In this document: piece after piece, positions 1 through 55,337 of the stretch
How the letters are laid out: each line of letters starts with the position of its first letter
Numbering within the stretch: position 1 is the stretch's first letter
Assembly: GCA_024762935.1 (NCBI GenBank)
Contig: JANTGK010000005.1
Span: forward strand, 1 to 55,337
Source of the DNA: Candidatus Peregrinibacteria bacterium
GTDB lineage: Bacteria; Patescibacteriota; Gracilibacteria; CAIRYL01; GCA-016699755
DNA: 55,337 nt
Reading direction: 5' to 3'
Translations under genes and position numbers: made by a program
Notes under the pieces: generated by a model
Database searches by the model: none
Told to the model about the DNA's origin: nothing
What the model saw: only the letters and a program-made list of their open reading frames with translations

Positions 1-32
1 AGATATGATGAAGAAAAGAGTCGCTCTCTTTT

Positions 33-197
33 GGACAACGTCCCGCGCATACCTGCACTGTTGTCCTCTTTCTGCTCCTTTCTCACTTCGTTCGTCAGGA
101 TCAATTCATCGGACAACAGCGCATAATCCGAAATTTTTCTCTCCGAAAGACTTCGTCTTTCTCCGAGAAAAGCATCGGATTATGCGCGGAACGTTAT
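33..197. repeat. Nested hairpin region, attC-like at best
   Basis: This non-coding stretch is rich in inverted repeats. GGACAAC (33-39) pairs with GTTGTCC (60-66). GCGCATAATCCGA (119-131) pairs perfectly with TCGGATTATGCGC (175-187). Inside it GAAAGAC (145-151) pairs with GTCTTTC (155-161). The large hairpin is preceded by GGACAAC (111-117) and followed by AACGTTATGT, which vaguely recalls the AAC...GTT ends of an integron attC site, but the outer boxes are only partly complementary. Base composition is GC-richer than the neighbours. An 88-codon frame across it looks spurious because it reads through the hairpins. Function unknown. Confidence 0.5.
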
Positions 198-249
198 GTG
201 AAATACTCCAAATATTCGCTACGTCGCCTAACACCGCGTATCTGGTTAT

Positions 250-265
250 GCCCAGAAAAAATTCT
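250..265. repeat. Left copy of 16-bp perfect inverted repeat
   Basis: GCCCAGAAAAAATTCT at this position is the exact reverse complement of the sequence at 804-819. The pair encloses the gene at 284-793 almost exactly, which suggests a cassette or mobile unit boundary, or a shared transcription-termination structure. No target-site duplication was recognised. Confidence 0.6.
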
Positions 266-283
266 TTCTAATAAAACAACGCT

Positions 284-793
284 ATGAATGAATTTGAAAA
301 ATTTAATCCTAATTCTCAAATTACAACGTCTAAGCCAAAAAATGAATCTCAACCCAGCCAGCTTGGGTCACAAGATATTATTGAAGAAGAACCGCCAGCT
401 CGTGAGCCTTTTGAGATAAAACACGGTGAAATTGAAGAAATCGAGAAAATCCGCGACCAACTTAGAACGGAAATTGAAACCATCAAAGGTCAGCAATATA
501 CCGTGCAGTATGTGTCAAAGGAAGAAATTTACCCCGCTTATGGTTATGGCGGCGGAAACAGTGCCGTTGTCAGACAAGATTTGCCTCCTCGTGTAAAAAA
601 ATTTGTTAAGGCACACGAGCTTTATCATTGCCAAGATAAATCAAATTTTGGCGGCTGGCTGGGGCGAGAAATTCGGGCCAATGTTATTCCTGGGTTAAAA
701 GATCCTATTGGGCTTATGGCAACTGTATGGAAAACGATAACAGATATAGATAGAATTAAATTTTATCTAAAGCGCATTAAAGAAGGTCATTAG
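284..793 (+). CDS. Small HExxH zinc-peptidase-like protein
   Basis: A 169-residue protein with no signal peptide. The first ~65 residues are polar, charged and probably disordered. The second half carries the motif AHELYHCQDK, a classic HExxH zinc site, followed about 15 residues later by GREIRAN, whose Glu could be the third ligand. This arrangement is seen in gluzincin/M78-like mini-peptidases, but I do not recognise a precise family. It stands alone on the plus strand between two copies of a 16-bp inverted repeat (250-265, 804-819) and looks less AT-biased than neighbouring genes, so it may be acquired. The stop is TAG. Proteolytic activity is inferred only from the motif. Confidence 0.7.
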   Translation: MNEFEKFNPNSQITTSKPKNESQPSQLGSQDIIEEEPPAREPFEIKHGEIEEIEKIRDQLRTEIETIKGQQYTVQYVSKEEIYPAYGYGGGNSAVVRQDLPPRVKKFVKAHELYHCQDKSNFGGWLGREIRANVIPGLKDPIGLMATVWKTITDIDRIKFYLKRIKEGH

Positions 794-803
794 TAAATCC
801 ACG

Positions 804-819
804 AGAATTTTTTCTGGGC
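804..819. repeat. Right copy of 16-bp perfect inverted repeat
   Basis: AGAATTTTTTCTGGGC is the exact reverse complement of 250-265. It lies 10 bases after the stop of the HExxH gene. A short palindrome GCGTTATACGC follows near 875. Confidence 0.6.
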
Positions 820-954
820 TTCACCCAAATTTTTCTTCCGCTCCGCTCTAAAAAAAACATCAGATATACTGAAGCGTTATACGCAATTCAAAAAATATTT
901 TTATTAAAAATGAATAATGCGGTAGGCTGTTATTCGTTCCAATAATATTCCAAT

Positions 955-2397
955 ATGAACAAATCAAAACTCCTCCTTTTAATCTGTATGCTCCTATTCC
1001 CCCTTTCTTCTTCAGGGACTGCTTTTGCCGCAGAAGAAGTGCCATTTGAAGTGGTAAAAACGTATGTTACCGCAGAAACAACAGACACAATTGGTGGAGC
1101 AGATGCAATAGTAGTAGATGGAATATTATATTCTGATGCAAACGTAGGGGAAAAGTTTAATTACCCTAAAAAAGGAGAATTTGATTTGCGTGTAAAAGTT
1201 CCTATTGAAGCAATAAAATACAGACTTGAGTTTTGGAATGTTGGGGAGATGGGTGGAGAAAAGGGATTTATTTTTAAATCAAATTATGGAAAAGCTAAGC
1301 TAACGAGAACGTATGAACTCGGGCAAGCATACAAAAATATTCTTGGTGATCAAGAATTCATGGGTATGCACTCATTAGAGAAAAAAGAAGTGGGAACTCC
1401 ATCGGTAAAGACAGAGTTTACTGATGATCTTGTGTTCAGTGGTGGACCATATGGAACCTTTTATTATGAAAATGAAAAAGGTGCCAAGTGGCCAATTGCG
1501 CATCTATCTGATGGGAAGACAATAACTTTTGATAATGTCCCAGAGGGGGCACGGAAGGAAAATCCTCATTACCTTATGGGTTTTCCACGTACACAAAACA
1601 TTCATCCAGTTGTAACAAACAGTTCAGCCTTTGAAAAATGGATGGAGATACTTGGTACTAAGGAATCTGATTGTAGTGATCCAAAAAATCCGACCCGAGA
1701 CTCTGGTATTCGCTTTAATGATTACTCAGGAGAAGTTATGGTGCGACCCTGTAATGATGAAGATGCCTGGTACGGCGCTGAACTCGATATGGTGCTCCAC
1801 AAAGATGACCACATAAAAACTGGAGATGATAGTACTTGCTCACTTGCTTTGGCTGATATGACTACTTTTGTTATGAAGCCAGAATCTGAAATTATGCTCT
1901 CATCACAGTCAGAGAAAAGAAATCTTGTGAAAATTGTTTGGGGAAAAATAAAGGCGAATGTTAAAAGAATGGTTAAAGATGGCTCTATGGAAATGGATAT
2001 GAGCCAAGCGGTTGCTGGGATAAAAGGAACAATATTTGTTGTAGAGGAAACGGGAACAGAATCAACCCTAAAGGTCATTGAAGGACACGTAGAGTTTACC
2101 AGTAAAGCAACGGGAAAGTCTGAAATGATAAGCACAGGAGAAATGATGACAGCAACAAAACAAGGGCTGGGCGAGAAAAAGACATTTGATATAACCCAAG
2201 AAGATCAAGACTGGAATAAAATTCAGGAAGATTTGCAAAACAATACTGATGAAAAAACGGTAAGCAAAATAAAAAAACCAGCAGAACAAAAAAATAATTC
2301 TGAGCCAATGAACGTTTATGTTTGGATACTCGCTCTCTTAGTAGTTATTGGAATAGGATATCTTCTGCTGAGAAGAAAGGGGAGATCCAATCAATAA
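955..2397 (+). CDS. FecR-domain surface protein
   Basis: A 480-residue exported protein. An N-terminal signal peptide (about residues 1-25, ending TAFAA) is followed by a ~250-residue region of unknown fold. Then comes a FecR-type domain (about residues 285-400: glycine/valine-rich strands, with AVAGIKGTIFVVEE and KVIEGHVEF resembling the usual V-RGT...V-V--G-V pattern). A single C-terminal membrane helix and a basic tail (LLLRRKGRSNQ) give a sortase-free cell-surface anchor. FecR domains in other bacteria sense or organise envelope ligands, often beside sigma factors, but no sigma factor or TonB receptor is nearby here. A -10-like TAATAT sits only six bases before the ATG, suggesting a very short or absent leader. 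Confidence 0.8.
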   Translation: MNKSKLLLLICMLLFPLSSSGTAFAAEEVPFEVVKTYVTAETTDTIGGADAIVVDGILYSDANVGEKFNYPKKGEFDLRVKVPIEAIKYRLEFWNVGEMGGEKGFIFKSNYGKAKLTRTYELGQAYKNILGDQEFMGMHSLEKKEVGTPSVKTEFTDDLVFSGGPYGTFYYENEKGAKWPIAHLSDGKTITFDNVPEGARKENPHYLMGFPRTQNIHPVVTNSSAFEKWMEILGTKESDCSDPKNPTRDSGIRFNDYSGEVMVRPCNDEDAWYGAELDMVLHKDDHIKTGDDSTCSLALADMTTFVMKPESEIMLSSQSEKRNLVKIVWGKIKANVKRMVKDGSMEMDMSQAVAGIKGTIFVVEETGTESTLKVIEGHVEFTSKATGKSEMISTGEMMTATKQGLGEKKTFDITQEDQDWNKIQEDLQNNTDEKTVSKIKKPAEQKNNSEPMNVYVWILALLVVIGIGYLLLRRKGRSNQ

Positions 2398-2553
2398 ACG
2401 CACCCTATCTTTGAAAACTCTCCACTGAGACTATGGTTGTTTATTGGTGATTTGCCTGAAATACTTTCTACAAATGCCTCAAGAGAATCTAAAAAATAAC
2501 GTGTCTAAAAAATTTTTAGCAACACTATTAGTAAATAAAGAATAAAAAAATAT

Positions 2554-2582
2554 TTGCCCTTCTTTTTATATGGGTATATATT
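2554..2582 (+). promoter_or_regulatory. Candidate sigma70-type promoter of UPF0251 gene
   Basis: TTGCCC (2554-2559), a 17-base spacer and TATATT (2577-2582) lie just upstream of the UPF0251 gene. The predicted transcription start, near 2589, would leave a leader of about 16 bases to the ATG at 2606. It probably drives the three-gene cassette up to 4441. Confidence 0.5.
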
Positions 2583-2605
2583 CATAATGAATGTATTCTT
2601 TTTTC

Positions 2606-2884
2606 ATGTCTCGACCAAGAGAGCAGAGAAAAATTTCCTGTCAGCCAAATATTTTTTTGTATAAGCCACAAGGAATCCCTCTTCGAAATTTAGAGCAAGT
2701 ATATATCTCTCTTGAAGAGTGGGAAGCCCTTCGACTCTTTAATAAACAAGGGTTGAACCAGACAGAAGCTTCAGAAAAGATGGGAATCTCTCAGAGCACA
2801 TTTCAGAGAATTCTCTGTAGCGCTAGAAAAAAAATTGCTCTTGCCATTCTTGATGGAAAAGCAATACACATTCAGAACAAGTAA
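2606..2884 (+). CDS. UPF0251 (DUF134) helix-turn-helix DNA-binding protein
   Basis: This family normally starts M-[PS]-R-P, so I take the ATG at 2606 (MSRPREQRKI) rather than in-frame codons 15 bases upstream, giving 92 residues. The family hallmark IPLRNLEQVYISLEEWEALRL is followed by an HTH (LNQTEASEKMGISQSTFQRIL) that resembles a sigma-70 region-4 fold, then a short basic tail. Family members are presumed transcription regulators, often next to redox or metal-related genes. Here it leads a co-directional cassette with a small conserved protein (25 bases downstream) and a TehA-type transporter, so it may control them. Its ligand is unknown. Confidence 0.85.
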   Translation: MSRPREQRKISCQPNIFLYKPQGIPLRNLEQVYISLEEWEALRLFNKQGLNQTEASEKMGISQSTFQRILCSARKKIALAILDGKAIHIQNK

Positions 2885-2907
2885 TATTCATTTTTCTCTT
2901 GATGATC

Positions 2908-3309
2908 ATGAAACAAATTATTTTTAAAGAAAAATATCCGGTTTTTACTCTCAGTATTACCAAAGATGAGTCTCGATTTTCTTCAACAGATGAGATAATC
3001 TCTTATTTTCAGGAAAAAATTTCTAGTGACCCAATAGCTCAATATATCAGTATTTTTGATCATTTTACTCATACAAAAAAACTAGAAGCAGCAGGAAAGG
3101 CTGGAGAGATTCCTTCAGATATCAAAGATGCAAAAAATATTATTTTTTGTTTTGGAAAGGAGATTCCTACCCCTGTTGTGTTGGCTGTTCGTCCACGATC
3201 AATTGGGGTGGTAGAATTTTCTGATAGGTTTGTCATTTCTTTTATGGAGACACCGCATCCTGATTCTACTAAGACTGTTGAAAACTGGATTACATCAGTA
3301 GTGAAATAA
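2908..3309 (+). CDS. Small conserved protein, DUF6858-like
   Basis: About 133 residues, cytosolic by appearance. The opening MKQIIFKEKYPVFTL and the later FDHFTHTK, DAKNIIFCFGKEIP and LAVRPRSIGVVE segments look like the small family I recall as DUF6858; that assignment is from memory and moderate. TTG, ATG and ATG are available at 2899, 2902 and 2908; the last gives the family-like start. It sits between the UPF0251 regulator and the transporter, separated by 23 and 16 bases, so the three are probably one transcript. The conserved His, Cys and Arg suggest a ligand-binding role, but no function is established. Confidence 0.65.
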   Translation: MKQIIFKEKYPVFTLSITKDESRFSSTDEIISYFQEKISSDPIAQYISIFDHFTHTKKLEAAGKAGEIPSDIKDAKNIIFCFGKEIPTPVVLAVRPRSIGVVEFSDRFVISFMETPHPDSTKTVENWITSVVK

Positions 3310-3325
3310 TTTCTTTTTTATTCTT

Positions 3326-4441
3326 ATGACACAATCAAAACAATTCTCTTTCTTTCAAATCGTAGAATCTCTAGAAGCACGTTGGTTCATGTCATCGATG
3401 GCAACAGGAGCAATGGGGATTTTTACCTTTTTGATATTTTCAGTTTTAAAGATACTGCTCTTAAAGTATGTTTCTTTATTCTTTATATTTCTTGCCTTTC
3501 TTATTTTTATCATTTCATCAATTTTGACTCTTGTCAGGATTATTTTGTTTCCCAAAGCAGTTTTTTTAGACAGCACACACCCCATTGCGTCTCATTTTTT
3601 TTCTGGTATTTCTATTTCTGCAGGAGTGTTAAGCACCACTATTTCTAACATTCTTCTTCCTCTTCATATTCTTCCTCATGCATTGAGTATCTCTCTTGCT
3701 ACTGTTTTGTACCTCATATCGATTATTCTTGGAATTATTTTTTTTGTAATGGTCAGTTCAATGCTTATTACTTCAAAAACAACAAAAAGTAATCACGCTT
3801 TAGGAATTTGGTTATTACCACCGGTTGGAATTTTTGTCGGAATTTTTGCAGGAAATTTTCTTTCCATGCACTTATCTCCTCTCTATGCTACAAATATTCT
3901 TATAGCTCATCTCTTCTGTTTTGGAATAGCTTTATTCGGATATTTCTACACGATGAATTTGATTTTTCACAGAATAAAGTTTCACCCTCTTCCTCCATCG
4001 GCAATGGCACCTAGTTTTTTGATTCCCCTTGCTCCTGTTGGAGTTTCTGTCATTGCTCTTTTGAGTTTTACATCAGCATTGGAAAACGTTCCTGCTTTGG
4101 ATGATGTTTTCTCATCTATTTCCTCTTTTTCTCTCTTGTACATCCCGTTTATTATCGGATTTGGTTTCTTCTGGATGCTTTCTGTTTTTTTAGTCATTCG
4201 TCACTATCTGAGGGAAGAGGGAATCCCTTTTTCTTTAGGCTTTTGGGCATTTGTATTCCCTGTTGATGCATTTGGAATAGGATTATTCTTTGCTTCAAAA
4301 ATTTTATTTTTCTCTTTTCTTCTCCCTGTCACCATTGTTGTTTGGATTATTTCTCTCTTGTTGTGGGCTTATGTTTTTATGAAAACTCTTTCTGCAATAC
4401 GAACAGGAAAGGTATTTTTTCGTCCAAAAGAAGTTCAGTAA
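3326..4441 (+). CDS. TehA/SLAC1 (TDT) family transporter
   Basis: A 371-residue integral membrane protein with about ten helices. The segment WFMSSMATGAMGIFTF near residue 20, the PIASHFFSG loop after helix 2 and GIWLLPPVGIFVGIF near residue 165 match the tellurite-resistance/dicarboxylate transporter (TDT) superfamily that includes TehA, Mae1 and the anion channel SLAC1. Family members move C4-dicarboxylates, sulfite, chloride or nitrate; the substrate cannot be read from the sequence. It ends the UPF0251 cassette and converges on the minus-strand gene at 4494, with about 50 bases between them. Confidence 0.8.
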   Translation: MTQSKQFSFFQIVESLEARWFMSSMATGAMGIFTFLIFSVLKILLLKYVSLFFIFLAFLIFIISSILTLVRIILFPKAVFLDSTHPIASHFFSGISISAGVLSTTISNILLPLHILPHALSISLATVLYLISIILGIIFFVMVSSMLITSKTTKSNHALGIWLLPPVGIFVGIFAGNFLSMHLSPLYATNILIAHLFCFGIALFGYFYTMNLIFHRIKFHPLPPSAMAPSFLIPLAPVGVSVIALLSFTSALENVPALDDVFSSISSFSLLYIPFIIGFGFFWMLSVFLVIRHYLREEGIPFSLGFWAFVFPVDAFGIGLFFASKILFFSFLLPVTIVVWIISLLLWAYVFMKTLSAIRTGKVFFRPKEVQ

Positions 4442-4493
4442 AGAACATGTGATTCTTTTAAAAAAATAAAGAATGCGAGTACAGGAGATTGGT

Positions 4494-5846
4494 TTATTTT
4501 TTTAGCTCCATTAAAAATTGGCTCTCTGAAGGTGTTTCTGTTTTATCGGAGAGGCAACCAGAGATATGCACTGAATATTGTTTATCTTCCTCTGCAACAA
4601 CAAGAGCAATATTCTTTCTTTGGAAAATAATTTTTGCCTTTTTTTCTGGGCTTTCTTGAAAAGAAAGGTGACAGTCTTTTATTTTCTTCTTCTCTGAGTG
4701 ATTCCAAAGAAGGAGCATTTTGTTATTTTTTAATTTTTTAGCAAATATTTTCAGATCTCCAATGGTCAAAAATCGAAGTTGTTTCCAAAAATAGGGTGTT
4801 GTTTTGTTTTTAGAAGAGAGATCCTCTTCAGGTTCAGAACTGACTTCTTCTAGTATAGGAACACATGCCATTTTTTCCAATGTATTGTCTTCCTTCCGTG
4901 TATATCCCTCGCGACATTTACACGTATCTTCAGATTGATATGCATTTTCTCCACAATACTGACTCAATTCATCTTCTATGCATTTTCCGATTCTGTTCTC
5001 CCATACAAATCCTGCTTTGCAGAAACAGGAATCATCTTCCCGTTTTTGACTATTCGGGTCATGACACGAAACAGAATATGTTCCTGCCAAATCAATATCA
5101 AGTCCCTTTCGTATAAAATATGTATCTAAAAACTTGGTTCCGAGAAATTCTCCAATTTTATTTGCACCCGCAATGGTAACCATCCCTATATATTCACCTT
5201 CCTCGGAATATACAGATCCACCAGGGAATCCTTTTGGAAGAGGGTCTTGAACTGTATATCCCCACTGCTTTTCTTCAGAGATTACCGTTTCTATCATTTT
5301 TACTCCGAAGCTTGGTAGCTTTTTTTTATTTTTTGCATATCCCAGTATGTATACGCGATCTCCTCCTTTTGGTGATTTTCCGAGTGATGTAACGTATGCG
5401 GGAAAAGAAAATTTTTCCTTTTGAACACCATCATAGTGAAGCTTAAATACTTTTCCATGTGATGCGTTGTCTTGTGAAGTCTCCCAGATTACATCTACCT
5501 GTAAATGAACAAGCTCTGCTCGCACATCAGCAGAAATAACCTTTGCCTCAAATTCACAATTTTCTACATCCATTTCGCCAGAATTCGTACACACAATCGC
5601 TCGATATCGGTGAGGAGAGTCTACCATTTGTTTTGCTTTTTGGTAGCCCGTTATTATGTCTCCTTCTTTACTGATAAGTGTTCCTGAAATTTCATCAACA
5701 TATTCAACAATCGTTCCTCGATCCATTTCTACGATCTTGATTTTTACATTACTTCCTACTGCACTGAGAGGGAGAGCAGCAGAAAATGCTTTACAGGAGA
5801 AAGAAAGGGGGAGTAAAAGAAGGGAAAGGATAATAATTTTCTTCAT
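4494..5846 (-). CDS. Secreted degenerate trypsin-fold protein with Cys-rich module
   Basis: A 450-residue exported protein: signal peptide (about 1-24), then a ~230-residue region with the layout of a trypsin-like domain. ISGTLISKEGDIIT matches the strand pair before the catalytic His, but no His follows. GFPGGSVYSEEGEYIGMV matches the G-x-S-G-G region, with PGGS in place of GNSGG. Next is a short cysteine-rich, EGF-like region (about 263-335; CHDP...CFCKAGF and CGENAY...CKCREGY), then a charged region and a ~75-residue C-terminal domain. With the catalytic residues altered it is more likely a binding protein or pseudoprotease. Its upstream region has a TTGACA box. Confidence 0.65.
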   Translation of the reverse strand: MKKIIILSLLLLPLSFSCKAFSAALPLSAVGSNVKIKIVEMDRGTIVEYVDEISGTLISKEGDIITGYQKAKQMVDSPHRYRAIVCTNSGEMDVENCEFEAKVISADVRAELVHLQVDVIWETSQDNASHGKVFKLHYDGVQKEKFSFPAYVTSLGKSPKGGDRVYILGYAKNKKKLPSFGVKMIETVISEEKQWGYTVQDPLPKGFPGGSVYSEEGEYIGMVTIAGANKIGEFLGTKFLDTYFIRKGLDIDLAGTYSVSCHDPNSQKREDDSCFCKAGFVWENRIGKCIEDELSQYCGENAYQSEDTCKCREGYTRKEDNTLEKMACVPILEEVSSEPEEDLSSKNKTTPYFWKQLRFLTIGDLKIFAKKLKNNKMLLLWNHSEKKKIKDCHLSFQESPEKKAKIIFQRKNIALVVAEEDKQYSVHISGCLSDKTETPSESQFLMELKK

Positions 5847-5866
5847 GCATGTGAAATTTGTATGAC

Positions 5867-5893
5867 TCTATAAAATATAATATGTATTGTCAA
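5867..5893 (-). promoter_or_regulatory. Candidate promoter of the trypsin-fold gene
   Basis: On the minus strand TTGACA (5888-5893) is followed by TATAGA (5867-5872) with a short 15-base spacer, about 20 bases before the ATG. The -35 box is a perfect consensus; the spacer is suboptimal, so confidence is modest. Confidence 0.4.
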
Positions 5894-6239
5894 ATATATA
5901 TAGGAGTAATTTCAAAGAGGGGGTATGTATTCATTGACACACATATTAGTTTATTAAAATTATCTCCTTTTTTTATGTGCCCTATTGAAAAAAGGAGAAA
6001 AGAAAAAAAGGTATACCTCTTTTTCTTCTGAAAATATTGATAAGAGGTCGGATGTTATAAAAAGAATAAGCTAAAACGAAAAGTAATGAGGTAGAGTGAT
6101 GTCATTATAAATTTCTCCGATCCAGCATCCCGCTCTTTTGTTATTGATATATCGCATTTTTGAATCTTGATATATGCGCTGTGAGAAGTTTGAGTTTCTT
6201 TGAAAAAAAATTTAAAATGTGAGTATGGGAGATTAGTTC
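5894..6239. other. Intergenic region with candidate hairpin
   Basis: No gene is visible. It contains TTGACA at 5934-5939 with TAAAAT at 5955-5960 (spacer 15). A hairpin at about 6001-6026 (AGAAAAAAAGG/CCTCTTTTTCT, loop TATA, one mismatch) could act as a bidirectional terminator. The final ~50 bases resemble 4450-4495 (shared pattern GAGTA..GGAGATT.GTT), hinting at a duplicated leader. Confidence 0.4.
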
Positions 6240-6506
6240 ATCTCCCTTATCGGACTTCTTTATGGAGCTTGTGGAATAATTGCATTTGCAGGTTTTATTC
6301 CGACAATCCTTGATTTGTGGAACGAGAAACCAAGTGTAAATATATCTACGTATATCATTTGGTCATTATCGACATTTACTGTATCGCTTTATAGTTTCTT
6401 TGTGCTTAAAGATCTTCTTTTTAATATTGTTATCAATGTTCAATTATTTGCCTGTATACTTGTACTGATTTTGAGAGTACGATTGAAATATAGTAAAAAC
6501 ATCTGA
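6240..6506 (+). CDS. SemiSWEET/PQ-loop-like small transporter, start unclear
   Basis: The frame after 6237 encodes about 88 residues with three hydrophobic helices. The first (LIGLLYGACGIIAFAGFIPT) is followed by ILDLWNEKPSVNIS, the pattern of MtN3/SemiSWEET sugar transporters (helix-FxPQ-x-W/K-TKS-x-x-x-S), here FIPT in place of FLPQ. The length is right for one half-SWEET. There is no ordinary start: ATG at 6225 is followed by TAG at codon 4 (ATG GGA GAT TAG), and otherwise ATC at 6240 lies eight bases after GGAG. So it is either a nonsense-mutated gene or one using a rare AUC start. A TTG at 6315 would delete helix 1. The stop is TGA, one of two in the window. Confidence 0.5.
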   Translation: MSLIGLLYGACGIIAFAGFIPTILDLWNEKPSVNISTYIIWSLSTFTVSLYSFFVLKDLLFNIVINVQLFACILVLILRVRLKYSKNI

Positions 6507-6557
6507 TACTGCTTATTCTTTTTAAGTAGATGTCATCATTTCATTTTATATACTGCT

Positions 6558-7133
6558 ATGCAAACTCTACAGGGTACCGAAACCGAGAAGAATCTACTAA
6601 AAGCATTTGCTGGAGAATCTCAAGCGAGAATGCGGTATGACTATTTCTCAAAACAGGCAAAGAAGGAAGGGCTCGTACAGATATCTGAAATATTTTCAGA
6701 AACAGCGCTCAATGAAAAGGAGCATGCAAAGCGATTCTTCAAATTTTTAGAGGGAGGTATGGCTCAGATTACTGCAAGTTATCCAGCCGGTACAATAGGG
6801 TCAACTCTTGAAAACCTGAAGGAGGCAGCTGAGGGGGAAAATGAGGAGTGGACAGAGCTTTACCCCGAATTTGCAAGGATTGCAAAAGAAGAAGGTTTTC
6901 TGGAAATTGCAAATGCTTTTACTCAAATCGCTAAAGTTGAAAAAGCACATGAAGAGAGATATAAAAAGCTTTACGATAATTTACAAGCTGGTAAAGTTTT
7001 TACGCGCGATGGAAAAACGACTTGGAAATGTCTTAACTGCGGATATCTTCATGAGGGGGACACTGCACCAGAAGTGTGTCCCGCTTGTCTTCATCCACAA
7101 TCATATTTTCAGATAAAGGAAAATAATTATTAA
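6558..7133 (+). CDS. rbr: Rubrerythrin
   Basis: A 191-residue two-domain peroxide-scavenging protein. The N-terminal four-helix ferritin-like domain has the di-iron ligand pattern: E20, EKEH at 53-56, Glu residues around 94-97 and EKAH at 128-131. The C-terminal rubredoxin-like domain has C158-x2-C161 and C174-x2-C177. It reduces hydrogen peroxide with electrons from a reductase and protects anaerobes from oxygen. It is monocistronic; a TATACT lies four bases before the ATG, so the leader may be extremely short. Confidence 0.95.
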   Translation: MQTLQGTETEKNLLKAFAGESQARMRYDYFSKQAKKEGLVQISEIFSETALNEKEHAKRFFKFLEGGMAQITASYPAGTIGSTLENLKEAAEGENEEWTELYPEFARIAKEEGFLEIANAFTQIAKVEKAHEERYKKLYDNLQAGKVFTRDGKTTWKCLNCGYLHEGDTAPEVCPACLHPQSYFQIKENNY

Positions 7134-7215
7134 AATGAATGAGATACAGCAAAAAGAGTATTTGTTTTTTTTGTTTGCTGAGATTTCCTATAGAAGACTT
7201 TGCTTTGTATTGTTA

Positions 7216-8052
7216 TTACTCTATCTCTAATTTTTCAATCGAATGTTTTCCAATTTTTTTTCCTAAAAATACAGAACCAAGCTCTCGAAATCGATCAGGA
7301 GAATCAGTTGTATAAAATTGTCTCAACCCCTTTTTGCTCAGGTTTTTTTCGATTTCTGGGTGTTGTTGCAAATAGTCCCGAAATTTTCGAGCCTGCGCAG
7401 CACCAGAGTTTATAATAGTACATTGTTTTCCCATTTTTTTCTGAAACTCTTGTTCGAGAAAAGGGTAGTGGGTACAGGCAAGAATGAGAGTATCAATATG
7501 GGCGTGCTTGAGTGGAAAGAGGTATTTCTTAAGAATCATTCGAGTTTCTGGTTTTTTAATCCATCCCTCTTCGATAAGAGGCACCAGGAGGGGAGCAGAT
7601 ACTGAGGTAATTACTGGCTCTTTTACTGCTCTTTTTTCACTGGGATTATAAAATTTGGAGATTCGTTTTTGAATCTCTTGTGTGTAATTATTCGAAGCAA
7701 TTGTTCCGCGAGTACCTATAATTCCGATTCTTCCAAAACGTGTTTTTTCGAGTGCCTCTTCTACCGCTGGAACAAGTACTCCCAATATTTTTTTTTCGGG
7801 ATATTTTGATTGCAGATACCTGAGAGCATCAGAACTTGCTGTGTTACAAGCAATAAGGACAACTTTTGCCCCTTGTGCAAAAAGAGAAAGCACCCCTTGT
7901 TCTGTAAATTCGGTAATAGTAGTAATACTTCTGTTTCCATACGGAGTGCGTGCTGAATCGCCCAAAAAAAGAACATCATACTCTGGTGAAATTTTTAGCC
8001 ATTCTCTGACCATGGTGAGTCCGCCGAATCCTGAATCAAAAATACCAATCAT
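7216..8052 (-). CDS. murI: Glutamate racemase
   Basis: A 278-residue enzyme that makes D-glutamate for peptidoglycan. Seen: the N-terminal GIFDSGFGGL, GDSARTPYG (31-39), the first catalytic cysteine C69 in ACNTAS and the second, C193, in ACTHYP. Length is normal. It lies nine bases after the end of the DUF2339 gene on the same strand, so the two may be co-transcribed. Together with ddl and the WecA/MraY-like gene it shows that the organism builds a peptidoglycan wall. Confidence 0.93.
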   Translation of the reverse strand: MIGIFDSGFGGLTMVREWLKISPEYDVLFLGDSARTPYGNRSITTITEFTEQGVLSLFAQGAKVVLIACNTASSDALRYLQSKYPEKKILGVLVPAVEEALEKTRFGRIGIIGTRGTIASNNYTQEIQKRISKFYNPSEKRAVKEPVITSVSAPLLVPLIEEGWIKKPETRMILKKYLFPLKHAHIDTLILACTHYPFLEQEFQKKMGKQCTIINSGAAQARKFRDYLQQHPEIEKNLSKKGLRQFYTTDSPDRFRELGSVFLGKKIGKHSIEKLEIE

Positions 8053-8061
8053 ACCTCAATA

Positions 8062-11000
8062 CTACCGGATTGATTTTTGAGTATCTACATTCTTTTCGTC
8101 GGAAAGATTTTGCAAGTTAAATTCTCCCTTTAGATTGTCTCCGTATTTTTTCGAATAGAGAATGGAGATGAAAATCATAAGGGTACCAATGGTCATCAGC
8201 GCAATTATTCTCATAACGGCATCATTGAGACCATACCAAACATCATAGAGAAGAATCTTTCCAACAGTAAGAGTGAGGATATACAGGCCTATTGTCCGGT
8301 ATTTAATAATATTGTCTTGAATTCCTTTGCGACTAAAGACGAGGGCGAGCAGTCCCCAATAGAGGGTGATGACAAATACGTTCTCATGAAAAAAGTTGTA
8401 GACAAAAAGGGTGGTGATGATAAAAAGGTAGAGAAGAAAAGCGTAAGTAAGACTCATTGCTTCATTTTTTGAGAGTGACTTTTTTATGAGAAAATAACTT
8501 CCCGTGAGAAATATTGTTGATGCATATTGTAATACTTTCAGGTGTTCAAGATTTGATTTTGCAAGTTTGTAGAAGACAAAATCGAGACTCAAAACGTGAA
8601 AAATATAAAAGAAAACAAGTCCAAGCATAAAAACAGTTTTTATTACTCCGGAATATACCTGAGAATAGAAAAATGCGAGAATAACACTTAGGAGGGAAAT
8701 GCTAAAGTGTGACCATCCGTGATGATTGTTCGGAATAATATTCAGCAGGAGAAATGCGATAGTTCCTATTCCGACTATATGTCCGAGGTCATGAGCAAGT
8801 CGAATTTCTCTTTTTTCAAAATCAAGAAATTTTAGGCTTATAAAAAATGATCCCAATATAATCGAAAGAGGGATAAGCGAAAGGAATTCTCCTTTTCCAA
8901 TCGTTCCTAAGAGGGTAGAGAGTTTTAAAAGACCAATGATCAGTAGGATGATTCCAGCGTAGTAGACTTTTACTTCTTTTAGTTTGCGGAAGAGAAAAAA
9001 GAGGATAGTTGCTTCGAAAAGCCATATTGCAGAAATTATTTCAGAATGTTTTGAGAATACAAAAACAATAGCGAGAGAGAAAAGTGAAATAGATATTCCT
9101 ACGAGTGAATAAATAATATTATTTTTTGATTTTTTTTCATCTGTGTTCATTCGTACTTTTTGCATAACTGTTCCTAATCGAGAGACCATCAAGTAGCTCA
9201 GTATAAAATATAAAATGGCAAAAGAAAGGAACGCAAGGCCAAGTGTTACCCCTGGAAAGTATTGTTCACCAAAATAGTATATTTCACCGGTGCCAAACAG
9301 GACACCTGCAATGAGTCCAAGAACAATACTTTTTGCATCATTTTTCAGAAGATTCTTGTTTATAAAAGGAACGAGAAGATTTAACACAACAACTCCAACT
9401 ATACTAATGATGCTCAGGTTCATGAGTTCTCCAGTTCGTTCAATAGCCGGGAGAAGGATAATAACACTGAAAATTGTTCCAATACCATAGAGGTTTCCAA
9501 GCTCTTTTTTTGAAGAAAAATAAAAAGCAGAAATAAGAAAGAGGAATGTTGTAATAATAATCGCAAGGCCCTGTGTATATGTCATGGACTGTGCTGAAAT
9601 ACTGTTGAAACTAAGAATGTTTAAAAAGGAGCTCGTAAAAAATATAAAGAGTCCAAGTACAGCAAAGAAAAGATACTGAAGGATTGAATGTATGTGCTTT
9701 ACTATAAAAACAAAACTCAAGAGATAGAGAGACACACTTGCTATGAGTATGATGGGGATAAACGCAGGGGAAAGTGAGCCAAATAGAATTTCACCTAAGA
9801 TAATGACAAGAGGGAATATGAGCAGGTATGCAATAGAGATTGTGGATGTGAGAAGAAAAACAGTAACACCAAAAGCAAGAAGGAGCAGAAGATATGATGT
9901 ATACGCAATGACAATCAGTCCAGAACTAAAATCAGAATCAAGTGCCATGTGCCCAACTCTCATGAGGAGGATGATAAAAACATAAGCAGCTAAAAAATAT
10001 TGATAGATGGTTTTTCGATTTCCTGTTTTATAGGCTGTAAAAATAGTGAGGAGTGAGATGATTGTTAGCGCACCAAGTTTTATAATCCATTCAAAAGAGG
10101 TCTGAAAAGGGGCAATAAGAATAAGAATGTTTCCACCAAGAGCAGCAATGGGGAGAAGATTATTGGAAAGGTTTTGCTTTGTTTCAAGCAGTGCATGAAG
10201 AATAATAGCTCCAGTCGTAATAATCAGTGAATAGCCCACAAAGGTATAAGGAGTATCTTGGTTTTTGAGACCCACAAGAGATGGAATGAAATATGCAAAG
10301 ACAAAGGAAAACTGAAGGAGAATCCGTGATCGATAGACCAATGAGGTTATAATTGACAAAGCAGTGTTACAAATCAGAAGGAGAAAAGTGATGCCCTCAG
10401 AGAGAATCATGGTGTGCGTAAAAACATCACCAATGAGATATCTTCCGGAAAGAATAACAAGGTAGATAATAATAATCCCCGTTCCCAGAAGAACACGAGA
10501 TTCTCTGAGAAGCCGTTTCTTGTCGAGAAAAATTCCAACACCATAGAGGATAAAGCCGATACTAAATCCAATAAGAAGTTTTCCTACTGGGCCGATTTTT
10601 GTGTATACCAGTTGCAGCAAAAAGAGGACACCAAGGAACAAAAGGATCCCTCCAATTTTAGCGAGAAGATTTTCAGAAAAGAATTTTTCAAAAATATTTG
10701 GACTCTTTCGTTTCGTTGATTTTTTCTTTGTCATTACTACCGTTTTTTTTGTATTTGCAGTAGTGCTGGCGACAGATGCTCGTGGAATATTATTTTTAAT
10801 TCTATATTTTTCTTCTGCCTTTTGAACTTCCTCTAGGGTCATTTCTGGCACAGTTTCCTCTTGCTGTTTTTCTTTCTGTTGTTTTGGAGGAATATTTTCT
10901 AGATGTTGGTTTTGTGCACCATCTATCGCTCTTTGAATGTTGTCGCTTGTTCGATGGAGAGCTTCATCTATACTTTTCTTTGAGAGAAAAAATTTTTTTG

Positions 11001-11166
11001 TAAGAGATCCAAATAACAGAGTAAAGAATACCCATATGAAAAAAGTATCATTGTCGAAGGCATACCCTCCATCAATAGCATCTATAAAAATACCAATAAG
11101 AAACGAAATGATAAACCCTGCAGAGAGGCTTATAATCCAAGCGAGTTTGTTTATTAATGAGAGCAT
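8062..11166 (-). CDS. Giant DUF2339 membrane protein
   Basis: A 1034-residue polytopic protein. Two helices at the N-terminus (about 5-60) are followed by a ~100-residue charged cytosolic linker rich in Lys/Glu/Gln, then about 25 or more consecutive hydrophobic helices. The segment ENLLAKIGGILLFLGVLFLL and the following GPVGKLLIGFSIGF are hallmarks of DUF2339. The function of the family is unknown; it is often a large envelope protein in Gram-negatives and in CPR genomes. It sits 18 bases after the thrombospondin-repeat gene and nine before murI, suggesting one envelope transcript. Confidence 0.85.
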   Translation of the reverse strand: MLSLINKLAWIISLSAGFIISFLIGIFIDAIDGGYAFDNDTFFIWVFFTLLFGSLTKKFFLSKKSIDEALHRTSDNIQRAIDGAQNQHLENIPPKQQKEKQQEETVPEMTLEEVQKAEEKYRIKNNIPRASVASTTANTKKTVVMTKKKSTKRKSPNIFEKFFSENLLAKIGGILLFLGVLFLLQLVYTKIGPVGKLLIGFSIGFILYGVGIFLDKKRLLRESRVLLGTGIIIIYLVILSGRYLIGDVFTHTMILSEGITFLLLICNTALSIITSLVYRSRILLQFSFVFAYFIPSLVGLKNQDTPYTFVGYSLIITTGAIILHALLETKQNLSNNLLPIAALGGNILILIAPFQTSFEWIIKLGALTIISLLTIFTAYKTGNRKTIYQYFLAAYVFIILLMRVGHMALDSDFSSGLIVIAYTSYLLLLLAFGVTVFLLTSTISIAYLLIFPLVIILGEILFGSLSPAFIPIILIASVSLYLLSFVFIVKHIHSILQYLFFAVLGLFIFFTSSFLNILSFNSISAQSMTYTQGLAIIITTFLFLISAFYFSSKKELGNLYGIGTIFSVIILLPAIERTGELMNLSIISIVGVVVLNLLVPFINKNLLKNDAKSIVLGLIAGVLFGTGEIYYFGEQYFPGVTLGLAFLSFAILYFILSYLMVSRLGTVMQKVRMNTDEKKSKNNIIYSLVGISISLFSLAIVFVFSKHSEIISAIWLFEATILFFLFRKLKEVKVYYAGIILLIIGLLKLSTLLGTIGKGEFLSLIPLSIILGSFFISLKFLDFEKREIRLAHDLGHIVGIGTIAFLLLNIIPNNHHGWSHFSISLLSVILAFFYSQVYSGVIKTVFMLGLVFFYIFHVLSLDFVFYKLAKSNLEHLKVLQYASTIFLTGSYFLIKKSLSKNEAMSLTYAFLLYLFIITTLFVYNFFHENVFVITLYWGLLALVFSRKGIQDNIIKYRTIGLYILTLTVGKILLYDVWYGLNDAVMRIIALMTIGTLMIFISILYSKKYGDNLKGEFNLQNLSDEKNVDTQKSIR

Positions 11167-11184
11167 GGTGAGGAAAAAGAGAGA

Positions 11185-13044
11185 TTAGTTATCCTTTATT
11201 TTTTTGAGCAGTCCAACAATCATGATAGCAAATATGAATGTGATCAGGACGATAATACCGATGATAATCCATTTATTTGACTCAAGGAGTCGGTTATCAT
11301 TTTTATCACAGGCATCGCCTTTCCCATCATGATCAACATCCCATTGATCCTTATTTGAAATCAATGGGCAATTATCTTCTGCAGCAGGGATACCATCATG
11401 GTCATCATCTTCACATATATCTCCAACGCCATCATTGTCGGTATCTTTTTGATCAGGATTTGGAAGATTTATGCAGTTGTCTTGATATCCTATGATCCCA
11501 TCTTCATCAGAATCTTCGCATAAATCACCAATGTTATTTTTATTTTTATCTTCTTGTTTTCGATTCTGAATCTTTTGACAATTATCACATACATCCCCAA
11601 CGCCGTCTTGATCGGTGTCTTTTTGATCAGGATTGGGGATTGACTCGCAATTATCAGAGGAATCAAGGATGCCATCGTCATCTTGATCATGTTTTTTGAG
11701 GAAGGCTTGTTTCTCTTCACAAACATCTCCGATACCATTTTTATTCGAATCTCTTTGTTGTGGGTTGTAGTACAGGCAATTATCACATGCGTCTCCAATG
11801 CCGTCATGATCAGTATCTTTCTGGTCAGGGTTTGGAAGATGTATACAATTATCAATGGAGTCAAAAACTTCATCATCATCTTTGTCAAATTCACAGGCAT
11901 CTCCAATTCCATTGATGTTGATGTCTTTTTGGTCTCTGTTGCTTACATTAGGGCAATTATCTTTATATCCGACAATACCATCATGGTCATCATCGGCACA
12001 CATATCACCAACTCCGTCGGCATTGCTATCGGTTTGTTTTGGATTATATACATAGGGACAGTTATCAAGACTACCACCGATTCCATCAGCGTCTTTATCC
12101 GTCTCAAAGTAATTTTTTCGTGTGAGGTCAAAATCACATTGATCTCCAATAAGGTCATGGTCACTATCTTCTTGATTTGGATTCTTGATATATGGACAAT
12201 TATCATTTTGATTTTTGATTCCATCTGAATCGAGGTCATCATTGTATTCTGGGTTTATAGAGAACCGAATATCAAATACCTCTGTTGCAGCGCTCACTTT
12301 ATAGGCTGTTTGTGTGAAGTTTTTTTTAAGAATACGTATATTTTTTCTGTATACATCATTTTTTTGACATTTGTATTCTGCAAAAATTTGAATTTTTTGA
12401 GGTTTTTTTGGTTGCACAAGGTATTCATTTTTTTCTTGAATAAGAATACTTATCTCTTGGATAGACGCATTCTTTTTTGTTGTATCTCCAGCAATAGGAT
12501 TTTCGAACTGAATTTTGATATACCGAAAATCATAGTCATCAATATCTTGTACTTCAATATATGTTTTATTCTCTTGTGAGAGATAGAACCGAGGTTGTAA
12601 TTCACCCTGAAACTGAATTTGAAAATGAAATTGACCAGAATGAAGCAGTCTCTTTGCATCAAGGATAACCTCTTTTTTTTCATTTGAATATGGATCAAAT
12701 GCAAGAGAGGTTTGGTAGTTGTTGTCATTTAAAAGAGTAGTATTTTGTTTTTCATCAGATTTGAATCCAGATGTAAAAATAATATCATATTCTTCGTGTT
12801 TCTCATTTCCGTAGCGAAATATTTTGTAGGGGAGAATAGTATTTTCTTGAACAAAAAAAAGGTCATTTTTTGGATATGATTGTACTTTTATTGTATCTGC
12901 AGTTTGCGGGGTAAGAGATGTACTTTCTTGAAAACAGCTTGCATCAAAACTGTTCCAATATATTTCTTCAGGAGTTTCTGCGTGTGCAAATGGAGTAAGG
13001 CAGAAGGCTCCCAGAAGAATGGAGAGAAAAGTATTGTTTTTCAT
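11185..13044 (-). CDS. Thrombospondin type 3 repeat surface protein
   Basis: A 619-residue exported and anchored protein: signal peptide (1-22, ending AHA), a ~240-residue beta-rich domain, then about nine calcium-binding thrombospondin type 3 repeats (from about residue 268 to 580; unit D-x-D-x-D-G-I-x-x-x-x-D-N-C-P...N-x-x-Q-x-D-x-D-x-D-G-I-G-D-x-C-D). Repeats 5 and 7 are short, lacking the first Asp-rich half. One C-terminal helix (about 591-612) and a Lys-rich tail anchor it in the membrane. Paired cysteines imply disulfides outside the cell, in line with the two DsbA-like genes at 51-53 kb. It is probably a rigid calcium-dependent stalk. Confidence 0.9.
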   Translation of the reverse strand: MKNNTFLSILLGAFCLTPFAHAETPEEIYWNSFDASCFQESTSLTPQTADTIKVQSYPKNDLFFVQENTILPYKIFRYGNEKHEEYDIIFTSGFKSDEKQNTTLLNDNNYQTSLAFDPYSNEKKEVILDAKRLLHSGQFHFQIQFQGELQPRFYLSQENKTYIEVQDIDDYDFRYIKIQFENPIAGDTTKKNASIQEISILIQEKNEYLVQPKKPQKIQIFAEYKCQKNDVYRKNIRILKKNFTQTAYKVSAATEVFDIRFSINPEYNDDLDSDGIKNQNDNCPYIKNPNQEDSDHDLIGDQCDFDLTRKNYFETDKDADGIGGSLDNCPYVYNPKQTDSNADGVGDMCADDDHDGIVGYKDNCPNVSNRDQKDININGIGDACEFDKDDDEVFDSIDNCIHLPNPDQKDTDHDGIGDACDNCLYYNPQQRDSNKNGIGDVCEEKQAFLKKHDQDDDGILDSSDNCESIPNPDQKDTDQDGVGDVCDNCQKIQNRKQEDKNKNNIGDLCEDSDEDGIIGYQDNCINLPNPDQKDTDNDGVGDICEDDDHDGIPAAEDNCPLISNKDQWDVDHDGKGDACDKNDNRLLESNKWIIIGIIVLITFIFAIMIVGLLKKIKDN

Positions 13045-13124
13045 AACTGGTGCAAAATATATTTTTATATACTGGAGTGGGCGATGGTTAATGGCAACGA
13101 TGAATCCGCCAAATGGCTTACTAA

Positions 13125-14348
13125 TTAATATGCCACATCTATGTGTTCCAGTGCTTCTGAAACTCTTTGTGTAAATGCTTCATCTTCAAAATTGGAGCAT
13201 ACTGAATACCGAATAAATTGTTCCGATTTTCCATCTACTTCTGCTCCAGAGAATGGCACTCCCACGAGACCGATTTTTGCAATCATTTTTTTATTGAAGT
13301 CTTCCGATGACTCTACTGTTTCGCCATCAAGTATTTTTGGGCAATGAAAGAGCATAAAGAACCCAGCATCTGTTGGGCAAGCAAGACGAAAGCCAGCTGC
13401 CTCGAAAAGGGGAATAGCAATGCCGAGACGACGTTCGTACATTGTTTGTATTTCTGTGATTTCTTGAGGAGATTTTTCTGATGCAAAGTATTTTTCTGCG
13501 GCAACAAGTGCCGGACCAAATGGTCCAGAATCGGCATTCCCCTTTACTTTGGTAAGCTCAGTTATAAAATCTTCTGAGCCAATTGCTCCTCCCAAACGCC
13601 ACCCACAGGCGGAAAGTGTTTTAGAAATGGAAAACATTTCTATCCAGTCGAGTTCTTGATAGTCTTTTGCGACCTCTGAAAGAGTGATGTGCTCTTTATG
13701 AACAAGGCTTGCATATGCTGCATCATTTACAAGACGAACATTATTGGCAATGCAATATTGAATGAGTTCTTCCCAATTTTTTCGACTCGCTCCTGCAGGG
13801 CAAGGATTTCCTGGTTTTACGGTAATAATCATGCGTGGAGGTTTTTTTTGTTTCGGAAGATTCTTGAGATTGAGTGCAAAATTTTCTTCAGAATAAAGTG
13901 GCCAGACATCTGCTTCTGTACCAAGGTATTCTGCCCATATTCCTACTAAATCGTACGCTGGAGCTGTTCGAATAAAACCTTCATTATTAAAATTTTCAGA
14001 TGAATTTACCCCGCACGAAATAGGAAGGAGTCCCAGCATTGCCTTTTCCCCTGGAAGAACAAGTGAGTGAATATGATCATATTTGTTGATATCTATTCCT
14101 GTAATTCGATATACCATATTTCGGCAAAAGTTTCCTGGGTCACGATTATCCCAATAGGTATGAATGGCATTATCATTCTTTACAACTGTTTCAGCTGTCA
14201 TTTGTCGAAGTGTTTCTGGTGGAGAAGTGTCTGGCTCTCCCACTGCAACATTAATCGAGCTTCCAGTACCGTGTTCAGCTTCGTATTCTCGAACATATCG
14301 TTTAATACGCTGAAATAAATTTTCAGGAGAAGAACCGAGATATCTCAT
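13125..14348 (-). CDS. Fold-type I PLP aminotransferase
   Basis: A 407-residue class I/II aminotransferase. The N-terminal region has VAVGEPDTSPPE, the middle has TVKPGNPCPAG (the NPTG-like loop) and VNDAAYAS (PLP-pyridine Asp), and the Schiff-base lysine is in SISKTLSACGWRLGG. RYSVCSNFED near the C-terminus carries the substrate-carboxylate Arg. Overall it resembles aspartate/aromatic or LL-diaminopimelate aminotransferases, but the substrate cannot be decided. It is single on its strand between non-metabolic neighbours. Confidence 0.85.
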   Translation of the reverse strand: MRYLGSSPENLFQRIKRYVREYEAEHGTGSSINVAVGEPDTSPPETLRQMTAETVVKNDNAIHTYWDNRDPGNFCRNMVYRITGIDINKYDHIHSLVLPGEKAMLGLLPISCGVNSSENFNNEGFIRTAPAYDLVGIWAEYLGTEADVWPLYSEENFALNLKNLPKQKKPPRMIITVKPGNPCPAGASRKNWEELIQYCIANNVRLVNDAAYASLVHKEHITLSEVAKDYQELDWIEMFSISKTLSACGWRLGGAIGSEDFITELTKVKGNADSGPFGPALVAAEKYFASEKSPQEITEIQTMYERRLGIAIPLFEAAGFRLACPTDAGFFMLFHCPKILDGETVESSEDFNKKMIAKIGLVGVPFSGAEVDGKSEQFIRYSVCSNFEDEAFTQRVSEALEHIDVAY

Positions 14349-14447
14349 TAGTATGTATAAAAAATTTACTTTGAAACGATACCAAATAAATAGATGAAAA
14401 GAGAGGTAAAATTATTCCCTTTTGTCTCATCGGATTTTTATTTTTTG

Positions 14448-15836
14448 CTAGACCTCAAAAGTTTGACCGGGAAGAGGAATTTCAATCTCCCAGTCTTGAT
14501 TCTTTTTTGCTAATTTTTCTGAAAATAATTTTTGCTGATCTGGTTCGCCATGGACAATAAATATTTTTTTGAGATCTTTGATTCCTGTTATATTTTCGAG
14601 AAGATCATTTTGATCACCGTGCCCTGAATACCCATTCATAACCTGAACAGTTGCTCGTACTGGATACATCTGGTCAAAAATTTTCACCATCTTACGCCGC
14701 TCTACCAGTTTTCTTCCGAGTGTATGTTTTGCTTGGTAGCCAACAATCAAAATAGTGTTTTTTGGATCTGGAAGTGTATTTCGCAGATGATGTCTGATTC
14801 GTCCTGCTTCGCACATTCCACTCGCCGATATAACAATAAAAGGCCCTGGCCTGAAATTGAGTTGTTTGCTCTCGTCAACACTTTTAGTGTGTTTTAGGTG
14901 GCTGAAGGAAAAGGGGTTTTTCCCATTGTCTGTAAAATACTCACGAGTATGATCATCAAAGACATCAGCATTTTTTTCGAAGATTCTTGTAAATTTTGTA
15001 GTAAGAGGGCTGTCAACAAAAACAGGAATCTCTGGGATTTTTTTCTCATTAAAGAGAATGTGAAGATCGTAGAGAATCTCTTGTGATCGTTCGAGGGCGA
15101 AGCTGGGAATAATTATCTTCCCCCCCTTTGCAGCAGTGTCTCGGATAGTTTCTCCCAGTTTTTCACGAGTTTCCTCCATTTTTTCATGTATGCGACCACC
15201 ATATGTTGATTCAGTAATAATGGCATCTGCACTTGGAATGGGGTCAGGATCACGAATGATTTTTCGATTCTTTCGTCCATAATCACCTGTAAACGCAAGT
15301 TGTTTCCCATCTCCTTCGAGGAGTACTTGTGCGCTTCCCAGTACGTGTCCTGCATTAATAAAGAGAGCTGAAATGCCCGGAAATACTTCAAATTTCTCTC
15401 CTCGTTTTTTTGAAACAAGCATCTTTAGGGTTATCTCAGCATCTTCGGTTGTAAAGAGTGGTTCGATTGGAGTGATGGCATTTTTTCTGAGTCGTTTTTT
15501 TCGCATAAAGTATTCAGCATCAGCTTCTTGGATATGTGCAGCATCAAGCATCATTGGCTCCATAATATCCTTTGTCGCTGGGGTGCAATAGATTTTTCCG
15601 ACATAGCCATTTTTTGTGAGCATGGGGAGAAGTCCAGAATGGTCAATGTGGGCATGAGAGAGGATGACAGCATCAATCTCTTTTGCATTAAAGGGGAGAT
15701 GTCGGTTCAGTTGATCAGATTCTTTTCGACGTCCTTGGTACATGCCGCAATCAAGGAGGATTTTCTTTCCTCCTACTTCTATGAGATGTTTTGACCCTGT
15801 TACCCCACCTGCTGCTCCATGGAAATGAATTTTCAT
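14448..15836 (-). CDS. Metallo-beta-lactamase / beta-CASP RNase-like hydrolase
   Basis: A 462-residue protein of the CPSF73-like group. Seen in order: GAAGGVTGSKHLIE at the N-terminus, SHAHIDHSG (HxHxDH zinc motif, about residue 60), GHVLGSAQV and FTGDYG (further zinc ligands), the beta-CASP segment with DSPL, ISASGMCEAGRIRHHL, GYQAKHTLGRKL, and MNGYSGHGDQ plus IVHGEP at the C-terminus. Relatives are RNA endo- or exonucleases involved in processing and decay. It lacks the long C-terminal domain of RNase J, so RNase J itself is less likely. Confidence 0.88.
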   Translation of the reverse strand: MKIHFHGAAGGVTGSKHLIEVGGKKILLDCGMYQGRRKESDQLNRHLPFNAKEIDAVILSHAHIDHSGLLPMLTKNGYVGKIYCTPATKDIMEPMMLDAAHIQEADAEYFMRKKRLRKNAITPIEPLFTTEDAEITLKMLVSKKRGEKFEVFPGISALFINAGHVLGSAQVLLEGDGKQLAFTGDYGRKNRKIIRDPDPIPSADAIITESTYGGRIHEKMEETREKLGETIRDTAAKGGKIIIPSFALERSQEILYDLHILFNEKKIPEIPVFVDSPLTTKFTRIFEKNADVFDDHTREYFTDNGKNPFSFSHLKHTKSVDESKQLNFRPGPFIVISASGMCEAGRIRHHLRNTLPDPKNTILIVGYQAKHTLGRKLVERRKMVKIFDQMYPVRATVQVMNGYSGHGDQNDLLENITGIKDLKKIFIVHGEPDQQKLFSEKLAKKNQDWEIEIPLPGQTFEV

Positions 15837-15890
15837 TTTTTTATTTGTTACAAATTATATTATACTATTATTTTAGTATAAAAGATAGTT

Positions 15891-16058
15891 CTAATTGAGG
15901 AACTTATTAACGGTAATAAAGCCGATAAAAACACCGATAATTCCCATAATACCAGAGAAAGTCGGGGGAGCGGGGATGGGGAGTTTGAGAGCAACAAAAA
16001 TACCGCCAAGGACTGCACCAGCGACAAATGCTTTTATCATTTCAAGGACTTGATCCAT
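15891..16058 (-). CDS. XapX-domain mini membrane protein
   Basis: A 55-residue gene starting at the ATG at 16058 and ending TAG at 15891. The product, MDQVLEMIKAFVAGAVLGG followed by IFVALKLPIPAPPTFSGIMG and a second hydrophobic helix, matches the XapX (DUF1427) pattern: two short helices around a P-x-P-A-P-P loop. The family has no known function and occurs near transport and stress genes. It lies between the beta-CASP and U32 genes on the same strand (54 and 30 bases). Confidence 0.8.
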   Translation of the reverse strand: MDQVLEMIKAFVAGAVLGGIFVALKLPIPAPPTFSGIMGIIGVFIGFITVNKFLN

Positions 16059-16088
16059 TGTGTTAAAAAAAGAAAAGTACTTTCCTCT

Positions 16089-17417
16089 CTACTCTGAATG
16101 GGGATTTTCTTTCCGGAGAACACAGAATATTTCTCCATCTCCATAATGTTTTTCAAAAGGAAATATTTTCTCTTCTGGAATATTGAGAAGAAAAGAACCT
16201 TGTCCGCCAGAAAATTCTGTAATTTTTTCACCTTTTTCATTCCAAAAATCGAGCAGTGTAATAGTGAAATCATCTTCTTTTTCTGGGAAACAAAATTCAA
16301 TTTTATCACCGATATCAAGACGATTTTTACACTCAATAGTGAGTTGATTTTTATTTCTTTTTCGAACGACTCCTGCAAAATCATGAGTATGATACCCTTG
16401 ACGTTTTTCGTATTCTTGTGCCATTTCTTTTGGATTTCCAGCCAAAAATCCAGGAATGTATCCACGACTATTGGTAGTAAATACTTCGTCGAGAAGTTCA
16501 TGGAGAAGGTTTTTATCAAATACCCCTTTATTAATGGCATCAATGGCAATTCTATACGCTCGAGCAGTAATGGCTGCATAATAAATCGTTTTACTGCGTC
16601 CTTCTATTTTCATGCTTACGACACCAGCTTTTATGAGGTTGGGCAAAAACTCAAGAGCACAGAGGTCACGTGAGTTCATGATATATGTTCCATATTGATC
16701 CTCATCGATTTTCATCATCTCACCTGGTCGCTCCTGTTCTTCGAGAAAAAAATCTCCTGTAATGGGCTGATATTTTTCGACTTCACCGGCATAGTTTTCT
16801 TTTCCTTCATAGAGTTTGTATTTCCATCGACACGAGTGTGAGCATGTGCCTTGGTTCGCATCTCTCCAAGAAAAATAATTTGAAAGAAGACATCTACCGG
16901 AGTACGCCATGCAAATGGCACCATGAACAAAACATTCGATTTCAAGTTTTGGATTTTTTTCTGAAATTTCTTGGACTTCTTTTAGTGAGAGCTCACGTGA
17001 AAGAATAATCCGTTCGATACCTGTTGTGTGCCAGAATTTTGCACTCGCCCAGTTCACATTATTGGCTTGCACTGAAAGGTGAATCACTGCCTCAGGGAAT
17101 TGCTCTTTTGTCATATAAATAAGCCCTGGATCAGCCATGATAAAAGCATCTGGCTTGAGCTCCACCATTTTTTCCATGGCTCTTAGAAAGTGGGGAATTT
17201 TAACATTGTGCGGGAAAATATTGGCTGTGAAATAGATTTTTTTCCCCCGTGCGTGACAGTACTGAGTTGCTTCCTTTAAAAAATCGAGATTAAAGTCATT
17301 TTCTCGAGCGCGTAGTGAATATGCCGGAACACCGGCATAAACCGCATCTGCTCCAAAGGCAATGGCAAACTTTAATTTTTCCATATTTCCAGCCGGCAGT
17401 AAGAGTTCAGTATTCAT
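16089..17417 (-). CDS. Peptidase U32-family tRNA/rRNA hydroxylation protein (TrhP/YegQ-like)
   Basis: I take MNTELLLPAGNMEKLKFAI (ATG at 17417) as the start because U32 proteins begin this way; the frame upstream is only heptamer-repeat translation. That gives 442 residues: a TIM-barrel-like U32 core with VQANNVNW and the signature ECFVHGAICMAYSGRCLLS, followed by a cysteine pair in TCSHSCRW, then a C-terminal small domain. Members TrhP and RlhA carry out oxygen-independent hydroxylation of tRNA U34 or 23S rRNA using an Fe-S cluster and prephenate; the cysteines fit this. The start codon directly abuts a 7-bp tandem repeat. It follows the four-helix-bundle gene. Confidence 0.85.
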   Translation of the reverse strand: MNTELLLPAGNMEKLKFAIAFGADAVYAGVPAYSLRARENDFNLDFLKEATQYCHARGKKIYFTANIFPHNVKIPHFLRAMEKMVELKPDAFIMADPGLIYMTKEQFPEAVIHLSVQANNVNWASAKFWHTTGIERIILSRELSLKEVQEISEKNPKLEIECFVHGAICMAYSGRCLLSNYFSWRDANQGTCSHSCRWKYKLYEGKENYAGEVEKYQPITGDFFLEEQERPGEMMKIDEDQYGTYIMNSRDLCALEFLPNLIKAGVVSMKIEGRSKTIYYAAITARAYRIAIDAINKGVFDKNLLHELLDEVFTTNSRGYIPGFLAGNPKEMAQEYEKRQGYHTHDFAGVVRKRNKNQLTIECKNRLDIGDKIEFCFPEKEDDFTITLLDFWNEKGEKITEFSGGQGSFLLNIPEEKIFPFEKHYGDGEIFCVLRKENPHSE

Positions 17418-17463
17418 GGAACAGGGAACAGGGAACAGGGAACAGGGAACAGGGAACAGGGAA
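17418..17463. repeat. Heptamer tandem repeat (GGAACAG)6
   Basis: Six perfect GGAACAG units plus a partial GGAA abut the start codon of the U32 gene, so on the transcript CTGTTCC units fill the ribosome-binding region. The same heptamer family (GGAACAN) recurs at 23978-24047 and inside the 3' end of folD (about 17861-17876). Confidence 0.9.
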
Positions 17464-17472
17464 AGCATACAT

Positions 17473-17832
17473 TTATTCTTTGATATTCTCCATAGTTTTC
17501 CAGAGCATGGCACCAATTTCATTGGCTAAATCTAGAGATATTTTGTGGTCAGCCTCTGATATGAGTAATTCTTCAAAACAAAATGAGAGAAGGTATTTTG
17601 TTTCTTGTAATGATCCATATGAAATTCGTAAAAATTGCTTATATTCTTTCCCTTTTTTTCTTGCATATCCTTCTGTAATATTTAAGATAACCGATAAGCT
17701 TGCTCTTCGAATTTGTGATGTAATTCCAAATTTTTCTTCAGAAGGAAAGCTTTTTGTAATTTTGTAGATTAAATGTGCCAATCTATCCGCCTTGCCTCTC
17801 AGGTGGTTTTGGAAGGATAGTTTTTTATTCAT
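17473..17832 (-). CDS. Four-helix-bundle protein (S23/IVP family)
   Basis: A 119-residue all-helical protein. KADRLAHLIYKITKSFPSEE, IRRASLSVILNITEGYARK and FLRISYGSLQETKYLL are typical of the TIGR02436 four-helix-bundle family, first seen as proteins encoded in 23S rRNA intervening sequences but common as stand-alone genes. No rRNA is near. The start overlaps the folD stop by eight bases, so translation is probably coupled. Function unknown; basic surfaces suggest nucleic-acid binding. Confidence 0.88.
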   Translation of the reverse strand: MNKKLSFQNHLRGKADRLAHLIYKITKSFPSEEKFGITSQIRRASLSVILNITEGYARKKGKEYKQFLRISYGSLQETKYLLSFCFEELLISEADHKISLDLANEIGAMLWKTMENIKE

Positions 17833-18712
17833 ATTTTTTTAAAGCTTGCTCCTTGCTCTGTGTTCCATGTTCCATGATTTGTCTCTGAGCTGCATGAACA
17901 GTATTTTTTATGAGACTGGCAACCGTCATAGGGCCAACACCTCCTGGGACAGGGGTGATATGACCTACTTTTTTTGAAACGGATTCAAAATGCACATCTC
18001 CTACGAGTTTGCCATTCTCAAGACGATTAATTCCTACATCGATAACTGTTGCTCCTTTTTTTACCATATCTCCGGTAATGAGGTTGGGTACACCTGTAGC
18101 AACGACAAGTATGTCGGCCCGAGCTGTGTGACTTGCCAAATCTTGTGTATAGATATGGCACGTCGTAACGGTTGCGTTTCTATTGAGAAGCATGGTGGAG
18201 ATTGGTTTTCCGACAATATTACTGTGCCCAACAACTACTGCTTCTTTTCCCTCTATGTCAATATTGTACTCTTCGAGGATTCGAATAATACCTGCAGGAG
18301 TTGCAGGTGGGAGATCTTCAAATTCAGTGCTCAAGAACATCTTCCCGAGATTGTAGGCATGAAAACCATCAACATCTTTCTTCGGATCAATGGCACGAAT
18401 GATGTCAGGTACATACATATGATCAGGAACAGGAAGCTGAACAATGAACCCCGTAATGGCAGGGTCATTATTTAACTCTTCTATTTTATGAATAACCTCT
18501 TCCTGTGTTGCCTCTTTTGAGAATGGAATTTTCACTGACTGGATACCTGCTTTTTCGCAGAGTCGTTCCTTGTTTCGTACATATACTGCACTTGCTGGGT
18601 TGTCTCCCACAATAATAACGGCAAGGGTCGGGTTGAGGTCTTTTGTCTCTTTTTTGCACTCCTGTACAATTTTTTCAGAAAGAGCTTTCCCATCGAGAAG
18701 AACTGCTGTCAT
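17825..18712 (-). CDS. folD: Methylenetetrahydrofolate dehydrogenase/cyclohydrolase
   Basis: A 295-residue bifunctional enzyme interconverting 5,10-methylene-THF and 10-formyl-THF. Seen: the catalytic Y44-x3-K48 (YVRNK), VQLPVP, DVDGFH, the NADP-site VVGHSNIVGKP and the C-terminal TPVPGGVGPMT. The last ~15 residues (MEHGTQSKEQ...) are partly encoded by two GGAACA-type heptamers, so the tail seems to have been lengthened by repeat insertion. It partners in function with folP and folK at 24-25 kb. Confidence 0.95.
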   Translation of the reverse strand: MTAVLLDGKALSEKIVQECKKETKDLNPTLAVIIVGDNPASAVYVRNKERLCEKAGIQSVKIPFSKEATQEEVIHKIEELNNDPAITGFIVQLPVPDHMYVPDIIRAIDPKKDVDGFHAYNLGKMFLSTEFEDLPPATPAGIIRILEEYNIDIEGKEAVVVGHSNIVGKPISTMLLNRNATVTTCHIYTQDLASHTARADILVVATGVPNLITGDMVKKGATVIDVGINRLENGKLVGDVHFESVSKKVGHITPVPGGVGPMTVASLIKNTVHAAQRQIMEHGTQSKEQALKKYE

Positions 18713-18821
18713 AACTCAAAAATAAGTGAATGTATTATGCATGAAGAAGAATGTACGAACAAGAGTAGGGGAGGATTAGATGGGGAATGTAGAACGGAAG
18801 GGTAAAAGAAGGATGAACTTA

Positions 18822-19433
18822 CTATTGGTCTTTTCTAAGGTGTATGGTTTCTTTTTGAAGAACAAATTCTAAAATGCTTTGAGCAACATCATCGATTGAT
18901 TGTGTACCATCAATGATTAATCTTTTCTCTTCAGGGATTGTTTGAATATATTTCTGATATCCAAGAGTAATCTTATTCAACAGTTCTTTTTTTTCAAAAA
19001 GTTCCTTCTTCTCTCCCCGTTTATCGATTCTCTTAAGAGCTACTTTTGTTGGAGTATCGAGAAAAATTGTAATATCGGGATTCGGAAAAAACTGTGCTAT
19101 TTGAAAAAAGAATTCATCATCATTTGAAAGGGATGCATAAGCGAGAGTGCTCAAAAAATATCGGTCAGAAAGAACAATTTTCCCTTTTTTTAAAGCAGGG
19201 AGAATTTTTTTTTGAAGGTGATCTTCACGGTCAGCAAAAAAAAGAAGCTGAAGAGCACGAGAAGAAATTTTTTCTTTTCCTGAGAGAACCGTTCGAATGT
19301 ATGACCCAATAGGTCCATCTGTTGGTTCTGCGGTCAGGACTGAATCAATTCTTTTTTTTTGAAGAGTGTTAAAAAGGAGTTTTGCTTGAGTAGTCGTTCC
19401 AGACCCGTCAATTCCTTCAAAAACAATAAACAT
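18822..19433 (-). CDS. tmk: Thymidylate kinase
   Basis: A 203-residue dTMP kinase. The P-loop FEGIDGSGTTTQAK is at residues 5-18, the DRY motif is in LSDRYFLSTLAYAS, and the lid region (about 133-150) is Arg/Lys-rich. Length and motifs are normal. It follows the pilin terminator and precedes folD by 109 bases; thymidylate synthesis uses the folate pool made by folD. Confidence 0.93.
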   Translation of the reverse strand: MFIVFEGIDGSGTTTQAKLLFNTLQKKRIDSVLTAEPTDGPIGSYIRTVLSGKEKISSRALQLLFFADREDHLQKKILPALKKGKIVLSDRYFLSTLAYASLSNDDEFFFQIAQFFPNPDITIFLDTPTKVALKRIDKRGEKKELFEKKELLNKITLGYQKYIQTIPEEKRLIIDGTQSIDDVAQSILEFVLQKETIHLRKDQ

Positions 19434-19488
19434 ACATCCAGTATTAAGTATCAGAAAATAATAATCAAGAATTCAAAAGAAGGAGAAA

Positions 19489-19519
19489 CAAAAAACCCAC
19501 CCCGGCTAACCGGGGTGGG
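19489..19519 (-). terminator. Strong intrinsic terminator after the pilin gene
   Basis: A 10-bp GC-rich perfect hairpin, CCGGGGTGGG/CCCACCCCGG (19510-19519 and 19496-19505) with a CTAA/TTAG loop, is followed on the minus strand by a run of six T. It is the strongest terminator in the window, as expected for a highly expressed pilin. Confidence 0.9.
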
Positions 19520-19566
19520 CAATGTGCCTTGTGTAATTTTTCTTAGGAAAACCTAAGAATCATTTC

Positions 19567-20169
19567 TTATGAACAGTTTCCAGTTGAGCTAGCACAACTG
19601 TCAACACTGAGGGCGATACCGTCTCCTGCAGAGTTTGTTCCTCCGTAGTTATTGGTACCATTAACAGCCCATGGAGTAGTTGCTGCAGTAGTAGTGATTA
19701 CGTGTCCAACGTTAATACCTACTTCCCAACGCTCATCATCATCACCTGTATCTGAGGCCTTTTTTTCTTTTGTTTCTGAATTACCAGCGTTTTCAAAGTT
19801 TGCACTGATTTCATATTCTTGTCCTGCTACAGTAGTAGTTTCATCTTGGGATGCTCCATAGATATAAATAAACTGTGTAGTAGAATCAGCCTGTCCACTT
19901 TTTGGATCATCAGGGAGCTGAGCCATGTATTTTCCGTCAGTAACAATCTCTTTGTAGAGTTCAGGAGTTTTAGGATACTGTGCATTGTCTCCGAATACCT
20001 GCTCAACAGCAGATTTAAGAGTGAGAACATCATTCTGACGAATAGAGTCTCGTGCTTTCTGCTGAGCAGAAGTATAAACAGCGGTGGCACCTGTAGCAAG
20101 AATACCGATAATGGTAATCACCACGAGGAGCTCAATAAGGGTAAAACCCTTAGCATTAAGCTTTTTCAT
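19567..20169 (-). CDS. Type IV pilin-like protein
   Basis: A 200-residue prepilin. The short basic leader MKKLNAKG is cut between G8 and F9, giving the mature N-terminus FTLIELLVVITIIG with Glu at position +5, followed by a hydrophobic helix and a globular domain with KARDSIRQNDVLTLKSAVE and PKTPELYKEIV. A cysteine pair near the C-terminus (CASSTGNC) may form a disulfide loop. It resembles type II secretion-type (G) pseudopilins and the type IV pilins common in CPR genomes. No other pilus genes are in the window. It has its own strong promoter, a ~100-base leader and a strong terminator, suggesting high, independent expression. Confidence 0.92.
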   Translation of the reverse strand: MKKLNAKGFTLIELLVVITIIGILATGATAVYTSAQQKARDSIRQNDVLTLKSAVEQVFGDNAQYPKTPELYKEIVTDGKYMAQLPDDPKSGQADSTTQFIYIYGASQDETTTVAGQEYEISANFENAGNSETKEKKASDTGDDDERWEVGINVGHVITTTAATTPWAVNGTNNYGGTNSAGDGIALSVDSCASSTGNCS

Positions 20170-20276
20170 ATTGGTTTTGGAAAAAAGAAAAGAATAGCTT
20201 TTTGAACACAGTCTTTCGTTTCTATTTATGAGCCAAGGCGCTCTTTGTTCGACGTTTTTTGTTTGTGTTCACGTAT

Positions 20277-20305
20277 ATTATATGCCTTTTTCCTAAATAA
20301 AACAA
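20277..20305 (-). promoter_or_regulatory. Promoter of the pilin gene
   Basis: On the minus strand TTGTTT (20300-20305), a 17-base spacer and a perfect TATAAT (20277-20282). The predicted start near 20270 leaves about 100 bases of 5' leader, unusually long for this window and room for regulation. Confidence 0.65.
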
Positions 20306-20335
20306 GTCTTTTCTTCTTCCTCCTTTAAAAAAACA

Positions 20336-22183
20336 TTATTTTTTTGCATTGAGTGGTTTTCTTTTGAGAATCTCATATTCTCCGTATGAAGCTTTCTTTT
20401 CAAAATGTGATGTTATGTAGTCATCTATTTTTCGTATTCCTGTTGATATGCAGCCATTATTTTTTTCGCAAATAAAGAACTCCCACAAAACAACATAATT
20501 GACATCTTTTAATTCATCAATCATTTCGAGTTGAACAGGAAGTGTTGTTACAATCCCTGTGTGGAGTTCATGATACTTTGTGGCGACAGGTTGATTCAGT
20601 AAAAAGGGAAGCATCACATTATTGACAAAGACACGGCTTGTATCTTTTACGCCAACATACACTTTTTCTTGTATTGGTACTGTGGAGAAATAATCAATTA
20701 CCTTCTGGAGATCTTCATTTTTTTGAGTTGGTGCGATTGGCTGAGAAAAGAATGAATACTGTGTATATGTCGATTTATTTTCGAGAATAGAGTTTCGAAT
20801 GTGTAAGAGTTGCTGAGCGGGATATAATGTGAGGAGAAAAAATATTGGAATAAAGAGAAGTCCCCAACCCCTTTGTTGAAATTGAAGGATAAGATGAAAG
20901 AAAAAAATTGCTGCTAAGAGATTTAAAAAAGAGACGTGTCCATAGTCTGATCTATGACTGGCATAGAGGAAGGCGGCGATGGTAAATAGAGCGAGAAGTA
21001 TATTCTTTAAAAACCCTTCCAAAGGAAATGGATTCTTTTTGATACCTCTATATATCCAGTATCCACCAGAAATGACAAAAGGAATAGGCCAAAAAAACCA
21101 AGCAAAATTATGTGAGAGTTCCTTAAAATTTACAAGGTAGCCCTGAATTGGTTCTTTGAGTTGAGAAAATTCGTACCACGGGAGATGTCTTAGTCCCTGA
21201 TATGTTCCAAACATAGGAAACTCTACTGCTTGCATCCAAAACTGACCAAGTGCACCTATGCTTCCAAGAGCTATAAAAACAGGGGTTGTGATGAAGAGAA
21301 AACCAAGGAGAAGTTTGCCAATAATAGAGGCATACATTGAACCGCTACATCTTTTTGAGAAGAAGACAAAAATAGTGAGGAGAATAAAAATGGAAAGAGA
21401 AGTAAATCCTCCAAAATCAATTCGAAGAAGAAACAGAAGCCCTATGAGAACTCCACCCAGAAGAGGCAAGAAGTGACTCTTGGGATTATCGATAAGATTT
21501 GCAAACCAAAGAGCAATAAGGATAAGGAAAAAAGGTGTTAAAGAAAATTTGCCAAACAGCGCAAGAAAAAGGGTAAAAACAGTAGCATAGATAATATTTG
21601 ATTCTCGACGATAAAAAAGGAAAGTGATTAAAAAGCCAGCAATAGAAATGGTCGCAAAAAAGAGTCGTGCTTCATATACTCCTGGGTTTACATGGAGTGT
21701 GTTCATCAAAAAAAAGAATCCTCCAAGGATACTAAACTTCAGTGGACCATAGATGGTAAAAAAATCTCGATAGGGAATTTCTCCATTTGCAAATCGTTTT
21801 GCACCCAAGAGAGTGACGCCTTCATCATACATTCCTAATGGCTTTAAGAGGAGTGGTTCATGCAGCTTCCATATAAATAAGAGTACGAGCAGGGTAATAG
21901 CAATTCCAACAAGAATAACAATGGCATCCCAAATAGAAAGAAAGACGCCAGGAATAATGTGAAGAGTTCTTTTTTTAAATAATTCTTTTTTTTGATAAAA
22001 ACTTTGTAAAGAAGGTGCTGATTTAATTCCCTGTAATATTTTGGACCACTTTTTCGAAACTTTTTTTTGGAGATTTTTTATTTGTTGCCATTTTGATTGT
22101 ACGCTATGAGTCAGTCTGCTTTGAGAGCTTTCTTTTGTACTCTTTTCTTTTTTTTGCTGATGTTTAGGGGTTTTCTTTTTCAC
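20336..22183 (-). CDS. GT-C fold membrane glycosyltransferase-like protein
   Basis: A 615-residue protein: a ~75-residue highly basic cytosolic N-terminus, then about 11 helices and a C-terminal extracytoplasmic domain (about 490-610). After helix 1 the loop has MYDEGVTLLGAKRFANGEIP and YRDFFTIYGP, the acidic D-E motif and G-x-x-P-Y-x-D-F pattern of GT-C enzymes that use polyprenyl-phosphate sugars. It is not a close match to PMT or ArnT. It lies 61 bases after the S41 protease gene. Acceptor unknown; the pilin downstream is one possible target. Confidence 0.7.
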   Translation of the reverse strand: MKKKTPKHQQKKEKSTKESSQSRLTHSVQSKWQQIKNLQKKVSKKWSKILQGIKSAPSLQSFYQKKELFKKRTLHIIPGVFLSIWDAIVILVGIAITLLVLLFIWKLHEPLLLKPLGMYDEGVTLLGAKRFANGEIPYRDFFTIYGPLKFSILGGFFFLMNTLHVNPGVYEARLFFATISIAGFLITFLFYRRESNIIYATVFTLFLALFGKFSLTPFFLILIALWFANLIDNPKSHFLPLLGGVLIGLLFLLRIDFGGFTSLSIFILLTIFVFFSKRCSGSMYASIIGKLLLGFLFITTPVFIALGSIGALGQFWMQAVEFPMFGTYQGLRHLPWYEFSQLKEPIQGYLVNFKELSHNFAWFFWPIPFVISGGYWIYRGIKKNPFPLEGFLKNILLALFTIAAFLYASHRSDYGHVSFLNLLAAIFFFHLILQFQQRGWGLLFIPIFFLLTLYPAQQLLHIRNSILENKSTYTQYSFFSQPIAPTQKNEDLQKVIDYFSTVPIQEKVYVGVKDTSRVFVNNVMLPFLLNQPVATKYHELHTGIVTTLPVQLEMIDELKDVNYVVLWEFFICEKNNGCISTGIRKIDDYITSHFEKKASYGEYEILKRKPLNAKK

Positions 22184-22243
22184 GAATTATATTGAATAGA
22201 ATGTAATAGGTTTACGAGTGTGTATAGATGATATTGTAATGTA

Positions 22244-23911
22244 CTATTTCCACTGGCCTCTTTTGATAAGTCTTGCAGCATATGCCCATGATGCTTGATT
22301 ATTTTCGATATCATCAAAAAATAAGTCTGGAGTAATTCCGATATCATTAATACTACGGTCGTTTGGGGTGAGCCATTCTGCAACAGTAATTTTGAGTGCA
22401 GATCCATCATCAAATTGCATGAGCTCTTGTGCTGTACCTTTTCCGTAGGTAGTGGTGCCAACGACTATGCCGCGATGGAGATCTTGCACTGCACCTGAGA
22501 CAATTTCACTGGCGGAAGCAGATCTTTCGTTTACGAGTACAACAAGTGGATACTGAGAAAGATCACCAGGCCCTCTTACTTTTTCAGTGTGAGTAATATC
22601 CCTTCCTCGCGTCTTTACTGCAATGGAATCTTTCGGAAGAAGGTGTGATAAGAGTTCAATAGCAGCATCAAGAAAACCTCCTGGATTATTTCTCAGGTCA
22701 AGAATGATTCCATTTTCTGCATACTGTTTATACTCTTCTGTGGCATTAAGAATCTCTGATACGGTGTCACTTCCAAAAAAATCAACTTCAAGTACCAGGT
22801 ATTCATCCTGTATATGGGGTGTGGTAGAAGTCAGTTCAATTGGACCACGAACGATAGTTCTCTCTATTTTTTTTGCTCGTCTTTGGAGTGTAATTTTTAC
22901 CTTTGTCTTATTTTCACCCTTTATGAGACTAACAATTTCTTCAAGGGTCATATCTCCTTGAGATACGTCAATTCCATCTACTTCTATGATGACATCCCCA
23001 GGTCTTAATCCTGCTTTTTCAGAGGGGCTATTTTTTAGAGGTTTTATGATTTGTATCTGACCTTCTTTATTGAGTCCCACTTGAGCACCAATTCCGTATT
23101 GATTCCCAATGCCAACGCCCGTTAGAAAGTTGTCCGTTTCTTCTTTATTAAAGTAGACGGTGTGGGGATCATCAAGTGAGCCTACCGCCTTGCGAATTAT
23201 CGTTTCCATGAGCTCTTCTGAATCGATTTCATCTGCTCGAAGATATTTTGTATGAATAATGTTCCACACCTCATCAAATATCTCCTGCTTTGGTCGATGT
23301 TGATCATTTTTAGTATCAGTATTAAAGATGATATCTTCTGATTTTCTACTGAGAGAAATAGCATCAAGTATTTTTGCACATTCTAATCGGGTGAGTGTTT
23401 TATGGGTTCCAAATATATTTTTCTTGAGTTGTTTTGTGATTCTCATTCTCAGTGCTTTGGCAATAACACCATTTCCTTCTGCATCTTTTGGAAGGTCAAT
23501 ATACTGAAGGTGGAGACCTGCAATAGGTATTGTTACTCCTTCAAGCTTAAGGGCAATCTTAAGGGCATCAATTTTTTGAATAGGTTTTTTTGGGGAAAAC
23601 TTGTTTTCCGTAGGAATCACTCCAAGTTCCCAGGCCCTTGCAATAAATGGAGCATAAGCATCTTGAGCGTGAACATCTGTAAAAGGTTCTCGTATGCTTT
23701 TTCCTTCGACGTCTTCATTTACATTTCTTAATGCCCATACAACAAATTGTGCTCGGGTGCATTTCAGATCTGGAAAAAAATGAGCCTTATCTTTTATAGT
23801 GCCAGCTTCGATGAGCCTTTCTATAGCGTTACTCTCTACATCTTCAAATGCTTTTGCTCCCCCCGGAAAAAAGAGAAAGAGCACAGCACAGGTGAGGAGT
23901 AATTTTTTCAT
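22244..23911 (-). CDS. SLH-domain C-terminal processing protease (S41)
   Basis: A 555-residue secreted protease. Signal peptide (1-21), then two or three SLH-like repeats (about 22-195; DVESNAIERLIEAGTI, FTDVHAQDAYAPFIARAWELG) that bind cell-wall polymer, a PDZ domain (about 270-350; GLRPGDVIIEVDGID) and the S41 peptidase core with the catalytic Ser in NERSASASEI and Lys in TTYGKGTAQ. So it is a CtpA-like enzyme anchored to the wall by S-layer homology domains, an uncommon but known architecture in Gram-positive-like envelopes. Its 5' side carries the second heptamer-repeat array. Confidence 0.88.
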   Translation of the reverse strand: MKKLLLTCAVLFLFFPGGAKAFEDVESNAIERLIEAGTIKDKAHFFPDLKCTRAQFVVWALRNVNEDVEGKSIREPFTDVHAQDAYAPFIARAWELGVIPTENKFSPKKPIQKIDALKIALKLEGVTIPIAGLHLQYIDLPKDAEGNGVIAKALRMRITKQLKKNIFGTHKTLTRLECAKILDAISLSRKSEDIIFNTDTKNDQHRPKQEIFDEVWNIIHTKYLRADEIDSEELMETIIRKAVGSLDDPHTVYFNKEETDNFLTGVGIGNQYGIGAQVGLNKEGQIQIIKPLKNSPSEKAGLRPGDVIIEVDGIDVSQGDMTLEEIVSLIKGENKTKVKITLQRRAKKIERTIVRGPIELTSTTPHIQDEYLVLEVDFFGSDTVSEILNATEEYKQYAENGIILDLRNNPGGFLDAAIELLSHLLPKDSIAVKTRGRDITHTEKVRGPGDLSQYPLVVLVNERSASASEIVSGAVQDLHRGIVVGTTTYGKGTAQELMQFDDGSALKITVAEWLTPNDRSINDIGITPDLFFDDIENNQASWAYAARLIKRGQWK

Positions 23912-23977
23912 AGTTTAAAGAGAATATCTTGGATATTTTTCCAAAAGAATAATCAAATATCAAGAAACAAGAATTAT

Positions 23978-24047
23978 GGAACACGAAACACGGAACAGGG
24001 AACACGGAACAGGGAACACGGAACACGGAACACGGAACAGGGAACGA
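23978..24047. repeat. Heptamer repeat array (GGAACA[C/G])10
   Basis: Ten consecutive 7-bp units of consensus GGAACA followed by C or G, with small deviations (GAAACAC, GGAACGA). It lies between the S41 protease start (23911) and the folK stop (24099). Same unit family as 17418-17463. Confidence 0.9.
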
Positions 24048-24098
24048 GGAGGGATAAACCATATTTTTTGCCTCAACTGTAATGATATGGCTCAAGAT

Positions 24099-24602
24099 TT
24101 ATTCCTCACTCTCTTCTGAGTTGCACATTTTATATTCTCTTTTTTGACATTCCTTCTTTGTTTCACATATCTCCTCTATTGTTTTTTCTGAATCTGGAGG
24201 AGAGAAGTCTGGGGCAATCTGCAACATCGGCTGTAATACAAAGTTTCGCTGCTTCCAATATTTGTGCGGAATATGAAGTTTTTCTTCTGTAATACTGTCT
24301 TGATTCCAGAAGAGGATATCAATATCAATTTCTCGAGGTCCCCATTTTTTCCGACTTTTTCTGCCAAGTTTTTTTTCTATTTTTTGTGTTTTTTCAAGAA
24401 GTTCTTGTGGACTGAGGTCTGTGGATATTTTTATTACTGTATTCAAAAAAGTTGGTTGATCTATTTCACCCCATGGTTCTGAATTTATAAATTCTGAGAC
24501 ATCTTCAATAATGGCAATATCATCAATTTCTCCGATAGCATGGAGAATATTCTCTTCTCTGTTTCCGATGTTGCTGCCGAGTCCAAGGAAAATGTTATCC
24601 AT
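24099..24602 (-). CDS. folK: HPPK (dihydropteridine pyrophosphokinase)
   Basis: A 167-residue enzyme that pyrophosphorylates 6-hydroxymethyl-dihydropterin. GLGSNIGNREENI at the N-terminus and WGPREIDIDILFW (Mg/ATP-binding Asp pair) are diagnostic, as are EPWGEIDQPTFLN and HIPHKYWKQRNFVLQPM. The Cys/Glu-rich C-tail is extra. Its start overlaps the folP stop by eight bases, so the pair is translationally coupled. Confidence 0.93.
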   Translation of the reverse strand: MDNIFLGLGSNIGNREENILHAIGEIDDIAIIEDVSEFINSEPWGEIDQPTFLNTVIKISTDLSPQELLEKTQKIEKKLGRKSRKKWGPREIDIDILFWNQDSITEEKLHIPHKYWKQRNFVLQPMLQIAPDFSPPDSEKTIEEICETKKECQKREYKMCNSEESEE

Positions 24603-25401
24603 AATATGGGTCTGTAATCAGGAGTTGGTATGTTTTTAAGGCCTCATGCATTTCTTTTGTGTCGTGAACGCGAACTATGTCTGCACCATTTTGGGTAGCG
24701 ATAAGGCTTGATGCAATACTTGCAATAAGCCGATTTTTTGGATTCACGGGGTCAGACACTATTCCAAGAAAACCTTTTCGACTCGTACCGATGAGAATTT
24801 TATTGTCTGGAAATCGTTTTCTCAATCGACTGAGCTCTCGGAGAACTTTAAAGCTCACTTTTGGGTCAGAAGAAAGAAAGTTCCCCATACCTGGGTCTAG
24901 AATAATACGATTAGGATTGATTCCATTTTTTGTTGCAAATTCCAGTCGTTCTTCTAAAAAATCACCGATTTCTTGAATCGGGTCATCATATTCTTTTTTC
25001 TTCGCGGTTGTCCGTGCATTTGGGTCTTTTGAGTACATGATGACAATTTTACAGTCTGATTCTTGTAATGTGCGGATCATTTTGGGATCACCCCTAAAAG
25101 CCGTGACATCATTGATAATATGTACTCCTTTTTGAAGAGCTCTATGAGCAATTTCTGATTTCCAAGTATCAACTGAAATTGGTATTTGAAGATGGATTAC
25201 AGTACTGAGAACCAGTTCAAGTCTTCTCCACTCTTCATCCACGGGCACCTCTTTTGATCCGGGGCCACTACTTTCTGCTCCAATATCTAGAATATCTGCA
25301 CCATCTTGAACCATTTTTTCTGCTTGAATAAGTGCTTTTTTAGAATCTAGAAAATCACCCCCATCTGAGAATGAGTCAGGTGTGATATTGAGAATGCCCA
25401 T
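24595..25401 (-). CDS. folP: Dihydropteroate synthase
   Basis: A 268-residue TIM-barrel enzyme joining pterin pyrophosphate to p-aminobenzoate. MGILNITPDSFSDGG opens the protein, followed by DILDIGAESSGPGS, where the usual ESTRPG has become ESSGPG. Later come IINDVTAF, ILDPGMGNF and LIGTSRKGFLG. The start at this MGILN is a little shorter than many homologues; the same frame is open for about 12 more codons upstream without a canonical start. The altered ESTRPG loop is of note because that loop contacts pABA and sulfonamides. Confidence 0.93.
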   Translation of the reverse strand: MGILNITPDSFSDGGDFLDSKKALIQAEKMVQDGADILDIGAESSGPGSKEVPVDEEWRRLELVLSTVIHLQIPISVDTWKSEIAHRALQKGVHIINDVTAFRGDPKMIRTLQESDCKIVIMYSKDPNARTTAKKKEYDDPIQEIGDFLEERLEFATKNGINPNRIILDPGMGNFLSSDPKVSFKVLRELSRLRKRFPDNKILIGTSRKGFLGIVSDPVNPKNRLIASIASSLIATQNGADIVRVHDTKEMHEALKTYQLLITDPYYG

Positions 25402-25436
25402 AATTTTTGCTGCTGTATTGATAGGAATATGAAGAA

Positions 25437-28400
25437 TTATTTGTTTTGTTCCGAGTCTCTTTTCTGAAAGAATGAGAAGAAATCAAATGAATTATTTTGA
25501 AGGTACTCATCAAGCATATAAGAGAGGTCTTTATTGGTCGTATTATTGGAACACTTAAGACAATATTTCTTTCTCTGGGTTTTGTCTTTTAATATCTTTG
25601 GTGTCGTATCAAAGATATTGTTTACAAGCTTTACAACGGAATTGTCTCCTTTTCTTTTCTTTTTTCCTTCTGCACTTCTGAAAGTTATTTGTTTCTCATT
25701 ATTAATAAATAGATTTTCAGTAAATTCTCCCTTTCCGCCTTCAAAAAATGCCTTTTTATTATATGAGTTAATCGCTGTTTTATTCATGAGAAAAAGATTG
25801 TGGGATAATTCTGGATGAGAGCTATCTTTGACTTCTACGCCAATAAAACATTCTTGGAGAATATTATTGGTAATGGTGGGACTTGATCTTTCTCCAGTAC
25901 TAATACATTTGTCTCCTGATTGTTGAATAACATTATCCTTCACAAGGGTATCAGAGCCTGAGAAATCTATAGAATCATTTCCATTATGTATGAATGTGTT
26001 ATTACGGATTTCACCAGACATAAAATCAAAATCGATTGCATCTGCGCTATTATTCTGAAAAGTTGAATCTTCTATAATTGAATGTGTCGAGTACTTGATA
26101 TTTATGGCATCATCTCCTGTTGCATTCTCAAACTGACACTCTTGTATAAGTGCATCGGTATGATAGATCGAAAGCATTCCACTAAAAAAAGCACCATTTA
26201 TAGAGTCATCACTTCCATTTTGTATTTTTACATACGAAAAGACACTCTGCTTCTCTGTTTTTCCGAGTACGGCTACAACACCAAATGGTTCATCGGGATG
26301 ATTTGCAAGAATCTGAATGGGGTTTTCTTTTGTTCCTTTGGCTATAATCTGTCCATAAGACAGAATGGATATATTCTTTTTCATTTTTAGCGTTGTGCCT
26401 GGTTGAATCTTAAAAATAGAATTTTTTGGAAGAATAATCGTTTCAGCAATAGTGTGCTCACCGCTAGGGAGAGTCAAATACTCATCTTCTTTGTAAAAAA
26501 GCGGATGTTGCTTGAGGAATTCTTTTTCAGAGAGATTGATATCATTAATGTGGGCAAAAGTATCGGTGTAGACATTTATCTCTTGAGTTTCAAGTGGAAG
26601 ACGATTAACTTCTGTAAAAGGGGTGTTGTCAGGGGTACCGAGAACTTCCTCAAGGATATAGGAGGTTTCAACTACAGGTGATTCAAAAAGAAAGAGATAT
26701 CCAAATGGTACTTTTTGCTGTGTATCCCAATCATTCTCATCACTAAAACTATAGAGAGAATGAGAAATAAGTTTATTTTCTGAATTTGTTATTTTTCCAT
26801 TTTGGATGAATACTTTTTGGTCATCTGTATCTATAGAGAAGTTCTTATTTTGATCATAAAAAAGGTTATTTCCTGAGGGAATATCTATTGATGCTATTTT
26901 TATGTTGAAAATATTGTCAGGAAAAAATTCAAGACCAATAATCTCTTCCTTTGCGTTTCTATGTTTTATTACTGATATTTTATTATTGTAGAAATCTTCT
27001 ACAAATGTAAATTTTGTTTTTGAGAACGTAGTGTTCGTTACCGTTAGTTTTCCGTTTATATGAGAAATTGGTCCTCTTACATAGTGCTTCAGATTGTCAT
27101 TTTCCTTTTCAGATATAATAATTTTGGCATCTCCTCCATTAAAAATATGAAGATAATCAAGAATATTTTTTTTGTTATTCTCAGAAATGATGCTTATAGT
27201 GCCCCACGAATCTGTATTGGAATGTGCTTGAAAAGTGATTGGTTTTTCTTTTGTTCCTTGAGCGATAATATTTCCAAAAATAATAACTGATACACCTGGA
27301 TTGAGGAGCAACGTAACCCCTTTTTCGATGATAAGTGTCCTGTCTGAGGGTATTACAAGGTCTTTTTCTATTTGATAGGTACCTTTTGGAATCCGTAATG
27401 TATGTTCAGACTCTTTTACAAAGGAGAGTGTCCTGTATTCCCTTATGTGCTCTATGGGTGGAATTCCTTCTTCTTTAGAGAATTCTTCACTTCTTTTGAA
27501 AAGTACAAACAGTATGTCCTCAAGTGTAGTGAGAGCACCAAAATATTTTTGCCTTTTATTTTTATCTAACTCATTGAGATAGTGAGTGGTAAAACTATAC
27601 ATCATGTTTTCAAAGGTTTTGGCCTCAGTACCTTTATATTTTTTTATATACATATGTGTTTTTTCCCGTACCCCATTTATAAACCTGTCACTTTTTCCAA
27701 TTTTATAAAAGAGGAGCCTTTCTGTGGCACTGTCGAAGTTTGAGTTGTTATATCTTTTGACATCGGGAAACCATGGGGTAATATCCCAAGGGAAAAACAC
27801 AATTTTTCCCTGGCTGCTATCAAATATAAATTTCCAATTATGCAAGTTGTCAAAATGTTCACTAAATATATATCTATTGAGGGCATATATTTTTGTAAGA
27901 TTTTTTATATCTACTACTTTGCTTATTCTGTTATACATTTCATTTGGGGAAATCTCTTTGTTGTGAAGTAATTTTAAAAGCTCATATATTGGTGCATAAT
28001 CAGTGTATTTATGCTTTTCTGAAGATATTTTTACATCAAAGTAGGCAGGACTCTCAGTAAGAGATGCCATTTTTTCATCAGAATTATGCTTTACATTTTT
28101 TGGGGTATAGGCTCTTATGTCACCATCAAAGAAATCTGTTTCATCAGTAAAATTATTATTTGCTAAAAATGATTCATCATAATTTTCATTCACCCAGTAT
28201 AATAATGGTGATTCTCCATTGACTGATATGTATGCAATTTCATTTCTTGGACTCGGAAGGTTCATTTTTTTTGCGAGATCCATGAGAAACATTTCTAAAA
28301 AATATCCCTTATCACTCGGAATATTGAGCGATATTTTTTTATTATGAAAAAGAGGGTATTTATCTTTTTTAAATTTTATCATGTAACTCTTTTTTTTATA

Positions 28401-28754
28401 TCGCCAATGGTTACCCCAGTCTCCCTTGTACCGAACTCCAATTGAATACTTTTTGTTATCAATAATTATTTCTGCCGGTACATATTTTTTATGTTTTTCT
28501 TGGAGTATATACTCATCTTCTGCAGGTAAATTATCGTTTAGTTTTTTAAGATTTTTCTCTGAAATAAGAAGGGTGTATGTTGGAATGCTTACATCATTAT
28601 ACTGTCCTACTAGTGAGACATAGTGTTTTTGATAGTATAAATAGCTCAATGGAACAATAAGTACTATGCTCCCAAAAATAAGAAACGTTAAAAACCTTTT
28701 TTTGGTTATTTTTTTTTGTAGTATTTTTTGAATTTTCTGTGCAAATGGGGTCAT
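25437..28754 (-). CDS. CotH-kinase protein fused to right-handed beta-helix
   Basis: A 1105-residue protein: cytosolic basic N-terminus, one signal-anchor helix (about 20-40), then a CotH kinase-like domain (about 50-420). It shows GVRYKGDWGNHWRYKKKSYMI (106-126) and the ATP/metal-site region with EHFDNLHNWKF (299-309) and FFPWDITPWF (320-329). From about residue 460 to 1080 come two segments of the form G-T-L-x-L-x-P-G-x-x-I-x-x-x-G-x-I-x-A-x-G-T-K-E-x-P-I, then a long run of parallel beta-helix rungs (ADAIDFDFMSGEIRNNTFI and similar). CotH proteins are secreted atypical kinases. It is divergent from the VTC and DUF4956 genes, which often accompany CotH. Confidence 0.88.
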   Translation of the reverse strand: MTPFAQKIQKILQKKITKKRFLTFLIFGSIVLIVPLSYLYYQKHYVSLVGQYNDVSIPTYTLLISEKNLKKLNDNLPAEDEYILQEKHKKYVPAEIIIDNKKYSIGVRYKGDWGNHWRYKKKSYMIKFKKDKYPLFHNKKISLNIPSDKGYFLEMFLMDLAKKMNLPSPRNEIAYISVNGESPLLYWVNENYDESFLANNNFTDETDFFDGDIRAYTPKNVKHNSDEKMASLTESPAYFDVKISSEKHKYTDYAPIYELLKLLHNKEISPNEMYNRISKVVDIKNLTKIYALNRYIFSEHFDNLHNWKFIFDSSQGKIVFFPWDITPWFPDVKRYNNSNFDSATERLLFYKIGKSDRFINGVREKTHMYIKKYKGTEAKTFENMMYSFTTHYLNELDKNKRQKYFGALTTLEDILFVLFKRSEEFSKEEGIPPIEHIREYRTLSFVKESEHTLRIPKGTYQIEKDLVIPSDRTLIIEKGVTLLLNPGVSVIIFGNIIAQGTKEKPITFQAHSNTDSWGTISIISENNKKNILDYLHIFNGGDAKIIISEKENDNLKHYVRGPISHINGKLTVTNTTFSKTKFTFVEDFYNNKISVIKHRNAKEEIIGLEFFPDNIFNIKIASIDIPSGNNLFYDQNKNFSIDTDDQKVFIQNGKITNSENKLISHSLYSFSDENDWDTQQKVPFGYLFLFESPVVETSYILEEVLGTPDNTPFTEVNRLPLETQEINVYTDTFAHINDINLSEKEFLKQHPLFYKEDEYLTLPSGEHTIAETIILPKNSIFKIQPGTTLKMKKNISILSYGQIIAKGTKENPIQILANHPDEPFGVVAVLGKTEKQSVFSYVKIQNGSDDSINGAFFSGMLSIYHTDALIQECQFENATGDDAINIKYSTHSIIEDSTFQNNSADAIDFDFMSGEIRNNTFIHNGNDSIDFSGSDTLVKDNVIQQSGDKCISTGERSSPTITNNILQECFIGVEVKDSSHPELSHNLFLMNKTAINSYNKKAFFEGGKGEFTENLFINNEKQITFRSAEGKKKRKGDNSVVKLVNNIFDTTPKILKDKTQRKKYCLKCSNNTTNKDLSYMLDEYLQNNSFDFFSFFQKRDSEQNK

Positions 28755-28788
28755 CTCAAAAGAAGGTTATAAAATAAATACTCTTTAC

Positions 28789-28807
28789 AGATTTCTCCTA
28801 GAAATCT
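28789..28807. promoter_or_regulatory. Palindrome between the CotH and VTC genes
   Basis: AGATTTCT-CCT-AGAAATCT is a perfect 8-bp inverted repeat with a 3-base centre, in the 139-base divergent intergenic region and upstream of both genes. It could be an operator for both transcription units. A terminator is less likely because neither neighbour transcribes toward it. Confidence 0.45.
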
Positions 28808-28845
28808 TTTAGTAGGATTATACAGAAGAAAAAAGAATTTTTCGA

Positions 28846-28874
28846 TTGATATTCATCGAAAGAAATTGTAAAAT
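28846..28874 (+). promoter_or_regulatory. Promoter of the VTC-DUF4956 operon
   Basis: TTGATA (28846-28851), a 17-base spacer and TAAAAT (28869-28874). The predicted start near 28881 leaves a leader of about 13 bases to the ATG at 28894. Confidence 0.6.
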
Positions 28875-28893
28875 GATGAGATAACACATACAC

Positions 28894-29649
28894 ATGAATA
28901 TCTCTCTCCCGATCGGTGTTGCTGCATCAGAAGAAGCAATAAAACTTCAATTCAGACGTTTTGAATTTAAATATATTCTTCAGAAAGATTTGGCTGACTG
29001 TCTTATTCCTCAGCTCCTGAAATATATGGCTCTCGATGAATATGCAAATGATGAAGAATACTATGAGGTACATTCTCTCTATTTTGATACACCTCGACTG
29101 AAGAATTATTATGAGAAGATTCATGGGGTTTTAAATCGTAAAAAGCCCCGTATTCGCCTATATCATAAAGAATTGGAGAAAAATACAAATGTATTTTTTG
29201 AGATAAAGAGAAGAAGTGGAGAAATCATATTGAAGGATAGGGCCATTACTTCAGTTGAAGATTTACAAAACTTTCCAAATAATCCCTGTTTCCTTTTGCA
29301 GGATGACCAAAGGGATCAGGCCTTTTTTAATGAATTTATTTTTGATCATTATCATTTAGGGATGATGCCCATGGTTCTTGTTTCTTATAAGCGGAAACCT
29401 TTTTTTTCAAAATTTACACGAAATTTTCGCGTGACCTTCGACTATGACATGCATGCAGCAAAACCAAAGGGGATTGATTTTATGGCAGATTATATAAGTT
29501 TCTCTCCAGAGAAAGTTATTATGGAAGTAAAATTTAACGGAAAGATGCCTCTTTGGTTCTCCGAAATCATTGAAATGTACGGACTAGAGAAGGTTTCTTT
29601 CTCAAAATATTGTGGTGCTATTCAATGCTGTTATAATCTTTCTGAATAA
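28894..29649 (+). CDS. VTC-domain (polyphosphate polymerase-like) protein
   Basis: A 251-residue VTC domain protein, the triphosphate-tunnel fold of yeast Vtc4. RRFEFKYILQ opens the domain, YYEVHSLYFDTPRLKNYYEK holds the conserved Y-F-D-T, RKKPRIRLYHKE and FFEIKRRSG carry the tunnel basic residues with the E-x-K, VLVSYKRKPF holds a conserved Arg, and VIMEVKFNGKMP provides the metal-binding Glu-Lys. It has no SPX or membrane domain, so polyphosphate synthesis is possible but unproven. It lies 18 bases before the DUF4956 gene and shares a divergent control region with CotH. Confidence 0.9.
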   Translation: MNISLPIGVAASEEAIKLQFRRFEFKYILQKDLADCLIPQLLKYMALDEYANDEEYYEVHSLYFDTPRLKNYYEKIHGVLNRKKPRIRLYHKELEKNTNVFFEIKRRSGEIILKDRAITSVEDLQNFPNNPCFLLQDDQRDQAFFNEFIFDHYHLGMMPMVLVSYKRKPFFSKFTRNFRVTFDYDMHAAKPKGIDFMADYISFSPEKVIMEVKFNGKMPLWFSEIIEMYGLEKVSFSKYCGAIQCCYNLSE

Positions 29650-29667
29650 TTCTTTTTTAAACCAAGG

Positions 29668-30354
29668 ATGGATGATATTTTTAAAAAAAAGGCGATAGAG
29701 AAACTTGTCGGTGATCCGGTAACGCTTTTGCTTTTACTCGGTGTTGCATTTGGACTCGGGCTTATTATTGCGTACACCTATAAAAAAACACATAAGGGAT
29801 TTTCATATTCTCAAAATTTCTTCACCACTATCGTTTTATTAACAGTCATCACCACGTTTATTGTTATTTTTATCGGAGACAACATGGCTCGAGCTATTGG
29901 AATTTTTGGAGCCTTTTCTATTATTCGATTTCGTACAGCAGTGAAAGATACACGAGATACTATTTTCCTTTTCTTTTCTCTTGGGGTCGGACTTGCTATC
30001 GGGAGCAGTAGTGTTGCTCTTGGCATAGTAGGGACACTCATTATTTCTCTGATAATATTCTTACTTTATTTTGCAAATCCAGGAGGTACTTCAAAAACAC
30101 ATTTTGTCCTAACATTCCAAGTCGATACTGAAAAATATTCAACAGAACTCTTTGAATCAGTCTTTCAACAATATTTAAAGAACAAAACACTCTTAAATGT
30201 ACAAGGTGGGTATAAAGGAAAAAAATTAACACTTTCATTTAATATTACACTTAAAAATATTGAAAGAATCGATGATCTTGTTCGTGATATGGAACAAATA
30301 AAAGGGATTTCAGATATTCATTTTGTAAATTCAAAGAATGATCTTGAATTTTAA
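29668..30354 (+). CDS. DUF4956 membrane protein
   Basis: A 228-residue protein with four N-terminal helices (about 17-135) and a ~75-residue cytosolic C-terminal domain with an ACT/ferredoxin-like look (FVLTFQVDTEKY...LSFNITLKN...GISDIHFVN). The loop AIGIFGAFSIIRFRTAVKDT is the DUF4956 signature. The family is of unknown function and typically sits next to VTC and CotH genes; a channel or scaffold for the VTC reaction is a reasonable guess. It converges with the minus-strand glycan cluster with ten bases between stops. Confidence 0.88.
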   Translation: MDDIFKKKAIEKLVGDPVTLLLLLGVAFGLGLIIAYTYKKTHKGFSYSQNFFTTIVLLTVITTFIVIFIGDNMARAIGIFGAFSIIRFRTAVKDTRDTIFLFFSLGVGLAIGSSSVALGIVGTLIISLIIFLLYFANPGGTSKTHFVLTFQVDTEKYSTELFESVFQQYLKNKTLLNVQGGYKGKKLTLSFNITLKNIERIDDLVRDMEQIKGISDIHFVNSKNDLEF

Positions 30355-30364
30355 GAAATTTTCC

Positions 30365-32017
30365 TTATTTCTGAATAAGACATTGCCAAATGTTTTCTGA
30401 TGCACATGGTGCCCACTCTTCTGGGTCGAGATCTCCACAAATTGGATGTTTTGCTGAGCAAGAGCCTTGAGGCAAGAGGGATTCATACTTTCCATTACGT
30501 ATAAAACTACTTTGCTTGTCTTGAATAAACAATGGTAGTCCATTCCAAAACATAAACATCACAAATGCTGCAGTAAAAAAAATGGCAATTTTTTTTGAAA
30601 GATAATTTAAAAGAAAAAAGCTGAGAACAAGACACATGAGAGGAAGGACTGGAAAGAGGTATCTTCCATGAATTGTTACTGCAAATGTACCTGTACTATA
30701 ATATGCTGAAAAGTTGGCATACAAAACTATGATGGAATAAAAAAGAATAATAGTAATAGACATAGGGATAAAAGCAGACATTTTTTCCTGTTTGAAGGGG
30801 GCATGTATTCGGAGAATATTTGTCAGGGCTTCAAACAGTATCAGGAGGGGCAGTATTGCTATGAGGAAAGTAAAAAACTTTCTGTACAATTCAGATTGAT
30901 AAATACTTGTAACAGATGAAAATGAATCTTCACTTTTAAATTGGCAATTGTCATATTCTTGTTCATTTTTACAAAAACCTTGAAGGGCATATATGCCAGA
31001 TATATTTTTACCCATGAGATCTTTCCACTCAAAGAAATAGCTTACAGGTGCGAAAGCATGATTTTCTGTTTCGGTTGAAAAATAAAGTTCAGAAGAATAA
31101 AAAATATTATTCAGGCACTGTTCATGTGTGAGTTCATCAGTACATTTTGGAATGATATTCTTAAAATGAAGGAGGTTATATCCATATATATTGAGATTGA
31201 GAATAATGAGAATGAGCAGAAAAATACTGGAAAAAACTATTTTTTTTGAAAATTTAATATTTGCCATTTCTGTCCGTATATTTTTTTGAAATAATGAAGG
31301 GAGTAGTATAATGACAAGAATGGTCGCAAGCGGAAGGAATGTATATTTTGTGAGAGACCCAAGGAAAAGGAATGAGAAAAAAAAGAAAAGAGAATTCCCT
31401 TTTCCCCTCTTTTTTTGAAAGAAAGAAAATAAAAAATAGATACTGCCCATAGCAAAGAAATTCACAAGCACATCATATGTTGTTGAAGCACTCATGAATG
31501 TGTAGTACAAAAAATTTGTCAGCATTCCTAATGCAAGAACGTGAACGAGTTTATTTTTTGTTGCTCTTGTAAAAGTAAGAAAAGCAAATACAACTGTCCC
31601 AAAGTTTATGAGAACACTCAAAAGGCGAAGGAAATATATATCTGCTATTGGGAAGATATTCAGATGTAAGAGTTTTCCTGCGAGAAGATGATAAAGGTAG
31701 GGAAGGTGCTGAATCGGTCCTAAAAAATAAGTCTCTGGTGAATGGGTGACAAAAAAACCATGACTTTTATAGTAGAGAGAAATCAAAACGAGATGGTAGT
31801 TTTCATCTGGATATACTCCCTGTCGAATAGAAAATGCAAAAAAAATTCCTTGTAGAAAAAAATAGAGGAGAATGATTGATATACTGAAGATATACCATCT
31901 CTCAGACAATATTTTTTTTACAGAGTGTTTCATGAAAAGAAAAAAACGATACCTTTTATTTCTCCACTGTGGTGAAGATTTCATTGAGATTTCCTCTTTT
32001 TGTTTTTGAGAAATCAA
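30365..32017 (-). CDS. GT-C/GT39-like membrane glycosyltransferase
   Basis: A 550-residue membrane protein with a ~35-residue basic N-terminus and about 12 helices. The first extracytoplasmic loop has GVYPDENYHLVLI, an acidic D-E pair in the position used by PMT/ArnT-type enzymes, and GPIQHLPYLYHLLAG. The C-terminus is a small extracytoplasmic tail with four cysteines (CSAKHPICGD and CASENIWQC). It is the last gene of the 14-kb minus-strand glycan cluster, and probably moves a lipid-linked sugar outside the membrane. Several Met codons near the N-terminus leave the exact start open. Confidence 0.7.
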   Translation of the reverse strand: MISQKQKEEISMKSSPQWRNKRYRFFLFMKHSVKKILSERWYIFSISIILLYFFLQGIFFAFSIRQGVYPDENYHLVLISLYYKSHGFFVTHSPETYFLGPIQHLPYLYHLLAGKLLHLNIFPIADIYFLRLLSVLINFGTVVFAFLTFTRATKNKLVHVLALGMLTNFLYYTFMSASTTYDVLVNFFAMGSIYFLFSFFQKKRGKGNSLFFFFSFLFLGSLTKYTFLPLATILVIILLPSLFQKNIRTEMANIKFSKKIVFSSIFLLILIILNLNIYGYNLLHFKNIIPKCTDELTHEQCLNNIFYSSELYFSTETENHAFAPVSYFFEWKDLMGKNISGIYALQGFCKNEQEYDNCQFKSEDSFSSVTSIYQSELYRKFFTFLIAILPLLILFEALTNILRIHAPFKQEKMSAFIPMSITIILFYSIIVLYANFSAYYSTGTFAVTIHGRYLFPVLPLMCLVLSFFLLNYLSKKIAIFFTAAFVMFMFWNGLPLFIQDKQSSFIRNGKYESLLPQGSCSAKHPICGDLDPEEWAPCASENIWQCLIQK

Positions 32018-32033
32018 TCAGAGTATATCATAC

Positions 32034-32960
32034 CTATGATTTCCTTGAGATATTCTTTAGAAGAATGATTTTACTTAGTGGCCCAGCAATAAATAATACA
32101 AGAATGTTTACTGCTCGTATTATAACAGAAGCAGAAAGTACATTTTCAATAGAAATACCAATAGATCGGGAAGAGAGAATGTAGAATGTCTCAGTAATTC
32201 CGATGGAATCGGGAGTGATATTTAGGAAAACAGCCAATGTAGAAGTTGTGTACATATAGCCTGCATTGATGAGCAAAACAGAAGGCATGATGACTGATAG
32301 TGCGACAAAGAGAATGAGTATTCCAAGACCAATGTTAATACCTGTTAGGATGCAAAGAACCATAATGAGTTTATGATTCAATCGAATAAGATTCCAACCG
32401 TGAGCAATCTGTCCGAGTCCTCTTGATATGGAGTTTTTTTGAGAAAACTGAGAATTTGGCATGAGAATAAAATATATTCCCAATAGAAAAACAAGGAAAA
32501 AGAGTATGACGAAAGAAAGAGAGATGATAGACGAGGATCGAAAAAAGGAAAAGAACAACACAAAAAATATAATCGATGACATCAGAAAAACAATCACGTA
32601 ATTTCCGAAGAGACTTGCTGCGTAGTCTGCATATTTGAGATTATATCTTTTTTTCATGTACCACGCACGAAAACCAGCACCTCCTCGAAAAGGAGTAATA
32701 AGATTTAAAAATGATGCTGAAAACGAGAGGAGTATAAAGTCAAAAATGTGTGTATGAGCTATAAAAGGACGGGAAAGTTGTTGTAAAACGAGTCCGTTAC
32801 AAAAGAGAGATGAGAGAATGAGAAAGGTGAGAAGGAGGATTACCTGAGGTGATACGTTTTTAATATTTTGTAGAATATCTTGGTGAAAATATAAGAAAAC
32901 ACCAGCAGAACCAACAACGAGAATTGTCAGGAAAATTCCAATAATATTTTTTATTTTCAT
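32034..32960 (-). CDS. UPF0104/AglD-like (lysylphosphatidylglycerol synthase TM family) protein
   Basis: The likely start is the ATG at 32960 (MKIKNIIGIFLTILVVG), which overlaps the stop of the GT2 gene as TAATG, giving 308 residues and 8-9 helices. Segments FLNLITPFRGGAGFRAWYMKK and YAASLFGNYVIVFL match the UPF0104 core; GITETFYILSS is near the end. Such proteins resemble the flippase domain of MprF and AglD/GtrB partners, and may move lipid-linked sugars. Coupled to the GT2 gene, it suggests a joint role in lipid-carrier glycosylation. Confidence 0.82.
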   Translation of the reverse strand: MKIKNIIGIFLTILVVGSAGVFLYFHQDILQNIKNVSPQVILLLTFLILSSLFCNGLVLQQLSRPFIAHTHIFDFILLSFSASFLNLITPFRGGAGFRAWYMKKRYNLKYADYAASLFGNYVIVFLMSSIIFFVLFFSFFRSSSIISLSFVILFFLVFLLGIYFILMPNSQFSQKNSISRGLGQIAHGWNLIRLNHKLIMVLCILTGINIGLGILILFVALSVIMPSVLLINAGYMYTTSTLAVFLNITPDSIGITETFYILSSRSIGISIENVLSASVIIRAVNILVLFIAGPLSKIILLKNISRKS

Positions 32961-33934
32961 TATTTTTTTGAGAAACGACTGTGGATATACATCCCTCGTA
33001 GAATACCTGCATAAAAAGAGAGAGCTACAACAGGGAGTATAAGAAAGACACATATCATTTTCTTGCTGATTCCGGCAATCCACACTGTGAGAGCAGTCCA
33101 AAAGAGAAAAATCCCTATTGCTATTTTTATACTCTCATTTCGATAGAGAAGTATAAGAGTAAAAAGGGAGGTAAAAATGAGAAATGGCAGTACAATAATT
33201 TTCCAAAAATTTTTTTGTCGAACATCTCCATAATAATCCCAAAATTTTGCACCTCTTAAAAAGAGATGGTGAATAATAGCTTTTAGTTTTGTCCGAGAGT
33301 AGGTAACAACCTTTACTTTTGGAGAGAGGAGGATGTCTGTAAATGTGACGATTGTTTTTAGAAATTTTGTATCATCAGAAGAATCATGGGAGAACTCTGT
33401 AGTAGAAAGATGTAAATAGGCTTTTTTAAGAATAGCCTTTGAAACATAGAAAACCCCTGTTCCTTTAGGGAGTTCATCAAAATTTTTTTTTGAAAGCATC
33501 ATTTCTTTTCCAAAATTTTGATAAAATCGAGGAAATATCTTTTTTAAAATCAAATTATGAAAGGTCTCGTATGCATTTTCATTTTTTCGAGAAAGGCATA
33601 ATCCGATGGCTGCATTTGAAGTAATTTTATTTAATTCTAAAAAAATATCATTTTTGACAGTGAGCCGTGCATCCAAGAAGAGGATATCTGAATATTTTGC
33701 GTGCTCAAATCCTGTTTTTCTGGACGCAAATCTTCCAAGATTTTTGGAATGAGAAATAATCCTTACATTTGTGAATCGTTGTGCATTTTTTTTTGTATTA
33801 TCCGTTGATCCATCATCTACAACTATTATATCCAGATGATCTTGAGGATACTTTGTATCTTGTATGCTCGTCAAAAGTCGGCATAGAGATGATTCTTCGT
33901 TGAATGTAGGAATTATTATTGAGATCTTTTTCAT
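32960..33934 (-). CDS. Glycosyltransferase family 2 with C-terminal helices
   Basis: A 324-residue GT-A enzyme. KISIIIPTFNEESSLCRLL and IIVVDDGSTDNTKKNA form the nucleotide site, FLDARLTVKND stands where the D-x-D usually lies (here D-A-R), and two or three membrane helices (about 232-310) follow. It probably transfers a sugar to a membrane-bound acceptor. Translationally coupled to the UPF0104 gene. The metal motif D-A-R is unusual. Confidence 0.85.
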   Translation of the reverse strand: MKKISIIIPTFNEESSLCRLLTSIQDTKYPQDHLDIIVVDDGSTDNTKKNAQRFTNVRIISHSKNLGRFASRKTGFEHAKYSDILFLDARLTVKNDIFLELNKITSNAAIGLCLSRKNENAYETFHNLILKKIFPRFYQNFGKEMMLSKKNFDELPKGTGVFYVSKAILKKAYLHLSTTEFSHDSSDDTKFLKTIVTFTDILLSPKVKVVTYSRTKLKAIIHHLFLRGAKFWDYYGDVRQKNFWKIIVLPFLIFTSLFTLILLYRNESIKIAIGIFLFWTALTVWIAGISKKMICVFLILPVVALSFYAGILRGMYIHSRFSKK

Positions 33935-34007
33935 TATTTTTATTTTATATTATTTCTTTTATATATGTGAGGAGAAAATACAGAAAGCGCTTACAGATAA
34001 TTCATGA

Positions 34008-35099
34008 TTAATTTTTTGGGAGATTTTTTCCTTGCACAAGAAAAGGTTCTTTATCGAGTCCGCGAATCCAATAGTATTCGGTATCTATTTTTTCTACAGC
34101 TTCAATACATTTTCCATTTTGGAAATAATCAAGAACGGCTTGAGGAGTATTAACATCAATATTGGCGAAAAAATTACTCGTCGTAAAGAATCGGCCATAA
34201 TTCACTTCCATAGGAATAACCTTATTTTGGGAATTTCGTTTGAGGTCCACACAATATATTCCGTGTGGTTTGGGATCTATTGTCATAATTGAGTCATAGG
34301 TACCCCGATAGACATCTTTTTCATCAACTGTTTTTGCTACTGCTGGAGTAGAACTTTGCCCAGATGGCATGAGGTTTCCAAAGAAATAGACGACTCGTTC
34401 TCGGGCTTGAGACTGAACGACTTTTCCATCTATCCAGAGAGTTTGTACTGCATATTCTGTGCCATCAAGATATTCTGAGATCATGAAGTCATCTTCTTGA
34501 AGACCCTTCATTTCTACCCAGTATTGTACCCAGTGCAATGCTTGTTCATATGTTTTTACCGGAAGTGCTGCACGAGATCCAGCTCCACGAATGGCACGAA
34601 CCCATACCTTTCCACTTGGCTTTAAAATTCTCCTGAATAGTTTTCTTTCTGTTTTGATAGCTGAAAACGGATATGAGAGAAAGCCCAAATGCAGTTTTTT
34701 GTTCCATTCTTGCTGACAGTAGAGTTTATTCGCAAACTTTTCCCACATATCTAAAGAGTGATTAAAGATATATTTTTTAAATACATCCTTATGTTTGAGG
34801 AGAAATTGTACTTCAGAATCAGGCTGGGCATGAAGGTAGTCAATGTTTTCAGCTTGGAGAATATCTAGTATTTTTAAAACCTTCTCATCTTCATTATCAT
34901 ATTTTAGGAGTATTTTTTTATCACTATTGCAGGAGGCAAGGTTATATTTATCGAGATCACATCCGACCACATATATATATTTTGCTCCGAGCCTGAGGGA
35001 TTTTATGAAATTTATTCCCGCATTTCCACCAGCACCAAGAAGAAGGACATTTGTCATATATGAATGATATATCTCTTTGAGAGTATCAGATGTACTCAT
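34008..35099 (-). CDS. ATP-grasp enzyme (carbamoyl-phosphate-synthase-like)
   Basis: A 363-residue protein: N-terminal Rossmann-like pre-ATP-grasp domain (TNVLLLGAGGNAGINFIKSL, GCDLDKYNLA) and ATP-grasp core with KPSGKVWVRAIRGAGSRAAL (lysine and glycine-rich loop), MISEYLDGTEYAV and CVDLKRNSQNKVIPMEVNYG (metal ligands). Such stand-alone enzymes ligate a carboxylate to an amine or thiol. In a glycan cluster it might decorate a sugar with an amino acid. ATG at 35057 (MTNVLLLGAGG) is an alternative, more family-like start. Confidence 0.8.
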   Translation of the reverse strand: MSTSDTLKEIYHSYMTNVLLLGAGGNAGINFIKSLRLGAKYIYVVGCDLDKYNLASCNSDKKILLKYDNEDEKVLKILDILQAENIDYLHAQPDSEVQFLLKHKDVFKKYIFNHSLDMWEKFANKLYCQQEWNKKLHLGFLSYPFSAIKTERKLFRRILKPSGKVWVRAIRGAGSRAALPVKTYEQALHWVQYWVEMKGLQEDDFMISEYLDGTEYAVQTLWIDGKVVQSQARERVVYFFGNLMPSGQSSTPAVAKTVDEKDVYRGTYDSIMTIDPKPHGIYCVDLKRNSQNKVIPMEVNYGRFFTTSNFFANIDVNTPQAVLDYFQNGKCIEAVEKIDTEYYWIRGLDKEPFLVQGKNLPKN

Positions 35100-35148
35100 G
35101 AAAATATAGAGATGGTCGTATTATATTGTGTATATCAAAATGTATTTT

Positions 35149-36192
35149 TTATTTTTTGAGAAATGCAAAAATTTCTGCTCCATATTCTTTGTTTTTTCCA
35201 ATAATTCCCAGTTGTTCAGCCGTGTTGTTAAGAGAGGAAATCCGGTCACTGAATATTTTCATTTCACTATTTGAACTTATTTTAAAGCTCGTTGTTCCGA
35301 ATGACGAAATGGTAAATGCATTTTTTTTGCAGAATTGACGTATGAATGTGAAAAAACTCTCGTATGTATAGTATCGCTTATGTCCAACGGCAAAATCATG
35401 TTCTTGAAGCTGTGTTAAATCCTGCAATATTCCCATGTTTTTTCCAAAATACCGATGAAAACTATTCGCATTTGGAACAGTCATATATACACTGCGTGCG
35501 TCTTTTACTTGTTCCATAAAAGCCCTGTCATCTTCAATATGTTCTAAGACTCCGAGAATAGTCACAGAGTCATATTTTTTTATGTCTACTTCTTCTATTT
35601 TGTTATAGAAATTTCTATATATATTTTTTGCCCGTGCTTTCTTCATCAGATTCTTATCAGGTTCAACAAGGTCGATGGTTGTACTATTTATATCAAGTCC
35701 ATCCCATACATCACCATCTCCACCACCAATATCAAGAATAACTTTATTTTGGATATCTAGATATTTTATTTTTTCTTTTCGAAGCAATTTTTCATGATTA
35801 CTTTCTGGCTGTTGAGATGATATGACACCCTCTTGGTGACAAAGTCGTTCTTGAATCCATTTTTTGGTTTCGGTCCAGTTTTCAAATCGAAATCCTTTAT
35901 CATCTATATAGAGATCCACCCGAGGTTTTGTATAAAAGAGAATGTAATCAAAACTGATTTCATTTTTTTTCATCTGCTGCTCTAGGTATTTTCGGTGATA
36001 ATCTGGACGGCAGGTGAAAATAAGGATTTCAAACCCTTTTTTCTTTAGCCACTTAGTGGATTCCGACGCTTGAGATTTTACACTCAGGTCGACCTTATCT
36101 TGAAATGTTTGGTCAATGCTGCTTGTATCTTCAAAAAGTGTTCCATCAAAATCTATAGCAACCCGTTTATGTCGAAAGTGAATTGGAGGCAT
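35149..36192 (-). CDS. HAD-like hydrolase fused to SAM methyltransferase
   Basis: A 347-residue two-domain protein. Residues 1-~115 are a compact HAD-like domain without cap: motif I AIDFDGTLFED (D14, D16), a motif-II-like LIFTCRPDYH and motif IV DLYIDDKGFRFENW. Residues ~140-345 are a class I methyltransferase: ILDIGGGDGDVWDGL (SAM loop), LVEPDKNLMKKA, and TILGVLEHIEDDRAFMEQ (UbiE/DUF268-like post-I motif). Fusion of a sugar-phosphatase-like and methyl-transfer module in one chain is unusual. It lies between the ATP-grasp and Gfo/Idh genes, suggesting modification of the same sugar. Confidence 0.85.
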   Translation of the reverse strand: MPPIHFRHKRVAIDFDGTLFEDTSSIDQTFQDKVDLSVKSQASESTKWLKKKGFEILIFTCRPDYHRKYLEQQMKKNEISFDYILFYTKPRVDLYIDDKGFRFENWTETKKWIQERLCHQEGVISSQQPESNHEKLLRKEKIKYLDIQNKVILDIGGGDGDVWDGLDINSTTIDLVEPDKNLMKKARAKNIYRNFYNKIEEVDIKKYDSVTILGVLEHIEDDRAFMEQVKDARSVYMTVPNANSFHRYFGKNMGILQDLTQLQEHDFAVGHKRYYTYESFFTFIRQFCKKNAFTISSFGTTSFKISSNSEMKIFSDRISSLNNTAEQLGIIGKNKEYGAEIFAFLKK

Positions 36193-36225
36193 GGTATTTG
36201 AGAGAAAGATATTTCTTTGTGGTTT

Positions 36226-37206
36226 CTAAGATTCACTATTTTTAGTAGTAGCTATGCGCAGTGCTTCCACTGAAAATGATGGGTCAATGGGCTTATTTTC
36301 TAATAAAGCGTGCATAAAATATTCGATTTCCTCTCGAAGAGGTTCTTTTTTTGCAACAGATATTGTTACCTTATCTGGCTCAGAAAAGCGTAAAATGTAA
36401 TCAGAAAAAGTATTTGAGCTTTCTTTGAATTTTTCATAATTACTCTCATAAAATTCAATTTTTTGATTAATATAATCCATTTCTAAATATCCTTCTGTGC
36501 CAGTGATATTTAATTTTCTGATTTTTACAGGTGTAATCCAGTTGGCTTGGATATATGCAGAGGCCTTGGAGTACTTCAAGAAAAATTCAACCGCATCTTC
36601 CCGTTTTTCAATATGATTTTTTTGCTTATTGCAATACACCTCTTTTGGTTGTTCCTCGAGGAGGTAGTTTATGATATCAATATCATGAATAGCGAGGTCA
36701 ACGGCGATATTTGCATCTTTAATCTGTGGTGGAAAGCCACCAACACGTCGAGCTATTATAGCCGTTACTTTTCCAAGGCTGCCTTTGTTAATCATGTCCT
36801 TGACCCTTCTCACAGCTGGGTTAAAGCGTTCTATGTGTCCCACAAAGAGATGTGTTTTTTTTGCTTTTGCAAGTTCTATGAGAGCTATTCCTTCTTCGGG
36901 GGTCATAGCAATTGGTTTTTCAAGAAGGCAATGGATTTTTTTATTCAAAAAGTAACGTGTTACCTCTGTATGAAGTTTTGTTGGAACACATATAGAAACA
37001 ACATCTGGTTTTTGATCTGTGTAGAGTTCTTCTGAAGTCTCGTACGTTGGTAAATCGGGATATTTTTTGGAAATATTATCTCGTTGTTTCTTGCTCGGAT
37101 CTACGATTCCACACAGCTGAATATCTTTCAGGAGATCAAGGGTACGAACATGATTACCCCCCATATTTCCCGTTCCAATGACAGCCCATTTAAGTTTTTT
37201 TTGCAT
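36226..37206 (-). CDS. Gfo/Idh/MocA-family NAD-dependent sugar dehydrogenase
   Basis: About 326 residues from MQKKLKWAVIGTGNMGGNHV (ATG at 37206; another ATG six bases earlier). The Rossmann G-x-G-x-x-G lies at the start, VSICVPTKLH follows and the conserved E-K-P is in CLLEKPIAMTPEEG; HDIDIINYLL carries the catalytic-region H-D. In glycan clusters this family oxidises UDP-amino sugars (for example WlbA at C3) to give a keto sugar for a DegT aminotransferase, and the next gene upstream, overlapping by 17 bases, is exactly that. Confidence 0.88.
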   Translation of the reverse strand: MQKKLKWAVIGTGNMGGNHVRTLDLLKDIQLCGIVDPSKKQRDNISKKYPDLPTYETSEELYTDQKPDVVSICVPTKLHTEVTRYFLNKKIHCLLEKPIAMTPEEGIALIELAKAKKTHLFVGHIERFNPAVRRVKDMINKGSLGKVTAIIARRVGGFPPQIKDANIAVDLAIHDIDIINYLLEEQPKEVYCNKQKNHIEKREDAVEFFLKYSKASAYIQANWITPVKIRKLNITGTEGYLEMDYINQKIEFYESNYEKFKESSNTFSDYILRFSEPDKVTISVAKKEPLREEIEYFMHALLENKPIDPSFSVEALRIATTKNSES

Positions 37207-38296
37207 ATGCATGTAAGACAGAAATAATATGTTCCAATTCTTCTTTGGTAAGGTATGGATGAACAGGGAGGCTTATAACTTGAGTAGAGATTCTTTCAGA
37301 TATCGGATAATCATTTTTTTTATACCCCATATTTTGAAAATGAGGATGAAGATGAAGGGGTTTTGGATAGTATTTGCCCGCTCCGATATTATTTTCCCTG
37401 AGGTATTGAAATAAATCATCTCGTTTTACTTTTTTGTTGTCACATTTAATGGTGTATTGGTGATAGACATGTTTTTTGTACTCAGGATGTGAAGGAGGGG
37501 TTATGCCTTCAATATTTTTTATTCCTTGGGTAAGAGTTTTTGCATTTTGAATTCGTTTGTTTGTGAGCATATCTAACTTTTTCAACTGTGCGAGGGCTAT
37601 GGCGGATTGCAAATCTGTTATTCGGTAATTGTACCCGATATCATGGTATTCATATCGAGTCTGCTGACTTTGACCATGATGACGAAATCTTCGGCATTGC
37701 TCAGCATAAAGATCATTACTCGTTGTTATCATTCCTCCTTCTCCGCACATCATATTTTTTGTGGCATAGAACGAAAAGCACCCCATATCTCCATGGGATC
37801 CTGACATGGTATTTTTATATTGAGCAGCATGAGACTGGGCGGCATCCTGAATTATTGTAAGTCCATATTTTTCAGAAATTTTTTTGAGCTGAGTATAGTC
37901 TGCTGGTTGTCCGTAAAGATCTACTGCAATTATAGCCTTGGTTTTTTTGGTGATCTTTTTTTCAACTTCTTTTGGGTCAATGTTAAATGTTGATTCATCA
38001 ATATCAGCAAATATTACTTTTCCATTCTGCATGACGATTGGATTTGCCGTGGCTACAAATGTAAAAGGAGTAGTGATGACTTCATCATCATTTCTTATTC
38101 CAGCAGCGTAAAGTGCAGCATGAAGTGCAGCAGTACCGGAGCTGACAGCAATAGCATGTTTTGTGCCACAATATTCAGCAAAAAGTTCTTCTAATTCTTG
38201 TGTTTTTTTCCCTTGAGCTAACATTCCACTTTCTACGACTTCGAGAAGATTTTTAATTTCAGCTTTATCGAGAGATACCTTGGTGATTGGAATCAT
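37190..38296 (-). CDS. DegT/DnrJ/EryC1 sugar aminotransferase
   Basis: A 368-residue PLP enzyme. AVSSGTAALHAALYAAGI, DEVITTPFTFVATANPI, AVDLYGQPADY and the lysine-bearing FSFYATKNMMCGEGGMI (Schiff base Lys in ATKN) are diagnostic. It transfers an amino group to a keto nucleotide sugar. It overlaps the dehydrogenase gene, so the two likely act in sequence to make an amino sugar. Confidence 0.93.
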   Translation of the reverse strand: MIPITKVSLDKAEIKNLLEVVESGMLAQGKKTQELEELFAEYCGTKHAIAVSSGTAALHAALYAAGIRNDDEVITTPFTFVATANPIVMQNGKVIFADIDESTFNIDPKEVEKKITKKTKAIIAVDLYGQPADYTQLKKISEKYGLTIIQDAAQSHAAQYKNTMSGSHGDMGCFSFYATKNMMCGEGGMITTSNDLYAEQCRRFRHHGQSQQTRYEYHDIGYNYRITDLQSAIALAQLKKLDMLTNKRIQNAKTLTQGIKNIEGITPPSHPEYKKHVYHQYTIKCDNKKVKRDDLFQYLRENNIGAGKYYPKPLHLHPHFQNMGYKKNDYPISERISTQVISLPVHPYLTKEELEHIISVLHAYAKKT

Positions 38297-38353
38297 TGAA
38301 CAAGAAAATCCTCTCCATTGTAGTATGAGTACCTAAAAAAAGACCACCTCTTT

Positions 38354-39442
38354 TTACTTTTCGATAATAGTATCGAGAATAATCTCAGTAGGAGAATGTT
38401 CGGGTCGAAATGGGGGACGTTTGTAGAGATCAATGTTTTGAATAAACTTCTTCATTACTGCTGGATCGTGTTTTGAAAGAAGAGAAGATGAACCAATTCC
38501 ATCCTTATATTCAGCTACATCTCTCATAATAAGACATGGTTTTCCCATAAGCCATGCTTCTGTTTGAATGCTTCCCCCGTCAGAAATGACGCATTGTGAT
38601 GAATGCATAAGGGCGATAAAATCAAAGTAATCATAGCGAGGCCTCATCTCAATATTTTGGTTTTTTTCCAGAAGATGCATGAGGTTGTATTTTATAAGAT
38701 GCTCTTTTGTTGGTGCATGAAGGACGAAGAGAATTTTTATATGTGATGATGCAAAGACTATTTGTTCAATGATTTTTCGAAATTTCTCTTTGTGGACGAT
38801 ATTTTCAAAGCGATGAATCATACACAGGGCATATTTTTCCTTTGGTATTTTTACAGTTGAGTTATGGATATTTTTTAGTGCTATATCGAGGCAATCTGAA
38901 ACGGTATTGTATTTTGTATTAATGACAGTAGCAGAATACCCCTTTAGGTTTTCTTCATCACGATCATTTGGTGCAAAACAAATGTAAGAGAGTTTATCGG
39001 TTACAGTTCGACAAATCTCTTCTGGAAATGGGCTTAACAGGTTGTGTGACCTTCCACCTGCTTCAACATGCACTATTTTGATTCCCGCAACTTTCCCCAT
39101 TATAGCTCCAAGAAGAGTGGAGACAGTATCTCCGTGTACAATGACAATATCGTTCTTCTGAATATGAGAACCAAAGATCTCTTTTTTATGTACGAGTACT
39201 TTCCATATAACTTTTATAATCCATCCCGCCATTTGGAATATTCGCGTGATATCTTTTCCTGTATAGAGGGTGACATTTGGTTTTTTTATACCAAAGTTTT
39301 TTCTGAGATCTTCTACTGTATTTTGGTGCTGTCCCGTAAAAATAAATCGATAAGAAATATTTTTTTGTTGGAGTGCACTCATGATTGGAGAAAGCTTTAT
39401 GAGTTCAGCTTTTGTCCCCAGTATGATAAATATTTGCCTCAT
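38354..39442 (-). CDS. UDP-GlcNAc 2-epimerase-like enzyme
   Basis: A 362-residue GT-B fold epimerase. GTKAELIKLSPIM at the start, FTGQHQNTV, VHGDTVSTLLGA, HVEAGGRSHNLLSPFPEEICR (the canonical sequence is EAGLRT) and SDGGSIQTEAWLMGKPCLIMR (canonical DSGGIQEEA) mark the family, with the catalytic-region changes L to G and T to S worth noting. The usual product is UDP-ManNAc or a similarly epimerised sugar. Its start overlaps the GT2 gene by 38 bases. Confidence 0.85.
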   Translation of the reverse strand: MRQIFIILGTKAELIKLSPIMSALQQKNISYRFIFTGQHQNTVEDLRKNFGIKKPNVTLYTGKDITRIFQMAGWIIKVIWKVLVHKKEIFGSHIQKNDIVIVHGDTVSTLLGAIMGKVAGIKIVHVEAGGRSHNLLSPFPEEICRTVTDKLSYICFAPNDRDEENLKGYSATVINTKYNTVSDCLDIALKNIHNSTVKIPKEKYALCMIHRFENIVHKEKFRKIIEQIVFASSHIKILFVLHAPTKEHLIKYNLMHLLEKNQNIEMRPRYDYFDFIALMHSSQCVISDGGSIQTEAWLMGKPCLIMRDVAEYKDGIGSSSLLSKHDPAVMKKFIQNIDLYKRPPFRPEHSPTEIILDTIIEK

Positions 39443-40385
39443 ATTCCTGTTTTCTTAAAAGATAGAGTATTTTTTCTTGGTTGATTCGTGACCTATCTAG
39501 CATATCGGCAATGAGTCCGAGAATAAAGATTAATATACCGAAGAAATTTAATGTGGCTCCAAGGAGACCAAAAGTAGAAAATCTTCCAAAATTTCCATGA
39601 ATGAAGACATATCCGAAGATAAAGAGATCAATAAAAAATCCTATTTGAAATACTAAGAATCCAATAGTCCCAAAAAATTGCAAAGGTTTATGATCCCTGT
39701 AGAATTTTATGATAATCAGGAAGGAGCGAAGGGTAAATTGAAAAAGATTTCCTGCAACTCTTGACTCTCTATCCTTATAGTATCGTACGGAAATAGGAAT
39801 CTGTTTCAGTCGAAATTTTTTATAACAGAGGTCGAGAAGTGTTTCCTGAGTACTGACAAATTCTCCAATAACATTGAGATGGAGAAGTACTTCTCGGGAG
39901 AATGCTCGAAAACCACAAGCAGCATCTTCAATTGTTTGTTTTGCGATAAGAGAAATGAGCTTACTCATCATTTTGTTTCCAAGATATTTGGTAGCAGACA
40001 TGTATTTTTCCTTTTTTGAACCAGAAAAAAAGCGATTTCCAGAAGTGAAATCTGCTTTCCTGTGAATAATCGGCTGAATAAGATCTTTTATCTGGTTACT
40101 ATTAAACTGATTATCGGCATCAATCATTACGAGTATGTCGCCTTTGTTTTTTAGTGTCCATTCAACAGCAGAATGAAATGCTGCTCCTTCTCCCAGGTTA
40201 ATAGAATGAGATACGACTATTGCACCTGCTTTTTTGGCAATTTCTGAAGTATTATCTGTTGATCCATCATCAATAACAACAACATCATATTTATCAATAC
40301 CATCAAATTTTTTTGGAAGATCACGAAGTGTTTTTAATATTCGTTTTTCTTCATTAAGTGCCGGTATTCCAATAACAAGTTTCAT
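39405..40385 (-). CDS. DPM1/GtrB-like glycosyltransferase (GT2)
   Basis: A 326-residue enzyme. KLVIGIPALNEEKRILKTL, VVVIDDGSTDNTSEIA and MIDADNQFNSNQ (D-x-D region) form the GT-A site; EDAACGFRAFSRE is typical of the DPM1 subgroup. Two C-terminal helices (about 225-300) anchor it. It probably loads a sugar onto polyprenyl phosphate, with the GtrA gene downstream supplying flippase function. Its TGA stop is one of two in the window, and it overlaps the epimerase gene by 38 bases. Confidence 0.9.
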   Translation of the reverse strand: MKLVIGIPALNEEKRILKTLRDLPKKFDGIDKYDVVVIDDGSTDNTSEIAKKAGAIVVSHSINLGEGAAFHSAVEWTLKNKGDILVMIDADNQFNSNQIKDLIQPIIHRKADFTSGNRFFSGSKKEKYMSATKYLGNKMMSKLISLIAKQTIEDAACGFRAFSREVLLHLNVIGEFVSTQETLLDLCYKKFRLKQIPISVRYYKDRESRVAGNLFQFTLRSFLIIIKFYRDHKPLQFFGTIGFLVFQIGFFIDLFIFGYVFIHGNFGRFSTFGLLGATLNFFGILIFILGLIADMLDRSRINQEKILYLLRKQEYEANIYHTGDKS

Positions 40386-40479
40386 GTTTATTTTTTTATC
40401 TTCCTATTTTCTCAAAATTGCTCTATAAAAACAATATATTGACATTGTGAAAATAAATAAATATATCAAAAAATATCTT

Positions 40480-40899
40480 TTATCGAAAAACAAAATACTT
40501 TCGGGCGAGAAAGTTCCAGAACACTACAACAAGGGAAAGAAGTTTTGCAACTATGATAGAGAGGCCCATGTGTTCATGAAAGAGCCACATAAGAATCATG
40601 GTCATGATCAGTCCGACAATGCCGATGAAAACAAAAGTAGAAATATCTCTAAAATGCTGCACCTTTGAAATACTTTTCATTTCCCGTGAAAAAACCCAAA
40701 GATTACTGAGAAGATAGTTAATGGTGACTCCGATACAAAAACCAAATACCGTTGCGATAAGATAATGAAACTGAAACCCAGTAGAGAACAAAACAACAAA
40801 AAAAGTATCTCCGATTGCAGCTGCCCCTCCCACAAAAAAATAGCGAAAAAATTGAAGACTACTATTATTCGTTTTTTGTATGATAAGCGTTTTAATCAT
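40480..40899 (-). CDS. GtrA-family flippase-like protein
   Basis: A 139-residue protein with four helices, the GtrA size and layout. FFRYFFVGGAAAIGDTFFVV and GVTINYLLSNLWVFSR are family signatures. GtrA proteins help move polyprenyl-linked sugars across the membrane, or act as accessory proteins to GT2 enzymes such as the neighbouring GtrB-like gene. It lies nine bases after the FAD oxidoreductase gene. Confidence 0.9.
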   Translation of the reverse strand: MIKTLIIQKTNNSSLQFFRYFFVGGAAAIGDTFFVVLFSTGFQFHYLIATVFGFCIGVTINYLLSNLWVFSREMKSISKVQHFRDISTFVFIGIVGLIMTMILMWLFHEHMGLSIIVAKLLSLVVVFWNFLARKYFVFR

Positions 40900-40908
40900 T
40901 GTATAGCA

Positions 40909-42486
40909 TTATGCAGGTTTGACCTGAGGAGATCTTTTTGGTTTTTGAATGACATCTGATTGCTCCCCCTGATTCTCTTCGTGATATTCTGTTTCAGTAT
41001 TAATGGACCAGATATTTTCTTTGCCAAAGATGCCAAATCGAATATTTCGGACTGCACGAATGGCTGAGAGCATGGAGTGATCTTGATTATTGTATTTATG
41101 CATTCCGTTCCTTCCAATACAAAAAAGATTTGAAATATCATTCAAATATTCTTTTACGACTTCGATGTGATTGTAACTGCCAAAATATGCAGGGTATGCC
41201 TTTGGGGTTTTAATAACAACGGCATCTAAAATATCTTTCTCGTGAATGATTCCAATATGTTCGAGTTCTTTCGCTCCAAAGGTTTTCATTTCAGAATCTG
41301 ACTTTTCCCATATTTCATCTCCCTCATTGCAGAAATACTCTAATCCAATCCAGGTTGTATTGGGGTCTTTTACAAGGTATGGACTCCAATTATTAAAAAT
41401 TTGAAGTCGACCTACTTTTACATCTGGTTCTTGAATATAAATCCAATTATCTTTAATTTTTCCCCCATCAGTATTTTTTATGGCAAGTTTCTTTACGAGA
41501 AGTCCGACAGTTAAAAAATCTCTGTATTGTAGTGATGTGCCAATTTTTTTCACTTTTTTTGGCATTTTTCCCCGCCAGTTTTCACAGAGATCTTTTATGG
41601 GCATAGTGGAAAAAAAATAATCTGCATGGAGGGATGTCCTCAAATGTGATTTTGTATTTTCTGCTGTGATTTTTTTAATATTTCCGGTTTGTTTGCACTG
41701 AAAAATTTCTGATGCTTTTGTGTTGATTCGTATCTCTCCGCCTTTTGTCTTTACCATTTGTGCAACCTCTTCCCACATTTGCCCCGGTCCATATTTTGGG
41801 TAGAGGAATTTACTGATGAGACTTGTCTCCACATTTTTTTGGCGGAGATCTTTTGTTGTTTTTGGGATGAGATTACTCAGTGCATGTTTCAAGACCTTTG
41901 TGATGGATATTCCCTTGATCCGTTGAGCTCCCCATTCGGGTTTAATTTTGTCACATGTTTTTCCCCAAACTTTTTCTGTGTAATCTCGAAAAAATGTCTG
42001 ATAGAGTTCTTTTCCAAATCGGTTAATAAAAAAGTCTTCAAGAGATTTTTCTTTTTGAATAGGAAAGAGTTTAATCCTCAGATAGCTAAATGACATTTTT
42101 ATCATGCGGATTATTCCAAGGTTTATAATGGTATTTTTACTAAGAGTAATGGGGTAATCAAAAAACTTCCGAAGAAAAAAGATTCGTGAAAGTCTGTTCC
42201 GAATGAGCATTTTTTTTCTTGCCTTCTGTACTGGTTTTTCAAGACTCTCAACAGGAAGAATATTCTGCCACCATTCCATCACCACGTCTGATTTTGAAAA
42301 AAAACGGTGTCCACCGATATCAATGCGATTTCCTTTATAATTTACAGTACGTGAAATACCTCCAATCTCACTACTCATTTCTAATATAATAGGTTTTATA
42401 TCTGTTTTTGTAACAAGTTCATAAGCAGCAGTGAGTCCTGCAGGACCTGCGCCAATAATAATTGCTGTTTTTTGTTTTTCTTTCAT
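40909..42486 (-). CDS. FAD-dependent amine-oxidase-fold oxidoreductase
   Basis: A 525-residue flavoprotein. The dinucleotide-binding [15 protein letters not shown] at the N-terminus, [13 protein letters not shown] and [14 protein letters not shown] are typical of the COG1232/UDP-galactopyranose mutase-like group found in O-antigen clusters; [19 protein letters not shown] near the C-terminus closes the FAD site. A sugar- or polyprenyl-modifying redox role is likely. The ~30-residue C-terminal tail is polar and extra. Confidence 0.85.
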
Positions 42487-42558
42487 CTCCGTTATATTTT
42501 CCGGGAATTATACCAAAAGATACCTCTTTTTCCTAGGGAAAAAGGTGAGATGAACTAT

Positions 42559-44493
42559 TTATTTTTTTACAGAGTATATTACAAAAGATTCATTTCTATA
42601 CACTTCTGGTATTTGGGAGAATGATTCTTTTGGGGACGCAAGGACAAAGTCAATTTTATAATCAGAAATGAGCTCTTTCCAGTGTGCTTGTGGATTCTCT
42701 TGAATATTGATGCGTTTTATCCATTCCATTGCATACTCTCTGTTGAATGTGCCTTGAGCCCCTTCTCTTTGTGACACAAAGAGGCTTTTTCCGAGGTGGT
42801 CACGTATATGAAAAGCTTCACCTGCTACAGCAGATGTTGAAAAGATAAGATCATCATCTTTGATATTCTCAGATATCCACCTATCAGATGTACTCATATT
42901 GCTAAGAGGTGAGTGCACAAATGTTGGATATTTGTTACTCAATAATGCTCCAACAGAAAGAATGATAACGAGGGGTATGAATCCCGTAAAAGCTTTCTGA
43001 ATATTTTGTGTTTGAGAAAAGTATTTTGTAATCAATAGGAGCATCCCAAGGATAAGAATCGCTGGGAGAATTTTTTCTACCCAGAGAAATATGTATCCGA
43101 GTGATAGCAGTGGGTCAGAAATAATGTGTGTTATAAAATCTTTTCCGTTTGCCATTTGGGTTGCAAATTCTGTTGACCATAATTCTATTCCAAAGAGAAT
43201 GAGAAGGGTGACCATCAGTACAGGAAGAAAAAGCCACTTGTGCTCCATAAATACTTTTCGTTTGAGGAGGAGAATCACTCCTATGAGAAGTACTATCGAA
43301 AGAGGAAGGAAAAAGGCAGTTCCTCCATAGAGAGCTATAATGGCAGATGTTCCAAATAGAAGCTTTTCATACAGTGTTGACCTCGGTTTGACGTACTCAT
43401 TGAAGCACACAAAGAGAAAACTAATCAGGAGGATGATTTTGAGCCAAATAGCAATTCGATAGAGTTGGAATTGACCAAAAAGTGCAATATGAAAAACATC
43501 AAAACCAATAAAGCCCATAAGCATAAGAGCGATTCCAGAGGAACAAAAAAGAACAATACTATATTTTTGTTTTGGGGAGAAGGCAGTGCTCCAATATGAG
43601 GCAAGAGCAAAGAGGAAAAGTGGAATATAAATAATGAGGACGATATTTGGACTTCCAAAGTGATTTGTAAAGAATATCCATGGAACACGTTCCTTCATAA
43701 AGGCTATCCATTCCGGATCTACTATGGTGAAAAATCCCATCTCATTCCCAGAGTTTCCATTCATCGAAATAAGGAGAATAGTAAGGGCAAAGAGGGGAAT
43801 AAAAAAATATGTCAGTGAGAAATATTTTTTGTCCTGAATGACATCTCGAAAAAGAGTATAAATTCCCATAAAAAAAGCGATTGGAAGAGCGCTGACAATG
43901 TGAATAAGTATTCCAATTGATACAAGAATCCATGAGAGAAGTGCTCTTCCCAAAAGGAAAAGTCCGAGCGCAAAAGTTAAAAGAGAGATGGCAAGTGATC
44001 GAGCATGAAGTTCTGTTCCGTAGCTAAAAATCCATGACTGGGAAGGGAGGGCATTGCAGATAAAACCTTCGTGTCCAATAAGAAAAAAAGTGGGAGCGAC
44101 AAGTGCAAAAATCCAGTGTCTTGAAAGAGCATACGCAATACAGGTTATTCCCAGAAAGAAGAGAAACTGAGAAAGAACGCTCACCCAAAAGATTCCTCTG
44201 TAAATATTGTTTGGATCTCCAAAAAAAGAAAGTCCGACGATTTCATCAAAGAAAGATGCATCTGCCTGAGTATTTTTCATAAGAAAATCTCTGGAATATG
44301 CGGTTGGTTCTGTTACATGAAAGAGAGGTGGCATATAGAATTTCTGGTCCTCTCGTTCTGTGTAGTATCCAGGAAAAATAAAGAGAGAAAAAAGTGTGTA
44401 TATGAGTGAAAGACTAACGGCAAGAAGGGGGAAGAAATACATTCCTTTCTTGTTTTCTTTTTTTTGGGATGATTTTGTATTTATGCTACTCAT
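42559..44493 (-). CDS. Polytopic membrane protein, GT-C-like
   Basis: A 644-residue protein: basic N-terminus, about 13 helices and a C-terminal extracytoplasmic domain of about 120 residues with SDRWISENIKDDDLIFST, a loop type seen in oligosaccharyltransferase-like and DUF6798-like proteins. The first loop carries YYTEREDQKFYMPPLFHVTEP. I do not recognise the family with confidence. It is the first gene of the minus-strand glycan cluster, lying four bases after guaB. Confidence 0.6.
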   Translation of the reverse strand: MSSINTKSSQKKENKKGMYFFPLLAVSLSLIYTLFSLFIFPGYYTEREDQKFYMPPLFHVTEPTAYSRDFLMKNTQADASFFDEIVGLSFFGDPNNIYRGIFWVSVLSQFLFFLGITCIAYALSRHWIFALVAPTFFLIGHEGFICNALPSQSWIFSYGTELHARSLAISLLTFALGLFLLGRALLSWILVSIGILIHIVSALPIAFFMGIYTLFRDVIQDKKYFSLTYFFIPLFALTILLISMNGNSGNEMGFFTIVDPEWIAFMKERVPWIFFTNHFGSPNIVLIIYIPLFLFALASYWSTAFSPKQKYSIVLFCSSGIALMLMGFIGFDVFHIALFGQFQLYRIAIWLKIILLISFLFVCFNEYVKPRSTLYEKLLFGTSAIIALYGGTAFFLPLSIVLLIGVILLLKRKVFMEHKWLFLPVLMVTLLILFGIELWSTEFATQMANGKDFITHIISDPLLSLGYIFLWVEKILPAILILGMLLLITKYFSQTQNIQKAFTGFIPLVIILSVGALLSNKYPTFVHSPLSNMSTSDRWISENIKDDDLIFSTSAVAGEAFHIRDHLGKSLFVSQREGAQGTFNREYAMEWIKRINIQENPQAHWKELISDYKIDFVLASPKESFSQIPEVYRNESFVIYSVKK

Positions 44494-44497
44494 ATGA

Positions 44498-45976
44498 TTA
44501 GTTTCCTCGATAGTTTGGAGCCTCTCGAGTAATCATGATATCATGAGGGTGACTTTCTGTAAGTGATGCTTGAGTAATTTGAATAAATTTCGATTTCTCT
44601 TGAAGCTCTCTTATTGTTGCGCATCCTTGATATCCCATGGAACTTTTTAGTCCTCCCATAAGCTGAAAAATTTCAGTTTGAACAGACCCTTTGAAGAGTG
44701 TGCGTCCTTCGATTCCTTCTGGTACAAACTTTTCGGCATCAGAGACATCAGCTTGTCCGTATCGTTCTTTTCCTCCTTGAGCCATGGCACCAATCGATCC
44801 CATGCCACGGTAAGATTTCCATGTTTTTCCTTCAGAAAAGATGATTTCTCCTGGTGATTCTTGTGTTCCAGCAAGAAGAGACCCAAGCATGACGGTATCT
44901 CCTCCAGCAGCAATAGCTTTTGCAATATCACCTGAATATTTTACTCCTCCATCTGCAATAAGCTGTATTCCCTGCTTTTTTGCTTCACGAGAACAATCTA
45001 AAATAGCTGAGAGTTGAGGAACTCCAATAGCAGTGACAACACGAGTGGTGCATATTGACCCTGGTCCAATTCCAACCTTTATGGCATCTGCACCAGCGTC
45101 AGCCAAAAACTGAACTGCCTCTGGTGTGGCGATATTCCCTCCTACAACAGGAAGATCTGGATACTTTTTTTTGATAAACCGTATGGTATCTCCTACACCT
45201 TTACTGTGACCATGTGCTGTATCAACAACGAGAGCATCAATACCTGCATTTACTAGTTTTTCTACTCGTTCTTCCATATTTTTTGCTGGCCCTACGGCTG
45301 CAGCAGTTCGAAGGCGACCACCTTGATCGAGAGTTGCATGGGGATAGTCTTGCTTTTTTTCGAGATCTTTTCTGGTAACCATGGCGAAGAGATTACCTGT
45401 TTTATCAACCACAAGGAGTTTTGAATGCTTAGATTCTTCAAGAATTTCATATGCTTCCTCGAGAGATATGCCTTTATCGGCTAATAAAAGGTCTTTTGCT
45501 TCTGTCATCCTTTTTGATACGGGATTATTTGCGTGACGACTGATAAAGTAATCATTTGCAGTAATGAGCCCGAGAACTTTTCCATGAGGATCTCCACCTT
45601 CAGTAACAGGAATGGCTTTGAAACCTTCTTTTTTTCGGATACGAAAAATATCAGCAATAGTGACTTCTGGTCCAACGACCATGGGGTTGTGAATAAAACC
45701 ATTTTCAAAACGTTTTACTTTTTTTACTTCACAGGCCTGTGCATCAGGACTAAGGTTTTTGTGAATAACACCAATTCCACCAATAAGTGCCATAGCAATG
45801 GCCATATCTGATTCAGTAACAGTATCCATAGCAGCGGAGACAATCGGTGTTTTTACTGGTATTTGTGGTGTAAAAAAAGATTCCGTATTTGTTTTTGCTG
45901 GGAGAACTTCCGAATACTGTGGAGTCAGAAGGACATCATCGAATGTAAGCTTTTGAGGAATGATTTTTTGAGTCAT
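44498..45976 (-). CDS. guaB: IMP dehydrogenase
   Basis: The start is the ATG at 45976 ([19 protein letters not shown]), the usual IMPDH opening; codons further upstream run into fusA's control region. The product is about 492 residues: a TIM barrel split by two CBS domains (about 95-210; [32 protein letters not shown]), the catalytic-Cys loop [27 protein letters not shown] and SYRGMGS. It performs the first committed step of GMP synthesis. It is divergent from fusA, with about 115 bases between starts. Confidence 0.95.
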
Positions 45977-46091
45977 GATTTTTATGATTTTATGCATTTT
46001 ACCGTGCTTAACTTTGTGTTGCAAATTTTTTATTGGACAGGGGACTTCTTTTTCCTTAAAATCCGCTGGCATATTTTCTTTTCTCTTTGCC

Positions 46092-48203
46092 ATGAACGAC
46101 CTGAGTCACCACAGAAATATTGGAATTTTCGCACATATCGATGCCGGAAAAACTACTGCTACAGAGCGTATCCTCTTTTATACCGGACGAACTCATAAAA
46201 TTGGAGAAACTCACGAAGGAGAGTCACAAATGGACTGGATGGAGCAAGAAAAAGAAAGAGGAATTACTATCACATCAGCTGCGACATTTTGTGAGTGGAA
46301 AGGAACATGGGCACAATACCCACTCTATAGTATTAATATTATTGATACCCCAGGGCATGTGGATTTTACCGTAGAAGTAGAGCGATCACTTCGTGTGCTC
46401 GATGGGGGTGTTGCTGTTTTTGATGGTTCACAGGGAGTAGAACCACAATCAGAGACTGTGTGGAGACAGGCAGAAAAGTATAGTGTTCCACGAATTGCCT
46501 TTATTAATAAGATGGACAAAACGGGTGCAGATTTTTATATGTCACTCGATTCTATTCATCAAAGACTTTCACCTGAGGCAGTCGCTATCCAACTCCCTAT
46601 TGGAGCAGAAGGGGAATTTAAAGGTGTTGTCGATCTCGTTACGAAGAAGGCATATACTTTTGAAGGTGCCAATGGAGAGAATGTGATTGAAATTGATATT
46701 CCATCTGATCTCACAGCGAAGGTAGATGAATACTATGAAAAAATTGTTGAAAAGGCTGCTGAATATGATGATGCCGTTATGGAAAAATATCTGGGAGGGG
46801 AGGAGATATCTATAGAAGAACTGAAAGCCGCTCTCAGAAGAGGAGTTGTTTCTGCAAAACTGTATTTGGTTACTTGTGGAACGGCTCTTCAGAATATGGG
46901 GCTTCAGCTTGTTCTTGATGCTGTTATTGATTATCTTCCAAGTCCACTTGATGTTCCTCCGATGATAGGAACCGATCCGAAAACAGAATCAGAAACAACT
47001 CGTAAAGCCAGTGAAGATGAGCCTCTTTCAGCGATTATGTTTAAAGTAGCAACAGACCCCTTTGTCGGAAAATTGTGTTTCTTCCGGGTGTATTCTGGGG
47101 TAATGAAGAGTGGGAGTTATGTCTATAATCCGCGTACAGGGAATAAAGAGCGTGTTGGAAGAATCGTTCAGATGCATGCTAATGATCGAAAAGAGGTATC
47201 AGAAATTGGAACAGGAGGGATTGGTGCAGCAGTTGGTATTAAAGCTGTTCGAACCGGTGACACACTCTGTGATCCGGATAAGCCAGTCATCCTCGAAGAA
47301 ATGACTTTTCCTGAGCCGGTTATCTCTATTGCTATTGAACCAAAAACAAAAGCTGATCAGGAAAAAATGGGAACAGCTCTGAGTAAACTTTCAGAAGAAG
47401 ATCCGACCTTTAGGGTTCGGACTGATGATGAGACAGGGCAAACAATCATCTCAGGAATGGGGGAGCTTCATCTTGATATTATTGTTGATCGAATGAAGCG
47501 TGAATTTAGTGTAGAAGCAAATGTGGGGAATCCACAGGTTGCTTACCGAGAAACGATTCAGGCAAAAACTGATGTTGAGGAAAAATACTCAAAACAGACC
47601 GGTGGGCGTGGACAATATGGTCATGTTCTCATGACATTTGAACCACTTGAAGAATTAGAAGATGAGAATGGAGAGAAGCAAGATTTTGTTTTTGAAGACA
47701 AAGTTGTCGGAGGTCGTATTCCGAAAGAATATATTCCTGCTGTCAAAAAAGGAGTTGTGGAAGCAATGACTCGAGGTATTATCGCTGGCTATCCGATGGT
47801 AGATATTAAGGCAACACTTAATGATGGTTCATACCATGATGTTGACTCTTCTGAATTTGCATTTAAAGCAGCTGGTTCTATTGCTTTTCAAAAAGCAGCA
47901 AAAGCAGCAAAGCCGGTTCTTTTAGAACCGATTATGGCAGTAGAAGTTGTTACGCCAGAGGAGTATATGGGAGATGTGATGGGAAACATCAATTCACGAC
48001 GAGGTCAGATATCTGAAATGAGTGATAGAGGAACAGCCAAAGTAATCGATGCAAAAGTACCGCTTTCAGAAATGTTTGGATATGCCACTGACTTGAGATC
48101 AATGACACAGGGACGAGCAAACTACAGTATGGAATTTAGCAATTATGATAAAGTGCCGAAAAATATTGAAGAGAAAATTAAAGAAGAAAGAGGCGTGAGC
48201 TAA
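46092..48203 (+). CDS. fusA: Elongation factor G
   Basis: The start is the ATG at 46092 ([21 protein letters not shown]), giving 703 residues; earlier in-frame codons lie in the promoter region. G1 [10 protein letters not shown]3 DTPGH and G4 NKMD are present, followed by domains II-V ([40 protein letters not shown]). It translocates the ribosome. It is not next to tuf, rpsL or rpsG, unlike in many bacteria. A good intrinsic terminator follows. Confidence 0.97.
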
Positions 48204-48224
48204 ATACCAAGAGAATAATCCTAT

Positions 48225-48256
48225 AAAAAGGGCTGAGAAATCAGTCCTTTTTTCTA
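48225..48256 (+). terminator. Intrinsic terminator after fusA
   Basis: AAAAAGGGCTGA-GAAA-TCAGTCCTTTTTT: an ~11-bp stem with one G-T pair, a GAAA tetraloop and a run of T. Confidence 0.85.
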
Positions 48257-48264
48257 AATCCTTT

Positions 48265-49091
48265 TTAGAAGTATTCACCAGTATACTCAGTGATGAGTCG
48301 TGCAGGTGCACTAGGAGTCATGGTATCGGGATGGAGTTGTTCATCAGACACATTTGGATCTTGCATAGGAAGAACCTCTGAAGCGTAATGGAATTGAGCA
48401 TTCATATCATTTATTCCAACGATGTGTGCTTTTTCTATATTTTTTATGACGCTGAACCCAGAGAATGCGGTTATTCTCATGAAATCGGTGTGCAAATATA
48501 TCTTGAACCCCTTCTGAGGAGGGAAGTATTCCACAGGTGCCGATTTCGAAGCGTGGAGAAACCCTACTGTAATTTTGCATGAGAGCCGCATGAAATATTT
48601 TATCACCAATTTGTATGCGTATGAGGTTTTGAATATTTTGTAGGGCATTATGAGAAAAATCTATAGTGTTGCCCTCCTCTGTTTTGTAGAGGTTTTGTAT
48701 TTGAGAGAGACGTGAGAATTTAATCTGATTTTCGAAGAAGAAAATACCCCGTATTTGGACCAGCAATCCTATCACTTTCTTTGACAGTTTTTGTTCTGAT
48801 TGCTGCACATCGGATTCTATTAATATGAGTAAAGGGTTGTGCTCCGATTGCAGCAAATACATTTCCTTCTGGAATTTTTCTTTGGAGAAAATTTTCCATA
48901 CGTCTTTGTATTCTAGAGACTTCTGCTTGATAGAGCTCACCCTGTTGTGTTTGGAGGAGTCTTTTTTGTGAAGGGAGAAGAGAAAGCACATTCTCTTTCT
49001 TCCAGGAGAGTTGTAGGAGTTGATATTCTCCCTCTTTCTCTTCACCTGTATAATTTTTAAAAGAAATATTGTGTGGACTTGGGAGTGACAT
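48265..49091 (-). pseudogene. Frameshifted conserved-looking gene of unknown function
   Basis: Three overlapping reading frames join into one plausible ~275-residue protein. Frame A (49091-48720) reads MSLPSPHNISFKNYTG to GYFLLRKSD; frame B continues from about 48720 (IKFSRLSQIQNLYKTEEG, IRIQIGDKIFHAALMQ) to near 48435; frame C covers the rest to TAA at 48265 (VGINDMNAQFHYASE to TEYTGEYF). Codon usage is gene-like in each segment only up to the switch. Both switches are +1 and lie near A-runs, so they may be homopolymer indels in the assembly or real decay. The 127-codon frame C and 123-codon frame A could also be called as two small genes. No family recognised. Confidence 0.55.
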
Positions 49092-49147
49092 GCTTCATGT
49101 GACTATAAATGGTAATTTAAAATAAAAATATATGAATGTCAATTTCT

Positions 49148-50050
49148 CTACGTCAGAAATATTCTCTCTACAACCCAAAAGAGGGCAAGAAAAGAAATGA
49201 TACTCGCGAGAAAACGGATAAAATATGTATGATGACTAGTTTTTGCAGAAAAATACAAGATAGGAAGAACAACCGAAAGAATAAGTATTTGACCAATTTC
49301 AACTCCGACATTAAAGAAGAGGAGTGAAGAGAGGTACCTTTCGGGAGGGATGTTTATTTCTTCAAAAAGACCAGCAAACCCAAGTCCGTGAAAAAGACCA
49401 AACAAAAAGACGATAGTGAGTTTATTGTGAAAATTTCTAAAAAATTTATATTTCTGAAGAAAAACACTGGTGATGGCAACGTATGCGATTGAAAATGCAA
49501 TAATCGGTTCTACTATTTTTCCAGGAAGGGTGAGGATTCCTGTACCAGCGAGAAAAAGTGTTATGGAATGAGCAAGAGTAAATGTCGACACCATCAAGAG
49601 AATTCGTTTCCAAGGAAGAGGAACCAAAACGAGTGATATAACAAAGAGTACATGATCTGTTCCGTCGAGAATGTGTTTTATTCCCAAGGCAATAAAATTC
49701 TTAACATTTTCCCAATAGGTGAGTTGTCCTTTTTTGAGGTCATATAAAAGTCGAACTTTTGATTTTGTATCCTCATCGTAGTTTTTCAGAATATTTTCTT
49801 GAAGAGTGATAACTCCTTCATCAACAATAGGAAATTGTGCAGGATCAGGATTTTTATCAAAGTACTGATCCATCGAGAGCCCGTAATATTCTACAAAATA
49901 TTGATCGATTTCATCTACAGTGGCATTTGGATTTGCTTGAATAAATTGTAGTACTGGTTCTGGTAACATCGGGTGTGCAAGAGCTGGAGAGAGGCTCCAT
50001 GCACAGCAGGTGATAATAAAGAATGTGATAATAAAAAAGTATTTTTTCAT
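49148..50050 (-). CDS. HupE/UreJ-family membrane protein
   Basis: A 300-residue protein: signal peptide (1-25, ending ALA), a ~90-residue extracytoplasmic domain and six C-terminal helices. FIALGIKHILDGTDHVLFVI and FLFGLFHGLGFAGLFEE carry the conserved His and Asp residues of the HupE/UreJ_2 family, which are secondary transporters or accessory proteins for nickel and perhaps cobalt. No hydrogenase or urease is nearby. It sits 17 bases after ddl. Confidence 0.85.
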   Translation of the reverse strand: MKKYFFIITFFIITCCAWSLSPALAHPMLPEPVLQFIQANPNATVDEIDQYFVEYYGLSMDQYFDKNPDPAQFPIVDEGVITLQENILKNYDEDTKSKVRLLYDLKKGQLTYWENVKNFIALGIKHILDGTDHVLFVISLVLVPLPWKRILLMVSTFTLAHSITLFLAGTGILTLPGKIVEPIIAFSIAYVAITSVFLQKYKFFRNFHNKLTIVFLFGLFHGLGFAGLFEEINIPPERYLSSLLFFNVGVEIGQILILSVVLPILYFSAKTSHHTYFIRFLASIISFLALFWVVERIFLT

Positions 50051-50067
50051 AATTTTAGAAATGAACC

Positions 50068-51171
50068 CTAGGAATTATTCATCTTCGTGCTTAGGCTTTT
50101 TTTCTTTTTGTGTCGCTCAATAGCAAGGAGAAGAAGGGTATCGATAAGGTCCGGATAGGAGAGACCAGCATGTTCCCAGAGCTTTGGATACATACTTATT
50201 TTTGTAAAACCGGGAAGAGTATTGATTTCATTGATATATATCTGTTCGTCTTTTGTGAGAAAAAAATCTACACGACTCATTCCTTCACATTCAAGAGTTT
50301 GACACACCTTTATAGCCATTTTCTGAATTGTTTCTGTGGCTTGACTCGAAATATTTGCAGGAATTTCGGTTCCGGCTCCATTTTCATCAATATACTTCGC
50401 CTCATAGGAATAAAACTCATGGGTGGGAATAACTTCTCCGAGAGTTGAAGCCTTCATGTTGCCTATGTTTCCAAGGACACCGCACTCGATTTCTTTTCCG
50501 ATGATACACTCTTCAATGAGAATTTTGTGATCGAACAGAAAAGCATGAGATATAGATTCTGCAAGTTCAGCTCGATTTTTTGCTTTTCTGACTCCTACAG
50601 ATGATCCGGCGTTTGCTGGTTTTACAAAAACTGGATACCCCAAATAGTTTTCGAGTTCTCTATAGGGAATATTTTCATCGATTCGAAGCGTTTGCCATTT
50701 AGAAACAGGAATTTTGCTATCACGAAGTAATCGTTTGCAGATATCTTTATCCATACCTACTGCAGAACCAAGAGTGTTTGGGCCGACAAAAGGTATATCA
50801 AGAAGTTGAAGAAGACCCTGCATGCTGCCATCTTCACCATTTGTACCATGGAGAATCGGGAAAATAATATCAATATTGTCACACATGAGGTCTCCTGATG
50901 GTGATGATATCGATTTTTTCTCATTTCCAGGAATGATGACGATTTCTTTCTTTGTTTCTGGAAGTGTTATTTTTTTGGCATCATTCGGGAGGGCGAGAAG
51001 ATCTTTTGTATCAATGCGGTACCATTTCCCTTGGGTATCGATACCAAGAATGACGGGATCATACTTTTGTTTCGAGAGAGCTTGTGTGATACTTTTTGCT
51101 GAGAGAAGAGAAATTTCATGCTCTGCTGATTTTCCTCCGCAGAGAATACCGACTCTGAGTTTTTGAGGCAT
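50068..51171 (-). CDS. ddl: D-alanine-D-alanine ligase
   Basis: The start is taken at MPQKLRVGILCGGKSAEHEIS (ATG at 51171); an upstream extension of 33 codons is not family-like. The product is about 367 residues. GGKSAEHEISLLSAKSI is the N-terminal hallmark; KPANAGSSVGVRKA, ILIEECIIGKEIECGVLG, RVDFFLTKDEQIYINEIN and TLPGFTKISMYP form the ATP-grasp active site. It makes D-Ala-D-Ala for peptidoglycan. It is divergent from the DsbA-like gene, with little space between. Confidence 0.93.
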   Translation of the reverse strand: MPQKLRVGILCGGKSAEHEISLLSAKSITQALSKQKYDPVILGIDTQGKWYRIDTKDLLALPNDAKKITLPETKKEIVIIPGNEKKSISSPSGDLMCDNIDIIFPILHGTNGEDGSMQGLLQLLDIPFVGPNTLGSAVGMDKDICKRLLRDSKIPVSKWQTLRIDENIPYRELENYLGYPVFVKPANAGSSVGVRKAKNRAELAESISHAFLFDHKILIEECIIGKEIECGVLGNIGNMKASTLGEVIPTHEFYSYEAKYIDENGAGTEIPANISSQATETIQKMAIKVCQTLECEGMSRVDFFLTKDEQIYINEINTLPGFTKISMYPKLWEHAGLSYPDLIDTLLLLAIERHKKKKSLSTKMNNS

Positions 51172-51269
51172 AGTATTGAGGGAGAAATCATATGGAAGCA
51201 TGCCATATAGTTTTAAAAATTGCGATTTTTTTTCGAGTATGGGAATATTCCTTCTGATTTTTTGAAACA

Positions 51270-52163
51270 ATCCGCTCTTTATTTATTCTTATTACCGGCA
51301 TAGGAATTGCACTCATTTTTTTAATCGTTGTTTCTCATGAATATGAGGATTCGCTTTCTATTAATACAAAACCTCTTTTAGTAAAAAAAGATATTTCTAT
51401 TTCGACGGTACCGAAAGGTCTCGTTCCAGTTACCTTTACCATTGAATCTGAAAAATCATATGAGAGTATTGAGCAAAATAAAAATATAGGTCCACCGCTT
51501 ATTTCTGATGAGATCAGAGGGTACTTCTCCCAGAGGGATAAGACCTCTTCTTCTCTTGATGATACTCTTATTCAAGAGGGTGCAGAAGAGAAAAAGGTGT
51601 CTTCTCGGGATGCTGCACAGCCATTGCCTCCTGAGCCATTGGTAAATAAAGAATCTCCTCAAGAAAGGGGTTTCAAAACACCCCTCGTGATTGATGTATT
51701 TACTGACTTTTTGTGTCCATATTGTTCACGAAGTTTTACAGAAAATATTCTACCACTTACCGAGACAGAGTTTTTTAAAGATGGGGATATCACCATTGCA
51801 TTTCATTTTCCATCTCTAGAAGGGGATAGGGATTCAGATGAGCTTATTCACATGGCAATATGTGTTGAAGATCAAGAAAAAGGAAAATGGGAAACTCTAC
51901 GCGAGCTATTTATTGCTTCAAACAATGATTCAGCAAAAAGTGCAAGGGAAGTTTTTGTTGTATCAGGAGGTGATGAGATTCTTCTTGATGAATGTCTTCA
52001 GTCACAGAGCTTTATGCAGCAAATGGACCATGATGGTGAGCTCTTCACAAAAAAGAGTATAAAAAGAATTCCAACAATTCTTATTGGGGAAGAAAAAATT
52101 ATTGGAGTTGTCCCATTTGAAAATGTTACGAAAACAATCAGAAACTATTTGAAAACTCTTTAA
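51270..52163 (+). CDS. Membrane-anchored DsbA-like thiol oxidoreductase
   Basis: The frame is open from 51258 (after a TGA at 51255). It encodes a hydrophobic anchor (SLFILITGIGIALIFLIVV), a ~90-residue polar linker and a DsbA/thioredoxin domain with the active site FLCPYCSRSF; KRIPTILIGEEKIIG is the cis-proline loop. There is no in-frame ATG, GTG or TTG before the GTG at 51597, which would remove the anchor. So the start is rare (an ATC at 51270 or an ATT at 51285/51291) or an indel has occurred. Start position here is a placeholder. It lies 12 bases before the next thioredoxin-fold gene's open frame. Confidence 0.75.
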   Translation: MRSLFILITGIGIALIFLIVVSHEYEDSLSINTKPLLVKKDISISTVPKGLVPVTFTIESEKSYESIEQNKNIGPPLISDEIRGYFSQRDKTSSSLDDTLIQEGAEEKKVSSRDAAQPLPPEPLVNKESPQERGFKTPLVIDVFTDFLCPYCSRSFTENILPLTETEFFKDGDITIAFHFPSLEGDRDSDELIHMAICVEDQEKGKWETLRELFIASNNDSAKSAREVFVVSGGDEILLDECLQSQSFMQQMDHDGELFTKKSIKRIPTILIGEEKIIGVVPFENVTKTIRNYLKTL

Positions 52164-52208
52164 TAATGCGGTAAAATGCGTCATGAATTTTTTATTTTTC
52201 ATAAAAAA

Positions 52209-53333
52209 ATGACAACAAAAAGAAAAGATTCGAATTTACCGTCATCAGTAACAGTGGCTTTTTTCGGACTTCTTTTGGCATTAAGCCTCGTTCTCAATAT
52301 TGGGATCTTTCTAAAACTTGAAAATTCTACTCCGGGAATATCCTCAGATTCATCTTTCCCTGGTGTTTCACAAACAACATTAAAGAAGAAGGTTGAGAAT
52401 GGAAAAGTCTGGGTTGAACTTCCTGATCCAATTTTCGATGCATACTTTTTAAGTGATAAAACATGTAAAACATGCGTTGATATAGACTCAATGATATCGA
52501 ATTTTGAACGAACATATCCTACGGCACGCATTAAGCCCATTGATGTTTCCTCAAATACTGGAAAAGAACTCATTGACGCAGGCGCATCTGTTGTGCCAGC
52601 CATTATCCTTTCTCGATCATTTCAAAATATAGCTGCATTTCCAGAAGTGGCTCAAGCTGGTGTCGTTGCTCCAGTTGGAGAAAAATATTATGAATATCGA
52701 ACCAATGGAAACAAAAAAATATTAAATGAGAATCAACTTCCTGTTTCAATGCGTGGAAGTGATACTCTAAAAATTATTGGATACACTGACTTCTTCTCAC
52801 CAGAATCAGCAGCCTTCTCAACAGTTGTTCCTCAGATTGCTGCTCAATTTGGAAACGATATCAGTGTTGAAAATAATGCGTTCGTTACTGATATTCCCTC
52901 TGCATTTATTGCTGAGGCAGTACAGTGTGGGGTGAATATGCAAACAATTATTGATACACGAGATGAATATGCTGCCGCCATTAAAAAAATTGCCGAGGGA
53001 AAGAAATCTCTTGGGGATGAGGAACTTGACCAAATTTCAACACAGTTAAAACAGATTCTTGGTATGGATGAGGCTACAGCTGCATGTTATGATCAACATC
53101 GGTATTTGGAAGAAGTTCAGAGAATTGCTCAGGAAGCACAATCACTTGGTATAAATGGTGCTCCAGCATACTTTGTTGGAAATCGATTCCTTGCAGGTCC
53201 TCAATCAGCTGAAGTATTTTCTAGTGCTATTGCTGAAGTCATTGAAGAAAGAAAAAATAATACATCAGATCAAGATAAAGCTTCTGAAGAGACAATACCA
53301 GAAGCGAAACAAGTTCAAAAAACAGAAGAGTAA
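52209..53333 (+). CDS. Membrane-anchored tandem thioredoxin-fold protein
   Basis: About 374 residues from MTTKRKDSNLPSS (ATG at 52209; an ATG at 52176 is also in frame). One N-terminal helix (about 14-33), a first thioredoxin-like domain with the redox motif DKTCKTCVDI and cis-proline VVPAIIL, then a second DsbA-like domain (about 182-340) whose CxxC site has become FFSPES but which keeps the cis-proline loop INGAPAYFVGNRF. It has a polar, Glu/Lys-rich C-tail. One domain is redox-active and the other probably binds. Together with the previous gene it may form the disulfide system for exported Cys-rich proteins. Confidence 0.8.
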   Translation: MTTKRKDSNLPSSVTVAFFGLLLALSLVLNIGIFLKLENSTPGISSDSSFPGVSQTTLKKKVENGKVWVELPDPIFDAYFLSDKTCKTCVDIDSMISNFERTYPTARIKPIDVSSNTGKELIDAGASVVPAIILSRSFQNIAAFPEVAQAGVVAPVGEKYYEYRTNGNKKILNENQLPVSMRGSDTLKIIGYTDFFSPESAAFSTVVPQIAAQFGNDISVENNAFVTDIPSAFIAEAVQCGVNMQTIIDTRDEYAAAIKKIAEGKKSLGDEELDQISTQLKQILGMDEATAACYDQHRYLEEVQRIAQEAQSLGINGAPAYFVGNRFLAGPQSAEVFSSAIAEVIEERKNNTSDQDKASEETIPEAKQVQKTEE

Positions 53334-53355
53334 GAACACATTTTCTACGAATAAA

Positions 53356-53388
53356 AATCTCCAGACTTTTGTCTGGAGATTTTTTTTG
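53356..53388 (+). terminator. Intrinsic terminator after the thioredoxin pair
   Basis: AATCTCCAGAC-TTTT-GTCTGGAGATT, an 11-bp perfect stem with a tetraloop, followed by a run of T. Confidence 0.9.
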
Positions 53389-53416
53389 TAAGAATAGGGA
53401 TACCTTTTGAAACTGT

Positions 53417-54448
53417 ATTTCTGATTTTATTTACCCAGCGGCTCTCACTTTTTTTCTGAGTGCTTTATTTGGAGTCCTTGTTTTACATCTTTTTCCGAAG
53501 TGGGGATTGATGGATAATCCAAAAAAATATGGACACAAGAGGCTTCCTATTCCTCTACCAGGAGGAGTGGCACCAGTACTCTCTTTTTTGATAGCTCTGC
53601 TACTTTTCTTTCCAAAAGAACCAAAGTATCTTGGTTTTTTTGTTGCCATTGTACTTATTGCACTTGTGAGTTTTTGGGATGATAGAAAAGGGTTATCGCC
53701 ACTGTTTCGATTAGGAATTCATATTATTGCAGCAGGGATCGCTGTTGTTTCTGGTCTTCAAATTGAGTATTTAAGTAATCCTTTTGGTGCCCCCCTCCAT
53801 CTTGCCCATATAGCTCCCTTTCTTCCAATTGCGATTACAATAATATGGCTCGTTGGTTTTGCAAATGTACTCAACTGGCTTGATGGTGTTCCCGGTTTGT
53901 CGGCTGCTTCTGCTATGGCAGCAGGTGTTTTTTTAGGAGTATTAAGTCTTACCCCACTTGTCTCACAAGATGAAGTCGCACGACTCTCATTTATTTTTGC
54001 TGCTTCAGCAGCTGGATTTCTTCTGTTTAATGCTCCGCCTCCGAAGATGCTCTTAGGCGATACTGGTGCTATGATGTTTGGTTTTGTTATCGCCTCGATA
54101 TCTGTTTTTTCTGGTGGGAAAATGGCAACAGTATTTATTGTCCTTTCTGTCCCTATGCTTGATGCTCTTTACGTCATTTTTCGTCGTATAGTAGCGAGAA
54201 AAAATCCTTTTCATGGGCAAGATAATCTTCATCTTCACGACAGACTTGATTCATTGGGTTTTTCGAGTCGAGAGATACTCTTTTTCTTTCTTTCCATATC
54301 AATATCTTTGGGATGGTTAAGTTTACAGCTTGAAACGACTGGAAAAATAATTCTTGTTCTTTCAACGGGGGTATTATTCTTGCTTTTTTCTTTTCTTCTC
54401 GAAAAAATAACAAATCGGAAATATCTTTCTAAAAAAAATGACGAATAA
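53417..54448 (+). CDS. WecA/MraY-type polyprenyl-phosphate sugar-1-phosphate transferase
   Basis: The frame is open from 53411 and reads SDFIYPAALTFFLSALFGVL, then LVLHLFPKWGLMDNPKK, the expected first helix of a WecA/TagO-like enzyme. No ATG, GTG or TTG precedes the TTG at 53507, which would delete helix 1; ATT at 53417 or 53429 is the likely start (about 343 residues). Further motifs: RLPIPLPGG, FANVLNWLDGVPGL (Mg-site Asp), MLLGDTGAMMFGF and the C-terminal HLHDRL (usual HxHH modified). It transfers a sugar-phosphate to undecaprenyl phosphate to start surface-glycan assembly. It overlaps the next gene by 11 bases. Confidence 0.85.
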   Translation: MSDFIYPAALTFFLSALFGVLVLHLFPKWGLMDNPKKYGHKRLPIPLPGGVAPVLSFLIALLLFFPKEPKYLGFFVAIVLIALVSFWDDRKGLSPLFRLGIHIIAAGIAVVSGLQIEYLSNPFGAPLHLAHIAPFLPIAITIIWLVGFANVLNWLDGVPGLSAASAMAAGVFLGVLSLTPLVSQDEVARLSFIFAASAAGFLLFNAPPPKMLLGDTGAMMFGFVIASISVFSGGKMATVFIVLSVPMLDALYVIFRRIVARKNPFHGQDNLHLHDRLDSLGFSSREILFFFLSISISLGWLSLQLETTGKIILVLSTGVLFLLFSFLLEKITNRKYLSKKNDE

Positions 54449-55148
54449 GCATAATTCTTTCACAGCAAAACTTGTTGCAATTGAAGATGTTGCAATGGAA
54501 ACAAAAAGATTTAGGTTTTTAGTGACATCTCATGCTCCAGACCCATTTTTACCAGGTCAATTCTTTTTACTTCAAGCTCAAGGAAAAGAGGGAATCGTAA
54601 ATCGTGCATACTCTATTGCAAGTTCTCCTGCCCTGCTTCCTGAATTTGATCTTCTTATTAAGCGTGTCCCAAAAGGAAAATCAACAACATTTCTCTGGGG
54701 ATTAAAAGGCGGAGAGGAGATTCTCTTTCGCGGTCCGATGGGTCGCTTTGGACTTCGAAATCCAGAACTCAAACAGGTATTTATTGCCACTGGAACTGGT
54801 CTTGCCCCGATGAGGAGTTTTTGGCAATTTCTTTCTGAAAAGGGAAGTGCACCCTCTCTGGAAGTTATATTTGGTGTTCGTAATCAGGAGTATCTCTTCT
54901 GTATTGATGAACTCTCGACTTTATCAAAAATAAACCCTCACTTTTCATATTCAGTTTGTCTTTCTCGTTCTCAAGGAAATGAATATTTTCAGGGAAGAGT
55001 AACTGATTTTGTTCGTCAAAAGAAAGATTCTGATTTTATGAATGCTGAAATTTATTTGTGCGGAAGCAAGGAAATGGTGGAGGAGATGAAAGAGATTCTC
55101 ACAGAGAAGGGCGTTGGAACTAATAGAATCGGGATAGAGAGCTGGTAG
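54438..55148 (+). CDS. Ferredoxin-NADP reductase-like FAD oxidoreductase
   Basis: A 236-residue flavoprotein. FLPGQFFLLQ and NRAYSIASSP (R-x-Y-S FAD motif) lie in the FAD domain; FIATGTGLAPMRSF, IFGVRNQEYLF and IYLCGSKEMVEEMKEIL form the NAD(P) domain. No Fe-S domain is attached. It is translationally coupled to the WecA-like gene although no shared pathway is obvious. It probably reduces ferredoxin, flavodoxin, rubredoxin or an enzyme partner. Confidence 0.9.
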   Translation: MTNKHNSFTAKLVAIEDVAMETKRFRFLVTSHAPDPFLPGQFFLLQAQGKEGIVNRAYSIASSPALLPEFDLLIKRVPKGKSTTFLWGLKGGEEILFRGPMGRFGLRNPELKQVFIATGTGLAPMRSFWQFLSEKGSAPSLEVIFGVRNQEYLFCIDELSTLSKINPHFSYSVCLSRSQGNEYFQGRVTDFVRQKKDSDFMNAEIYLCGSKEMVEEMKEILTEKGVGTNRIGIESW

Positions 55149-55337
55149 GAAGGTGAATATAGAATATAGAGAGGAGAGAATGTTGAATATAGATGAGAGG
55201 AAGGGGTGCCAATTTTTAATTTTGTAATGTGAAAATAATATCTAACTATAAATGTATAAAACACCAAAAATTCAGTTTTTTGCTCTTCCATCTGTGTATT
55301 GTTTCTTGCTGGTAGCTCATAAATTTGCAGCTTTGTA
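55149..55337. other. Window end, no gene recognised
   Basis: The first ~55 bases are purine-rich with two imperfect copies of a GAATATAGANGAGAGG-like unit. The rest shows no open frame of note. Confidence 0.4.

Follow-up and report, generated by a model that had tools for sequence, protein, structure and literature searches.

A conserved CotH, VTC and DUF4956 gene module in a Peregrinibacteria genome and its possible role in phosphate-polymer export

What do a kinase-like protein of the CotH family, a VTC-domain protein and a small DUF4956 membrane protein do together in a Peregrinibacteria genome? The three genes lie in a window of 55,337 nucleotides, the whole stretch of DNA that was analysed, and were singled out in a first-pass annotation as the strongest candidate there for an undescribed system. 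The host of the module is a bacterium with a tiny genome. Pfam matches and coordinates confirmed that the genes are real and correctly placed:

25437..28754, minus strand: CotH kinase-like protein, 1105 aa (Pfam, 5jd9 match and residue positions)
28755..28893, no strand: CotH-VTC intergenic region, 139 bases, between the divergent genes
28789..28807, no strand: inverted repeat AGATTTCT-CCT-AGAAATCT, within chance expectation
28817..28845, minus strand: promoter-like site for CotH, TCGAAA-17-TATAAT, consensus match only
28846..28874, plus strand: promoter-like site for VTC, TTGATA-17-TAAAAT, consensus match only
28894..29649, plus strand: VTC-domain protein, 251 aa, probable polyphosphate polymerase (PF09359, 5.5e-41)
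29668..30354, plus strand: DUF4956 protein, 228 aa, probable inner-membrane export unit (PF16316, 3.3e-14)

The same genome carries a second VTC and DUF4956 pair on contig C17 and a second CotH on contig C3, both missed in the first-pass annotation. A complete second module made by joining these contigs was considered and dropped because their ends share no sequence.

The VTC protein has a full-length domain, its match covering profile positions 2-234 of 235 in PF09359. A PDB search with the single sequence gave chance matches only, and a profile matched the Vtc4 structures at 3.6e-23. The residues K26, R86, R88, K105, K114, R167, R179, E211, K213, S237 and K238 correspond to Vtc4 active-site positions, so that every catalytic tunnel position checked is present in the window protein, and all 11 are invariant among 11 divergent VTC homologues. 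The protein is a probable polyphosphate maker. No match to PPK1 or PPK2 was found in the window genome.

The DUF4956 protein scores 53.4 bits against PF16316 (curated cut-off 30.6) but only 18.4 bits against the MgtC family PF02308 (curated cut-off 31.4), and it resembles MgtC in layout only. Its membrane part has about five helices and contains the invariant R87 and R89 of an RFR motif; the C-terminal domain is ACT-like. In the PDB a single sequence gave chance matches only and a profile gave nothing, while a fold search returned matches confined to the ACT-like C-terminus, every one with E > 0.007, and no confident structural match for the membrane part. MgtC, the nearest named relative, has been described as an inhibitor of ATP synthase and not as a transporter (PMC12345266).

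The CotH protein has a membrane anchor at its N-terminus and a Pfam CotH domain at aa 107-368 (3.8e-20; PF08757 73.1 bits, curated cut-off 23.8). Its C-terminal half, overlooked in the first-pass annotation, is a right-handed beta-helix (Beta_helix 7e-16 at aa 883-1023). The match to the Bacillus spore-coat kinase CotH (5jd9) is 1.2e-06, and in the alignment columns D302 and D324 fall on the FDG and PWD of that protein; we take this aligned Asp pair to be the catalytic one, with catalytic and metal-binding roles. The window protein shares the kinase-like domain with 5JD9 but differs in its membrane anchor, its beta-helix and the lack of any spore link. In its two nearest relatives among the Peregrinibacteria the CotH domain appears degenerate, with the conserved beta-helix still attached.

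The first-pass annotation proposed that the three families are neighbours in many bacteria, and this holds across distant phyla. Among 145 Patescibacteria genomes VTC was found in 12, DUF4956 in 12 and CotH in 10, almost exclusively in the same genomes (Fisher 1e-14 to 4e-11), and the modules sit in islands of sugar genes. Because the VTC alignment (A1) proved too divergent to scan the collection with, DUF4956 served as query; a motif scan gave 80 loci in eight phyla, which are therefore biased to window-like DUF4956. A survey of 99 Bacteroidota genomes, in which DUF4956 was present in all 18 with VTC, offsets this bias in part. Located VTC-DUF4956 pairs are directly adjacent in 62 of 63 cases and on the same strand in all 63. 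CotH is optional, being found at 51 of the 80 DUF4956 loci and lying no more than two ORFs away at 46. Pfam served as a cross-check on the local CotH profile, which might label too freely, and upheld CotH in 49 of 52 proteins scanned. Judged by this linkage, VTC, DUF4956 and CotH form a conserved joint module. Absence of co-occurrence in distant genomes and loss of the catalytic tunnel residues had both been named as outcomes that would speak against it; neither was found, since the co-occurrence is distant and the Vtc4 residues are invariant.

The region between CotH and VTC had been described as a shared control region. Its length of 139 bases is exact, and A+T is 74%. The palindrome called perfect has perfect 8-base arms around a central CCT that is not palindromic; when the 139 bases are simulated with a first-order Markov model, 7.9% of the sequences contain at least one such arm pair (spacer of at most 10), and there are 30 comparable inverted repeats across the window. 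The site called a clear VTC promoter and a divergent one for CotH exist but are no proof by themselves, because promoter-like sites number 10 in this region against 7.2 +/- 3.0 expected. A structured leader RNA for CotH was discarded, as folding showed no structure beyond the ordinary (z = -0.68). The divergent promoter and palindrome were rejected as a system feature because the 46 other nearby CotH genes in the 80-locus scan are all co-directional, none being divergent, and because the repeat is within chance. The divergent arrangement is a peculiarity of the Peregrinibacteria window genome.

The trio had in fact been described before, next to Gram-positive pel clusters, in 2020 (PMC7112168), and mutants followed in 2025 (PMC12345266). 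The pel accessory sets cotH/PPP/DUF4956/DUF4832 (PMC7112168) have families in common with the window module, and their DUF4956, like that of the window, is said to combine MgtC-like helices and an ACT domain; pel-cluster CotH carries fibronectin domains, whereas the window CotH has a beta-helix and a divergent gene. Streptococcus intermedius has the same three families in adjacent genes, SIR_1592 (DUF4956-like), SIR_1593 (VTC) and SIR_1594 (CotH). Deletion of DUF4956 or CotH there alters aggregation and deletion of SIR_1593 gave no reported change (PMC12345266), so the trio does not act as a single obligatory pathway in that species. The trio has been stated not to occur outside Pel loci (PMC12345266). 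However, PelG (PF16933) was not found above cut-off in the window genome or in 47 other module-bearing genomes (0/48), and the window genome has no linkage to pelDEADAFG. The 2025 statement does not hold in the present data.

Other published loci were compared. NELoc-2 of Clostridium perfringens (CP4_0460 to CP4_0465) contains VTC proteins and CotH, but two VTC copies flank a resolvase and the neighbours differ from those in the window; proteins of 222-226 aa labelled 'tubulin/FtsZ' adjoin the VTC proteins (PMC2879425) and are, by size and place, probably DUF4956. Streptomyces cmdABCDEF was dropped as a parallel because its paper shows no sign of CotH or VTC. The Zetaproteobacteria sfz stalk cluster has a CotH (Sfz6), with no VTC or DUF4956 mentioned.

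A further gene joins the module in outer-membrane relatives. A MacA/AcrA-type periplasmic adaptor lies directly upstream of VTC at 35 of 38 loci from outer-membrane phyla and at none of 38 monoderm or Patescibacteria loci, counts in which kinship is ignored. Pfam HlyD_D23 is found in 16 of 31 adaptors, profiles match ZneB, MacA, EmrA and AcrA, and an AF2 model (pLDDT 89.4) matches MacA in Foldseek at 3.7e-14. The TolC-docking pattern R-x3-L-x6-S is largely kept (R in 31/31, L in 29/31 and S in 21/31). TolC genes are rarely linked to the module, as in the orders CotH-DUF4956-HlyD-OEP-VTC-LTD (L123) and adaptor-VTC-DUF4956-OEP (L065), and eight loci have DUF4956-HlyD-OEP without VTC. In the Bacteroidota sample 6 of 20 VTC-DUF4956 loci lack both adaptor and CotH. 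The window module has no adaptor, and its genome gave no match to OEP (TolC family); a tripartite envelope exporter is found only in outer-membrane relatives.

This company in other bacteria suggests that a phosphate polymer may be built inside the cell and pushed out. In the model that we prefer, and consider equally likely to be right or wrong, VTC would polymerise polyphosphate, DUF4956 would be the inner-membrane export unit and CotH would act outside. VTC and DUF4956 would be the core of a polymer synthase-exporter, in which the soluble VTC protein, on the cytoplasmic side of the membrane, would turn ATP into inorganic polyphosphate and DUF4956 would take up the chain and move it across, comparable to the eukaryotic VTC complex feeding vacuoles. 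The adaptor and a TolC-like channel would span the remaining envelope in outer-membrane bacteria and would be dispensed with in Patescibacteria and Bacillota, which have one membrane. The anchored, outward-facing CotH may act on what is exported or on polymers of the cell surface, and its beta-helix probably binds glycan. The roles first proposed for VTC, as probable polyphosphate maker, and for DUF4956, as its membrane partner, are supported by linkage and active-site residues. The sequences themselves show the linkage, the complete set of active-site residues, what the adaptor is and that it is confined to outer-membrane phyla, and the absence of PelG, PPK1, PPK2 and TolC-family matches from the window genome; polyphosphate synthesis by VTC, transport by DUF4956, its direction and the role of CotH are what we infer. 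Weighing against the model are the S. intermedius VTC deletion, which had no reported effect on aggregation, the ATP-synthase inhibitor role described for MgtC, the missing structural match for the membrane part of DUF4956, the Bacteroidota loci with neither adaptor nor CotH, and the rare linkage of TolC genes.

The eukaryotic VTC complex (Vtc4 with Vtc1 and Vtc2/Vtc3) has the same catalytic domain and active-site residues and also pairs a polymerase with a membrane protein, but the window VTC is free-standing without an SPX domain and DUF4956 belongs to a different family. MacAB-TolC and EmrAB-TolC share the MacA/EmrA-like adaptor, and sometimes a TolC-like channel, with the outer-membrane relatives; in the module there is no ABC, RND or MFS pump and DUF4956 takes its place.

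A different reading, which we regard as rather unlikely, makes the module a regulator of surface polysaccharide synthesis, with CotH phosphorylating envelope proteins, the MgtC-like DUF4956 sensing a metabolite through its ACT domain or controlling ATP/phosphate balance, and polyphosphate kept inside as store or signal. The ACT-like domain and the sugar-gene islands of Patescibacteria agree with it, as do the altered Pel amounts in S. intermedius DUF4956 and CotH deletions (PMC12345266) and the regulation via phosphorylation proposed earlier (PMC7112168). It leaves unexplained why the adaptor is limited to outer-membrane phyla and why some operons combine DUF4956, adaptor and TolC but have neither VTC nor CotH; in addition, the module mostly occurs without pel.

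Those VTC-free operons also suggest more than one product for DUF4956, and the sequence identity between VTC and Vtc4 is low. A VTC-like enzyme might then make or cleave something other than polyphosphate, by another activity of the triphosphate-tunnel fold, for export of a phosphorylated metabolite or glycan precursor; with every checked active-site position invariant and a strong Vtc4 profile match, this is quite improbable. Little more probable is the complete scheme of the first-pass annotation, in which exported polyphosphate would serve CotH as phosphate donor for phosphorylating or cross-linking proteins of the surface. In its favour, ATP is not expected in the extracellular space, the Asp pair is aligned and the linkage of CotH is conserved and co-directional. 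However, characterised CotH proteins use ATP as donor, about one third of the loci lack CotH, its domain looks degenerate in the nearest relatives and no substrate gene was identified.

Under the preferred export model, VTC-DUF4956 would represent an unrecognised class of polymer exporter and the equivalent in bacteria of the eukaryotic VTC complex, with synthesis driving translocation through a small MgtC-like protein, a TolC-type extension in outer-membrane bacteria and often an outward-facing, surface-modifying CotH; this wider proposal is tentative and somewhat short of even likelihood. So far VTC, DUF4956 and CotH have been known as a group only from the Pel biofilm locus, as accessory genes without an explanation. 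The present data detach the module from Pel, place it in many phyla and offer phosphate-polymer export as a testable mechanism. If true, DUF4956 would gain a function, outward-facing kinases such as CotH would have a possible source of phosphate, and bacteria would possess a dedicated route for polyphosphate secretion that explains the origin of extracellular polyphosphate in some of them.

The CotH kinase-like, VTC (probable polyphosphate polymerase) and DUF4956 (membrane protein) genes form a joint module, and the annotation of the window bears out the positions reported in the first-pass annotation:

25437-28754, minus strand, CotH gene, 1105 aa, kinase-like domain (Pfam 3.8e-20)
CotH-VTC intergenic region, 139 bases, common to both genes
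28894-29649, plus strand, VTC gene
29668-30354, plus strand, DUF4956 gene, 18 bases downstream of VTC

The CotH protein also has a right-handed beta-helix (Pfam 7e-16), which was absent from the first-pass description, and a hydrophobic segment close to the N-terminus seen on inspection of the sequence. The folate genes HPPK and Pterin_bind (24099-25401) come directly after CotH on the same strand. A glycan island with an LPG_synthase_TM flippase-like protein, GT2 enzymes, a DegT aminotransferase, a UDP-GlcNAc 2-epimerase and GtrA adjoins the module (32034-44493).

Among 145 Patescibacteria genomes, VTC was found in 12, DUF4956 in 12 and both in 11, and all 10 genomes with CotH have DUF4956 (Fisher p = 1.4e-14, 8e-14 and 3.6e-11 for co-occurrence, disregarding shared ancestry). 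A DUF4956 motif scan of public genomes gave 80 loci, including the near-duplicates L032/L033 and L060/L062, from Patescibacteria, Bacteroidota with Ignavibacteria, Neomarinimicrobiota, KSB1, Zixibacteria, Planctomycetota, Chloroflexota and Bacillota. VTC and DUF4956 adjoin in 62 of 63 located pairs and share one strand in every pair; CotH lies at most two genes away in 46/80 loci, and Pfam confirmed its identity in 49 of 52 such proteins, that of the window included. A separate, independent set of 99 Bacteroidota has 18 genomes with VTC, all of them with DUF4956, and 18 of 20 fetched VTC genes directly adjoin it. The proposed association of the three families is thus upheld across distant genomes. 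VTC-like genes are also present in three unannotated human faecal "phage" records, MT838813.1, MT836222.1 and MT835527.1 (L144:4968-6396, followed directly by DUF4956), and may there be bacterial contamination.

The divergent layout, put forward as a feature of the system, is not. Because the neighbouring CotH is on the same strand in all 46 loci, its orientation here is a local inversion or relocation outside the system proper. The nearest relatives, L032 and L033, have CotH-VTC-DUF4956 in a single direction; their CotH region has no Pfam match and a Glu replaces the second Asp, while the beta-helix is 44-45% identical to that of the window. The beta-helix is better conserved in this lineage than the kinase-like part. 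The "perfect palindrome" of the shared intergenic region, formed by 8-base arms on either side of a CCT spacer, is one of 30 such repeats in the window and is equalled in about 8% of matched random sequences. Promoter-like sites are directed both ways, at a frequency no higher than in shuffles.

The host genome (1.38 Mb, 96% complete), of which the window is contig C5, is of the Patescibacteria (CPR), and the nearest matches of the window's VTC and DUF4956 are in Candidatus Peregrinibacteria assemblies (50-54% identity). A second VTC-DUF4956 pair, in reversed order and with a canonical Pfam-type DUF4956, is found at the end of contig C17 (G000:C17:22450-23708, in L015), and contig C3 carries a further CotH at its end (G000:C3:58911-59897, in L028). 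PPK1 and PPK2 have no match in this genome, which leaves VTC, among the families searched, as the sole candidate for a polyphosphate synthase. Yeast Vtc4 structures are hit by a profile built from 11 Patescibacteria VTC proteins (3.6e-23). The catalytic Lys/Arg residues are retained in window-type VTC: all 11 checked Vtc4 positions (K200, R264, R266, K281, K294, R361, R373, E426, K428, S457 and K458), active-site or tunnel residues that matter in Vtc4, are invariant in 11/11 proteins. In the AF2 model of DUF4956 (pLDDT 76.8, pTM 0.53), roughly five membrane helices are joined to a C-terminal ACT-like domain; this domain alone was matched by Foldseek, weakly, including to the MgtC C-terminal domain 2LQJ, and the window protein does not reach the MgtC Pfam cut-off. 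The two arginines of its RFR motif, R87 and R89, are invariant.

Next to VTC, 37 of the 80 loci encode members of one protein family, roughly 350-380 aa long; in 34 of these loci the gene immediately precedes the first VTC or DUF4956 gene. The family is a HlyD/MacA/AcrA-type periplasmic adaptor, with Pfam HlyD_D23 in 16/31, profile matches to ZneB, MacA, EmrA and AcrA, a confident model (pLDDT 89.4) whose top structural match is MacA (3.7e-14), and an R-x3-L-x6-S tip pattern, as known for docking to TolC. The adaptor is present in 35/38 loci from outer-membrane phyla versus 0/38 from Patescibacteria, Bacillota and Chloroflexota; outer-membrane efflux proteins (OEP) have no match in the host genome. 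An OEP gene follows DUF4956 in L065, and at L123:1458-8347 the genes for CotH, DUF4956, HlyD, OEP, VTC and an LTD-domain protein stand one after another, all co-directional. In Bacteroidota, eight loci (L135-L137, L139-L143) have a conserved operon of DUF6580, DUF4956, a HlyD adaptor of a second kind, an OEP-like protein and SDR, with neither VTC nor a recognised pump, possibly a DUF4956-based tripartite exporter with another substrate. Together, the adaptor and OEP neighbours place DUF4956 at the inner-membrane pump position of tripartite systems, and we infer that it acts in transport.

The first-pass observation is confirmed and its interpretation holds in part, but the three-gene grouping is already known and not "undescribed": cotH, PPP (VTC), DUF4956 and DUF4832 genes adjoin Gram-positive pel clusters (PMC7112168, 2020). 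In S. intermedius, deletion of the DUF4956-like gene raises Pel and deletion of CotH lowers it, both with decreased aggregation, while no effect is reported for VTC; the authors found the trio at Pel loci only (PMC12345266, 2025). In contrast to the trio in these two studies, the module here occurs without PelG, which has no match in the host genome and is above the cut-off in 0/47 other module-bearing genomes. Outside subscription papers and preprints, no publication was found that ties DUF4956 or VTC to an adaptor or to polyphosphate export. What appears to be new is that the module is independent of Pel and linked to a TolC-type adaptor.

In Patescibacteria the module is usually located among sugar genes. 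A Cthe_2159-like carbohydrate-binding protein adjoins DUF4956-VTC, with no adjacent CotH, at L020:7281-8717 and has a homologue at L018:3-944. A plausible mechanism is export, in which polyphosphate would be made by VTC at the inner face of the membrane and carried across by DUF4956, the adaptor and TolC would lengthen the route in outer-membrane bacteria, and CotH would be active outside, its target perhaps being the exported polymer or a glycan from the neighbouring genes.
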